A program made the position numbers and the translations under genes. A DNA stretch of 64,000 nt, from assembly GCF_042453785.1 (NCBI RefSeq), contig NC_091675.1, positions 1,376,501 through 1,440,500 on the forward strand, given 5' to 3'. The DNA is from Malus domestica. Taxonomy: Eukaryota; Streptophyta; Magnoliopsida; Rosales; Rosaceae. Of the stretch, positions 1-64,000 are shown in pieces. The notes under the pieces were generated by a model. The model was not told the DNA's origin. It saw nothing but the letters and a program-made list of their open reading frames with translations, and did not search any database. Numbering within the stretch: position 1 is the stretch's first letter; each line of letters starts with the position of its first letter.

Positions 1-417
1 ATAGGACACTTGCATGATGATCCCCGTGGTGAAAAAAGTAGGAATTAAACCCCTGTGGTCTAGAATGTTAGCAAATTTAGTCCAAAAGTAAGATTTCTGT
101 TAAATGACTATTAAAAGTTGGGGTAAAACTGTATTTTCAGTTCCAATTGACATTGAATTAGCGCTTTTTTTTATTTAAAAAATTAAGCATAATTTTTTTT
201 TGTTAATTGTTATAAAAAAATTATTTATTTTAAATGTCAATTGGAACTGAAAATACAGTTTTACCTATACTTTTAACAGTCATTTAACAGAAATCTTACT
301 TTTGGACTAAATTTGCTAACATTCTTGACCACAGAGGTTTAATTCCTAGTTTTTTCACCACGGGGGTCATCATGCAAGTTTCTTATGACCAAAGGGATGA
401 ATAATCCAATTTGGCCT
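1..417. mobile_element. Fold-back (long inverted repeat) MITE, cut by the window start
   Basis: Two arms of about 150 bp, roughly 3-165 and 232-390, are inverted copies of each other with few mismatches, separated by an AT-rich spacer of about 65 bp. The right side continues to a terminus near 417 that reads aatttggcc. The left terminus would lie outside the window. The GGCCAAAT-like end resembles that of the long-TIR element at 57440-58551, so a Mutator-like origin is possible, but superfamily assignment is an inference. No coding capacity is present. Confidence 0.7.
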
Positions 418-887
418 TTTTAATAAGTGCATTTTCGGGATGTAAATTTGAGATCTCATTTATTTTTTGTCTCTTTACGACCAACGGAGTCCACCTCCGA
501 AATAGTAGAAATGTATATATACATTTCTATTTACATGTTCTACGATGATGTTTCTCTTGTTCTTCTTGACTCTACATGGTCCATCGTCTTTCTCATGATG
601 GTAATCTATCGAAATAATATCAGTTCGATGAAATTTGATTAGGGTATTTTTGAAAAGAAAAGGGAGGAGTAAGAGAGGGTAATTAGTAATTCAAGGGTAT
701 TTTTGAAACTTCAAAGAGACATTTGGTTAGATATGCAAGAATTGTAAAAGGTAGACTAAATTTCTTGTGGTAAAAAAGTGGCAGTTATCAATATTTCTCA
801 TTGAAATTTCTGTTGTTCTTTCATCAGCCAATAACAGATTACATAAGAGAAAATTAAGATTAGGTACGAGAAAATTAAGTTTTGAGT
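418..887. other. Intergenic, no gene recognised
   Basis: AT-rich sequence with only short open frames that show no recognisable domain. I see no gene here. Confidence 0.6.
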
Positions 888-1100
888 CTCTGAGAACGGC
901 ATTTCAAATGTTGTTTGATGCTATAAAATCACTCTCTACAGGCACTCATCAAAGATATCGAAAAATATAACTCGAAAGAGGGACTGGAATATTTTGCAAT
1001 ACAAATGGAGGAGGGAGCAAATCTTGTTCGATAGTGCAGCGAAGTTGGCGTTTGGAGAAAATACAAATACGCCAAGAAGCTTCATCAACTGGACCTTAAA
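888..1100 (+). pseudogene. RPW8-domain (CC-R type) relic, copy 1
   Basis: Translation gives pieces typical of the RPW8 domain found at the N terminus of ADR1/NRG1-type helper immune receptors: TAFQMLFDAIKS, then LIKDIEKYNSKEGLEYF, MEEGANLVR and YAKKLHQLDL. The central part of the domain, present in the inverted copy at 1255-1526, is deleted near 940 and the frame shifts there. A TAG at 1032-1034 interrupts the frame where intact members usually carry lysine. No NB-ARC or LRR sequence follows. It is a small fragment of a resistance-type gene, not a functional gene. The family call is by motif memory and fairly secure. Confidence 0.72.
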
Positions 1101-1254
1101 AAAACAAAGAACACGACATTAGTTTTTTTCAGTTTTAACAAATACAAATTAAAAGTTGAGACAATTAATTACGCACTTATACCCTGCACTTTGAGCCTCG
1201 CATCCCTTATGCCCTGCACTTTGAGCGCATCAAAAACTCTTCGAAGTGATTTGA

Positions 1255-1526
1255 AGCTCCAGTTGACGAAGCTTGTTGGTGTATTTGTATTTTCTCCACA
1301 CGCCAACTTTGCTGCACTATTGAACAAGATTTGCTCCCTCCTCTATTTGTATTGCAAAATATTCCAGTCCCTCTTTCGAGTTATATTTTTCGATGTCTTT
1401 GATGGGTGGCTGTAGAGAGTCCAGTGCAGATTTAATGTCTCCGAGGAGGTGCTTGAACATTGTAGTCTCCTCCTGCACTGATTTTACAGCATCAAATAGC
1501 ATTTCAAATGCCGTTTCCAATGAATT
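1255..1526 (-). pseudogene. RPW8-domain relic, copy 2 (inverted)
   Basis: On the minus strand the frame reads from TAFEMLFDAVKS through TTMFKHLLGDIKSALDSL, PPIKDIEKYNSKEGLEYF and IEEGANLVQ, then stops at TAG (1317-1319), after which the same frame continues as CSKVGVWRKYKYTNKL. This is the more complete of two inverted copies and preserves the middle of the RPW8 domain lost from copy 1. The stop lies at the same codon as in copy 1. No upstream start exon or downstream NB-ARC domain is visible within 1 kb. Confidence 0.75.
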
Positions 1527-1979
1527 TAGGGAGAGAATGTAAAATAACAGTTTGATGAAAAACTGAGAATGTTATGCTTGTAACTCTGAGTTTCAGCACA
1601 CGCATATATAGCTGAAGTTAGGAAGAGACACGGAATTTTCAGGCCACTTGCTTGTGGGGGTGGGGTGGGTTTGGTGAGGGGCTTAAAGCTAGCAGGAGGG
1701 GGTGTGTATTAGGGCGTACAATATGCCCCCACTTCTCCAATCCAATTAAAAAGTCATTATAAGCAAAGTAATTATTTGCAAAATTAGCTCCCATATCTTA
1801 ACGCGAATAGTAGTTAGCGTGATAGAGCTTGGCACGATGAATGTGCATGGGCATAGTGTGAGTTGTACAAACGTCTGGTTCATTTATTATAGCGTGACAT
1901 CATTGTGAATATTTCTCAATTATGCACATTTGCACGTATTTAAGTTTGACTAATGGCTTGTATGACGATCAGACCTTGG
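1527..1979. other. Intergenic, with a G-rich patch
   Basis: No gene seen. A G-rich, low-complexity stretch lies around 1650-1710 on the plus strand. Confidence 0.5.
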
Positions 1980-3024
1980 GATGAGGGGTGGGTTCAAAAA
2001 ACCGAAAATCGAAAAAAACCGAAAACCAAACCGAACCGAAACCGAAAAAACCGAACCGAACGAAAAAACCGAACCGAATTGAAAAAACCGAACCGAACCA
2101 AACCGAACCGAACCGAAATAATTAAATTAATATTTTTTTAATTTTATTTATTTAATTATTTGATTTTATTATATTAGAATATGATACTTCGGACTGCTGC
2201 TTTGGTAACACTTGTTTGCTTTCCAATTCAAATTGTCTTCTTAGCTTCTCCATCTAAAACAAAAATTAGAACTTATACCATTACATGCAATATTTCTAGT
2301 TTATATCATTAAGTGCAACACATATATAAGAACACATATCTTAACTGCACTGCAGTTGATTAGGGAAAGCAAACAGCGTATAAAAGTCTCATAGGTTTAT
2401 TAAACACTACGAGATCAAAAACAAAATTCAAACTTTCTCACCTATGGCCAAGTATAGTAGCTTCCTTGGCTTAACAATTTTGAAAAGTATATCAATATAT
2501 TCAAAAATATTGATGAACACCTCTTCAAAATTTGCTGGTGGTAGAAGCTGAACACAGAATGTAGAAATTATATTATGTAACCACATATATGGATAAAAAA
2601 AATTCGGACCATAAAGATAAAGAAAATATAAAAAATTGTTACCTAGACAATAACCAAAATAAATAGTATATTATAGAATGTTTATCTTATTGCTAGTGAA
2701 GAATACATGTATATAGAGAGAGAGAGAGATTGAGAGAAAGAGAGAAATGAATAAGGTCGTACTCCATCATCATCGTCTAAAAAGAAATCTATTTACAGTT
2801 AAACTTTAAACCCAAAATATTTAAAAAAATCTTTATGTTTTAATTCTAGTTGAACTTTAAATGTTTATTTTCATTATCTTTAAGTCTAGTCGGAATATTT
2901 ATGTTATGATTGTGTTGGATATGTTAAAATTTAAGATTTCAAAAATTTTCATTTTTTGAAAAAAAACCGAAACAGAACCGAAAAAAACCGAGAAAAATAT
3001 TGATTGAACCGAACTCACCCCTAT
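1980..3024. mobile_element. Non-autonomous hAT-like element with CCGAA-rich ends
   Basis: Both ends carry an inverted terminal motif (left gaggggtgggttc, right gaactcacccct) followed inward by long runs of AACCGAA/ACCGAAA repeats (about 1995-2120 on the left, 2965-3010 on the right). Flanks gaccttgg (1972-1979) and gacctttt (3025-3032) agree at 6 of 8 positions, compatible with a decayed 8-bp target duplication. This end style is known from plant hAT elements. The interior is AT-rich with no transposase. Confidence 0.55.
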
Positions 3025-3139
3025 GACCTTTTATTCTAAAAAATTTAGACTTCAACAAAAAACACTTCCAAACGAACCAGTAATTATCATACTAAAATTT
3101 GAGTTGACTTCGCAAGATTCAAGTACGCGGATGGTAGAA

Positions 3140-3540
3140 ACCACGTGCCAGTTAAGCGCGCGGGTGAACACGCGATGCGTGCTTGCAAAGAAAGAAAGTC
3201 GACGTAGACCGAAATAGTTAACGGGAGGGGACACAGCAATTCCTGCGTTTCCGATTTCCTCCTTTGGTAACACGCACCGACGCGGCAGACTGCAGTGAGC
3301 TTTCCGCCTTCCCTCTTTTCGCCGTCGCTGTTTCCTCGTTTTCGTCAAAACCCCAGGAAACCTAGGAATTTCTTGGTACGAGATTGCTTGTTTATCTACT
3401 CTGGTCTCTCGAAGTTTTCCGTTCGGCTGCGAGATTTCGAATCGTGGTTTTCGGGTTAGCGTTTTTGCTCTTTCAAATTTTCGATTTTTTTTTAATTTGC
3501 ATTGTTTCTGAATGCTGTTTTTCCTGTAAAGGTACACTCT
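3140..3540 (+). promoter_or_regulatory. CpG-rich leader-like block upstream of the cyclin-T relic
   Basis: This block is clearly richer in CpG and pyrimidine tracts than its surroundings and looks like a plant promoter/5' untranslated exon. Its position about 300 bp before the first recognisable cyclin-T codons suggests it is the old promoter and leader of that gene. This is inference; there is no TATA box I would defend. Confidence 0.35.
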
Positions 3541-3842
3541 TTACTGTGATTTAATCACTTTATTGGCATGAAAATCTTCAATTTTTACTGCTTTGTTTTT
3601 GGGTGAAACAGTAAATTGAAATTATAACTGGGTTTAGGTTTGTATTTTTGTTCTTCTTTTGAAAACTAATTGTAATTAATTTTCAAAATTTTGTAGTTTA
3701 TTATTGTTAGGTGAAGAATGATTAAGTAAAATTTCACCTTGCTGTTATTTTATAGGTTAATTAATTTTTGAGATTCAGATGCTTAAAAACAATGTCGGTT
3801 CATCCGTGTCGTGTCGTGTTACGAGTTTAATTGATTGTGGCT

Positions 3843-5034
3843 GGGGAGAGACTTGTTCTGGCAACAATTGGTTTTGATCTTGAAATATTCTCCCCGACCT
3901 TGCTCAGGTGGCATTGAATTTTGTTAATGACTGGTGAGCATTGTTTAATTTCTCATAGGGGCTTTGTATACGTAATTTAGCGCTGAAGCGTAATTAGATG
4001 TTACGTTTGTCGTTTACATAACTGCGCTTGCAGTACAAGCCCCATTTTACTGCAGCTGGTTCAGTGGCTCTTGCTGCCAAAATTCAAAAAGTGAAACTAC
4101 TGTTAGACGAAGTCAACACTTAGCTAATCTCTGGGGAACTTGAGGAGTTTGGATGTACTTCAAACTCTTATCCCGTTGGTTTTTTCATGTTTGTAGGATC
4201 TGTTTTTCAAATGTATTTTATTTGTAATTTGTTTGTAATCTTTTCATCTTTCTGTTTGTATTTTTCAAATTCAAAGTTCCTTGTAATTTGGGTTTTCAAA
4301 CCCACGATGTAATCTTCAAAGTATTATATAAATACATGCAATCCACAGTTATTTGGGTATGCAACTAAAGTGAAACACCTGAGTTCCTAAGTTTTACAAC
4401 TACCTACACAACAGGGAAAAGTACGGTGGCTGGAGAGTTCGATGTTTCGCCAAAGCAGTTGAATGGTGCGTTGCAAGTCCTTTGATGTTTGTACTAAAGT
4501 CATTTGCTGATATCTTCACATAGTATGCTTTGCGTATGGTTCGTATTTTGATTAATGAGTTTATTGTATTTCCTCAACAAATATACATGGTTGTTGGATA
4601 TAGTGTTAGTTTCCCTCTCAGTGCCTCCATTCGATTTATACATCGTTACTTGAAATCTTATATGGTTTCCTTTTTGGGGAAATGTCTGTAACTTATATTC
4701 AATTTCTCAGAGGTCATTCTGCGGATGATGGGGCCAGACAAAAAAATCTACCGCCAGAGAATGGAAGAGTCATTGCAGCTGAAACACTGCCTAGAAAGCC
4801 AAGCAGTATTGACGAGGGAGGTGGGAACGACATTGTTCTGCGCAAACTAACGGAAGTAAGATTGATATTGACCGGATTAGAGATGCTATGAAGAGGAGAA
4901 GGCGCGATAAAGATGTAAATAAGAATGTGCATGCCATAGATGATGAGAAAGATCCTGAAGCCTGGATAGAAAATGAGCTTGAAAATGGAGTGGAGCTAAA
5001 AGGTACGTCCGCAAGGAAGAAACAAAGGTGGTGA
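3843..5034 (+). pseudogene. Cyclin-T-like pseudogene (P-TEFb cyclin), intron-bearing
   Basis: Four separate pieces read as plant cyclin T: 3843-3908 (GERLVLATIGFDLEIF), 3908-3937 (VALNFVNDW), 4028-4101 (LQYKPHFTAAGSVALAAKIQ) and about 4435-4475 (GEFDVSPKQLN), all in the cyclin fold. A final exon at about 4713-5034 holds the C-terminal tail, including RIRDAMKRRRRDKDV and EAWIENELENGVEL before TGA at 5032-5034. Intron-like spacers remain between the pieces, so this is a decayed genomic duplicate, not a retrocopy. The N-terminal cyclin box is missing. A single-base deletion near 4858 breaks the last exon (one frame before it, another after). An intact family member would pair with CDK9/CDKC to phosphorylate RNA polymerase II; this copy cannot encode that. 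Confidence 0.75.
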
Positions 5035-6628
5035 GTTTTTTTCATGCAATTACAGGCATCTTCCTTTGTGCATGGTGCTAATATTTGAGAGTGTACTTCT
5101 TTGGTTAGAAATTCGATTTTTCTTATTTTGTAAGTAATTTTTTGTCAAAATTTTGTATCTACATTTACCGTAGTGGCGGAAAGCAATGGTGCATATGCAC
5201 CTTTTACTCCACTGACTCTCGTACTCCCTCACAACTAACTATTTAACCCGTTAATGCTGTCGTTTGTAAAAAAAGATAATTATTCTAGTACTTAATTTTA
5301 AATTCGATAATTATTATCTTCTATCTGATGCTATAATCGTACAGCGGGATCGGATCCTCTCTCTCTTGTAATTAACAAAAATAAGTAAATAACACGGTTT
5401 TATCGAGAAATTAGGCTTCGAAGATGTGGTAATTATTGGGCCTTCCGAGAGAGGAAATAAAAGCCCGATATCTCCTTTTGAAGTTCGGCCCGTTTTAGTT
5501 TTGGAACAATGACTGCTCATTTCTCTTCGAATTATACTTTTTCTTGTTTTTTCATTTTCGAATTAGACTTTCTACTTCTTTTTTCAGCTACTTTAAAGGC
5601 AAATGCCCAAAGTAAGTACGTGGCAATCAAATGGGACCAATGAGGTTATTCTGTGGTCACAAATAATTGAAAGACATATCCTTTTACTTGATGGATAAGA
5701 TTTTTGCACATGTATTTTTTTTATGTACACTTCTGTTTATTTATATTTTCGTAGATAAGTACAGGTGTGATCACTGATCACTTCATGGTCACAGTCTCTT
5801 TTGCAGATGTTGAGGTTCATTCATATACACGTGCAACTTTGGAAAAAGCATGGGCACTGATCAACTTGGTATGTTCTTATGTGGCAATTGAATCTAGTAA
5901 TTGAAAGAACATGTTAAGTACCAAATTAAGTTAAAACCATTTCGAACGTGGTTGATTAGGTATAGTGGATGCAAAAGGGGCCAAAGTCAAAGGACATTTG
6001 TGAGGAATAGTTTGGCTGTATGGAGTTTAAGTTAAGTGAGTGAGAGATTCATTATCACTTTCTATTGACGTTAAACCAAGTACGTTCTAACCTTTCAGAT
6101 TGATAGAGAAAACCGTCTAATCGTCGGTAGCAAAAATAACCTTTAGTGACAGATAGAGATTTGTGGCAAAAAACAAAACCCTTATTAATGATTTATTAAT
6201 TGATGAGGAAATATTATTTAGGGTTCAGTGGGGATAGAAAGCAAATGACAGAGAAATTAAAATAAAAGTGATGGCCCCTGAGTGTTGGATTTAAGTTTGA
6301 CAAGCATATATTCTTCTGTTCCAGTTATTTGTCATCTTTCAAGACACGCCTTTAAAATCCTGCAACTTTAGACCCACTTTTAGGGTTTTTGCCATATATT
6401 TGACTTGAAAAGTTCATTTTATAATCGAGTGGAAATAGCATCACCAAATAATGATCATGTTAAAGAATTGGAGCAAATTAAAGAGAGCGAAAATTATCTT
6501 AATTATTACGACTTGTTAATTAATCCCTAGTTTGCTGTAAAGTGTGTCTAAACATGCAAGTGTTGTATATTATATATGTGGCAAAATATCAACACGTAAG
6601 ACTCGTCAATTGTTACAATTTCCTCATA
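5035..6628. other. Intergenic, no gene recognised
   Basis: AT-rich sequence with scattered short frames. Around 5440-5500 there are GGGCC/GGCCC-type motifs of the kind seen in plant promoters, but no downstream coding exon could be linked to them. Confidence 0.5.
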
Positions 6629-6942
6629 GCGAGATACAATGAGTTTTCCGGGCATGTAATATTCATGGTGTTATACTGGCGGTTAATGTTTTGGGTTAAT
6701 TTAGAGCGTGGATATTGTGAATTGTATATCAGCTTGGTTTTGAGTTATGATTAAATTTGTTAATACCCTTCATGTCTCGTAGCAGGATACAGTGAGTTTT
6801 ATGCATGTAACTTTGATTCGTGATGACAGACTGGCAGTTATATATATATGTTTAAGGTTAATTTATGGTTTGGATATTGTGGATTGTATAAGCTTAATTT
6901 TGAGTTATGCTTAAATTTGTTAGTATCCTTCATGTCTCGTAG
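6629..6942. repeat. Tandem duplication, two diverged units of about 155 bp
   Basis: Unit 1 (about 6629-6780) and unit 2 (about 6782-6942) share the starts gatacaatgagtttt / gatacagtgagtttt, the middle ggatattgtgaattgtat / ggatattgtggattgtat, and identical ends cttcatgtctcgtag. Substitutions and small indels show the duplication is old. No coding sense. Confidence 0.75.
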
Positions 6943-9900
6943 ACGTCTCTAATGTACGATTAAAATTTATCTAATGCATCGTTTCCTACATATAAAAATA
7001 AAAAGAAAGTTTCATCATGTATCTTCTTCTTTTGTGAAGGGCAAAGAGAAAAAATATACTTGTTCTTCAACTTTATTCACACGTATATATATTTGATGTT
7101 TACCTTCACGTCAAGAGAGACTTTATTTCCCAATCAAATGTGTTCTTGTTTGGAACTTTGGAGCTACGAAGAGTTCTTTTACCATCTTCACAGCCAGTAA
7201 ACCAGACCAAGAAAATTCTTCAAAAGATTGCAGATCGAACCCTTTATGGTTTGGCAGTAATTTCAACAATTATATATAGGTCTAATTTAATGAAATGTAA
7301 AGCTGAAGACTTCGATATTAATTAGTGATTAGGATTGAATTAAGAAGGTTCTAATATTCGTCCCATAAAACATTAAACAATACAGTGAAACTAATTGAAC
7401 ACAATTAAAAATAGTGTTATGTGTACGTTCCAATTATACTAAAGTAATTAGACAAAAATTATTGATATTTGGAAAAGCTTACGATAACTTAGCTAGGGTT
7501 GTAATATATAAGGCAACTGGATAAGGTCTGTGGTGTGTGACTCCGTTGACTGGCAAGGACTCCAAAAAGACCTGTTATTTCTGCTTAATTAGTTTAATTA
7601 ATGATGGTGATGGTCCTGATAGACCCTAACCCTAAAGTTATTAATTATATAACAACTTGTTTTTTAGCGGGCTATGGACATTTTTTTTGTTTATATGATA
7701 ATTTGGTTTAAATATCAGTACTGCGTAGAGAGAGCATCCAGTTATTGGTATAGTTACTTAGAATTATATTTGCGGATAAAATAACAAGAAAGTTCGAACT
7801 CAGTATTTCAATTACAAGGGATAATACTCTTAATCAACTAATATACAAACCTTTTACGCTGCGAATTATATCTGTGGATGGAACACAATGGATTTTGGAT
7901 GAGTGTAACAAGGAGATACTTGTTATCATTTTTAAATTGTAGTCCACATCCTTACCCACTGAGGAAGTCTATTTCCTTCAATTCTTCTTTTTCAGATGAG
8001 GTTATAATTTCCTTCAGTTCTTTTTCAGATGTGGTTATAATTAACTTCACTCCTTTGCACATGCATTAAAGAAAGTAGAGAAGAGACCTTTCAACCGAAG
8101 CTAACTTCAATAGTTTGGTTAATTTATTTTACTAGCTCTTGGCGGTGGCTTTTCTTCTCCCACATGTGCATTATCTTCCTCAAGCTGGAGAATGATTACT
8201 AGGGTTGATGAGAAAATGATTACTAAGATTATTGAATTTCTAAATATTTGTAAAACAATATGTATGGGTATTCATTCTAGAGAGAAACTTTCATGAAAGG
8301 ACACGATTATAGTAGTATTTTAAACCAATCATATACTGTTATGTGTTTTAACTTTTACAAATAAATCATAATTAGTTTGAGATACTACTATATCAACACA
8401 CTGACATTTCCATGCATGGAAATCCTCTATGTTATATATATATATATATTCATACCAAATTGCATTACATGTTATATATCCTCTTTCCCAAAAAATTAAA
8501 TAAATTGTTGTTTAGTTGGATTCTTATTTGAATGCATGGTTGAAAGATTAACAAGTACTATTCCTAATAAGAGCAGAACAAGTTTGAATCACCTTTTTAG
8601 GAATTGTGTTTATTATAGTTCTTTGAATGAAAATCCTAATCATAATTAAGATGCACGAATCTTTGAAGAATCAAGAAAGTGAAAATAATAATTGAAATTT
8701 ATATTTTAAACCAGATGCAGACGCAGCTTTAGCGAAATGAATCTTGGAAGATAGTGAGAGTAGGAAATTGGGGAAGAAAAAAAAGGTGACAAGCAAGTGA
8801 AAGAAAGAGGGAAAGAAAAAGCTCTTGATAAAGAAGAAAAGCTTTAAAGAACAAAAAAATAGTTTGAACTTTGGAGAAATAAATAAATTGAATTAATGTA
8901 GTTTGTAAGATGGGTGGGCATGCTTGCTGGAAGGCTAAAAGAAAAGTTAAGCTTGCCCATGCTCTCTGATCTCACATTCGCCTTTTTCGTCTGATGTGAA
9001 CTTTTGTTGGGCTGATCAAAATTGTTAATATTTATAACTCTTTTTTCAAATACCACTTAAATTATTAATTAATATATAGCCACTTCTTTGATGGAGGAGA
9101 ATGACAGCTTAATCATACTTTAATTGTTCTTTAATTCTTCAGATATATGTCTCTGTCAGCTGCTCAAACAAATATTGAATATTGTTGGAGAATATAATCC
9201 ATGTTCACATATATATAGTTAACATTTCCCACCTTTTTCTGGGTTAATTAGTGAGGCTAATCTAGTGCCAACCTAGCTCCCATTGCAGTACTTGAATAAT
9301 TAGCTCGGCCCAGATACAAGAAGTAGCAGCTAGCTTTCTTTCTTCCCATTGCACATACATGCACTTGCGGATAGTACACACACACACACATCTAATATTG
9401 CATCTGTTCACACTTACATGTACAGAGATATAACCTCAAATTTATTGTTATTTTGAAAAGTAGCAGACAATTAGTCATGTACATCAAATATTTATATTTT
9501 GTCTGGCAAGAGTTTTTGGGTTAGAGAAATTGTTTGCCACTAGCAGCTAGGAGATATGATTGAACAATTAATTAGATTACACTTTTTTTATATGCTGATC
9601 TAGATCAACCATCATAAACAAGTATTTTGAATATATAACATACACATGTATATATTTTGAAGTTTGATAATGTTCTGCTCTTGAATAATGAATGAATTGC
9701 CTGCCCCTGCCTACCTCACATTTGCTTCGTCTACCTAAGATTTGGGCCGGAGAATGGCGAAAATAATATTTATTCAATTTAGCATCTACCAGTTAAATGT
9801 GGCATTTAACCTGTATCCAATTTTGGCTCATTACATTGACAAGCTTCTGTCGTTCTATGTATATACACACTGAAGTTATATACATATAAATATCCTAATT

Positions 9901-10977
9901 AATATCAATCTGTAGAGAACTGCACAAATCTTTGAATTGTAACTGATGTGATCGATCGTCAATGTTCGTCTAACCTACTCAGCTTCCAATACATATGCAA
10001 CACAAAGTTGCTTTAAAAAATCTAAGAACAAAAGCTAAAAAGTAGAGACCAATCGTATTGACCACAACTTAGAAGCAACTGTACTGTCGTTGAACTTGCA
10101 CATAAATGAAATTCTCTTTTTGGGACAAGCATCAGTACACATTTCACTAACCATAAACTATATACGGTATATGCTACTGATATATTATTATTCTTATTTT
10201 TCCATGCTACACGATAATTTAAACTGCTATTTTCTATTTGACCTTTTATTAAACATCACTTTTGCAAAAAATTAATCAGAATTTTTTTTACCATTTTGTC
10301 AAAATTTTAAAGTTTAACTGAATAACATGGTTCGTTTATTATTGCATAACCGCTAGATGATTAGAGAATTTCACATTTGATTTAATTAGCAGAGTTGATC
10401 TTTACAGATTGGCCTTGAAACTATATGGTTCATATCATTGTGCAACATTATAGAATTATAAGAAGATCCGAGAAGGTAGAACAAGAATGTTGAACTGAGA
10501 AAGTAACTAAATTCGCATAGTTATTCTGAAGAAGGGATTCTCGGGGGCAGAACTCCCTCTTTACTTGATCTAACGCTAATTCCAAGGGGATAATCTAAGG
10601 ATTATAATTGTAATTAATTTGATTCGTATAAACACAAAAGGGCCACATGCAACGTGCGTTTCTATCAGTGTTGTCAAGATAAAAAGAAATCTTAGCTATT
10701 TCATTCAAAAGTGTGGAAAGCCATCACTAGCTATGTCTTTGGCTTTGCTAGGACTACTTGTGATAGAAATCTGCGTTCAACGTAGCTAAAGGCTAGCTAG
10801 TTGATCACACAATGTTTCTAATCAAATTACTAGATTTGTGTCTGCGTGTGCGTCTCAAACACCAAAAAGAAAGAGGGAAGGTTGCAATCATCGACCTCTC
10901 TTGTCCCTCTTGAAGATTACCATCCGCCAAGATATGCACGTTAATTAATGGAAGTGATGTTTACCACCAAAATTTCA
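6943..10977. other. Gene-free stretch with simple repeats
   Basis: About 4 kb without a supported gene. It contains a short (TA)n run near 8434-8450 and a (CA)n run near 9379-9390. Open frames here are short, low in complexity and lack recognisable domains. Confidence 0.55.
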
Positions 10978-11151
10978 AGGGTAATGTTAGGGAGACTAAA
11001 TTAGTTGATAAAATTTTAGAAACTAAAGGACATGGGAAGTTGATGATTGATTTAGTACTTAAGAGTTAATAAACGCGTTCATTCCTATTGGTGACATATC
11101 ATTTAGTTTGCAAATTGTGTTTACAAATTTAATCTCCCTAGCATTACTCAA
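10978..11151. mobile_element. MITE, about 170 bp (AATGCTAGGGAGA family)
   Basis: Inverted termini: left gtaatgttagggagactaaatt, right ends with the reverse complement of gagtaatgctagggagatta. The same terminal motif bounds the larger element at 56596-57359, so the two are members of one family in this window. Confidence 0.6.
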
Positions 11152-11454
11152 AACCCAAAAGACATAGTTTTACCAAAGGGCAAAATTATTATTAAGCAAC
11201 ATTGATTGCCTCGACAATCATGAGCTATTTTAATTGTTCCTATAACATACAAACTCATAATCCATATGAACATTCAGTAATTGGTACCTTCTTCTTACTA
11301 TTGTTGGTTCATGAAATTCCCAATTAATTATATTTGATTCTTGCATCTTCACTTCTTTGTTCACAACATGAACACACAAAATATGAGAATGACTCTAAAT
11401 AATTAATCCTCAATCCGCCATCACCATATGCATAAAATTTCTAGAGGAATTATC

Positions 11455-11815
11455 TTAAGAAAGTTGAGGTTCCATCATAAAACTAATTGACAATACATGG
11501 AGTAGCCCAACCTCTTATAATCCTTTGCAAGGTTTCTCATTTCACCAATGTGGGACTCTTATACCTTCACATCCTCACATGCCCCCTCATGTGTGGCAAA
11601 TTTCAAGTCAAACACGTGGATAACACAAACAGGGTGATGTGGAGCACGTGTGACCATTAGGCTTTACATGTGGGTCATCCTGCTCTAATACCATAAAGGT
11701 TGAGGTCCCACTATAAAACCAATTGAAAATACGCGGAGACTAGTCCTCTTATAAGCCCTTACAAGGTTTCTCTTTTCACCAACATGTGACTTTCTTTTGC
11801 CTTCACAGCCTCACA
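11455..11815 (-). mobile_element. Old TRIM retrotransposon (LTR-internal-LTR)
   Basis: Two related terminal repeats of about 122-125 bp (about 11455-11579 and 11694-11815) flank a short internal region. On the minus strand the motif tggtattagagc (11682-11693) follows the 5' LTR directly and is one base off the usual initiator-Met tRNA primer-binding site. A G-rich tract (complement of tgccccctca, 11580-11589) precedes the other LTR. There is no coding region, as expected for a TRIM. The LTRs are visibly diverged, so the insertion is old. Clearly related to the tandem array at 32839-33488. Confidence 0.7.
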
Positions 11816-12199
11816 TTACATTATAATCGCTTTCCGATTTTACATCTTGTGATGATTTTCGCAATGTATAAGTTACATACAATTAATAATTTTCATATGT
11901 TTAAGCAATTGATATCGCAAGATACACAATAATATGCTAATATTGACTTACATTGCTTAGACACATACTCATAATTGAAGATGTATGGACTATATGTTGT
12001 CAAACTGTGATAAGAGTAGCTTTCTATTGTCAAATTCAATATTTTTTTTTATAGAATTGATACATATGGTCCTTAAACTTATTTTTTTTTATAACTAATG
12101 ATGGGAAATTTGAGCCTAAATAGCATTCATTGGACATTGAAGAGTGGTTCACTGCAGAGAACTCCTATTTGCTGATTATGCCGACCGTGCCAAATGGGG

Positions 12200-12428
12200 T
12201 ATATGTGAGTGTATGTGTGTGTGTGTGTGTATAAATATCCATCATCCATGGACATGTGGGGTTGAGAGAGAGAAAGAGAGCGTGGTTAATATGATTTCTC
12301 TTCTCAGAACTGGTTGACAGCCTTGGGATCGAAGGCAGAGATTTTCATCATGGCATAGAAGAAGTATACAAATATACAATCATCCGCCTGTAATTGCAGA
12401 GAGAGTGCAAAATAACATATAGCCTAGC

Positions 12429-12489
<61 letters not shown>

Positions 12490-12832
12490 ATTTAAAAAAA
12501 TAAAAAAATAAAAAAAAAAGTGAGAGAGAGAGGTAAGGAGATGATATAACTACACGCTCTTTCTTTCTTTTCAAGGCTACTTTAATCAACACATGAGGAT
12601 GTAAACTTGAAAGAGTAAAGAGGAAAACTCAGAAAAGTGGCTTGGCTTAGCTAAAAGCAAACCGAGCAAGGTATGTGGGTGTCACACCTGAATAACTGGG
12701 TTTTCTTTCTTCGAATTGAGTGATAGATTCTTGGAGCTAATTAGCTATAATTAGGTTTAATTTATTACTGCTTATCTTGGGATTTTCAAGCTTTTTCAAA
12801 AAAAAAACAAAAAAACAATTATATCATTAACT
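12200..12832 (+). promoter_or_regulatory. Promoter/5' leader of the bHLH gene with GT and GA microsatellites
   Basis: The region upstream of the bHLH start contains a (GT)n run near 12213-12230 and a long (GA)n run of about 49 bp at 12434-12482, then A-rich sequence up to the start codon. GA repeats in plant 5' leaders are known targets of BPC-type GAGA-binding factors; that role here is inference. I did not find a convincing TATA box close to a defined start site. Confidence 0.45.
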
Positions 12833-15800
12833 ATGGAGTCTGCAAATTTCCATCACCAACAACATCATCAGCTCCAAGAGAATCTTGTTAGGTCTTCTTC
12901 TTTAGCAGCTACTACCCCATCTTGCTATGCAGTTGGAACCAAGCCTGCTTGGACCCCTACTACCACTTTGTAAGTCTCTCTTTCCTCTCTCTCTCTCTCT
13001 CTCTCTCTCAGAAATTTAAATATTTAGTTAGTGAACATCTGTTTGTTCATATATACCTCATACATAGTACCATATTAGTAAAGGAAATTTTTTGAGAAGC
13101 TGGAATCTTTCTTTTCATCCTTTTCCTTTTTTGGTATTTGATGTTCATATCAGTGAGGAAGTACATGGTTAGAACTCGAATTTGCTTGCTTAGTTTATAG
13201 GTTCTTTATGAAGCTTTTTCTATCATGGAATATTTGATTTTAATTCTCAAAAAACCTATTTACTATAGATGAAATGTACACATTAATTGATCTCATCGCT
13301 CTTGCACCAATATATTTTATGGAAAACTTTATGTTCGGCCTCTATAATTATAAATTCATCGTACTACATCAGTTAACAAATGCAGAAGAAACTTAATTTC
13401 GGGATTTTTCCTTTTCGTTTTACTTAAGTTTCTCATGATAACGTTAATTAAATGTTGCAGGAGCAGTAGTGGTAACTCATTACCAAATTCAAGCTTGGAC
13501 ACCCTCAACAGTTCCCTGGTTCCGGACTTGGGTTTTCACTGGCTTACTAATATTACTAGTGATCATCAATCTGCCCATGACCTTGTTAAAATTAAGGAAG
13601 AGCTCTCATCATCATCCTCATTAGATCATCACAGTTCCTTCCCAAAATTAACAGAAATGCTAACCGCGGCCACGTCGAGCAGTAGCATTGATCATGACCA
13701 ATATTTCCAATTCATGAAAAATGAGCAAAAAGATCAAATGATCATGAATGATCTCAGTGAGAAGCTCTTGCTCAAGACATTGTCTTCTAGATGCCAAATG
13801 AATAGTACTATTAATTCTCATCATCATCAAATTCCACCATCAGCTAGAGATCACCATCAATTTTACTCAAATGATCATCATCATCTACTCCACAACTCTA
13901 ATCTAATGGGAGGTGTGCCGTTGGCGATGCCTAGCAGATCAGCCGGGCACTTCAGCCAAATCTATCCGAGCATCAACGTTTCCAACTTGAACCGGTCGTT
14001 ATCTTCGTCTACACTCTCGAGCTCTAGCTTGGACATGAAATTGCAGGCCATGGATCTCTTAGGTGCTTCTGCAGGATTTAGTACTGGGGATGGTAGTAGT
14101 TTTAGTACTACGCCTACTAATTCACATGATACTCTTGGCTTATACAATGGAAGGCATAACTCGTTTGGTACTCTTGAACAGATGCACCAAGGAAAGGTAT
14201 TCTTCTTCTAATTCTTTTTAGCAGCGACTAACTATTACCCTACTTAAACCTTCCCAGCTAATTCGATAATTAAAGATATTTTTTATTGTTAATCTACAGT
14301 ACTATTAAAAACAAAGGTACTAATAGTACCCTTTAATCAAATGTTGTTTTTGTAATGTAATAACGTTCACACATAACATTCTATCTTGTCTTTTCTTATA
14401 TTATTAAAATAGTTGTTATTATGCTAGTGAGACATTAACTGTTACCCTAAGTTAAAACCTTAAAACTGATATGTTAGTCTTATGGGATTGTTATACATGT
14501 AGTGAAGCAACCTTGTAATAATTTGCTAAACAAATAAAGCAGAATCCAAAAGTTAAAACACTTTTTTTCTAAACATCTTTATTTTCTTATGGCACCAAAA
14601 GAACATTTAAGCACCTCTCCTTTTTGTAACATTGGGGGGTAGCTTCAACTTTATACAATGTGTGCATCTTCTTTATCAGAAGGCTTTTCTTTCTTTCTTT
14701 CAGAGACTGGTTTTGGTGATCAACTAACATCTGATTATAACAGTCTTTACTCTTAATTAATTTAAAATTTTCAAATTAGGTATCGTCTTTCGACAATGAA
14801 ATGACAGAAGTGAAGAGACCCGGCAGTTTGATTGAGACAAAAGCAACTCAAGCAGCTGCACCAAAGAAATCGCGATTAGAGTCGCGCAATTCATGCCCAC
14901 CCTTTAAGGTAATATTATTCATCGTTATGGTAGCCAACTTCTAAAGCTGAGATTTTTTTTTTTTGCGAAAAACAAACAAAACCTGGAAATTATTTGCTTT
15001 ATAATACAGGTTAGGAAGGAAAAATTAGGAGATAGAATCGCAGCTCTTCAGCAATTGGTAGCACCTTTCGGCAAGGTAATTTATTCTGTAAATACAATGA
15101 AAAAGAAAAACCTTTGTTTTCTCTGTTTATATAAGTACAGGACTTAATTAGCAAATCTATACCATTTTACTGCAGACAGACACAGCATCTGTACTAATGG
15201 AGGCTATCGGATACATCAAATTCCTTCAAAACCAGGTCGAGGTACGTACTTGTGTGTTTTATTTAATCTTAATTAAGGTTTGATTAATATGCTTTAATTA
15301 TCCCAACTGTACTAAGTATATACGTTTAAGTTCTTCGTACGTATGGTACATGCATATATAACCCTAGCCGCTAGGGTTTCTTAATTTTTGGCATTCTTTT
15401 AAAAGTTGAAGCTTTATGATCTCTCTTCTTTAAGTGAACTTTTCCGAGACGTATCTTATATAATACTAGATGGAGCTCATATATATATTATGTGTGTGTA
15501 ACATAAAAATTTTAAAAAGAAAAAAAAACTATAATATTTACCACTATACTACAATGACATGTTTTATTGACATGTGAGTGTGGAAAGAGAAAAAACATCA
15601 AAAAAAAATTGGGCGAAATTACTTTAATACCTAAGATTTTTCTTTTTTAATGTTTTCATTCAATTATGCATGAAAAGTATAATAACATTTTCCTTGATTT
15701 TTGAGTGACATAGTGTTCTATTAATAGGTAGTATATATAGATCGATACATATAAACATATCAAGAAGAATATACATAGGTAGTATATGTAAAATTGGCTC

Positions 15801-17606
15801 TTCTTCTTGGAAGTTTTCTACATACATACATACATATACATACATATATAGATATATATATATACACACACACACGTAGAGAGAGAGAGAGAGAGAGAAA
15901 GAGCCTTTAAGGGAAGGGATCCCTCTTTTTTTTTTTATAAAAATGAGGATTAGTTGTGGGGTCCAGATCATATCAAACTTTAACGATCCAGACCCTCTAT
16001 TTTTTAAGTTGTACATCATAGATCATCCTTACAAAATATTAGCCAAATTGGAAATATTTAAGACATCTAATTGGATTCAAATAAAGGAACGAATACTTTG
16101 TTAAATAACAAATAATGAAATTTGATCTTGATGATTAAATAGGCAAATGGTCTCGGATTGAATTGAATTTTTGCAAGGATGATTTATGGATCGAGACTAC
16201 AAAATAGATGGTTCAGATCGTTGAAATTCGATGTGAAGTAAACCCTACACCTAATCCCAGTTTTTTTCAAAAAATAGAAATATTTTTGCATAAAGGACCT
16301 GTATATGTGTGTGTGTGTGTGTAAGTATGTATATGTATATGTATGTATGTATGAGCGATCCATATTGTCTTGCAAATTAATCATGCAGTAGCAGTACACA
16401 AATGGTCTTGTCTCTGGTCTGGTCTTTTTCATGCCCATGTGGCTACTTGGATTGAACTAAACATGATATCAAGAAGAAAATAAATGGGTCTCATCAATCT
16501 TCTAAAAGAACAAAAAATGAAACAACTTTTAGTCACTCGAAATATATTCCTCCTTTCGTGTCTGACTTAATCTTATCTTAATTTGGATTTAGGATCTAAT
16601 TAAAGATCATGTTTTGTCATTCACTAATCACGACATTCACAGTATTACTCTGCATGCCTGATTGGTATATGTCACGGATTGAATCATGATAAAGAAAGGG
16701 AAAGGAAAGGAAAGGAAAGAAAGTGCGATTATTGAAACAAATTAATTCCTATTTGTAATGTTTCTTTCTTTTAATTTTACACGTTTTGTGCAGACATTAA
16801 GCGTCCCATACATGAAGTCATCACGCAATAAGACCTCTAAAACAATATTACAAGGGGTAAGTAGTTAGGGTTTTCTTTAAAGCAATGCTATTCTTACCAT
16901 AATTTTATACTATATTTATTTATCATGCTACATCATTTAATTTCAATTTTTTTATTAATTAAAACACTTAAATAATCTTAGGTGGAAGAAGGAGACTCCT
17001 CGTATACCACAATCATCATTTAATTAACAATTTTTTTATTGATTAACATTTTGAAATTAAATGCAAATTAATTTAGATGATGTGGCTGTCCATATCAGAT
17101 ACCACATAAGGTGGTATACAATTGTGGTACAAAAATATAGTAAGAATAGCATTATTGTTTTCTTTATAATTTGGAGTTCATGTGAGTCTAATCTCATGAT
17201 TAATCCCATACACCAACCCTGATTAAAATGCCTAAAAATGGTTGGAAACTAGTTTTAATTTTTGTTTTAGAAGATTTTTTTGTTTTTCTTTAGACTTTTA
17301 GTCTTTTGCCGTACACGCATTTTTTTTGTGAAAAATTGTTATACAATATATTTCAGTGCTAGATAATTGTATATTTGTGTTCATAATTTAGTTTAGATAT
17401 TATATGACATCCTACTAATTAGTAATGATGATTAGGGCATGGCGGAGATCAATGGAAATGGAGAGACAAAGCGAGATCTCATAAGTAGAGGGCTCTGCCT
17501 CGTGCCACTGTCATGCATGTCTTATGTGACTGGTGACGTCGGCGGTGGTGGCGGCAATGGCGGTGGTAGCCTTTGGCCAACTCCTAACTTTGGTGGAGGG
17601 ACTTAA
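12833..17606 (+). CDS. Atypical bHLH transcription factor (bHLH68/bHLH133/bHLH123-like clade)
   Basis: Seven exons: 12833-12969, 13461-14196, 14780-14908, 15010-15075, 15176-15241, 16794-16856, 17436-17606. All junctions are GT-AG and keep the frame, giving 455 residues. The first two thirds are low-complexity (Ser-, His- and Asn-rich). The bHLH region spans about residues 318-382: RKEKLGDRIAALQQLVAPFG forms the first helix and loop start, TASVLMEAIGYIKFLQNQVE the second helix. The basic part lacks the His-Glu-Arg residues that read an E-box, a known trait of this clade, so canonical E-box binding is unlikely. The C terminus carries the clade's RGLCLVPLSCMSYV block and a Gly-rich tail. It is expected to act in the nucleus as a dimer. 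Introns 1, 5 and 6 are large, and introns 5 and 6 contain MITEs. The start is the first ATG that feeds exon 2 in frame. Confidence 0.93.
12978..13010 (+). repeat. (CT)n microsatellite at the start of bHLH intron 1
   Basis: A run of CT dinucleotides begins just after the intron 1 donor. It may be length-polymorphic; no function is implied. Confidence 0.8.
15925..16283. mobile_element. MITE in bHLH intron 5
   Basis: The arm starting gattagttgtggggtc (about 15947) is inverted at the right end (core about 16205-16257, complement gattaggtgtagggttt). The arms also share an inner block, taacgatccagaccctctat versus its inverted relative. An internal motif is shared with the element at 30792-31131. 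Microsatellites (TACA, TA, CA, GA) lie just upstream at about 15820-15900. Confidence 0.6.
16884..17153. mobile_element. MITE in bHLH intron 6, about 270 bp
   Basis: The ends aatgctattcttacca and tagtaagaatagcatt are inverted copies, and both inner flanks mention a block around a tataccac/atacta motif. It lies wholly inside intron 6 and leaves splice sites intact. Confidence 0.6.
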
Positions 17607-18833
17607 ATTAATGAGTATGATTACATATGGTCAATATCATATAATCAAGTTAAAAGTCTTGGTCAACTAAATACTTGGCTATTCTTTTCGATAAGTGATT
17701 TACGCGCATTTTTTTCCTTACACAGTACCTTCGTTTATTTGTGGCAACGGATTCCATAAACCAAAAAAGAATTAAGGAATAAAACAAAGGCATGCAGAAG
17801 AGAAGAAAAGGTGTGCGGAAGTCATTTTCCTCCTTGAAGCCGGATAAAAATAAAATCTTCGATCCCTTCTTAGTTTTATGGAGCAAATTTGGTCCTCGCC
17901 TTAAGCTTTCATGGATGGACCAAGTTTGATCCATTGACAATTTATGTGTACCATTTATAGATCATGCCTCCTCGGCCTTAGGGGACCTTGTTTCACATAA
18001 TTTATGTATGCAATTTATTGATGCTCAAAATAATATTTTATTTCAGTTTCATTAATAAAATAATAAAAGTTAATATTCTACTTCAATCCTTGGTACTTGG
18101 TAGCATCAATTAGGCCCCAAAGCTTCGTTCAGGTTTCGGGCTCCAGGTTTGTCCATCAAAGCCGCCCAACCCATTTTATATGTTTCCACCTCTTTACCCA
18201 ATTTTAATATTCTTGATATATGTGATGCATAAATCATTTACTATTTTTTTTTAGTAAACGATATTATGGTCTATAATGATTCAAGTAGATTATCTTTATA
18301 GTATTTTTTTAATACTTCGGTTGGCAAATTGGGTTATACTTCATAAAAGGCTATTCATCATAATTTGGCTTAAATTCGCATTTGGTAAGAATCAAACCTA
18401 AGAGCTTTTATTTACAAGTGGAGATAAATATTACTATTATCATAATAGTAAGTGATGATCACTATAGCATTTTCTCTTAATATTTGGTTTTTCTCTCAAA
18501 ATTCTTATTAGCACTATAATAATTAATATCAAACTTATTATCTACGGACTCGTAACACTAGTAAGATTGTGGTAGGAGTATATATTGGTTGTCATATTTG
18601 AATTCTAAGAAGAAAACAAATCTACTTTCAAATGAGAGGCCGATAGTTTGTCAGTTTGCGAGCAGCCTCTTCAATCAATTCCAGCTAGCCTTCTATTATT
18701 TTACGATATCCAAATTCCAACGGACGTTGGACATTTTAACATTTCATACAAATATTTATCTGTTAGTTTTCAGATATTGAAAAAAGCCACACAATTTAGG
18801 TCCAATACTTTTTGAGCAAACGCTTCATCTATG
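17607..18833. other. Intergenic, downstream of the bHLH gene
   Basis: No gene recognised. The bHLH 3' untranslated region should occupy the first few hundred bases, but no single polyadenylation signal stands out. Confidence 0.5.
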
Positions 18834-18978
18834 AGAGAGATTTTTCAATGTGACCATAACACAAAGTGGTACATAACGTGTTATTATATAAATGGTGGGA
18901 TATATGTGTTAAAAAGTTAATAACTTAAAAAATACATGATATACCATCCGTGTTCCGGTCATAATAAAAAGTTTCTCC
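18834..18978. mobile_element. Small MITE (copy A), about 145 bp
   Basis: The ends gagatttttcaatgtgacc and the complement of the right end (gagaaactttttattatgacc) match as inverted repeats. A longer relative with the same ends and inner gatatatgtgttaaaaa block is at 21084-21250. Confidence 0.6.
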
Positions 18979-19396
18979 ATCTGCGAACGTCTTATGGTTG
19001 CTGATATAGTTGGAGTTCCTAATTCTTGTGATTAGAGTGACAAATTAATTTATTGAGTTGTTAATATGAACTTCTTAGAATTTGTTTAATTTAATATTAC
19101 TATAATATAGATTTGAGATTCATAGAAGTGATAATAGTGTAATATGAAATCAAATTAATCTATTAACAATCTCATGGGTTGATTCGCCATCTCTACTTGT
19201 CATATTATGACGTAATTTTTTTTTTTAAGGTTTTCTGTCTTGTCGTGAACAAAAAGAAAACACAATTCATACGTTTTAGCGGATCAATTATTTAATGGCG
19301 TAAGTTGCCTCTTAATTAATCGTTATTATTAAACTAATACTTGTGTACAACAATATTTTCCTGGTAAGTTGTCTCTTTTATTCCCTATTAATTTAA

Positions 19397-19517
19397 GGGA
19401 AATGTTATTGGTACTTCAAAAATTTTATTATACACTCCTCACAAGTGTATTTTTCTTTCTAAATATAGAAAGTTAGAAGGGTATAATGAAAATTTTGAAG
19501 TTCTAATAACAATTCCC
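19397..19517. mobile_element. Tourist-like MITE, member 1 (121 bp)
   Basis: The termini start GGGAAATGTTATTGG and end with its near-complement (CTAATAACAATTCCC), and TAA is present on both sides (19394-19396 and 19518-19520). A 3-bp TAA/TTA target duplication is typical of PIF/Harbinger-derived MITEs. Same length and ends as the member at 23864-23984. Confidence 0.7.
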
Positions 19518-20275
19518 TAATTTAATAACATTTTCATATTTAAAATATGCGACTCCTGAAATTCTGCCAATATTAAAATGGGTTTTTGTTATTATTTATT
19601 TCTTTATTTATTATAATAGCTTTGTTTTGAAACTAGAAGGTGAAGCCCACCCGATTCCATTGACACGGACAAAGATTTTAATATAATTATATGATAAAAA
19701 CCATGAGCACACCAGCAGCACACTGTAATTAATTAAAGGGTTTTTGCCATGACGCCACGTCAAAACGAACTGCCAGCTTTTATTGACTATGCCAATTTTT
19801 TTTTCTTCTTGTTATTTATATACCATCAATTTAAAAAAAAAAACATTATTTACACTAAAAAATATAAGTGAATTTGGTTTCACAATAAGCTACCGAAACT
19901 TTTAAACGTTAATCAATTCCAACAATTTTAACATGCCTTTATTCATATTTGATCCCCTTGTCGGCGACGAAAATATTCTCATAATATTAAAAAAAAAATC
20001 TTAAACCATTCAAACAAACTCAATAAAATAAACCACATGAAATTCTTTGCTCACCATTGTATTCATTATTATTAGATAAATTTAAATTTTAAATTAGTGT
20101 TGTAGATAGATACAAATATTAAAATTTAATTCATTCCATAATAATAAGTAGGATAGTCAATATTATCATCACTTGGAGATATTTTTCAAAGTGTAGAGAG
20201 CACAGCTTGGTAAACCAGCGTCATAGTTAAGTGGTTAAATACTTGAAAAAAAAATTTAACCACATAGAGCATCTC

Positions 20276-20688
20276 CAAAGGAGATGTCAAATATAGTATG
20301 TCAAAATTTTATTTGATGGCTGATGTGGCAAATTAAATACAAGTGCTGAATTCTCTTCTTTTCCAATGGATGTGACAAATATTTATTTTATTATTTTATT
20401 GGACCTAGAGTTACATTAATTATTAAAAAATAATCAAAATTAGTTTTAGTTTTTATTCTATTGGTTGTTAATGGGACCCATGCATTAAAAATTAAATTAA
20501 ATATATTTGAACCCATGCATTAAAAATTAAATTAAATATATTTGACTCTTTCTTTGTTCATTGTAAAAAAATGCAGCTAGAAAGTAAGGAATCAAATGTC
20601 TCACGTGCCACATCATATATGGCATATTCATTGAAGAACACTTAAATATCTTTTAATCCTATTTGACATCTCATTTGAAGATGATCTT
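20276..20688. mobile_element. MITE of about 413 bp with an internal 35-bp tandem repeat
   Basis: The ends agagcatctccaaaggagat and the complement of the right terminus (aagatcatcttcaaatgagat) are inverted repeats running into gtcaaata. Inside, a 35-bp unit beginning acccatgcattaaaaatta is repeated in tandem at 20476-20510 and 20511-20545 with almost no difference. Confidence 0.65.
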
Positions 20689-21083
20689 ATATTTTAATAT
20701 TTAGTATACCAAACCTTGTCTCAACACATTGAAAAAATTTCTCCACTGCTTGATGGTGATGAAAGAATTTGAGATGGTCGAATCATTTATGATAACACAT
20801 TATAATTTTGCTATTACTTTTGCCATTTGTTGCAACTCTAGGATGACAAAACCACCGTTTATATGGAATAATTAATTAGGAACATCATATTTTCTATTTA
20901 TGTTAGTGGTCTCATCAAATATTTGGTATGTGACATTTGTTGCCATTTTTATATCCAAAAAAGGAAAATCGTATCAGTATTACGTAAAAAGGGAAAAAGA
21001 AAAAGGAAATATAACTGATATTTTCGGGGGAAAAAGAAAACAGAATTTGATATTTTTGAGGGAGAAATAGCGTATGATAAAGA

Positions 21084-21250
21084 GGAGATTTTTCAGTTTG
21101 ATCAATACATAGAGTGATATATCAGGTATTATTATACAAATAAGGAGATATGTGTTAAAAAATTAATAACCTAAAAAATAAAATTTCTCGCTATTTTTAT
21201 AAAAACACGTGATATACCACACGTGTTCTGATCACATTGAAAAAAATTTC
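21084..21250. mobile_element. Small MITE (copy B), about 167 bp
   Basis: Ends gagatttttcagtttgatc and, inverted, gaaatttttttcaatgtgat. It shares inner sequence with copy A at 18834-18978. Confidence 0.6.
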
Positions 21251-22000
21251 AAAACAAAGAGCCTTATCCAGATCACCCCTGAAAAATGAACACACGTGGC
21301 AGTCATGCAGGAATCTTGATCTCGTCGACCGCCGGCAGTGTTGCACCTCAGACCATGCATTTATGTCATTCTACGCGCGCAGCCGCTACTTTCAGTCAGA
21401 CAGGTATTATCCACTCCGCTCGAAAGTCGTAAATACCCTTTCCTCATTTAGTAAACTGCTACCAACTTATTAATTAAAATTGAAGCCACAACAATTAATT
21501 AAATTGTCAAACATCACCGATATTTTGCAAAATTAACCTCTAGAGATGACCTACAAAAGTGACAATTTGGATCATCACTCGACAAAACCAAAATTATAAA
21601 AACGATCATAAGAAAGTAGGAGGAAAAAGTTCAAGAAGAAGTTTTTAAAATGCATCAGTGTGTTAAATATACTTGATGATGAATCTTTTGTCGTTAAATT
21701 TTTATTTTATTTTATTTTATTTAAGAATTTCTTGAGATGCTTTAACTCGTTAGATTTGGTTTCTTGTTGTAAATTAACTATTTTTTCGGTACACTGAAGC
21801 ATAATAAAAATTTCTCTTTAGATGAAAATGTTGCCAACATTGCGTTAGAGTTGACAAACCAGCTCAAACCCACAAGGACAGAACCGTAATTTAAAAAAAA
21901 CATACTTGATTCATGTTGTCCTCAAGCACTACAAGTACTTTTCTTCTTCATAAAGACAATTATTATACGGAGGAAGAAAAATCTCTTATCTTTCTCGCCC
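21251..22000. other. Intergenic, upstream of the BBD gene
   Basis: No gene supported. The pyrimidine-rich stretch that begins near 21930 probably belongs to the BBD promoter and leader. Confidence 0.5.
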
Positions 22001-22616
22001 TTCCTTTTTCTGCGATCCTCCTTCTCCCTATTTTTTCTCCAATTATTCCTCCTATTTTCTGCAACCCTAATAATCTCCAGTTTCTTCATCCACAAGCCTT
22101 CCTCTCACTCCACTGATCATTTCTCTGTTTTTCTCCGGATCATTCGATCGCAATTTTTTTTTCTGGATTCAGATCTTTGTTAATTTCAGGAGTTTAATTT
22201 CTGGATTTCGGAATCCTTGAAACTCCGTGGAGAATCGGTGAAGACGAGTTCCGGAAAACGGACGGCTAAGAAAGCTTTGATCGGTGATTAAAAAGGTCTG
22301 ATCTTTTTTATTTACAAAAAAAAAAGGTCTGATTTTTTTGTTCTGGTCTGGTTATTTGTGATTGATAATTATCTCTAACACTTCGAGCTGACTACGAGGT
22401 GTTAGAAATTTAAAATAGAGTTAGTGAGAGACTGGATTTTTAATTTAGTTTTTACCATTTTACTTTACTAAATCATGATTTAATTACGAAAACATGATCT
22501 AATTATGAAATCATACACTAATCAAACGTAAAATTTCCAATATTTTTATATATTTTCTCAGCAACCAAACAGCATATCTTTAATTTGTTTGTTGTGTTGG
22601 ATTTTGGAGAAGGTAT
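22000..22616 (+). promoter_or_regulatory. BBD 5' leader with probable leader intron
   Basis: A CT-rich block around 21990-22150 resembles a plant promoter/transcription start area. A strong acceptor (tattttctcag, ending 22561) lies 55 bp before the start codon, so an intron in the 5' leader from about 22290 to 22561 is likely. The exact donor is uncertain. Confidence 0.5.
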
Positions 22617-25104
22617 ATGATGGCGACTTTGCAAGGGCCGGTAATTTGCCCCACCGTTCGCGCAAAACAATCGGGGTTTGACACTCTGCCTGTGGTAGGC
22701 CCTTTGGTGAAGGCTAGGCTTGGATTCAGAGGGATCAGCGGCAGCATCACGAAGGCGGGTTTTTCTTCTCGCTCTCGAAATGCTAGAAAATGCTCAAGAG
22801 TGCATTGCATTTTCAGTTCGTCGTCGGATGGCAACGGAAGCATGGCGGAGAATTTCAATGAAAATGATGAAGATTATGTTAACTCTAGCGTACTCGAAGC
22901 CGGTACGCTATTGATCAGTTTCCTCATTTATGTAAACCGTTAACTCCGTCTTACAATTGAATTATGAATCTTTATAAGTGAAATGCCAATGATCTGAAGC
23001 ACCTGACTGAATGATTACAGTTTTGTAAAACTACTTGTATATTTGATGTATGCTGTGAACGGTTGAGTAATAAGTTTCTGCGTTTGGTTTTTGGTGTAGT
23101 CGAGGTGAAGAGCGGAATTGATGGATTCATGATCAAAATGCGGGATGGTAGGCACATGAGGTGTGTCCATAACAATCCTCAGGGGGGCCATCTCCCCGAT
23201 TATGCTCCGCATCCTGCAATTGTATTGAAGATGGAAGACGGGACCGGTCTTCTTCTCCCAATAATTGTTTGTATGTTATCCTGAACTAATAATTTCCAAC
23301 ATTACAAGTTTTCTATTTTGAAATTTACCTTAGAAAGTTATTTGAATTCGGGTTTGCCTTTGATTGCAGTGGAGATGCCTAGTGTGTTGCTCATGGCAGC
23401 GGTCCGCAATGTTCCTATTGTATGGTTTCTTTCTACATTGTCCTTCCATTTGAATTAAGATTTTGTTTTTCTGCGGTCGTCGAGTGGGCAAAATTAGGCC
23501 TTGCCAATATATTTGTTAATGTAGGAATATTCTAAAAATCTATAAATTTTTGGTATTTGGTTTGCAGGCTAGGCCAACTATGTATCAAGTGGTGAGGGAG
23601 ATGATTGACAAGATGGGTTATGAGGTATGTCTGTGTCCTCCTCCTTGTACAATATGACAATGCTTGTTCATTAATGTACATTCTTCGTGATCCTTGATTG
23701 TTTTTGTTTGTTTTCGATCCCTGCAGGTCCGACTTGTCAGAGTCACCAAGAGAGTGCATGAGGCGTATTTTGCTCAGTTATACCTCAGAAAGGCATATAC
23801 CTTCACACTTCATAAGGCTTAATTTTTGTTATTATAGTTAATTTTAGGGAATTTTTTATTTTAGGAAATTGTTATTGGCACTCTAAAAATCTCATTCTAC
23901 ACTCCAAACTTTCTATATTTGGAAAGAAAAATACACTTGTGAGGAGTGTAGAATGAGATTTTTGGAGTGCCAATAACACTTCCCTAATTTTATTGTTACC
24001 ATTCTTTTATTGTCATTTGGGGTGGGGGAAAGCGGGAAGGGACTGAATTACTTCTGGAAAATCAAATTCTGAAGTTGCTTGGTTAGTGTATAGTGACACT
24101 GTGTTAGAAGTGATCACAGGTAGGTAGTGAGACAGAATGTGTCAGCTTCGACCTTCGGCCTTCAGATGCCATCAACATTGCTGTACGATGCAAGGTACAT
24201 ACTAGGCTCTTAAGATCTACTTTTTGAATCCGTAGAAGTAGATTGGTTAAAATTCCTGCTAAAACTCTTTGAACTTTTAGAAATGTGGGAATATATATAG
24301 TAATCTACAAGGGTAGACGGGCTTAAATGCTTAATACCTGTTTTGTGATCAACTGTATTCTTTCCACGTTCTGTGCAGGTTCCCATACAGGTCAACAAGT
24401 ACCTGGCATACAGTGATGGAATGAGAGTTATCGAATCTGGAAAGTTCTCAACTCAGGGCCCTGCTTCAGATGGATTATTATTTACTGAACTGGATCGGTA
24501 AGTATTGAATCTCTTAGACATGGGTCTTATTTTCAATCTCGAAGAGATTGTTCCTGAGTTGAATGTAAGCCGACTGATCAGATAATGTAACGGTTGGTCT
24601 TGGAGCAGGTGAGTTGTTCAGGGAATGAAATCTGACTCTGATCAGATGATGTAATTGGTTGTCTAGGTTGAACTTAAATGCATGTTCAGTCTTTCAGAAA
24701 TTCATGTAGATAGGTGTTTGAATTTATGCGTATTTCAATCTGAGCAAGGTAGAACCGACCTCTAAATTTGTCATTCAGTAAAATAGAGTTAATTGAAACT
24801 TATATGGTTTCAGGCCAAATGGTCAACCATGTGTTGAAACGAAGGAGTTTAATCTCGTGCGCAACATGCTTATTGCTGCAGTTGAGGAACGCTATAGAGA
24901 TGCTGGTAAATATGTTTCGTCCGTATAGTATTTTTTTCGCCCATCAAAGTTCTGTGATTGTTGGTGCTCTTTCATTTGTTGTTGTTTGTGTTTGTATCAA
25001 AGCTGTTGGAGCTTTTGAATCTTACATATACATTTTCATGCTCACTTCCAGCTCAGTGGAGGGACAAGCTCCTCCAACTTCGTGCTAGAAAGAACTTGGC
25101 ATGA
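22617..25104 (+). CDS. BBD: Bifunctional nuclease in basal defence (BBD), DUF151 plus UVR motif
   Basis: Nine exons: 22617-22902, 23100-23270, 23370-23419, 23577-23624, 23727-23792, 24120-24194, 24379-24497, 24814-24905, 25052-25104, giving 319 residues. The family is recognised from NENDEDYV, the DUF151 core (VKSGIDGFMIKMRDGR, HNNPQGGHLPDYAPHPA, EMPSVLLMAAVRN, RVTKRVHEAYFAQLY, FDLRPSDAINIAVR) and a C-terminal UVR-like motif (EERYRDAAQWRDKL, residues about 296-309). Known relatives have both RNase and DNase activity and take part in basal defence and stress responses. The N-terminal 75 or so residues are poorly conserved and basic, compatible with a targeting peptide (inference). Two adjacent ATGs (22617 and 22620) could start it. 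Intron 5 (23793-24119) has a GC donor and holds a MITE. A further intron may lie in the 3' untranslated region (donor about 25108). Confidence 0.95.
23864..23984. mobile_element. Tourist-like MITE, member 2, inside BBD intron 5
   Basis: A near-perfect inverted repeat: the left arm from 23864 (ggaaattgttattggcact) matches the complement of the right arm ending at 23984 (gggaagtgttattggcact). TTA precedes and TAA follows it. It is 121 bp, equal to member 1 at 19397. The arms are so alike that the transcript could form a hairpin in the intron. Confidence 0.8.
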
Positions 25105-26370
25105 CAGGTAAGAAGCCTGCCATTGTCCCCAAACTAGTCGAAATTTTGAGTGCAACTGTAACTGCAAGCCGAATTGACGTCTTCAGTTTTGTTTCAGAAT
25201 CGCCCGTAGGGATTTAAAATTGTACAGACAGCATTCTTGGAAGTTTGATAAGCTCATCGGCTGCACCCGCAATCCGCCATGCATCTCTGCTCTTCTTATA
25301 TATATATATATGATGTAAAAAGCTTGTGAATATAGTAAATAATTATATGTATTATATGTAGACTATAGATAAACTTACTCGCAATGTAATGGGTCTTGTT
25401 GGTTTCTGCAAATTATTCCGCCACTTAATTTAGAATCCTTATTGATGATGGCATGTGTGATTCCATGCCAACTTAAACCATTTTGGTCCAAGCGCTTGTA
25501 ATGTTTCTCACTTAAAAGTTCAAGACCATCCAACGTATGGCTTGATTTCTGCAATGCAGATGCATGCAAGGAGTTGCATTGAACGATTTCACTAATACAC
25601 GGTTATTCATGTTGCTTTATAGTGCATCGAGACGCTATACGGTAGTGAACTTGTCAATATTTCATGCTATGGTAACGGGTTTTGCTACAATATGGGTTTC
25701 AGGCTAATAATGCGGAGATAAACTCAGATATGATATTGTATTATTGAATTAGAATGTCGTTTGGTGGTAAATCCGTTCATGTCAAGTTATCAAAAATCAT
25801 GTAATCACGTCATGCATCCATATAACAGTGTCGGCAGGCTAGTTCGGCCGAGTGGTGGGTTCAATTACTGTCATCGATCGTAAATTAAAGTTGCTCCGAA
25901 TATCACTTTACCAAAAAGGAAACGTAAAACGCAAGAAATTTAATTGGGGATGATTTTGGCCTAAAAATGGAAGACCATATTCTTTTATTCAGCAACACGC
26001 GTCATGATTTCTGCTGTTTTCTCTACCAAATTTACCAATCTCATGACTCATCATGACTATTTTCTCCACGGTAAAATTATTGCTGTTTCCCAAACAACAC
26101 CGAAACCGCCAAAAGAAAGAGACGGTCGTAGCGCCGTTGTTAAATTCCCGCCAAGTCCGGCGCGCTTTATGCCGACGTGGCAGTCTCCTCCAGTTGGATT
26201 AAAGTGGCGCGTATTTAAGACTTCCGAAACGGCACACTCTACCAGATAGTTTATCCGTTACCGACGTTTTCCCGTGGCCGTGAGGCGTTCTCCAATCGCC
26301 GTCATTTAATCAAACCAGATTATAACCTGATTAAAATTAAATCCCACGTTAATCATGATTACGGAAATTC
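25105..26370. other. BBD 3' region and SFH upstream region
   Basis: The BBD 3' untranslated region probably runs to near 25370. The rest holds no gene. A GC-richer patch at about 26090-26300, with CpG-containing motifs, is likely the SFH promoter. Confidence 0.5.
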
Positions 26371-26528
26371 TATCTTAAATTCGCCTCCTCCAGTGGCTCC
26401 AGTCTCTGTCTCACTCCGAACCTTCGTCTAGCTCGGAGACGCCTTCTCACTTCAAGAATCGGAAATTTGGAAGAGGAAGTCTCTCGTCTGCATCGGCCGC
26501 CGGTTTCGGCAGCTCTCGGAACGCCGCC
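26371..26528 (+). promoter_or_regulatory. Probable 5' leader of the SFH gene
   Basis: A CT- and CpG-rich stretch immediately before the SFH start codon, of the composition usual for a plant 5' untranslated region. The transcription start was not defined. Confidence 0.45.
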
Positions 26529-29500
26529 ATGTCCGGACCTCTCGATCGATTCGCCAGGCCTTGTGAGTTCCCGCCTTCTTTGACGGACTCCTATCTCTTC
26601 TTCTGTTCGTTAATTGCTTCCTATTTTCTTTAATTTTATGAAATTTAGATTGTGCTAATTGTGCTGGTTCTAGAGTTTTGGATTGGGGCGTTTGAAATTC
26701 TATCTTTGATGATAGCATTAGGGCTTGACGATGGTAGTTTTGTTGACGTTTGATTAGGTTTTGAGGGGTTCTCTGGCCACGACGAAAGGAGGGAAAGGAA
26801 GTCGGATTTTGAGAACTCGGAGGAGGAGAGGAGGTCTGGAATTGGTAGGAATTTGAAGAAGAAAGCACTTAATGCGTCTACCAAATTCAGACGTTCCCTC
26901 AAGAAGAAGAGGAGGAAGAGTGGTGGTGGTAGTAGTTGTAGGCTGTCCACTTCTGTTTCGATTGAGGATGTAAGGGACGCCGAGGAGCTACGAGCTGTTG
27001 ACGCATTTCGGCAGGCCCTTATCTCGGAAGACTTGCTGCCTCCAAGACATGATGACTATCATATGTTGTTGAGGTTGCTAATTTTCCCAGAAATCTTTTT
27101 TATTTTCTTGCGAACAAGATTCGATATGGCAAGTTTGATTTTGCTGTTTCCTTTTGAGATTTAATGAGAAGTTATTTGTTGCAGATTTTTGACAGCAAGG
27201 AAGTTCGATATCGAGAAATCAAAGCACATGTGGGCCAATATGATTCAGTGGAGGAAAGATTTTGGTACTGATACAATTTTGGAGGTAAATTTACCGAACA
27301 ATTCTGCTTACATTTTCTTGCCCTGCAATGCATATTTAGAAAAATGATTAATGTTGTTGATATGCCACCCATCGGCTGAAATAAAACTCACATCCTTGTT
27401 TCTTCTAGGATTTTGAGTTCAGTGAGTTGAATGAAGTTCGAAAGCACTACCCTCAGTTTTATCATGGTGTTGACAAGGATGGAAGACCTGTTTACTTTGA
27501 AAGGTTGGGGAAAGTTGATCCCAACAGGCTTATGCAAGTGACTTCTTTGGAACGGTATGTGAGATACCATGTGCAGGAGTATGAAAGGAGTTTTGCCATT
27601 AAGTTTCCTGCCTGCTCTATTGCTGCAAAGAGACATATAGATTCAAGTACAACAATTTTAGATGTTCAAGGCGTGGTATGCTTTCACTTGACATGATACT
27701 CCTTCTCAAGTGTTCGTTGAATTTTTATTGTTTTGCAAAAAATATAAAAATGCTACTTTAACATTTCCATGTCGCTTCTTTCAGGGTCTTAAAAACTTTA
27801 CCAAGTCTGCACGAGATCTCACAGAGCGGCTGCAGAAGATTGATAGTGACAACTATCCTGAGGCATGAGGACTCTTTATATATCCTTTCAATAATTGATC
27901 ACTTTCAGTGTGTGTGGCGATTCTATTTAAATCCATATGAAGCATATCTTCTAATATTAAATTTCATCTGTGCAGACGCTTTGCCGAATGTTAATAATCA
28001 ATGCTAGTTATGCTTTTAGGAAGGTGCTCTGGCCTACAGTTAAAGCATTCCTTGATGCCAGAACAACCAGCAAAATTCATGTATGGTTAATGATACACCC
28101 AAGGTTTGATGTTACCATTGACTGAAGATATCAATGGGGTCAACTGATATTGTTATATTTTTGCAGGTTCTGGGTAACAAGTACCAGAGCAAATTGCTTG
28201 AAATAATCGATGCAAGGTGATTGATGCTCTCTATTTTTTGGTGGGTCCATGAGTTGGTTATCATTCTGTTTTCATAACTATTAACTGTGGAAACATTTTG
28301 GTTTATTCAGTGAGTTGCCAGAATTTATGGGCGGTAGCTGTAACTGTTCCGATCAGGGAGGTTGTATTTCCTCTGATAAAGGGCCATGGAATGACCCAAA
28401 CATACTGAAGGTTGTGTTAGATGGGTTGTTATTTTTGCACAACTTCCTCTTCTTTGTTCTGCTTGCAACCGTACTATTGTATGGCTTGAAAATTATGTTC
28501 TTTGCTTGCAGATGGTACTTAATGGTGAAACACAATGTTTCAGACAAATAGTTACAGTTTCAAACAGTGAAGGGGGGATAATTGCTTTTGATAAGCCACA
28601 CAATCCTATGGTATGGACTGTTAGACCATCATGCTGTGTCTACATAAGAAGCCCTTTTTTTGTGTATAGTATTTTTGGAATTAAATCAAAGTTTTTCTCA
28701 GATCAGAAGTAGTGATACTTCTACCGCAGAGTCTGGATCTGAAGTGGAAGAAATGGGTTCACCTAAAGCAACTAGGAACTACTTACAACCTAAGTTGACT
28801 CCTGTTTGTGAAGAAGTAAGTGTTGTGTTTGACAAACTTCTGTTATTTGAGAATGATTAGCAACATATGCAACTGAAGAACCAATCTTTCTATTTTTGTA
28901 TGGCATTGGCCTTACTGAACACACATATATTCTGCTATAAAGTGTCATCTCAGTTCATTGACATTTTGAACTCATACTTGATATGCTTCAATGCTGTTAT
29001 AGGCTAGGGTAGTTGGTAAAGCAAGCAGTGCTACTGCCTTGTTGGAGTACGATGAACAGGTTCCCATGGTTGACAAGGCTGTCGATATGGGATGGAAGAA
29101 ACCAGCATTACAACAGGCACTGCTTGCTTCTGGAGGTTGGAAAGTCTAGTTACACTTCTACCTTACCGTGTAATTACAACTTGTTTTATAGTTAGCAGAG
29201 ATAATGTTTACAAACCCCATGCTACTACTAGAGTTAAAGTTAATATTATTTTGTTACAAAATCATAGTTGATTTAATTGATCAATTGGAATACATCGCAG
29301 GGGCATCTTCTCCACAATCTGTGGGGAAAACAACAGATGCAATGCTTGCTAATATCTGGACTATGCTTGTGGCATTCTTTGTAACCCTCGTTTCGCTAAT
29401 CCAATCTTTTTCACTGCGGGCAACTAAGAAACTCCAAAACTCTGTTTCTGATTCTGCCCACAACATTCCTGACCTAACCGATGAGTCAACTGCCGTGGAG

Positions 29501-30118
29501 GAATTCCGGCCCCCATCACCCGCACCGGGGTTATCCAGGGAAAACCTTCTCTCATCTGCTTTGAAGAAGCTTGGTGAGCTTGAGGAGAAGGTAGATATGC
29601 TGCAAGCAAAGCCTCTGGAGATGCCTTACGAGAAAGTGGAGCTACTGAATGCTGCTGTTTATCGTGTAGATGCGTTAGAATCAGAGTTAATTGCAACAAA
29701 AAAGGTAATTTTTCCCTGATTTGATAGTCACGTCGTTGTGCCAATTTTGCAACAGTAGGGATATGCTGCTTGGCTTTTACCCTTGAAAATGTAGATATAC
29801 ATTACTCGATAAGCAAAAGAAAAATTCATCTATGTTTGTCCTTGCATTTTCGATCATTTGATGATTCGACTGTGATTGTATGTTTCTTCCTGATTAGGCT
29901 CTGCACGAGGCATTAATGAGGCAGGAAGAACTTCTTGAATATATAGACAGGCAAGAACAGGCCAAGCTTCAGGTTAGCGAACGATTTGCTCGTAAATTGA
30001 ATCATCTGAAATTGAAACATTTAATCAATGCCGGCTTTTCTATTTTTATTTTCTTTTGCGCTTGAAACTGAATTGTGCTTGTTCCCTGAAACAGAAAAAC
30101 CGGTCATGCTGCTGGTGA
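26529..30118 (+). CDS. SFH: Sec14-like phosphatidylinositol/phosphatidylcholine transfer protein with nodulin tail (SFH)
   Basis: Fourteen exons: 26529-26562, 26758-27073, 27185-27284, 27409-27675, 27785-27862, 27976-28080, 28167-28216, 28311-28410, 28512-28610, 28702-28815, 29003-29135, 29301-29704, 29898-29972, 30095-30118, giving 632 residues. The start [18 protein letters not shown], the basic [19 protein letters not shown] block, the CRAL-TRIO-N segment ([19 protein letters not shown]), the Sec14 lipid-binding domain ([54 protein letters not shown]), a hydrophobic segment near residues 484-502 and the C-terminal coiled-coil/nodulin region mark a plant SFH protein. Such proteins exchange phosphatidylinositol and phosphatidylcholine and help organise phosphoinositide signalling at membranes. 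The end KNRSCCW is short, basic and Cys-containing. Intron 5 (27863-27975) uses a GC donor. Inside the Sec14 fold, [20 protein letters not shown] departs from the usual NAGPGF-type stretch. Confidence 0.95.
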
Positions 30119-30744
30119 AGACAATCACTGCTTCAAGAGTAGTCGCGCGTGGTATATTTCGTCATGCTTTCCTTGTTTATTTGAGATACATTCGACATGC
30201 CAAGTTCGTCGTCCAGAGTTGCTGCTGTTTCTGTTTGTATAAAGTATTGTCTATCAGAGTTCGACATGCCAAGTTCGTCCTCTAAGGTCTTCTGTATCGA
30301 ACTTTTTGTTTGTGCATTATTATTTTAATATGCCATTTGTTTTGTCTATCAGAGTGTTAATTACGCCACGTGACCGTATTTCCGCACTACAAGGGAATAC
30401 TCCACGTAGATTGGTATACCACGTAGCCGTATTTCGCAACCTTAGGTATTGCTTTGAATTATTGGGCCTTGAGATCCAAATAATTCAAAAATATCACCGG
30501 TGGTTTAAGGCCCAAGTTTTATAGCCTATTGTATTGAGATGCTAGAGGATGGATGTGTAATTTAAAAATATGAAGAAGGAAGGTTCATTTATTTCATTGA
30601 AAACGTGACGATGTATTTATTTATTTCAGTCTTTTTCCTCCAAAACCTAGGAAATAAGGAGCTTTCGTTTCATATACATATGGGATTGATTTTGTGGACA
30701 AGACGGATGCTTACCTTTGATTTGATTTTTATATACTTCCATTA
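30119..30744. other. SFH 3' region
   Basis: A pair of similar short blocks at about 30190-30225 and 30240-30285 (each with cgacatgccaagttcgtc) is a small local duplication. No gene seen. Confidence 0.5.
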
Positions 30745-30787
30745 TGTATGTATGTATGTATGTAGGTAGGTAGGTAGGTAGGTAGGT
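30745..30787 (+). repeat. (GTAT)n(GTAG)n compound microsatellite
   Basis: Tandem tetranucleotides TATG switch to TAGG within one run. Confidence 0.9.
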
Positions 30788-30791
30788 TCAA

Positions 30792-31131
30792 AGACACGCT
30801 TTTGACACCAATTTCGTAGAGTTAATTTCGTAACGTATTTTAACGATTTGAATAGTCAATATTTTAAGTTATCATTCATAGATTATCCGTGCAAAAAATT
30901 AGACAATCCAAACCATTAAGATATTCATTTGTAGCGAAGAAAATTGACAAATACTGTTCTGCAAAGAATACCAAATTTAATCTAAACGATCATATGATTT
31001 TGGATTTGGGTGATTTTTGGTAGACATGATCTTTGAGTAAAGACCTAAAAGATAGACGGCTCGTATCGTTGAAATACATTATAGAGTGAACCCCACAAAA
31101 ACATAGGTCAAAGTGTGTCAAAAACGTGTCT
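30792..31131. mobile_element. MITE, about 340 bp
   Basis: Ends agacacgcttttgacac and, inverted, agacacgtttttgacac. It shares an inner motif (ttttaacgatttgaatag and attcatagattatccgtgc) with the bHLH intron 5 element, so both belong to one related group. Confidence 0.65.
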
Positions 31132-31800
31132 CCAAATTTGATGAGAAATGTATTATACATAGTCGTTAAAATACATGTTTTTATACAATTAAGTACATAC
31201 AAAAAATAGAAGTATCCTTCAAAGCACGTATTGAAATAAAACTTGGTTGTTATTGTATTGTATATCCGCATCCATAATTGTTTCTAAGAATCTCGGGCAT
31301 AAGGCACTACGATGAATATGTTAGGTGGACTTTTTATGGTAACTATCGTTTTGTCAAATGCAGCAAAACACAATTGGGTTTTCATATGGCCGAGTGAATT
31401 CTGACCGACATCCATCAACACCTACTACATACCCTAAAGTCAAGCCGACAATCAATCCCCCTCTGCCAGGGGAATAATAATAGCCTAGTGATTTTTGTGG
31501 AAAAAAAATATGTGAAATCTATGTCAGAAAAACACCTAGTTCCACTTCCACCGAGACATTTTGTTCTAAAATCTTCAAATTAAAAGACGGTGTCAGTGTG
31601 ATGGTACGCTACTAGCCCGACCCTGTAACCTTGAAATTTTCACCCGCTGAACTTGTAATCAAGATTTGTTCACGTAAACAGCTTAGTTAAGCAACAATCT
31701 TCCGCATAAACTATTCCGAATACCAAATTAACATTTGTATTAACATGAAATTAATACAAATATTATTAGTAATATTTAATGGCACAACACGGAACAGTAA
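31132..31800. other. Intergenic between convergent SFH and HIPP genes
   Basis: No gene recognised. The 3' untranslated region of the minus-strand HIPP gene should lie near its right edge. Confidence 0.5.
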
Positions 31801-32367
31801 TTACATTACGGAACAGTAACCGTAACCATGTTCAGGAATCACGTACCAAACATCACATCTTTGACATGGCGTTGGGTTGTATGGAACAATGTCCTTCTTC
31901 TCGTCCTTCTTCCCATCCTTCTTCTCATCCTTCTTCTCAGCCTGCGGAGGACCGATACTCACAACCGCAGCATTTTTTCTTAATTTCCTCACCTTCTTGA
32001 TAATCTTTACCGGATCGGCTTCCCCAGTTACCGTCACCGTATTTTTTGACGGGTCGAGGACAATGGAAGCTACCCCTTCTACGGTTGCAATTAACTTCAT
32101 CACCTTTTTCCTGCACTTTGGACACATCAGTTCCACTGACACCACAGTTTTCTGCAGCAAGAAACAAAAAGTAACGGTCACATTTGATTCCTACTTCTGT
32201 GCTCAGAAATGATAAGTTCTGAACTACTGCAGGGTGTCAGTGAAGGACTCCACCAAAATGGTAGGTCAACAACTAACTAATAGCAGACGATAAAACAAAA
32301 ACAGATGATGCAAATAAGATAATCGACTGGATATATGGAGGATGAGAGATAAAAAAACCTTCGACAT
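31801..32367 (-). CDS. Heavy-metal-associated isoprenylated plant protein (HIPP-like)
   Basis: Two exons on the minus strand: 32359-32367 (only nine bases, encoding MSK) and 31801-32151, giving 119 residues. The intron is GT-AG (donor after 32359, acceptor just above 32151). The HMA domain covers about residues 3-65 with the metal-binding motif MCPKCRKKV. It is followed by a Lys/Asp-rich linker of repeated EKKD units and a short aromatic tail. The last four residues, CSVM, form a CaaX box for prenylation. Family members bind soft metals and often attach to membranes through the lipid. A reading that starts at 32181 would run through the intron and is less likely, because the spliced form restores a typical HIPP start. 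The gene is convergent with SFH. Confidence 0.88.
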
Positions 32368-32838
32368 GATCTTGATTAAGAATCTACAAGCAATAATGAT
32401 CGAGATCAAAACTAGAAAAAGCTAATAACGAAAGAATGACTGAACAGAAAGATGCTATATATAAAATGTTCTCTTAAGCCCTCTATATATTTAGTATGAG
32501 TATGCCTTCAGCACTGAGGGCCTCGGGTACAAAATGACTGTCAGTAGTTGGCTAGAAGTAAATGCCGATCAGAGAGGTGTTTAATTGGGTCGCATCCGCC
32601 CTCCAAAATGCAATCAGTGCAGAATTTACATGTGCGGGGCCACAAGCACATCCCTTGCTAGGCAAAAACACCATCTCCAGCCAGGTTATCTCCAAAGAAA
32701 TCAAAGTTAAATGATGCAAATGTACCACAATTTCGGATAAAATCTAACAAGCTTTGCCCATTCAACTAACCCCATTGAAGGTGAATTGAGAAACTGATTG
32801 CCATTTCTATATCCCAAGAAATTATGTAATGTCAGGTC
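32368..32838. other. Upstream region of the HIPP gene
   Basis: Contains the HIPP promoter (minus strand); a tatataaa stretch at about 32456-32463 is a possible TATA box. No other gene seen. Confidence 0.45.
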
Positions 32839-33380
32839 TGATGAAATTGAGGTTCCACCATAAAACCAATTGGCAATATGAGGAGTAGCCCAAGATCCTA
32901 TAAGCACATAGTAAACCTTGTCCCTCACCAATGTGGGACAACTCTCAACACGCCCCCGCACGTGTGGCGGATTTTCAAGCCTACACGTGGACAACAACTG
33001 GGTGACATAGAGCGCGTGTGGCCGTTGGGCTTCACACGTGAACAACCTTGCTCTGATACCATGATGAAATTGGGGTTCCACCATAAAACCAATTGGCAAT
33101 ATGGGGAGTAGCCCAAGATCATATAAGCACATAGCAAACCTTGTCCCTCACCAATGTGGGACAACTCTCAACACGTCCCCGCACGTGTGGCGGATTTTCA
33201 AGCCTACACGTGGACAACAACTGGGTGACGTGGAGCGCGTGTGGCCGTTGGGCTTCACACGTGGACAACCTTGCTCTGATACCATGATGAAATTGAGGGT
33301 CCACCATAAAACCAATTGGCAATATGGGGAGTAACCCAAGATCATATAAGCACATAGTAAACCTTGTCCCTCACCAATGT
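32839..33380 (-). mobile_element. Tandem TRIM array: LTR-internal-LTR-internal-LTR
   Basis: Three terminal repeats, 32839-32950 and 33062-33173 (112 bp each) and 33285-33380 (truncated), are separated by two internal regions of 111 bp (32951-33061 and 33174-33284). On the minus strand each LTR runs from TGTTGAGAGTTGTCC to TTTCATCA (TG...CA). It is followed directly by tggtatcagagc, an initiator-Met tRNA primer-binding site. A G-rich tract (complement of cccccgca) sits just before the next LTR. There is no coding region. The repeat-internal-repeat-internal-repeat order is expected from unequal recombination between LTRs or from a multimeric TRIM. Confidence 0.85.
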
Positions 33381-33488
33381 GAGAGTTGTCCCACATCGGT
33401 GAGGGACAAAGTTTGCTATGTGCTTATATGGTCTTGAGCTACTCCCTATATTACCAATTGGTTTTATGGTGGACTCTCAATTTCATCA
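33379..33488 (+). mobile_element. Inverted TRIM LTR abutting the array
   Basis: A 110-bp copy of the same LTR in opposite orientation (gagagttgtcccacatcgg ... tttcatca) joins the truncated third LTR head-on at about 33380, so the right edge of the array forms a near-perfect palindrome. It ends at the LTR terminus CA (33488). Confidence 0.8.
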
Positions 33489-34444
33489 AGGTCTTCATCA
33501 ATTTTCTGGAGACATCCTTAGCTAAAACCTCATTAGTAGGTATTCCGGCAATCAGTTTCTCAATTCACCTTTAGTGGGGTCAGTTAAATGGGTAAACTTT
33601 ACCCACTTCTCAAACCCTACTTATTCCTGCTTGTTCGTACTCGAATCATCAACTTTAACAGGTTTAGATCCACACACGCAAGCAGACAGACACACACAAG
33701 TGAGAGAGAGAGAGAGAGAGAGAGACCTATAGGCTGCCGAGGAGCTCATTGTTCAGCTCATGATTTAGCAAACCCACGGTTTATATTCGAGATAAATTAG
33801 TTTGGTTCCATTGTTCACAACTGTAGGATATCAAAGAATATATCTGCACAAATAATGAAAATTTTGATAAATATATAAAATAAAAACTATCAGGAAGCAA
33901 GAGTCGTAAAAAACTCTGATACGTAAAACATAAGGAAATTAGATTACAGCTTATGCGAAAAAATTGCATAATTGAACTTAGACCATTGGTTTGAAAATTC
34001 AGAGAAACAGCATGGTTTCCTGTTTCAGTACCACAATATGAAAATCTAGCTGGGGTAGTTAATATGCCATGTGGGCTTTGATGAAACACTGAAGGTAGTT
34101 GATACATCACTTTCCCTGCAGGGCCCAGAAATTATTTCATCAGTTTTTCCTAATATCCAATTAAACTTCCATCCATCTTACAACAAGGTGTTTTATCACG
34201 TCTCTTCTTCCCTCATTAATCTCTATTAACTTTATCAGTGCAGTGTGACAATATGTAAGTACAAAACCCACATGCCATGTTTATGTTTAAACAATTACAA
34301 AGTTGCATTATATATGCATAACTCAATCTAAAGTAACTGCGTACAAAGGAAATACAGAAATAATGGCCATAATTTACAGAAAAAAGACTTGGTACTTACT
34401 CATAATCTTTAAGTAAAGTATCCTCCATGGCATTGTAACTAATC
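33489..34444. other. Intergenic and IPK1 3' region
   Basis: A (GA)n run lies at about 33701-33725. No gene is supported between the TRIM array and the last IPK1 exon. Confidence 0.5.
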
Positions 34445-37159
34445 TCAATTGGCGGTTTTAAGAGCCACTGTGCTTGTAGTTTTCTTTTGTCTCTCCTCAG
34501 TTTCTACCATTTGATTGTAGCAGCTTACAATCTTTTTGTCCAACTCATAATATTCTTCCATCTTCCCCAAATGTTTCAAATCCAGGTCAATGAAATTCAC
34601 CTAGAAAAATGCAGCTCAATAAGATATTAGTGTCATAATGAATGATTTTTCGCATGGAATTTCACTTTTCAACTTGGAGAAAGTAGTGATTACAATTTTT
34701 ATGTGCTCTAGCCGTTAAGAAATGGATAGATTACTAGAGGAAACCTTTCAAGAATGAAAACTAAAAACTAAAACCAATTAAGCTTCCAAATGAGGACAGA
34801 ACGTGTTATGGTAATAGACAGAACAAAGTAGTAAAGGGATATTTACCTTGTAATCAAAAGATTGGTTGGTTGATTCTAGATGCAAGTTATTATAAGGAGA
34901 TTCTGGATTCCCATCTTTCCTTGGTCTAAAACTAATCATCAAACTGCAGTCCTTTGCACTAGTAGCAATCAAGAAGTCCTTCACAATCTTCAAGCTTTCA
35001 TCCAAAGACATGGAATGCAATGACAAATATTTCTGTGACACTTCTTCTTTACCCAATTCTCTGCATACCATGCAAGGCTCAGAAATTATGTCATAATACG
35101 CATGGATAGCTCCATCGATGTCAAGATTATCAAGTTTCTGGACCTCAAGGAGCCGATCCAACACTCCAGATTTATGAACTGTTTCAGCAATAAGCTGTAA
35201 AAAACTCTTTGTGCGCAAGCCATCACCTCCCTGAATGACACCCTTAAGTGCATCTTCAAATGCTCCCCCAATTGCCAAATTGGTGCTGTGTGCACCACCG
35301 CCTAAGCCCCCAAATATTAGAGAACCATTCAAGAATACACGGAAGTTATTCTGTGGGGTTGAGAAGAGATCCTTGATTGCCTTATGTATCCTGTCCTTGG
35401 ATCCAGAGAATAGATCGAGTGGATCATATTCACTATATTCTGATATCTGCAACATACATTTAGAAGCATCCAAGTCAGAATTGAACATTACTATAACCGG
35501 ACTCGCTTTGCGGAAATTTGTGCACAGAAGTTCTAAGAATCAGATAAGATGGCATTCCCATTGGGCATATGAATACGTTCCGGTTTAGTAAAGAAGTTAA
35601 CCAAGAGAATAACATATTAAAAGAGTACCTCTCCATCATGAAATTTCAGGGCTTGGTGCATCCTAAAACGAGTAATGCTTCGTTTAATGGAATTTCCTTC
35701 ATCAATGAACCTTGAAGATGGGAGAAATCCACATTTTGGCTATTTTTGGAAACAATTGAAATGAAAAGGGAATTGTCAATTATAATTCAAGGGTATTCCT
35801 CCAGTGAATAAAAGAGACAAAAATTTACACAAGTACCTTTATCTCTACAGATATAGAGGGTTCAACTTCTTGAGTAACTGAAAAGAACAAAGCAGAATAA
35901 GCTATCACTTAAAACAAACAATAAAAAAACGCAAATTTCTTATCATATATGCCACAAGACAATATTTAAATAGATGTGTCTACATTGAATAAGATACAAA
36001 TTTCCTATGATGCTAAGCAGAAGGCTATCTCCAGGTTTCTCTTCCTGCTTTTCTGAGTTGTAGTGTAGGTGCCAGGTGTTATATTAACCCATACTTTATC
36101 CGCGAAATGTAAAAGTAAAGTGATAATTTCAAGTGGAAGCAAGGAAAACCGGCATGCAAAAGAAAACCTGGATAATAGGCTAAATAAGCCATCCGACTTT
36201 GGAGCTAAATTAAACCATCACACAGAATACCCTGTTAACTCGAATTGCTAAGATTGACAGACAAGTGCAGAACAGTGAGTTCTAAATGTAAAAGTTGTAA
36301 ATCACAGAGAGATGCTAATTACCACGAGAAAAAAGAGAATGATCAGACATGAGAAGCACAGTATCACTTTGTGTGCCAACTTTAGTGGCATCAACTCGAG
36401 AAGCAGGACGCTGACTAATAACGTTCTTCTCAACTGACTCCAAGAATTCCCTGGAAACAGGGACACGCATCTGCCAAAATTCAACTTGAAGGTTATAGAA
36501 CAATACAATATGTAACTCTTAAACCATTCATGCACAAGTTCAAAGAAAAACTAAACATACAAACTATATTGACACAGTTTTAAAACCTTTATGCATAATT
36601 ATCCAGGAAAGAAAGACAAAACATTGACATAGCTTCCGTTCAACAAACATTATTCATTTGTACATGTATAAACTCAGATTTTCACATACCCCAGCATCAA
36701 CGTACGCAGAACCCAATAAAGGGCTCATGATGTGCTTCACATAGAGTTGGCTGGCAAGTTCTTTGTTAGAGGTAGCTACAATGTCGTCCATGTCTTTCCA
36801 CAAAAGAAGTTCGTGTGCGGTTAATGCCGTGGGACTGTTCGAGGCCTTTGACCCATTAATTCGAGCTTTCTGCAACCGCATTACTTTACCAATCTACAGA
36901 CAGAAAAACACAAAATTTCCCAAGCATGACAATAAGAACAATCATTACCCAATTCCAACTCCCTTCACGAACTACTACAAATTTTCAACTTTTTCCTTAA
37001 AAAATAAAATAAAATATTAAAATGCAGGATTGAAGCTCAGGGTAGAGTGAAACATACAAAAGTGGGGGAGGATCCGGTGTAAGCGAGAACAAGATTAGCA
37101 GCCCCTTCGCCTCTGTAAGCCCAATCACCAGCGTCTTTCTTCTCCAAAACGACCTCCAT
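34445..37159 (-). CDS. IPK1: Inositol-pentakisphosphate 2-kinase
   Basis: Seven exons on the minus strand, in coding order: 37058-37159, 36690-36893, 36323-36470, 35837-35877, 35629-35739, 34847-35446, 34445-34600. All introns are GT-AG and the product is 453 residues, about the length of other plant IPK1 proteins. It phosphorylates inositol pentakisphosphate at the 2-position to make phytate (InsP6). The family is shown by RGEGAANLVLAYTGSSPTF at the start, VDAG and DHSLFSRG in the middle, VEIKPKCGFLPSSRF (Lys residues contacting phosphates in known structures), EYDPLDLFSGSK, NNFRVFLNGSLIFGG, KLDNLDIDGAIHAYYD, SAKDCSLMISFRPR and the C-terminal NFIDLDLKHL, the expected metal-binding acidic motif. 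All these blocks are intact, so the gene looks functional. Its upstream side is cut short by a retrotransposon nest about 360 bp before the start codon. Confidence 0.95.
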
Positions 37160-37521
37160 ATCTCGCCGGTGGCCGCGTTTCAGCTGCTCTCCGTCACTAC
37201 ACATTCCAAAAATCCCATCTTTCCCATTTCTTCAAATACCCAAAACCAAAATTCTGAAGAAAAAAAATCGAAATTTTGCATGTACCTGATCGATGAGATA
37301 AGATTTGGGTTTTTGCGTTTCTGGGTTTTCTTCCACCTTGCAGGAATCAGCTGACACGAACTACACCCACCCAGCTCGCAAAGAGACGATTTTATAGAGA
37401 TAAGGCGACGACGAAGTCGCAGTGGGGGAATCTCTGATCACTTGGTCACTCGCTTCCTTCCACCTTTACTGAAAGCTTAGGAAGCAACCAAAACCCAAAA
37501 CCCACTAAATTAAATATATAT
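37160..37521 (-). promoter_or_regulatory. IPK1 promoter and 5' leader (retained copy)
   Basis: A TATA box (CTATAAAA on the minus strand, 37390-37397) predicts transcription from about 37365. A leader exon then ends at a good donor (atcag|gtaca, exon end 37286), with an acceptor near 37185-37195, so the leader holds a short intron. At 37521 recognisable promoter sequence ends and Copia-derived sequence begins shortly after. Confidence 0.6.
37206..37521. repeat. 316-bp direct repeat, copy 1 (IPK1 leader/promoter)
   Basis: Matches 46346-46661 without indels at a constant offset of 9140 bp. By eye I count about ten mismatches. Confidence 0.92.
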
Positions 37522-37539
37522 CATACTTTTCACCATATC

Positions 37540-38995
37540 AAGTAACGTCTTTGTTCTTCTCTGCCTTACAATCTTTCTTGCCTTTCCAATTGGTTTTCAA
37601 AAACTTCAAGTGCCATGGATTTTTCCAAAATTATGTATACATAACAAAACCTATAAAAATCATCTATGAATATGATAAAATACTTGTTTCCTTCAATGGT
37701 TTTCTTAGGAAAAGGACTACAAATATCCATATGAATAATTTCCAAAAGTTGGTTATTAACTTTTCTTTGACACACGCCACGCAAAATTCAAAATCATCAA
37801 GGTTTAATAAAGGCAAAATCTCATTTTTAACCAAAAGTTCCATTCTTCATTTTGAAATATGGCCAAAGACTTAAAGATTGCCGTGACTTATTATTTGGAT
37901 TTTCCACGTTAAAATCATTTGGTCATAACTCAACTTAAACTTAAACATTCCATCGATAAGTAAACCAGTGACATGAGAAGAATTATAAAAGAAAAACGTT
38001 GAAGTCAATGTTATTCATAGTAAAATAAAATCCCAACATAACTAGCTTTGAAATTGAAATCAACTTCCTTCTCATAGAATGTACATAAATGACATTTTCC
38101 AATTCTAAACAAAAACCAAAAACAAATTTGAGCCTAATGTTGCCTATAGCCTTGACTTTAGCTCTTCTTCATTGCCAACGGACACTTTCACTTCATCTTT
38201 ATTTGGAATTGTCCTTGTTGTGAAGTTCTGCAATGAGTTCGTAACACGAATAGAAGAGTTAGAGTCAAGCCACCAAGCATCACTAGGCATATCAAGCAAA
38301 TTAGACTCAAAACAAGCAAACAAGTTTTTACCTTTCTTCTTCATGTGGCAAGCCAAGCCTTATACAAAAACAACACTTGAAAATCGATGGCTTGTTAAAT
38401 TTGGAGTTTCTTTTAGGGGAGGGAACCCTTTTGGTAGAATTCTTTCTTGTAGCATCGGTGTTTGAAGGCATATGTGCCTTGGTGACACTTTGTACATAGT
38501 TCACAGACTCAATTTTCTCAAACTCCTCATTTTGATACTTTTTCATACTTTCTTCTTCACTCATACATTTTGAAATTAACTCATTCATATCCCACTTATC
38601 ACGCAATGCATTGTAGGTCATTTTGAGATGTGTATAACTATCAGGCAGAGAATTCAATATCACATGTACCAAGAAAGTTTCAGGGATTAGTACCTCGAGA
38701 GCTTTGAGTTTTCCAGCGATGTCCACCATTTTTAAAATGTACTCACGCATACTCTCTATGCCATCATGTCTTATGGTTGTCAGTGAATTCATGAGATTAC
38801 CTGTTTCAATTTTTGGTGACTCATGGTACTTTTCTTCAATGGACTTAATGATATAGTTTGTCTCAGTTTTTGGTGACTCTCAGTACTTCTGATCAATGCG
38901 CTTGAGAAAATCCTTTGCGTTTGTAGCATCTGTGAAGGCTCCTCGAACCACATCAGTCATGGACCTTTTGATTATCATGAGGCATAAATTTTGAG
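37540..38995 (-). mobile_element. Degenerate Copia fragment (gag, protease, integrase pieces)
   Basis: On the minus strand, from right to left: gag-like sequence with a duplicated KxxES block (about 38990-38800), a longer gag stretch (38328-38792) including DSYTHLKMTYNALRDKWDM, the protease start WWLDSNSSIRVTNSLQNF (about 38240-38290) and an integrase piece (37566-37784) with IIHMDICSPFPKKT and NKYFIIFIDDFYRF. Frames are broken and reverse transcriptase is absent, so it is dead. The protease catalytic Asp-Ser-Gly is changed to Asp-Ser-Asn. Confidence 0.8.
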
Positions 38996-39007
38996 ATCAA
39001 AAGGGAC

Positions 39008-39310
39008 ATGAGGAGAGGTTTATTGGGACTATCGCAGAGAGGCTACATAGAGAAGGTTATAAGAAGATTCAATATGTCGATGTATGGAACTACAGAAATA
39101 CCGACATCCAAGGGAGACAAGTTGAGTAAACAACAGTGTCCTACAAATAACTTAGAGAAAGAAGGCATGCAAGACAAGTTATATGCATCACTGGTTGGGA
39201 GCTTAATGTAAGAGAATATTGAGGTATCTTCAGAGGACTAAATCTCACATGTTAGTCTACAAAAGAATTGATGATCAATTGGTCCTAGAAGGATATAGTG
39301 ATGCAGATTT
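39008..39310 (+). mobile_element. Degenerate Copia reverse transcriptase/RNase H fragment, left part
   Basis: Reads LGLSQRGYIEKVIRRFNMSM and DKLYASLVGSLM, then broken frames up to LVLEGYSDADF. The reading resumes on the other side of the young Copia at 44497, so the two parts were once continuous. Opposite orientation to the gag/integrase relic at 37540-38995. Confidence 0.8.
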
Positions 39311-39898
39311 TGTTAGGAATGTCGGTACTACAAGATAGAGAATGCACAAAGTAAAGTAGAAAATGGACACCAAAAATTTATGTGGTTCGGCAATTTATGC
39401 CTACGTCCACCAAACAAGGAACAATCTTCACTATATGAAAAGATGAGTACAACAAGAGTAGTCTTACCAAGCCAAAGACAAGGCTTGATGGATACAAGAA
39501 AGTAGGACACACACTTTTTATCACACTAAACTTCACTCACACAATGTGTAGTGGAACACTCTCACTCTCACTCTTGGAGTGGAACTCTAGCTTTGGACTT
39601 GATCCTTTGCTACTCACTACTCTCTTAATTTTGTTACATCACACCCATATTTATAGGTGAGGGCTTGGCATTCTACTAGTTTCTAGTTCCTTCTTCAAAC
39701 CTCTAGTATAGAAAAATCTAGACTAGCCACATACTTGTAGCTTCTAGATCTTTCCATTTGCAACCAAGGAAGCTAGTACTCTCTAGCTTCTTCCATCAAC
39801 TTAATAACATGCTAGAATTGTCTAGCAAGCTCCAGCCTCATCTCTTGCTTACTAGAATAATCTAGAACATTGATCATGGGCTGGACCATATACCAACA
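39311..39898 (-). repeat. 3' LTR of the young Copia
   Basis: 588 bp. A TATA-type promoter motif (TATAAATATGGG on the minus strand, about 39643-39656) is present. Almost identical to 43909-44496. Confidence 0.95.
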
Positions 39899-39946
39899 AT
39901 CTCCCCCTCCAGTCCATGAGGGAGGAATTCCGATCATGACTCCAAG

Positions 39947-42900
39947 TTACCTGGAGTTCATCCCAGCAGCCTTAATGCAAAATTCCAACTTTGATTTTGT
40001 GACTACCTTTGTCAACATGTCTGAAGAATTATTATCGGTATGAATCTTCTTCAGCTGTAGCAACTTGTTCTCGATAGCGTCTCTAATCCAGTGATAACGA
40101 ATATCAATGTGCTTAGTGCGTGAATGATATGTAGTGTTCTTGCTCAAATCCAGAGCACTCTGACTATCACAATAAACGCCATAATCACTTTGCTTCAAAC
40201 CCAACTCTTGGAGAAACCGCTTCAGCCACAACAACTCCTTGCATGCTTCTGTAGCGGCTATGTATTCAGCCTCGGTTGTGGACAAAGCAATGCACTTTTG
40301 TAACTTGGATTGCCAAGACACGGCTCCCCCTGCAAAAGTAAACAAGTACCCAGACGTAGATTTTCTACCATCCAGGTCACCTCCCATGTCAGCATCTGTA
40401 AATCCTTCCAAGATTGGTTTGGAACCGCCAAAGCACAAGCACATCTTAGAAGTCCCCTTCAAATATCTGAGAATCCACTTAACGGCTTCCCAGTGGTCCT
40501 TCCCTGGATTAGAGAGAAACCTGCTCACCACACCTACTGCATAAGCAATATCTGGTCGTGTGCACACCATTGCATACATGATACTTCCTACTGCTGAAGA
40601 GTAGGGAACAACTGCCATTTTCTCCTTTTCTTCATATGTTTTTTGACACGACTCTTTGCTCAACTTGATATGATTGGCTAAAGGTGAGCTTACCGGTTTG
40701 GCTGCTTTCATGTTGAACCTTTCAAGCACCCGTTCAACATACTTTTCTTGTGACAGCCACAACTTCTTGGATTTTCTGTCACGAATTATCTCCATGCCCA
40801 AAATCTGCTTGGCTGGCCCTAAGTCCTTCATGTCAAAGGACTTAGATAACTCTTCTTTGAGCTTTTTAATCATAGAAGCATCTTGTCCGACAATCAACAT
40901 GTCATCAACATAAAGCAATAAGATGATGAATGTACCTCCAGAAAATTGTTTGATATAGACACAAGAGTCAGCATGAGTTCTCTTGTACCCATTACTCACC
41001 ATGAATGAGTTGAACTTCTTATTCCACTGTCTCGGAGCCTGCTTAAGACCATATAAACTTTTCTTAAGCTTGCACACCAAATTTTCTTTACCTTTGACTT
41101 CAAAGCCTTTGGGTTGCTCCATGTATATCTCCTCTTCTAAATTGCCGTGGAGAAATGCAGTTTTAACATCTAACTGCTCGAGCTCAAGATCCATGCTTGC
41201 TGCCATACCAAGGATAACTCGAATAGAAGTCATCTTCACCACCGGTGAGAAAATCTCATCAAAGTCAACTCCTTTCTTTTGACCAAAACCTTTGACAACC
41301 AAACGAGCCTTGTACCTTGTCATGTTGTCGTCTCTTTTCAATTTGAACACCCACTTGTTTTTCAATGCTTTCCTGCCCTTTGGAAGCTCCACCAGCTCAT
41401 AGGTATCATTCTTTGATAAGGAATCCATCTCCGACTCCATTGCCTTCATCCATTTGTCACTGTCGTTATGAGCTCTGGCCTCCTCATATGTTTCGGGCTC
41501 TCCATAATTAGTCAACATGATATACTCTGATGAAGAATACTTGGTAGACGGTCTTCGACTTCTGATGGATCTTCTGACCTGATCTTCATTCTCTTGTAGG
41601 GCTGGAGGCTCCCCCTGATTGGGTTCTCCTTGAATATGCTCTTCTTGACTAGGCTCCCCCTGATCAGCAATCTCATGGTTTGGCACATCTTGATCAGGCT
41701 CCTCTTGATTAGCATTATCTGATTCTGCAGGCACTTCATTGGCAGTTGCTTCAGGGATGTCATCGTGACTTTCTTCATCTGAAGCTAATGGATCAACTCC
41801 TCTGACTGCGCCATCTGGTTGTGCCTCTTTATCCGAATCCCCAATTGTTTGTTCTTCATAAAAGACCACGTCTCTACTTCGGATAAACTTCTTCTGGTAT
41901 GGGTCCCATAATCTGTAACCAAAATCTTCACCGCCATAACCAAGAAAGATGCACGGTGTAGCTTTGTAGTCTAACTTCGATCTCTGCTCTTTGGGCACAT
42001 GCACAAAAGCTTTGCAACCAAACACCTTCAGATGAGAGTAAGACACATCATTACCAGTCCATACTCTTTCTGGAACATCAAGACCTAATGGTACTGATGG
42101 AGATCGGTTGATCAAATAGCAGGCTGTCCTTACAGCTTCACCCCAGAACTGCTTAGATAACTTTGCAGTCCTCAACATACACCTGACTTTCTCCATGATG
42201 GTTCGGTTCATTCTTTCAGCAACACCGTTATGTTGTGGAGTTCCAGGAACTGTCTTCTCATGACGTATGCCATGTTTTACACAATACTCTCTAAACTGGT
42301 GAGATGTGTACTCGCCGCCGTTGTCGCTACGAAGGCACTTGAGAGGTTTCCCAGTTTCCCTCTCCACCATGGCATGGAACTCCTGGAATGTCTGAAACAC
42401 CTGGTCTTTGGATTTCAACAAATACACCCACACCCTTCGTGAAGCATCATCAATATAAGTAACAAAATATTTATTTCTTCCAAGTGACTCGACTTCCATG
42501 GGACCACACACATCTGAATAAACAATATCTAACAAGTTTCCTTTCTTTGTAGATGGAATCGAAAAACTAATTCTTCTTTGTTTTCCTAATAAACAGTGCT
42601 CACAAGAGTTTAACGACGTACCTTTGGCAAAGGGAATGTGAGACTTCTTTGCCAAAACCTGTAGGCCTTTCTCGCTCATGTGACCTAGCCTCTTATGCCA
42701 CAAGTCTAGAGATGAGTCCTCCACAGCATTCAACTCACCTTTCAAAACCTTGGCATTTGACCGGTACAACGTACAACAAAGTCGTGCTCTTGCTACCACC
42801 ATTAAGCCTTTAGTAAGCTTCAATTTTCCTTCGCCAATATGGTGATAATATCCTTGTCGATCAAGGGTACCAATGGATATCAGATTGAGACGTATATCAG

Positions 42901-43873
42901 GAATATGTCTCACATCTTTCAACATCAATTGGCAGCCGAGATTAGTTCTTAGACATATATCACCAATTCCAAGAATTTTGGAATAGCTTTCATTCCCCAT
43001 CTTCACTATGCCAAAGTCACCTTCTTTGTATGTACTGAAGAACTCCCGTTTGGACGTAGCATGGAAGGAAGCTCCATTGTCAAAGATCCATTCAATGTCT
43101 CTGTCAGAGTTGCCCATATGCAGACATTCACCAACAGACAATATTTCTGGTACATCACCACATATGACAGCAGTGGTATTGCCAGTATCATCTTTCTTCT
43201 GATTGTTTCCTTCCCTTTGCTCTCTCTTCCAAACTCGACAATTTTTCTTCATATGGCCTTCTTTGCCACAATGGTGGCATGCACCCCTGAACCTTGACTT
43301 GGATCGGCTAGGACTCCTGCCATGACCTCTAGGTCCTCTACTCTTGCTTCTTCCGCGGTTCTCTGTGACAAATACTTGGCTGCTATCTGTGCCAGAAGTC
43401 ACAAAGGTCTCCCAACTGTCTGGCAAGGATCCAAGTAACAAGAGCGCTTGTAGCTCGTCCTCGATCGTCATTTTCATAGTAGCCAACTGGTTGATGATAT
43501 TCTGGAAATTGTTCAAGTGTTCTGCTACACTTAAACCATCCTTGTACTTCACATTGATGAGCTCTTTGATCAAGAAGGCTTTCTTGGCTGGGGTCTTCTT
43601 CTCGAACAAGGACTCAAGCTTCGTCCAAAACTCGCGAGCATTGGTTTCATTAGACACATGGTGAAAAACACTATCATCCACCCATTGTCTAATTGTGCCA
43701 ATAGCCTTGCGATTCATCTTCTTCCACTCGGCATCGGACATGCTCTCGGGCTTAGCGGCATCTCCTTCAATTGGCTCATGCAAATCCTTGCAATATAGAA
43801 TGTCCTCCATCCTTGGCTTCCATGTTACCCAATTGGAGTTGGTGAGTTTGATCATAGTGCCACTTCCTTCCAT
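39947..43873 (-). CDS. Copia gag-pol polyprotein (GAG-PR-INT-RT-RH)
   Basis: A single frame of 1308 residues from the ATG at 43871-43873. The open frame extends upstream to 43945, but that part overlaps the primer-binding site and LTR and is unlikely to be translated. Domains in order: gag (start MEGSGTMIKLTNSNWVTW), zinc knuckle CHHCGKEGHMKKNC (43238-43279), aspartic protease FDNGASFHAT (about 43060-43090), integrase with HKRLGHMSEKGL, the catalytic Asp in SDVCGP, Asp in RSDNGGEY and Glu in GVAERMN, reverse transcriptase with AFLHGNLEEEIYM and YVDDM (40898-40912), and RNase H with TDADMGGDLDGRKSTSGY and STTEAEYIAATEACKELL. The frame is unbroken. The protease active site reads Asp-Asn-Gly, not the usual Asp-Ser/Thr-Gly. 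The product would form the particle, process itself, copy the RNA and integrate the DNA. Confidence 0.95.
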   Translation of the reverse strand: MEGSGTMIKLTNSNWVTWKPRMEDILYCKDLHEPIEGDAAKPESMSDAEWKKMNRKAIGTIRQWVDDSVFHHVSNETNAREFWTKLESLFEKKTPAKKAFLIKELINVKYKDGLSVAEHLNNFQNIINQLATMKMTIEDELQALLLLGSLPDSWETFVTSGTDSSQVFVTENRGRSKSRGPRGHGRSPSRSKSRFRGACHHCGKEGHMKKNCRVWKREQREGNNQKKDDTGNTTAVICGDVPEILSVGECLHMGNSDRDIEWIFDNGASFHATSKREFFSTYKEGDFGIVKMGNESYSKILGIGDICLRTNLGCQLMLKDVRHIPDIRLNLISIGTLDRQGYYHHIGEGKLKLTKGLMVVARARLCCTLYRSNAKVLKGELNAVEDSSLDLWHKRLGHMSEKGLQVLAKKSHIPFAKGTSLNSCEHCLLGKQRRISFSIPSTKKGNLLDIVYSDVCGPMEVESLGRNKYFVTYIDDASRRVWVYLLKSKDQVFQTFQEFHAMVERETGKPLKCLRSDNGGEYTSHQFREYCVKHGIRHEKTVPGTPQHNGVAERMNRTIMEKVRCMLRTAKLSKQFWGEAVRTACYLINRSPSVPLGLDVPERVWTGNDVSYSHLKVFGCKAFVHVPKEQRSKLDYKATPCIFLGYGGEDFGYRLWDPYQKKFIRSRDVVFYEEQTIGDSDKEAQPDGAVRGVDPLASDEESHDDIPEATANEVPAESDNANQEEPDQDVPNHEIADQGEPSQEEHIQGEPNQGEPPALQENEDQVRRSIRSRRPSTKYSSSEYIMLTNYGEPETYEEARAHNDSDKWMKAMESEMDSLSKNDTYELVELPKGRKALKNKWVFKLKRDDNMTRYKARLVVKGFGQKKGVDFDEIFSPVVKMTSIRVILGMAASMDLELEQLDVKTAFLHGNLEEEIYMEQPKGFEVKGKENLVCKLKKSLYGLKQAPRQWNKKFNSFMVSNGYKRTHADSCVYIKQFSGGTFIILLLYVDDMLIVGQDASMIKKLKEELSKSFDMKDLGPAKQILGMEIIRDRKSKKLWLSQEKYVERVLERFNMKAAKPVSSPLANHIKLSKESCQKTYEEKEKMAVVPYSSAVGSIMYAMVCTRPDIAYAVGVVSRFLSNPGKDHWEAVKWILRYLKGTSKMCLCFGGSKPILEGFTDADMGGDLDGRKSTSGYLFTFAGGAVSWQSKLQKCIALSTTEAEYIAATEACKELLWLKRFLQELGLKQSDYGVYCDSQSALDLSKNTTYHSRTKHIDIRYHWIRDAIENKLLQLKKIHTDNNSSDMLTKVVTKSKLEFCIKAAGMNSR

Positions 43874-43908
43874 CTCGTAGTACGAGCCAACCGGGCTCTG
43901 ATACCACT

Positions 43909-44496
43909 TGTTAGGAATGTCGGTACTACAAGATAGAGAATGCACAAAGTAAAGTAGAAAATGGACACCAAAAATTTATGTGGTTCGGCAATTTATGCCT
44001 ACGTCCACCAAACAAGGAACAATCTTCACTATATGAAAATATGAGTACAACAAGAGTAGTCTTACCAAGCCAAAGACAAGGCTTGATGGATACAAGAAAG
44101 TAGGACACACACTTTTTATCACACTAAACTTCACTCACACAATGTGTAGTGGAACACTCTCACTCTCACTCTTGGAGTGGAACTCTAGCTTTGGACTTGA
44201 TCATTTGCTACTCACTACTCTCTTAATTTTGTTACATCACACCCATATTTATAGGTGAGGGCTTGGCATTCTACTAGTTTCTAGTTCCTTCTTCAAACCT
44301 CTAGTATAGAAAAATCTAGACTAGCCACATACTTGTAGCTTCTAGATCTTTCCATTTGCAACCAAGGAAGCTAGTACTCTCTAGCTTCTTCCATCAACTT
44401 AATAACATGCTAGAATTGTCTAGCAAGCTCCAGCCTCATCTCTTGCTTACTAGAATAATCTAGAACATTGATCATGGGCTGGACCATATACCAACA
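43909..44496 (-). repeat. 5' LTR of the young Copia
   Basis: 588 bp, followed (minus strand) by two bases and the initiator-Met tRNA primer-binding site. Confidence 0.95.
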
Positions 44497-45508
44497 GATT
44501 TTGCAGGTTTTCTCGATGATTTAAAGTCAACTTCTAGTTATGTGTTCATGATAGCTAATGGAGCTGTCTCTTAGAGGAGTGCCAAGCAAGACATGCAAGA
44601 CATCATTGCATTCTTTGACAATGGTGGTTGATTACTTGTCTTGCTGTGAAATTGTGAATTAGGTAGTTTGGTTTAAGAATTTATCACTGGTATTCATATT
44701 GTTGACTCAAAGAACAATAAGAGATACAATACTACAAGGAACCCGGAGATTAAGTTTCTTGTTGCTCGTGAAAAGGTGATGATTGATTTGGTTAAAATTT
44801 ATTATTTGGAGACAGGTTCTATGATAGCAGATCCGTTGAACTAGGCCATTACAATGGCAATATTCAAGAAACATGTGAAGAAGATGGGCGTATTGGCTGA
44901 TTTTGATATTGAAGAATAGTGGGAGTGAAGGTGAATGTTTTCACATTATGTTCTCTGATTGCAGTATTTTGTTTTTTTTCATATTACATGCATAATGTTT
45001 TCGCATTATGTTCTCTGATTGCAGTATTTTGTTTTTTTCATATTACATGCATAAAGACTTTGTATTTCAATTATCTTAGCTAATAAAGTATTGTGCTGCT
45101 TAGTTGCAAAGGTTTTCCCAGAAAAGTGCAATTTTTTGATGTAGTACATTAAATTGTTATGAAAGAAAGCAACTTAAAGGCTTCAATTCGAAGCAATAAA
45201 GGATGACTAGTATACTAGTCTTAAAGAGGACCTTAATGGAGGATGTACTGCAGAAACATTACATTTTATATATCTTTCATTATTTTCATATCTTGTTGGA
45301 GTTTCTTGTGATTGCTGATTTCATGATTGTAATTCTGGGGATAATATTTGTGTATTAAGATATGATTCCCTTTAGTTCTTCATGGATATTAGTTTTTGAC
45401 TGAAACTTGTAATCGTGGATTTTGTTAATACTAAACTCATGGCCATTCAAGTATGTTCTCATATCAATAAGTATTTGTATTAAACAAGTGTTGGCTCTAG
45501 TGGGAGAA
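44497..45508 (+). mobile_element. Degenerate Copia RNase H end and 3' tail, right part
   Basis: Continues the broken RNase H reading: DFAGFLDDLKSTSSYVF, ANGAVS with a stop in place of the usual Trp, and later IADPLN before a stop. A 3' untranslated tail follows with a 50-bp local duplication (about 44940-44990 versus 44995-45045). A purine-rich tract, agtgggagaa, ends just before 45509. Confidence 0.8.
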
Positions 45509-45955
45509 TGTAAGTCTAATAAGAGTTGCACACTTGTTTAGCACGTGCATGAGGGATTGAGATCATAAGAGTTTATGTATGACAATACTTGTTGGTTATT
45601 AAGGAATGTATAAAGATTGAAATATAATCTAAAGGAGTCCCGGTGCAATTGGTATTAACCAATCTGATATGGATGCTTTAGATATTAGTGATAAGGGTTA
45701 TCAAATTGATGACTTTGATAAGGATTACATGATGGGAAGTATCCTTATCAAAGACCATTGTTTAAGTTATAAGTAAAGGGTCCCTACTCTCACACAATAC
45801 ACGCAAACAGAAAATATCAAGCCCCATTGATTGACAGTGCATACATACAGTGTTGAGAGGAGAGGAACCTTTATTTTCTGCTGCAATGTCTTCTCAAGGT
45901 TAGTGATTAATTGGATATGTTGAGTTATTTAGTTTCCGCTATATTTATTCTAACA
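45509..45955 (+). mobile_element. Probable 3' LTR of the older Copia
   Basis: Begins TGTAAGTCTAATAAGAG directly after a polypurine-like tract and ends ...ATTCTAACA, i.e. TG...CA, over 447 bp. The partner 5' LTR is not seen in the window, so the call rests on position and end motifs. Confidence 0.6.
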
Positions 45956-46196
45956 CTGAGCGTATTCCATTTGATGTTTTTATAGAGATTACAAGAAGTA
46001 TTTGGATGAAGAACAAACTCTTCAAATCAAAGATAATTCACAGATAATACAAAAGATAAATAACCTATTCACAGATAATACAAAAGATAACACTTGCAAC
46101 AGATAAGGTTTATCTCAGCCTTCCTTTTGACTGATTTGGTTGCGATCTTCAGTGAATGTTGTGGCGGGAACCTTTGAATTTGAACTTGGTTTATCA

Positions 46197-46296
46197 CTCT
46201 GGGGTTCGGTTGGGCCACCGATTGCAACTGTCAAGTTCTCTTGGTGACAGCTAGCCAATCATGACTATTCGATGGTCCCAACCAATTAGGTTGGAT
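46197..46296. repeat. 100-bp direct repeat, copy 1
   Basis: ctctggggttcggttgggcc ... ccaattaggttggat. It matches 47267-47366 at an offset of 1070 bp with only a few substitutions. Part of it (catgactattcgatggtccc) recurs at 46323-46342, right at the left edge of the displaced IPK1 promoter. A diverged relative lies at about 54775-54845. Confidence 0.8.
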
Positions 46297-46345
46297 TTTG
46301 CTTATAGTTCCTTTTTTTCCCATCATGACTATTCGATGGTCCCAA

Positions 46346-46661
46346 CCAAAAATCCCATCTTTCCCATTTCTTCAAATACCCAAAACCAAAATTCTGAAGA
46401 AAAAAAATCGAAAATTTGCATGTACCTGATCGATGAGATAAGATTTGGGTTTTTGTGTTTCTAAGTTTTCTTCCACCTTGCAGGAATCAGCTGACACGAA
46501 CTACACCCATTCAGCTCACAAAGAGACGATTTTATAGAGATAAGGCGACGACGAAGTCGCAATGGGGGAATCTCTGATCACTTGGTCACTTGCTTCCTTC
46601 CACCTTTACTGAAAGCTTAGGAAGCAACCTAAACCCAAAACCCACTAAATTAAATATATAT
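46346..46661. repeat. 316-bp direct repeat, copy 2 (displaced IPK1 leader/promoter)
   Basis: Same order and spacing as 37206-37521, including the TATA box (46530-46537) and the leader-exon donor (exon end 46426), but no IPK1 coding sequence follows on the minus strand. Most differences from copy 1 are C-to-T or G-to-A changes. Confidence 0.92.
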
Positions 46662-47266
46662 AAAATAAAAAAAACATAGATAAGGAATTCGTAAGATCAA
46701 CTCTACCCTTCAAAAATGAGCTGCCCCAAAGTCTATTTAATCCACTCAAGTAAATAGTAATTTACTCAAATAAAGTGATTGGCTAAGTACATCTCCATCC
46801 TTATAAAATGAGCTGGCTAGTCAATTCGTATTAACATATTATTAATTTTTTTTATATAAAATAATAAAATAAATTTATTTTTAATTTCGGATATGATTTT
46901 TAACGTATCATTATCTGAAAGTACTATTTTTGTTGATAGATTTCTGATAAGATTTTAAACTAATCCCGTCACGTCATGTGTCACTATCTGTTTAGAATCC
47001 TTTATAATGGATTTCGATAAGATTTTCAACCAATCACGTAGTGCCAGGTGGCATTATCCACAACCTCATCTATTCTTTTTTGTCCATATAAACTCTACTT
47101 CCATCCTAATTCATACACAAAACTCAAACTAACTCAAAATCATTCATCATTTTTAAATAGACTTTTCCAACTCTCTGAAATCTGTCATCCTTTTCTCATC
47201 AAATAATTCAAGGTCGAAACTTCTGCACGCATCGCTAGATGGCAATTGCATGGAATCATAGTTAGG
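46662..47266. other. Intergenic, possibly the ancestral IPK1 upstream flank
   Basis: No gene. If the promoter duplication model is right, this is the sequence that once lay upstream of IPK1. The stretch 47168-47260 is similar to 54573-54655. Confidence 0.5.
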
Positions 47267-47366
47267 CTCTGGGGTTCAGTTGGGCCACCGATTGCGTCTG
47301 TCAAGTTCTCTTGGTGACAACTCGCCAATCATGACTATTCGATGGTCCCAACCAATTAGGTTGGAT
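47267..47366. repeat. 100-bp direct repeat, copy 2
   Basis: Second copy of the 46197-46296 unit. Confidence 0.8.
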
Positions 47367-47580
47367 ATATTTATTGATATACTTTTTAATACGTTGAGAC
47401 TTGAGAGTCAATATATATACTTTTTAATATGCTGAGACTTGAGATAAATAATGTGTCTAAAATGAATAATCGTTTAACTATTTGCCAGAGCCTTGAAATC
47501 CCCTATAGCCAACAAGGTTGTCTCAATTGATAACGTCCTTGTATTGTGTGTCACCCGACCAAAGTTTGAGCCTCGTTGCC

Positions 47581-48937
47581 TGTCACATCCCGACTCACGA
47601 ATAAAGACTATTCACGAGTTAGGGTGTGAATCATATCTTAGCTATAGAAATAAATTCTACAACCAAGATATAGTGAAAAATTAAATTAAATTACAACGAT
47701 TACACTGTATAACAAATCTTTTAGACTAAAAGCTTGAGTTTAATACATATAATTTATTGAGTACGCAACTAAAATAAAATATTAGTATACAAAATTAATT
47801 CATAACAAAAGTACCAACTAAATTGAAATGGGTAACACTTGCAAATACATAAAATGTATGCAATGAGATGCATGAATGTACTCACTTCCTTCTAATACCG
47901 TCAACACATACCTAAGGCACCCAAGCCTGCACGTTCCATACCATGCTTATACCACTTGGCTCCGAATACCTTAGAGTTAACTCCCGTTCATCCCTTAACC
48001 CAATTTTTGTAATTAAACTCTCAGTTTCCACTTTATTAAACAGTCACTTCCCCCGACGCTCAATTGTATATTCAAGCCCTTCTCCCGACGCCTGACATAT
48101 ACACGATTTCATTATTTTATAATCAACCAATTTGTATACTCAAGCCTTTCATCCTACGTCTAACATATACAAGGTTCATTATTTTATATTCAAGGCAAAC
48201 TTCAACCCTTGAATATCCTCGCATGGGTTGCATATGCATTTACGTTTTCACTATGTAAGAGAGCTTTACAAAAAAATACAATGAAGATGGCCTAGAGCCT
48301 TTACATAAGGTAAAAGAAAAGGATGGTGGGAAGAGTGGTCTATGAAGAAGATAAGGTTTTTGTTTCTTTTTCCCCGTGTGTTCCTGTTGGTGGTGTGGTG
48401 GTGTTCTCTCGCCGTTTCTCTCCTCCCTCTGCTTTTATGGATGAAGAAATGGAATCATCCATTAAGCCTCAAGGACAAGTTTCACTTTGTTTTGCAACAC
48501 TTGGACATCTTGTAATTGGAAGCAATCATTCCCATGCATGTGGACAAATACTCAAAAGCCACATTCAAAGTCTAAGGATTATGAATCCCACCTCTCCAAT
48601 TTTGGAGGGGATGAGTCATCACCAAACATTTAACTCTTAGATTCCTAATGATTACAAACTTGCCAACTCACTCTTATTTGGTAAAAATATCAAGCCAAAC
48701 TCATCATAATTCCCTTATCCAATTCAAACTAAAAATATCTCTAATTACATATGAACATGAAATAATACTAGCTAGTTTTTGAAATAGTTTGTATCACAAA
48801 GGATTTTACATTGAAACTATTTTACATATCGAAAGTAGGTTCTTGCATAAAATAAATCTAATAAAATCATTATGTAAAAATAATTACCCACATACACACA
48901 CACATATAACCATTTTTTTTAAATACGGGTTATTACA
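47581..48937 (-). mobile_element. Gypsy-type solo LTR, about 1357 bp
   Basis: On the minus strand it starts TGTAATAACCCGTATTT and ends GTCGGGATGTGACA, end sequences common to plant Gypsy LTRs. Flanks ttgcc (47576-47580) and ctgcc (48938-48942) agree at 4 of 5 positions, compatible with a decayed target duplication. No primer-binding site, polypurine tract or pol sequence lies beside it, so it is a solo LTR. An open frame inside (48323-48640) has no recognisable domain. Confidence 0.65.
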
Positions 48938-49526
48938 CTGCCTGCAATTCTCTTTGGGGGACGATCTGTAAATTCCTACGTAAATCTGCTGGCAGCAGGC
49001 ATTTAAGTATCATGCATAAGTCATTCCGGCTCGAGGTTGTGGGTATGTATAAGGATTATGAATCCCACCTTTCCAATTTTGGAAGGGATGAATCATCACC
49101 AAACATTTAACTCTTAGATTCCTAATGATTACAAACTTGCCAACTCACTCTTATTTAGTAAAAATATCAAGCCAAACTCATCATAATTCCCTTATCCAAT
49201 TCAAACTAAAAATATCTCTAATTACATATGAACATGAAATAATACTAGCTAGTTTTTGAAATAGTTTGTAGCACAAAGGATTTTACATTGAAACTAGTTT
49301 ACATATCGAAAGTAGGTTCTTGCATAAAATAAATATAATAAAATCATTATGTAAAAATAATTACCCACATACACACACACATATAACCATTTTTTTTTAA
49401 ATACGGGTTATTACACTGCCTGCAATTCTCTTTGGGGGACGATCTGTAAATTCCTACGTAAATCTGCTAGCAGTAGGCATTTAAGTATCATGCATAAGTC
49501 ATTCCGGCTCGAGGCTGTGGGTATGT
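48573..49526. repeat. 477-bp tandem duplication across the solo LTR edge
   Basis: 48573-49049 and 49050-49526 are near-identical. Each unit contains about 365 bp of the LTR end and about 112 bp of flank (ctgcctgcaattctctttgg ... gtgggtatgt). The duplication therefore happened after the LTR had inserted. Confidence 0.9.
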
Positions 49527-49842
49527 CCTGACGCTGATGGTGAAAGTAACTAATCTCCCCCTAAACTTTTTGTTAAAAAAAAAAAAGAATCCCTATACTT
49601 CAATAACATATCCTAAATTATAATTATGATCAGTTGTTTCTCATTACCTTTTTTGTGTTGGATTATGCTATTAACTTATTGAACTACAGCGTCATGCTGA
49701 TAAATATAGGGGTGAATCAAATAGTTAGTTAAAGATTTGGGGCTTGAAAGTTTATATATGTACATATATGTACGATGTTAGGGTTTTGTCTGGCTGTTGT
49801 ATTTTGGCCTTAGGATTTTCCAACGTTAGGTTATAAACTTAT
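49527..49842. other. Intergenic
   Basis: No gene seen. The last part (from about 49795) is the ancestral upstream region of the first methyltransferase gene, as the same words recur after the inserted element. Confidence 0.5.
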
Positions 49843-49850
49843 AGTGCGTG

Positions 49851-50947
49851 TAGTGGCGAAGCCACGTGAGGGCGAGGAGTGGCGGCCGCCACTCCCCTCG
49901 CCGGAAAACTGGACTGGATATCTGGGTCAGCCCCTCCTCTTGCCGGAACTAAAGCCCAGGAGGAACAATTCGCCCCTCTGTTCTCGTTCAAAAACCTACC
50001 CCCTCCTAATCAGTCACAAAATCGAAAAGCACAATAGGAGGACGCCTAGGTGGGACTAGAAGGGATTAGGCAGAGCTAAGCGGAATCTGAATTTTTTTTT
50101 TTTGCAGAGCCAGCTGCGAGGAAGCAGATGACTTTGGTCTCATTTTGCACGGTTCATTTGAGATGGTCCCACCATCTTTTTAATTGCTACACGTTTTCCT
50201 TTAAATAGTCCACCATCTTCTTTCTACTTCTTTTTATTTCCTTTTATTTTGTATTAACCCCAATATCACTTTTTATTCTTTTTCATTTTTGTTGTAATGT
50301 TTTATTATACTATATATAAAAGAGAACACCTCAAAATGGTAGAACATTCAAAATGCTATAAATTGTAGTTCAAGAATTTTAAAAATTACATTGAACCAAA
50401 AGGAATTAAGGTAATTCACCACATTGTAATTTTGAATGAATTGAATTATTGTTTCTTGGTTATTGGAATTGTTATTACTGATAATTTAATTGTTGATCAT
50501 CAACATAATTATTGTTGATTAGTGATAACTTATATGATTATTGATCATTGATTAATTCAATTGTTAGTTTAATTAGTTATTAGTCATAGTAGAATTTAGA
50601 ATTAATAGTCTAAGTCATTTTTTCTTTCTTATTATACAGTTATGTAATGGAGCGATATTATAAGAAACAGTGCTTTAATTCTCATACAAAATTTTCGCGT
50701 AGTAGGTTTGATATTTATGAGTGGTTGGAGTGTAGTATAGTAAAAAATGTTGCATTTTGATGTTATTGTTATATTTTCTAATGTGATTTTTATAAAGCAA
50801 GAAATATTGGCAGCGATGTCTCCACTTAGAAAGGGTTTTTAAATGTAGAGGATTGAATTATGGACGCCATTACTATACAATAGGATTTGGTTGCTGCCAT
50901 TTTTTTACATTCGCCCCTCCCCTCTACAATTCCTGGCTTCGCCACTG
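49851..50947. mobile_element. Non-autonomous hAT (Tip100-like) element, 1097 bp
   Basis: Terminal inverted repeats: left TAGTGGCGAAGCCA, right complement CAGTGGCGAAGCCA. AGTGCGTG flanks it on both sides (49843-49850 and 50948-50955), a perfect 8-bp target duplication. The GGCGAAGCCA-type end is known from plant hAT elements of the Tip100 group. The interior has no transposase frame and is AT-rich apart from a GC-rich left part. It is inserted about 420 bp upstream of the first methyltransferase start codon. Confidence 0.85.
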
Positions 50948-50955
50948 AGTGCGTG

Positions 50956-51334
50956 CATGGATATATGTGGTCTTGCACGTGACACATGGCACACAATGTA
51001 GTACGTACTAGTTCAGGTTTTTTTTTTTTGAACGTTAGGTTATAAACTTCTCATAATCACGACGTGTGGTTGCAGTTTCTGCATGGTTCGACATAGGAAA
51101 AAAATTTCAATGTACTCGAAACACAAGAAAAATATTATATGTCATTATATATATAAGTAAAGTAAAATTTGAAAAAAAAATATTTCTATTTGTATAACAA
51201 CATATGACATATCGTTTTATATTCCAGACATATTAAAAAACCTCTCCCGAGGTCTATATATCACACCAGCATCACTTCAAGGTTTCATAAGTTTTATGTG
51301 GGTCGATCTGTGCGGAAGACAAGGGCCTGACTAG

Positions 51335-51369
<35 letters not shown>
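50956..51369 (+). promoter_or_regulatory. Promoter of methyltransferase gene 1
   Basis: One G-box (CACGTG, 50976-50981), a TATA box (ctatata, about 51253-51260) and a (GA)n run (51338-51370) ending directly at the start codon. The sequence parallels the promoter of gene 2 at 58676-58942. Confidence 0.65.
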
Positions 51370-51375
<6 letters not shown>

Positions 51376-53154
51376 GTGCTGCAAATACTTCACATGAACA
51401 AAGGGAACGGCGAGACTAGTTATGCTCAAAACTCTAAATTTCAGGTACAATTTAATTTCTAATTTTAACAACAGCGCGCAAGGATAACGAAGGATATTAG
51501 TCGAGTAGTTCTTAATTATTATTGCATGGATCTCGTTTGATTAATCTAATAATTTTTTGTAGGAAAAAATATTATCCATCGCAAAGCCAATCGTTGATGA
51601 AGCTGTACAAAAATTGTTGTGCTCAAATATAGCACCAATTGGGAGCATGGGAATAGCCGATTTGGGTTGCTCATCTGGGCCAAACACCTTCCTTCTCATC
51701 TCCGAAATAATTGATGCCATACGTGCCACACGTAGGAGCTCGTCATCATTCACAGAATTTAGAGTGTTTCTAAACGACCTCTTTAGCAACGACTTCAACA
51801 CCGTTTTTATGTCACTCCCGGCATTCTACAACCAACTAAAGGAAGAACATGGTGCTGGACTCGGGTCTTTCTTTGTCTCCGCCACGCCGGGCTCGTTTTA
51901 CGGCAGGTTGTTTCCAGCCAAGAGTTTGCACTTCGTGCACTCTTGTTCTAGTCTTCATTGGCTTTCTCAGGTCCCTTATGGCCTGGATCTCCAGGCAGCT
52001 GCCAAAGCGTTGAAAAAAGGAAAGATTTGGATTTCTAAGACCAGCCCTCAATGCGTTTTGGATGCATATTCATTTCAATTTCACAAGGATTTTTCGTTAT
52101 TTCTCAAGTCCCGGGCTGAAGAAATAATTGGTGGGGGACGGATGGTGTTGTCACTCCCAGGCAGGTCATCCTCTGACCCATCAACTCCAGAGTGCTGCTA
52201 CCAGTGGGATCTCCTAGCTCATGCATTAATGACCATGGTTTCAGAGGTACCTACATAGAAAATATCCAATATTTAGTTTTAAGTTCCTAGCAATTCTCTT
52301 CATCTCCTAAGAAGAATTTTCTTAATAATTTAACTTCTTTTTATGAATTTTTTTTTTTTGTTATTGAGGAACAATAATTCAAGAATCAAACCATAGAAGA
52401 AAACCTCTGACCTATCAACTGTTAACGTTGAGCGAAATAATAGTTGAGTGGGTAATAAGATTTGAGTTTACCTTTTTTTCTTCTTTTTTAAAATGATATT
52501 CAAGTTTTTTATTTTTTATTTTTATTTTTTTTACTAAGAATGGAGTTTTATAGACTGCTTTATGAAGAACCCATTTTTCTCTATTTTTCACAAGTAATGT
52601 TATTTGGACATACACAAGACACATTACTTAATACAGGCGAGACTCACACATTATGCCCACATTTATTAAATAGTATATGAGTAAATTTGTCAGCCTTATC
52701 ATATGTGTCCAAATTATTTTCTTATCTTTCATAAGCATATATATTTTAGCGTGTACAAATACAAACTTAATTTATTGCCTAGTAACATTTAGTATATGCA
52801 ATGGTATAGGGTCTTATCGAAGAGGAAAAGGTTGATTCCTTCAACCTTCCGTACTATGTCCCAAGTGAAGAGGAACTGAAGATGGAGTTAGAAAAGGAAG
52901 GATCATTTATAATAGACCGCCTTGAAGCCTTTGAAATTGATTGGGATGGTGGTGCAGAGATATCCGTTGTAGCCAGTGGACAGCGAGTGGCCAAGACCAT
53001 AAGAGCTGTGGTTGAGTCGATGATCGAATCTCATTTCGGAAATGATATCATGGATGATCTATTTCGTCGGTACGCCGAGCTCGTCGCGGATCACTTTTCA
53101 AAATCTAGAACCAAGTTGCTCAATTTGGTTTTGTCGGTCATTAGAAAGGACTGA
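51370..53154 (+). CDS. SABATH O-methyltransferase, jasmonate/salicylate carboxyl methyltransferase-like, gene 1
   Basis: Three exons, 51370-51444, 51563-52246 and 52810-53154, GT-AG introns, 367 residues. It would use S-adenosylmethionine to methylate a carboxyl group of a small acid. Motifs: [18 protein letters not shown] at the start, the SAM-binding block [15 protein letters not shown] (about residues 53-67), [41 protein letters not shown] (the Trp of the substrate pocket), [56 protein letters not shown] and [13 protein letters not shown]. The Ser-Leu-His-Trp form and LQILHMN start are closest, from memory, to jasmonate methyltransferases; salicylate or benzoate cannot be excluded. Compared with typical 380-residue members, the segment after IDWDGG is shortened by about a dozen residues. 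Tandem partner of the gene at 58943. Confidence 0.93.
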
Positions 53155-55090
53155 GTTTTCTTAAACTTCCCAATCAAATTTTTCGTCAACAGATTAAAGA
53201 TCTGGTCTCATTGTCATTTTCTCAGTTATGTTGTTGGATTTTGTTTTAGAAAATGTTAAGGGGAGATCGTATTTAATAAATTATGTTTGTACCACTTCTC
53301 TAATAAATGTAAAACCTACTTGAAGAACCTTACTTGTATCGGCGGTTCTACTTCTATTAAAAATTAGACATGATATCTACTTGGAAGGACCCTACTTGAT
53401 TCGTTTTAGGATGTAATATAATTACGGGCTTGGCCCCATTATTCATCCAGATCACGTTGAGCACTCAGAAACTGAATGGATTGTTTTTTCTTTTTGGTGA
53501 AAGAAGCCCAATCGACTTGTTTGCTGTGCGGACCTAAATGGTTAAGTTACACAACCGTACTTTTTCGAAAAAACTACATAAGCAAAAAGCGGATTCGCAC
53601 ATTTTTTATTAATTTATCATTTGATTATTTTCAATGTATTCCACTCAAAGGCTGAAAATTAAAAAAAACATGAAAAATAAAAAGAAATGTGTAGATAGCA
53701 CTATTCAATTTTATATGGTATTCTAAAGTATTTTTTATTTTTTATTTTTTAACCGTTAGATCTCTGGTCAAATCACACAAAAACTAAAATCTATTGGTTA
53801 TTAATTATTCTATGCTTTGAAGCACCACAGAATTTTTCTAAGGCTAATAGCATAATAGTTCGGGTCATGCAAACGAGGACCGAAACCATGAATGTGGGAT
53901 AATACGGAGTTGACTTGTGGCTAGTGCATTGAATGAGAGAAATATCAAAATTGGCTTTCACCCACATTGCTAGTTATACCAGGTGGTTGTGTTTTGGTAT
54001 TCCACACACTAATTTTGTATAAAAAAAGTTATATATACATCACAATCATTCGAAAATATTACACCCCACAAATACAATATCATTATTTCGTAACAATCTG
54101 AGAATAGATTGTCCTAATTTTGTTAGCTAGCCTATCAACAATTGTATTTCGTCTCATGTGCACACAACACATGGAAATTAGGGACCTTGATTCTTCATCT
54201 CCCATTTTCTCTCCCTTTCAGTCTCCTCTTATTTGAACGTTTACGATTAAGTCACATCAATATCTTGTTTTGATTTCTTTATGAAAAGAGAAAGACAGAG
54301 AAAAATGAGAGAGAAGCAAGCGAGATTTAGATGGAAAAGAATCCTAATCAATCCACCAACAACAGAAATTTGGTTCCTTTTTCTTTCTAAGATTAGACCC
54401 ATACAAAGACTAATAAAGAACCCATATTCTCCATTTATATACACAGTAAAGGATTCCCGATTCTCAAATTTGAAGACTTGAAGTTGACACATTAAGGATA
54501 TTCTTTGGAGCGTTGTATTTGGCTGAGATTAATAAATTATATGCGCTTTGCACTTGCCTATCTTTTCCAATTCTCTGAAATCTGTCATCCTTTTTTCATC
54601 AAATAATTTAAGGCCGAAACTTTTGCATGCGTCATTAGGTGGCAATTGCACGGTGGTGAAAAATTTAAAACATGATATTTAGAATATTGTTCGTACTCCC
54701 AACAACCTGCACGGACCTGGTCCCCTGCTCGGAATCGTGGATTACACAAATCTCTACTAAAATGAACAATAGCTAGGCCCTGGGTTTCCGTTCGGCCACC
54801 TATTGCGATTGTTAAGTTCTCTTGGTGAAAGCTTGCAGATCACGACTTTTTTTCTCTCAAGAAAATATATACATGTAGAGAAAACTCGAGTACAACCGAG
54901 TTCAGTACAATCAAAGAGGAAAATATTCTAAACTTTCGATGGTAAGGAATGATCCTAAATATGACAATTTTAAAAACATCAACAAAACTTGTAATAGCAT
55001 CCGCAAGAAAGTTTGTCTATCTGAAAACAAGATTTCAAATAATAGTGTTAAAAGATTGAATAGTTTTATTGGTGATTTTTTGCGTCCAAA
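53155..55090. other. Intergenic, 3' side of methyltransferase gene 1
   Basis: The first 80 bp or so still match the 3' flank of gene 2. Then AT-rich sequence without a gene. 54573-54845 is a diverged relative of 47168-47366. Confidence 0.5.
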
Positions 55091-55225
55091 TAGTTTTATT
55101 GTTGAATTTTGTTTTACAAAATGTTAAGAGAATATTACATTTAGAGACTATATTTGTATCACCGCTCTAATAAATGTAAAGCCTGCTTGAAGGTATCAAT
55201 CGGTAGGTATACTTCTGTTAAACAA
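55091..55225 (+). pseudogene. Remnant of a third methyltransferase 3' flank
   Basis: ttgttgaattttgttttac and ctctaataaatgtaaagcc match the 3' flank of gene 1 (53226-53330) with about one difference in six. Only 3' untranslated sequence remains; no coding exon is visible. It suggests that another copy once stood here. Confidence 0.55.
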
Positions 55226-55356
55226 GTAGTATAAATATCGTCTAACAAATATGATATCTTAATAACATCACCTTTATTTCTTCAAATTATTGTTGCATTA
55301 TAAGTCTATGTAATCAATTGGTGGAGTCGCGTTTCCAAATTGGTGGGAACATTTGA

Positions 55357-55545
55357 CTGTTGTCAGATAAATGTGGATAGACCAACACGATTAAATTAGG
55401 TGATTAACATGCAAATTGCAAAGGATTTAAGCACATGTTTCGAATATTTGGCATTTGTCAGATATATGTGGAAGACCAACACGTTTAAATTAAGTGATTA
55501 ACATGCAAATTGCAAAGAATTTAAGCACATATTTCGAATGTGTAT
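55357..55545. repeat. Tandem duplication, two units of about 95 bp
   Basis: Units near 55360-55447 and 55455-55545 share gaccaacacg, gattaacatgcaaattgca and atttcgaat with scattered substitutions. A shorter tandem (cactttaccctttattttg twice) follows at about 55707-55767. Confidence 0.75.
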
Positions 55546-56595
55546 ATGCTCCCTGGTGCTGCGAGAATACATGCGTGCAGGGATAAAAAAAATGTGGTCA
55601 CCGACATCAGTTGATTTTTGAGAACTTTAACGAAAAAATTCCGATATTATTCACTTTAACGAAAAATTACATTTTTACACTAAAAAGTTAATCATGGTAA
55701 TATTCACTTTACCCTTTATTTTGTCTTTATCGTTACACTTTACCCTTTATTTTGTCTTTATCGTTAAAACTCAAAGTTTTCAAACTCTTTTCATTAGTTT
55801 TCCTTTGATTTTTTTGGATTCCTGTTTCCACTCATTTAAAAATCAGCATTGACTTTTTTCTTGTAACTTTTAATTAAGCATGTTGAATATTATGTGGAGC
55901 AATAACTGAGTTTATTTTTTTATTTATACATTGTATTGATTGGCCCTTGACAGCGATTCTCGTATTTACAATTAGGGATTGGAAGTCTAACGTTGAAGAA
56001 AAATAAAATTCAAAACCCAAGCTTCATTGTTCTTTGTTTAATTAGTTAAATTGCTGCTTCTCTATGTTGATTGTTGAGTTTTTTTTTTTATTATTTAAGA
56101 AAATAGTATATATTATTGAAAAACTCATCCAATTCATAAGGATGGAGAAAAAACCGGAGCTAACATACATTTCGGGAAAAAAAAGAATTAGGCAAGCTCT
56201 GTACTAAATGCATAGCTTTACTCTCTTATCTGTACCATAGGAACATAAAGAATTATAGAGTGCGTTTATTATCTATTAAAATCTTTTAAAACCTATCATT
56301 TAAAAAAATCTATTAAAATCTTTTGAAATCTAAATTAACTACACCTATAAAAAAACACTTTAATATCTCTCTCATCGAAGAACTTATAACAAATGGTTGG
56401 ACCGCGTGCAAAACGAGTACAAGCAATTCTGCTCAGAATTAATTGGATTTAACTTTTCACGTATTAGAACTAATCTTCAAAAAAGTAATTTAAATAGGCG
56501 TCATGCTAATAATAGAGGCAAATCAGGCATACAGAAATAGATAATTAAAAACTTCCACTATTTTTGGGACTTGAAAGAGGTATATGTAGAAAACA
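55546..56595. other. Intergenic, no gene recognised
   Basis: AT-rich with homopolymer runs; no supported feature other than the short 31-bp tandem at 55707-55767. Confidence 0.5.
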
Positions 56596-57359
56596 TAATG
56601 CTAGGGAGACCAAAATTTTAAACTAAATTTACAAATCAAATAAGGGATGTTTTATTGGCATCCCACAATCTTATAAATACACCCCACACTTAAAATTGTT
56701 CTTTTAAATTTCAATTTTAAGCCTACTTCTACTGAAGCCACCCCACATGTTCAAAACAACAATAACATTTCACCTAATTGACATCTCGCTCACCCTCCGC
56801 CACTTCGTCGATCCATGCTAAGCACTCCATTCCCTCACCTTCCCTTCCCCCTTCCCTCCCCGTCGTTCTGCGAGGCCTTTAGCAGTTTGTAGAAACTGCA
56901 ATTTCAGACGCCATACTCAAGGATGTCTACTTGATGACTATGGGCAAGAAAACATATGGAAAGTGCTTCTGTAATATAAGGTCGGCATATGTTTGGGTAA
57001 ATGAAGTTGTCAGGACCATCTTCTTATAACAATTGAATTATTGAGATCAGTGGAATTCGTTAATGGTGGTGCATGTTATTTGGATGTTGCGAAGGGAATA
57101 CGTGGTGCATTTGTGGTTGCTGAGTTTGTTTTTTTTTTCTTTCTCAAATTTAAATAAGGGTAAAAGAGGTAGTTCAACAAGAATTCAAAAAATGGGGTGT
57201 ATTCATAAGATTGTGAGGTGTTAGTAAAAAAACCCATCAAATAATGTGGTACCAATAAAAAATAAAAACATTAATCAACACATTTAATAATCTAATCATC
57301 AATATCCACTTAATTTGATTTACAAAATTTAATTTAGAAGTTTGGTCCCTCAAGCATTA
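56596..57359. mobile_element. MITE (AATGCTAGGGAGA family) carrying a nested element
   Basis: The ends taatgctagggagaccaaa and, inverted, taatgcttgagggaccaaa match the termini of the 10978-11151 element. The inner arms (aaattttaaactaaatttac and its inverted partner) also match. Without the nested insert it would be about 170 bp, equal to its relative. Confidence 0.65.
56644..57236. mobile_element. Nested element, about 590 bp
   Basis: Inverted ends: left gcatcccacaatcttataaa, right complement acacctcacaatcttatgaa, both running into acaccccac/acacccca. It lies wholly inside the 56596-57359 MITE. The interior has a CT-rich stretch (about 56760-56900) unlike the surroundings, perhaps captured host sequence. 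Confidence 0.65.
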
Positions 57360-57439
57360 GCCATGTAGAAAAGTGGGATTTTGTCTGGATGTTGTATTTT
57401 GGCCTTAGGTCATGTTAGGGTTACATTGTAAACTTACAA

Positions 57440-58551
57440 GGCCAAATTTTTTTTGTGGTTCCTGTGGTGACACACTACTTTCAATGTCACCCTTGTGATG
57501 AAAAAGTTGTTAATTAAATTATCGTGGTGAACCCTATTAGCAATTGAGATCCAAATCCAAACTTCCGTTAGTCTTTCATTATATAAACTCATGTGACTAT
57601 CATATGGATCGGTCAAATACATCATTTCAATCCAAATTACATCATATTCCATGGACATCTAGTATGACTTAGGTATACGCTTGTTCTTTTTGCGTGAGTT
57701 ATGACAAACACCTGTTTTTCTTGTGAGTTAAAAAGTTGCAATATGATTCCAATGCACAAGCAAATTGAAACAAGTGAAAATGAGAGATAATTTACAAGAA
57801 TAGCTTAAAGAATAAAAGACAACAAGTGAACGACGTTGCAGTTTCTGCATTCAGACGAGTGAAAGGCATTACAGAATTAAAGAATTGAAGACAATGGGTG
57901 AAAGGCAGTGCAGAAAATTCAATTTTCACGTCTGCCCTCTTCATATGAACTTCAAGAGAGAAAGAAACGTAAATAATTTAAATTCAAAGAAGATTAAGAA
58001 AAAAATTGAAAGGTTGTGTACTGGCCAACTACGGCGTGCATCAAACCACACTACCAATTGAAGACAAAATTGAAAGACATATATGCATTCGGATTGGTAC
58101 AAATTGATACAAGAATGAAAATTCAACTAAGACTAAGATTCTAACTCATGATCAAAGGCATGTTGGCATTGAAAAAAAAAACAATAGTTTATTAGAAGTA
58201 TTATGATTTCCAAACGAAATTAAATCATACCTAAGAAATTATACGCGGCTTCACTTTCACCTTTTCTCCTAGCCATTGACGTGGTTTTACAGGTTTAGTT
58301 TCACTCTTTACATTCAAGCTTTTTTCTATGAAATATAATTCCGTTAAACCCTAACTCATACTAGATGTCCATGAAATGGGATGTAATTTGAATTAAAATG
58401 ACGAATTTGACCCTCCATGTGATAGTCATTTGAGTTTATTTAACGGAAGACTAACGAAAGTTTTGATTTGAATCTCAATTGTTAATAAAGCTTATCACGA
58501 GAGTTTAATTAAAAGTCTTTTCATCACAAGGATCACGAAAAAAAAATGGCC
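57440..58551. mobile_element. Long-TIR (Mutator-like) non-autonomous element, about 1.1 kb
   Basis: Terminal inverted repeats of about 220-235 bp (57440-57675 and about 58330-58551) both begin GGCCAAATTT/GGCCATTTTT. The flanking 9-mers, aacttacaa and aacttaact, agree in their first six bases. Long TIRs and a 9-bp target site are typical of Mutator-like elements; the superfamily call is inferred. No transposase inside. Confidence 0.65.
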
Positions 58552-58942
58552 AACTTAACTTGATGTATGTGGTCCTGCACGTGACATAATTGGCCAACTT
58601 AACTTAATGTATGTCGTCCTGCACGTGACACATTGCACACAGCATAGTACGCAGTAAGAGTTGCGTTATAAACTTTTGCATGTATGTGGTCCTGCACGTG
58701 ACACATGGCACACAACATGGTACGCAGTGATCAATGACGACTTGTGTGGTTGCAGTACTCCCGCATGGGAGATGGAACATAGCACACGCAGTAATAAGTT
58801 GGGACGTTTGTGGTTGCAGTGCTCCCGCATGGTCCGACATGGGGTCTATATATTCACACCAGCATCATTTTAAGGTTTCATAGGGTTTTGTGTGACTCCA
58901 TCTGTGGAGAAGACGGGGCTGACTTGACTAGGGGAGACTGAG
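58549..58942 (+). promoter_or_regulatory. Promoter of methyltransferase gene 2, with three G-box repeats
   Basis: A segment containing gtcctgcacgtgaca occurs three times, giving G-boxes (CACGTG) at 58578-58583, 58622-58627 and 58695-58700. A second local duplication, tgtggttgcagt followed by ctcccgcatgg, lies at about 58744-58768 and 58809-58833. The TATA box (ctatatat, about 58846-58853) stands 90 bp before the start codon. Gene 1 has one copy of each. Confidence 0.7.
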
Positions 58943-60789
58943 ATGGAGGTGCTGCAAGTACTTCACATGAACCAAGGGAACGGCGAGACTAGTTATGCTC
59001 AAAACTCTACAGTTCAGGTACAAATTAATTTTTTATTTTAACGACAAGAATGCGTTAGGATAATGTACGAAGGATATTAATCGTGTCCAACTACAAATCA
59101 GGGCCAAAATTAACTCATTAATATTGTCTTTCGTTAACTATATGTCTTTTATTATTTTATTATTATTGCATAGATCTCCTTTAGTTAATCTAATTATTTG
59201 TCTTTTGTAGGGAAAAATATTATCTATAGCAAAGCCAATCATTGATGAAGCTGTACAAAAATTGTTGTGCTCAAATATAGCAGCAATTGGGAGCTTGGGA
59301 ATAGCCGATTTGGGTTGCTCATCTGGACCAAACGCCTTCCTAATTATCTCTGAGATAATTGATGCCATACATGCCACACATAGCAGCTCATCATCATCCA
59401 CAGAGTTTAGAGTGTTTCTAAACGACCTCTTTAGCAACGACTTCAACACCATTTTTATGTCACTCCCGGCATTCTACAACCAACTGAAGAAAGAAAAAGG
59501 TGACAGATTCGAGTCTTTCTTTATCTCCGCTGTGCCGGGCTCGTTTTACGGCAGATTGTTTCCGGCCAAGAGTCTGCATTTCGTGCACTCCTCTTCTAGT
59601 CTTCATTGGCTCTCTCAGGTCCCTCCTGGCCTGGATTGCCAGGCAGGTGGCAAAGCGTTGAACAAAGGAAAGATCTACATATCTAAGACCAGCCCCCAAT
59701 GCGTTTTGGATGCATATTCACTTCAATTTCACAAGGACTTTTCGTTATTTCTCAAGTCCCGAGCCGAAGAAATAGTTGGTGGAGGACGAATGGTACTGTC
59801 ACTCATGGGCAGGTCGTCCTCTGACCCATCAACTCAAGAGAGCTGCTACCAGTGGGAACTCCTAGCTCATGCATTAATGAGCATGGTTTTAGAGGTACCA
59901 ACAGAGATAAATATGCAATATTTAGTTTTGAGTTTCCGGTAGTTCTCTTCATCTCTCATAAGAATAATTTTCTTAGTACCTAATTCAACCGTTTTTCCTA
60001 ACAATTTTTACCGTTATTGAGAAACAATACTTCAAGATCCCGTAGAAGAAAAACTTCAGACCTATCAACTGTTAACGTTGGGCACAATACTAGTTGATTG
60101 TATAATGTACAATTGAGTTTACGCTCTTTCTTCTTCTTTAAAATGATATTCAAGTGTTTGATTTTATTATGAATGGAGTTTTACACATTAATTTATGAAG
60201 AAACCTTTTTTTCTTTATTTTTCCATAAGTAATGCTATTTGGACATAACAAGTCACATTTTTTTAATATAGATGAGACTCGCACACAATAAGCCAACACA
60301 TATTAAATAGTATATAAATAAATTGTCATCAGTTCTATGTATCCAAATAATTTTCTTATTTTTCATAAGCATATGAGTTTTTAGCGGGTGCAAACATGAG
60401 CTTAATTTATTGCCTAGTAACATTTTGTATATGCAATGGTATAGGGCCTCATTGAAGAGGAAAAGGTTGATTCCTTCAACGCTCCATACTATGCCCCAAG
60501 TGAAGAGCAACTGAAATTGGAGTTAGAAAATGAAGGATCATTTACGGTGGACCGCCTTGAAGCCTTTGAAATTGATTGGGATGGTGGTGCAGAGATATCC
60601 GTTGTAACCAGTGGACAGCGAGTGGCCAAGACCATAAGAGCTGTGGTTGAGTCGATGATCGAATCTCATTTCGGAAAAGATATCATGGATGATCTATTTC
60701 GTCGGTACGCCGAGCTCGTCGCGGATCACTTATCAAAATCTAGAACCAAGTACATCAATTTGGTTTTGTCGGTCATTAGAAAGAACTGA
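58943..60789 (+). CDS. SABATH O-methyltransferase, jasmonate/salicylate carboxyl methyltransferase-like, gene 2
   Basis: Three exons, 58943-59017, 59211-59894 and 60445-60789, with exon lengths (75, 684, 345) identical to gene 1, giving 367 residues. All SABATH motifs are present: [118 protein letters not shown] and [16 protein letters not shown]. Versus gene 1, changes cluster in the loop after SQVP ([15 protein letters not shown] against PYGLDLQAAAKALKK) and after FYNQLK, both near the substrate side. The protein appears intact. The pair arose by tandem duplication, and both introns are still alignable. Confidence 0.93.
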
Positions 60790-61114
60790 GTTTTCTTTCT
60801 TTTTTCGTTCACAAATTAAAAATCGAGTCTCATTGTCACTTTCTTAGGTTATTGGTTTGCCGATACTTCGCCATCTATTATTGCTTTTAATTAGTTGTAT
60901 GAATGTGGTCAATTATTAAAGAGGGTTTTAGTGACAATATATATTTGATAACCGTATGAAGGAAACATGAGTCTGTTTATTATGATAAGTTAAATAATAC
61001 ATAAGTAGTTAGTTATTTAATCAACTAATTAATCACACAACTAATTATAACATACTCATGTGGCCCTTATATGGTTGTCAACATAACCTTGTATTTTTAT
61101 CCTTCTAAATTAAA
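60790..61114. other. 3' flank of methyltransferase gene 2
   Basis: 3' untranslated region then AT-rich sequence; no gene. Confidence 0.5.
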
Positions 61115-61243
61115 AGGGGTGTGTTATCCACACACCCCTTGATAATTTATGTCCGTTGATCTTCTTCAATTCATCCGATCCGACGGTCGAAAATTAAAAA
61201 GGTTTGTGAGAAGTAAAATGGGGTGTGTGAATATTACACCCCA
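61115..61243. mobile_element. Small MITE with GGGGTGTG ends, about 129 bp
   Basis: The left end aggggtgtgttatccacaca and the complement of the right end (tggggtgtaatattcacaca) are inverted repeats, and each end is itself near-palindromic. Confidence 0.6.
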
Positions 61244-62203
61244 AATTAAAACAATACAACAACAACAAAATTGATTGCCAAATTTAAATACTAGATGAAA
61301 TTAATTTTTAAATCTCATACAAATCAAATATTCACAATCATTAGAGCATCCCCAATGAGAACTTTATCCTCCATGAGGCTACTATATTTCCAACCTTAGC
61401 GGGATATTTTATCCCCAATGAGCCGAAAAATGAGGCTACATCCATCACTGGGGCTAGCATCTTTCTTTCTTGGGTAGCATAAAAGCGGGCTACATCTAGC
61501 TTTAAAAAACAGTGGGTTCCACAAAAAAAGTAGCAACCCATGTGAGCAAAAATTCTATCACTCTCCCTCCAATTGCAAATACACTTATACTCTCCTTTTA
61601 TTATAATTTTTAGTTATTTTTTCTTACTTATTTTTCTTGCAATTTGGCTAATTAATGATTGTTTTAAATTTCATAAGAATTAAAATTTCAAATTGATTTA
61701 ACGTTCATGGGCATTGATGGGTGAAATTTTCAAATAAATTTTTTTTTTTCAAAATTGTATGAAGTAAATTTACCAATTGGTGTTAAGTAAATTGTTGTGT
61801 AATACGTGAAAATCAAATTATTTCAGAAGGTGAAGTGAGAATTTGTTTCTTTAAACGAATGAGATTGCGATAAGAGAATCTAATCCAACGAACAATTTAT
61901 AAGTGATGAAATATAACTTTGTCACAATTTGAACTTTTTAGGTTGAAGGGTTCATAAAAAAAAAATTAAGATAGCACGTCCAAAAATCAACTTAAGAAAA
62001 GCTAACACAAAAAAAAAAGATCATTGTTTTATCAAATTACTATATAAATAAATATATATAGCCTCATATAGAGCTCAAAATATATAACCCCTCATTAAGA
62101 AAAATTCTTTTATAAAGTTCCAAAGATTATTTGGAGCTCTAAAATAAATTATATCCATCGCTTTTTCAACCTCGTATGCGCCCTTCGCTAAAAATGGTCT
62201 TAC
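61244..62203. other. Intergenic, no gene recognised
   Basis: AT-rich. A motif gagcatccccaatgagaac at about 61344 looks like one end of a MITE, but I could not find the partner end. Confidence 0.45.
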
Positions 62204-62385
62204 GCAAAGTTTTTCCTTGGCAAAGATTCTAGGTACATCAAGTCTGTGCCTTTCCGTACAAGGTATGGTGGGGCTATGAATAGATATTTTGTTGCAAAGT
62301 TTTTCCTTGGCAAAGACTCTAGATATATCAAGTATGTGCCTTTCCGTACAAGGTATGGTGGGGCTATGAATAGATATTTTGTTGC
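62204..62385. repeat. Tandem duplication of a 90-bp unit
   Basis: Units 62204-62293 and 62294-62385 both start gcaaagtttttccttggc and end gaatagatattttgttg, with only a few changes. No coding sense on either strand. Confidence 0.85.
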
Positions 62386-62396
62386 TATTTAAATAA

Positions 62397-62511
62397 GAAA
62401 TTATTATTGACATTTTAAAAATTTTATTCTACATTTCTCAGTATTTTTGTTTTTAAATATAGAAAATTAGAAGTGTAGAATTATAATTTTAAAGTGCTAA
62501 TAATAATTCCT
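62397..62511. mobile_element. Tourist-like MITE, member 3 (degenerate)
   Basis: gaaattattattgacatttt ... aagtgctaataataattcc fits the family seen at 19397 and 23864, with more mutations. TAA precedes it (62394-62396). Confidence 0.55.
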
Positions 62512-63122
62512 TTTAAATAAGCAGCTTTTGATGGCAGGACAATGTTGGCGTTTTAGTGCCAGCATCAAGATGGCGTTTTAGTGCAAAAGTCCTCCTCTTA
62601 GGGTGGTCCTCCTCCCAAGCTGGACGCTTTTCTGTGACAGATGATTGGACCTTGTGTGTGGCGGGGAAGCTGGACTCCAAAGCTATTTAAAAAAGATGAT
62701 TGGACCTTTTCTGTGGCAGATGATTGGTCCTCCTCCAAAGCTCAAAAGTTTTGGGTTCAAAAGTCATGGACGGTGAAAGAAACATCTTATTCGTCATCTT
62801 CTTAGCTATCTAATTGTGAAGGAGAATGATTATCTCCCCTTTTATTTTTCTCTCCCTCTCCCTCTTTCTCTTCATTTCTATTTGAATGGTTATGATTAAG
62901 TCACGTCAACATCTTATATTAATTTTTTTATAGAAAGAGAAAGACAAAATAAAAACTGTAAGAGGAGAAGATGAAATGAGATGTAAAGAGGAAGGAAGAG
63001 AATCTTAATCCTATACTTCCTTTGAGGCCATTATGAGGAGGAATTCATTGGTAAAAACGAATAGACCACGTGTTTGTCTAATCAAACGCATTGGATGGGA
63101 CTGAAATTTAAGAGGGGTATTA
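62512..63122. other. Intergenic, no gene recognised
   Basis: Contains short repeated phrases (ggcgttttagtgc twice, gatgattggacctt twice, at about 62545-62720). No gene supported. Confidence 0.5.
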
Positions 63123-63843
63123 GGCCATCTCCAATCGAAGGAGGCTCAAAGGGCTTGTTTTAGCCTTTTGATCCTCCAAGAAATTAATATTTTAATGAAT
63201 AGTGCAAGACCACATTTCTTACCATCTCCAATTGAGGGCCAAATGACCATATGGCCAAATATAGTCATGTGACAAAAAATCATCTCCAACTGAAGGCCAC
63301 AGGGCCAAACATAATTTATTGTTTAAATTTAAAAACTACAACAACTTAAATTTAAAAACTACTACAACATCTTTGGGTCAAAAGAAGCATGAAGTAAACG
63401 TTTAAGTTTTATGTTGTTAAATGTTTTTAAAACTGTTGTTTAAGTTTCATGTTGTTAAATGTTTTTTTATATTGTATAATTTTTATGTTGTTTAATGTTA
63501 TTTAATGTTGCTTAACATTGTTTAATATTGTTTCATGTAACTTAATGTTATTTAATGGCTTAGGAAGTTATAAAAAAAATAGAATTTTTATTTTTATGTT
63601 TTAATTTTGTAAAAAAAACTGTAAAAAAAAAATTCAAATATAACGGCTAGCTAACGTCAACTAACCTTTGCATTCAAATTTTCTAGCCCGGTGCGAGGTT
63701 GGCTGGGTTGGGCCAGTCAATTGACCCTTTGGCCTTTTTTGTTCCGTGGGGCCCACGAGCCCTTTGGCCTAGCCCTCGGTTGGAGACGATTTTCAAGCTA
63801 TTTTGGCCATCTGGCCCTCTGGACCTTTTGGTTGGAGATGACC
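63123..63843. mobile_element. PIF/Harbinger-like MITE, 721 bp
   Basis: Starts GGCCATCTCCAATCGAAGG and ends with the complement of GGTCATCTCCAACCAAAAG. TTA lies on both sides (63120-63122 and 63844-63846), the target duplication usual for PIF/Harbinger. Inside are several shorter copies of the atctccaa(t/c)-tgaagg(c)cc phrase and a poly-TTTAATGTT stretch. Open frames near the right end are part of this element, not genes. Confidence 0.7.
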
Positions 63844-64000
63844 TTAATAGGTGCACAAACATCCACGTGGTCCGATCGTCCAATCATAAGAATTTCTCTC
63901 TATTGATAGTGGAAGAGAAATTGATCTCTTATGACAATACGTAATTGGTTTTAAATACCGTCATATTAATTTGAGATATCGCCGCAATATCATTTTTATC
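63844..64000. other. Right edge of window
   Basis: Short AT-rich sequence, nothing recognised. Confidence 0.5.

Follow-up and report, generated by a model that had tools for sequence, protein, structure and literature searches.

A direct repeat of the IPK1 leader around a transposon-rich block: a probable tandem duplication later split by transposons

Introduction

IPK1 is a plant gene for phytate synthesis. At the locus analysed here the leader of IPK1 is present twice in the same orientation, and a block rich in transposons lies between the copies. This raises the question of which event placed a 316-bp direct repeat around the block and whether the gene itself is affected. In the preliminary description, the block was taken as a 9.1-kb retrotransposon nest, the repeat was attributed to repair or unequal exchange involving the older elements, and altered IPK1 expression was considered possible. 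A literature search by title gave no study of this IPK1 locus among those listed.

Materials and methods

The analysed window is a stretch of 64,000 nucleotides, C15:1376501-1440500, and positions without a contig name refer to it. Genome searches covered 651 Mb in 19 contigs. The leader pair was aligned by self-alignment of the window. IPK1 was identified by a domain search of the window frames and by a sequence search of solved structures. Assignments in the block cover 37522-44892 and 45957-46345; the LTR within the latter part was delimited by alignment of eight LTR stretches. TATA-like boxes, splice-donor-like sites and the composition of the leader were assigned by eye. A bacterial promoter scan was set aside as uninformative for plant DNA. 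The features are listed in Table 1.

Table 1. Features of the IPK1 upstream region, in window coordinates.
Feature	Positions	Strand	Basis or remark
IPK1 gene body, C15 copy	33946-37159	minus	stretch aligned to C8; gene ends not mapped
L1, leader/promoter copy joined to IPK1	37206-37521	minus	316-bp repeat
Fragment A, old Copia, gag to integrase core, ending inside the integrase domain at the leader	37522-38977	minus	domain match and integrase similarity
Fragment B, old Copia, split by the young Copia	38978-44892	plus	tblastn of the young Copia protein against both pieces separately
Young, structurally complete Copia	39311-44496	minus	LTRs, target-site duplication, open frame
LTR of another element family	45957-46196	plus	3' terminus at 46196; about 16 bp of the 5' end missing, by eye
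R', duplicated local DNA	46197-46296		100 bp, 95% identical to 47267-47366
Filler at the putative duplication junction	46297-46345		49 bp
L2, second leader copy, attached to ancestral upstream DNA	46346-46661	minus	repeat and right-flank collinearity with C8
U, ancestral upstream DNA	46662-47266		short collinear C8 pieces
R, end of the putative duplicated unit, from which R' and 24 bp of the filler were probably copied	47267-47366		

Results

IPK1 and its homeolog

The gene had been named IPK1 before, and both searches agree: the 236-aa frame 34778-35488 matches PF06090 (2.4e-52), and the IPK1 frame matches solved inositol-pentakisphosphate 2-kinase chains (best 1.4e-77). The gene reads on the minus strand from an ATG at 37159 and retains 362 bp upstream of the ATG before the block begins, close to the 360 bp given earlier. 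A second, homeologous IPK1 gene is present on C8, to which 33946-37435 aligns at 86.7%. All six exon-level rows from the IPK1 family search of the genome fall at one or the other of these loci on C15 and C8; two of the six cross stops, as expected over introns. The four exon peptides tried are open on both contigs, the C8 versions being 93.7-95.5% identical to the query.

Two further observations concern the surroundings of the gene. On C7 (C7:3604674-3605890), an ectopic fragment of about 430 bp from the 5' end of IPK1 was found, related to window positions 36885-37314 (89-93% identical); its exon 1 contains a stop, and an element of about 796 bp with inverted ends splits the fragment. The interval from IPK1 to a frame that encodes a heavy-metal-associated domain contains repeats in both direct and inverted orientation at 32839-33384, measuring up to 323 bp (96%).

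The leader pair

L1 and L2 are identical at 306 of 316 positions (10 mismatches, no gaps) and lie on the same strand at an offset of exactly 9140, as first described; the gap between them measures 8,824 bp (37522-46345). Of the five rows that a genome search with the leader gave, two are L1 and L2 themselves, two more lie at the C8 homeolog, and the fifth is a piece of 109 bp on C7. Since the best genomic match after L1 and L2 is the C8 homeolog at 85% over query 3-230, the similarity of the two copies is far above chance level. Read by eye, the 316 bp extend beyond the promoter: they also take in what is likely an exon of the 5' UTR, a site resembling a splice donor and the greater part of a candidate intron of the 5' UTR. 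L1 carries a TATA-like box (TATAAAA, 37390-37396) and a donor-like site (CAG/GTACATG at 37285), and both are retained in L2 (46530-46536 and 46425). The TATA-like box is altered in the C8 leader.

The differences between the copies are skewed. Eight of the ten are C or G in L1 and T or A in L2, none is the reverse, and two are A/T differences (p ~0.008 in a sign test done by hand and picked after the data had been seen). C8 sides with L1 at four of the eight skewed sites, i.e., at 118, 119 and 217 in both alignments and at 173 in one. Sites 165 and 166 fall at an alignment gap, where C8 favours the L1 state by eye alone, and at sites 111 and 246 C8 carries a third base and gives no polarity. 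Concerning the A/T differences, the C8 alignments place the change at site 69 in L1; at site 285 it is placed in L1 via the C8 stretch CAACCTAAACCC, which was matched by eye, while the automatic alignments do not place it. The shift of L2 from C/G to T/A fits deamination of a methylated, unused copy. L2 is most likely silent and decaying, cut off from IPK1 by 9 kb; the two A/T changes that the C8 comparison places on L1 count against a decay of L2 alone.

Comparison with the C8 homeolog

In the 30 kb of C8 examined (E 1e-8), the block is absent and the leader is single. Alignment of 46662-51400 against C8 10300-19100 gave eight rows, seven of which are in order between 46667 and 51390: 46667-46696, 47162-47222 and five that begin at 49603 and reach the methyltransferase gene at 51357. 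The eighth (51338-51380) is inverted and out of order. Within U the C8 alignment is limited to pieces of 30 and 62 bp, and the piece at 47162 also resembles window 54562-54653, hence it is weaker evidence of collinearity. No match to 37522-38900 was found in C8 10300-19100. On C8 the leader is thus followed, past an insertion, by DNA in the same order as that to the right of L2, and the insert to the left is unmatched there; on this comparison, L1 keeps the ancestral connection to the gene and L2 the one to the upstream DNA. The start of this upstream DNA is now about 9.5 kb from the ATG, which agrees with the earlier statement that more distant upstream DNA has been moved away.

On the gene side, the IPK1 5' region is 80-88% identical to C8 in each 50 bp from 37160 to 37459, whereas 33 of 50 positions agree at 37460-37509; farther upstream, the collinearity consists of short pieces only. 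The C8 homeolog has an insertion of its own, MITE-like and with 28-bp imperfect inverted ends (C8:1839518-1839842), at roughly the position where the C15 leader is cut on its upstream side.

The flanks bear on a reading in which a single mobile element picked up the IPK1 leader, either in LTR-like fashion or by transduction, and the 316-bp pair marks its two ends. Direct repeats bracketing a 9-kb transposon block and a third leader fragment on C7 are what such an element might leave, but L1 is continuous with the gene and L2 with the ancestral upstream DNA, so that both are DNA of the locus, and the C7 fragment spans other coordinates and is split by an element with inverted ends. We regard this origin as extremely improbable.

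Some repeats beyond the upstream region were also observed. The methyltransferase gene occupies 51251-53229 (its frame 51614-52258 matches PF03492), and about 7.6 kb further along, at 58843-60852, lies a second copy that is 77-85% alike; the intergenic stretches near 47162-47340 and 54562-54850 are alike as well. At 48570-49526, a unit of about 478 bp stands in tandem at about 97% identity.

Transposons in the block

Fragment A shows similarity to Copia on the minus strand at 37560-38162 and 38328-38792, with a PF14223 match on the latter stretch and integrase similarity at 37560-37748. The left block edge, 37522, falls within the integrase frame; since fragment A stops there, this position is not an element terminus. 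An origin of the repeat as the integrase target-site duplication of a Copia was therefore rejected: 316 bp compares with about 5 bp, the left edge is inside the integrase frame, and the young Copia already has a GATTT duplication of its own. In this respect the earlier argument, that the duplication is too long for a Copia integrase, stands.

Fragment B, which runs opposite to fragment A, is made up of the end of a reverse transcriptase (38984-39208) and an RNase H (44497-44892; a weak match, 23% identity, E 1.3e-5). With 37522-39309 as query and 40 of 163 candidates scored, none of the 67 listed non-self rows spans the whole stretch and none passes query position 1465 (~38986), which fits a border between A and B that is a breakpoint of this locus. 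Inside fragment B lies the young Copia, which accounts for 5,186 bp of the block. It has 588-bp LTRs with two mismatches, the 5-bp target-site duplication GATTT and a 1332-aa open frame (39947-43945) with gag, integrase and reverse transcriptase domains.

The LTR near the right edge belongs to another family. All 21 other listed genomic copies end at the position corresponding to 46196-46201, four pairs among them are spaced 4.57-4.62 kb, and self-comparison revealed 290-bp LTR pairs in three of six fetched loci. The pairs and the shared endpoint identify 45957-46196 as an LTR and the following 100 bp as local DNA. The right side of the block was also considered as one element's own 3' LTR; this was rejected, as none of the six fetched family loci matches 44497-45955 or 37522-39310.

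The right edge of the block

A search with 46100-46345 gave 24 rows: the query itself, the 21 LTR copies and two local rows (47267-47366 at 95% and 54780-54850 at 82%). As very common words are passed over in the genome search, the local status of R' holds for the matches listed. The stretch 46197-46345 was considered as the end of a mobile repeat and rejected, for the mobile part stops at 46196 and R' is local. The last 24 bp of the filler are an exact copy of 47328-47351 and overlap L2 by 4 bp (CCAA); no source was found for its first 25 bp. At the duplication junction (46296-46346), local DNA is thus joined to the leader via filler, with no recognised transposon DNA. A search of 46662-47500 against the block for remnants of U gave nothing but R' and the 24 bp copied into the filler, and these derive from R.

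Two earlier statements need revision here. The block contains transposons, including the complete Copia, as had been said of a 9.1-kb nest, yet it spans only the 8,824 bp between the copies, and R' and the filler are not transposon DNA. Repair or exchange remains the favoured kind of event, without the proposed role of the older elements, given that the junction reads local DNA, filler, leader.

The composition of the junction also bears on two other origins. In one, a staggered break of about 316 bp would have been filled in at both ends and the gap plugged with transposon-rich DNA from elsewhere, in a single patch insertion. The left insert edge, which is no element terminus, would suit a patch, and according to the accessible part of a rice study, tandem duplications attributed to repair are common among plant insertions (PMC7971508). 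A foreign patch is, however, not expected to end in R', which is DNA of the same locus and starts exactly at the LTR terminus. Furthermore, 316 bp is long for this class: as far as the same excerpt goes, the share of tandem duplications in rice is 70% of events at the start of the size range, falls to 5% by 200 bp, though it then stays at 5% up to 15 kb (PMC7971508). We consider a patch unlikely.

In the other, the assembly would have joined two haplotypes end to end, one in which transposons replace U between leader and R', the other transposon-free with L2, U and R. A copy divergence of 3-5% would suit two alleles, and the junction of block and L2 is exactly where such a join would fall. Against this, the window contains no N, the 49-bp filler with its 24-bp templated copy bears the mark of repair rather than of a plain join, and among the five rows of the genome search no further near-identical leader copy appeared as a leftover haplotig. 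An artefact of this kind is quite unlikely.

Discussion

A tandem duplication of at least 1 kb

Along the window the observed order is L1, transposons, R', filler, L2, U, R. An order of L, R', filler, L2, U and R is the expected outcome of a tandem duplication of L-U-R: L1/L2 and R'/R are two pairs of direct copies of neighbouring DNA from the locus, and their order and orientation agree with it, while the U part of the first unit (U1) is missing. The pairs have diverged to the same order (10 of 316 positions for L1/L2, 5 of 100 for R/R'), both far above the young LTR pair (2 of 588), which supports a joint duplication. The duplication junction lacks long homology and shows filler, templated 24 bp and a 4-bp overlap. 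On these grounds, the locus probably arose when L-U-R, a stretch of 1,021 bp or more (at the least 46346-47366), was duplicated in tandem, and the first unit was later invaded and partly deleted. The view that the duplicated unit was the 316 bp itself is thereby abandoned; the unit would measure 1.02 kb or more, with 316 bp of it left on one side of the transposons and 100 bp on the other.

The following course is proposed. An illegitimate event, presumably end joining, would have made a direct tandem duplication of L-U-R just upstream of IPK1. It would have left the 49-bp filler at the junction, of which 24 bp, seen as an exact copy, came from R. An LTR element may then have entered the first unit at the border of U and R, and other Copia pieces may have arrived there too. 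A deletion or rearrangement would have removed U1 and cut the integrase of the old Copia, leaving L1 and R' as remnants. The young Copia inserted into the old Copia later, as its target-site duplication shows. IPK1 would thus have kept L1 with the core promoter, and L2 would have stayed on the ancestral upstream DNA, 9 kb off and most likely silent. The same product could also have come about if one allele already contained the transposons and an unequal, non-homologous exchange with an allele lacking them made the duplication. The arrangement left would be the same, and the order of the duplication and the first transposon insertion is not fixed.

Several points weigh against the tandem duplication. 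U1 itself is not seen, and its former presence is deduced from R' and L1; the first 25 bp of the filler lack a source; the C8 rows to the right of L2 include an inverted one, and those within U are short; the divergence is 5% for R/R' and 3.2% for the leaders, albeit with small numbers; and the opposite orientation of fragments A and B needs an extra inversion or separate arrivals.

Consequences for IPK1

The core promoter of IPK1 looks untouched. As the gene keeps nearly all of the upstream DNA that can be aligned with the C8 homeolog, a strong effect on expression is not indicated; likewise, the strongly conserved upstream part is still on IPK1, hence a large loss of regulation is not indicated. 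Judging from sequence, the effect on the gene itself is probably small. The earlier suggestion that the changed upstream region may alter expression is weakened in two ways, by C8 similarity nearly confined to the retained leader and by the insertion that C8 itself has at about the same boundary.

In an alternative reading, L2 would be a working distal promoter. Its transcripts, for want of the native acceptor in the second copy, would splice from the conserved donor at 46425 over 9 kb of transposons to the acceptor of IPK1. If L2 were active in this way, the ancestral upstream DNA would still drive IPK1 via a giant 5' UTR intron. We consider this very unlikely. With L2 idle, the locus offers a natural promoter pair, one on the gene and one apparently unused and shifted towards T and A.

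Comparison with known systems

Tandem duplications from double-strand-break repair have reportedly been described in plant genomes by Vaughn and Bennetzen in 2014 and by Schiml, Fauser and Puchta in 2016, and the event proposed here is an ordinary kind of plant genome damage. A repair duplication can pass for a transposon footprint once transposons and a deletion have consumed most of one unit. LTR-retrotransposon nests occur in plant intergenic DNA, and the block is like them in having a young complete Copia with a 5-bp target-site duplication within older truncated elements; unlike in such nests, the long direct repeat at its flanks is not element-made.

In mouse and human cells, small tandem duplications can arise through fill-in and end joining, according to the accessible part of one study (PMC8355091); the part of another at hand contains no direct precedent for this case (PMC6097286). 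Perfect tandem duplications reach 4.9 kb in rice according to the excerpt cited above (PMC7971508), thus a duplication of 1 kb is long but within that range.

The IPK1 locus is like the plant duplications from double-strand-break repair in the direct-orientation copy of adjacent DNA, here with filler and a 4-bp overlap at a non-homologous junction. It differs from them in a unit of at least 1 kb that is longer than most (up to 4.9 kb in the rice excerpt, PMC7971508), and in that this unit has since been split by transposons, with two remnants of the first unit left.
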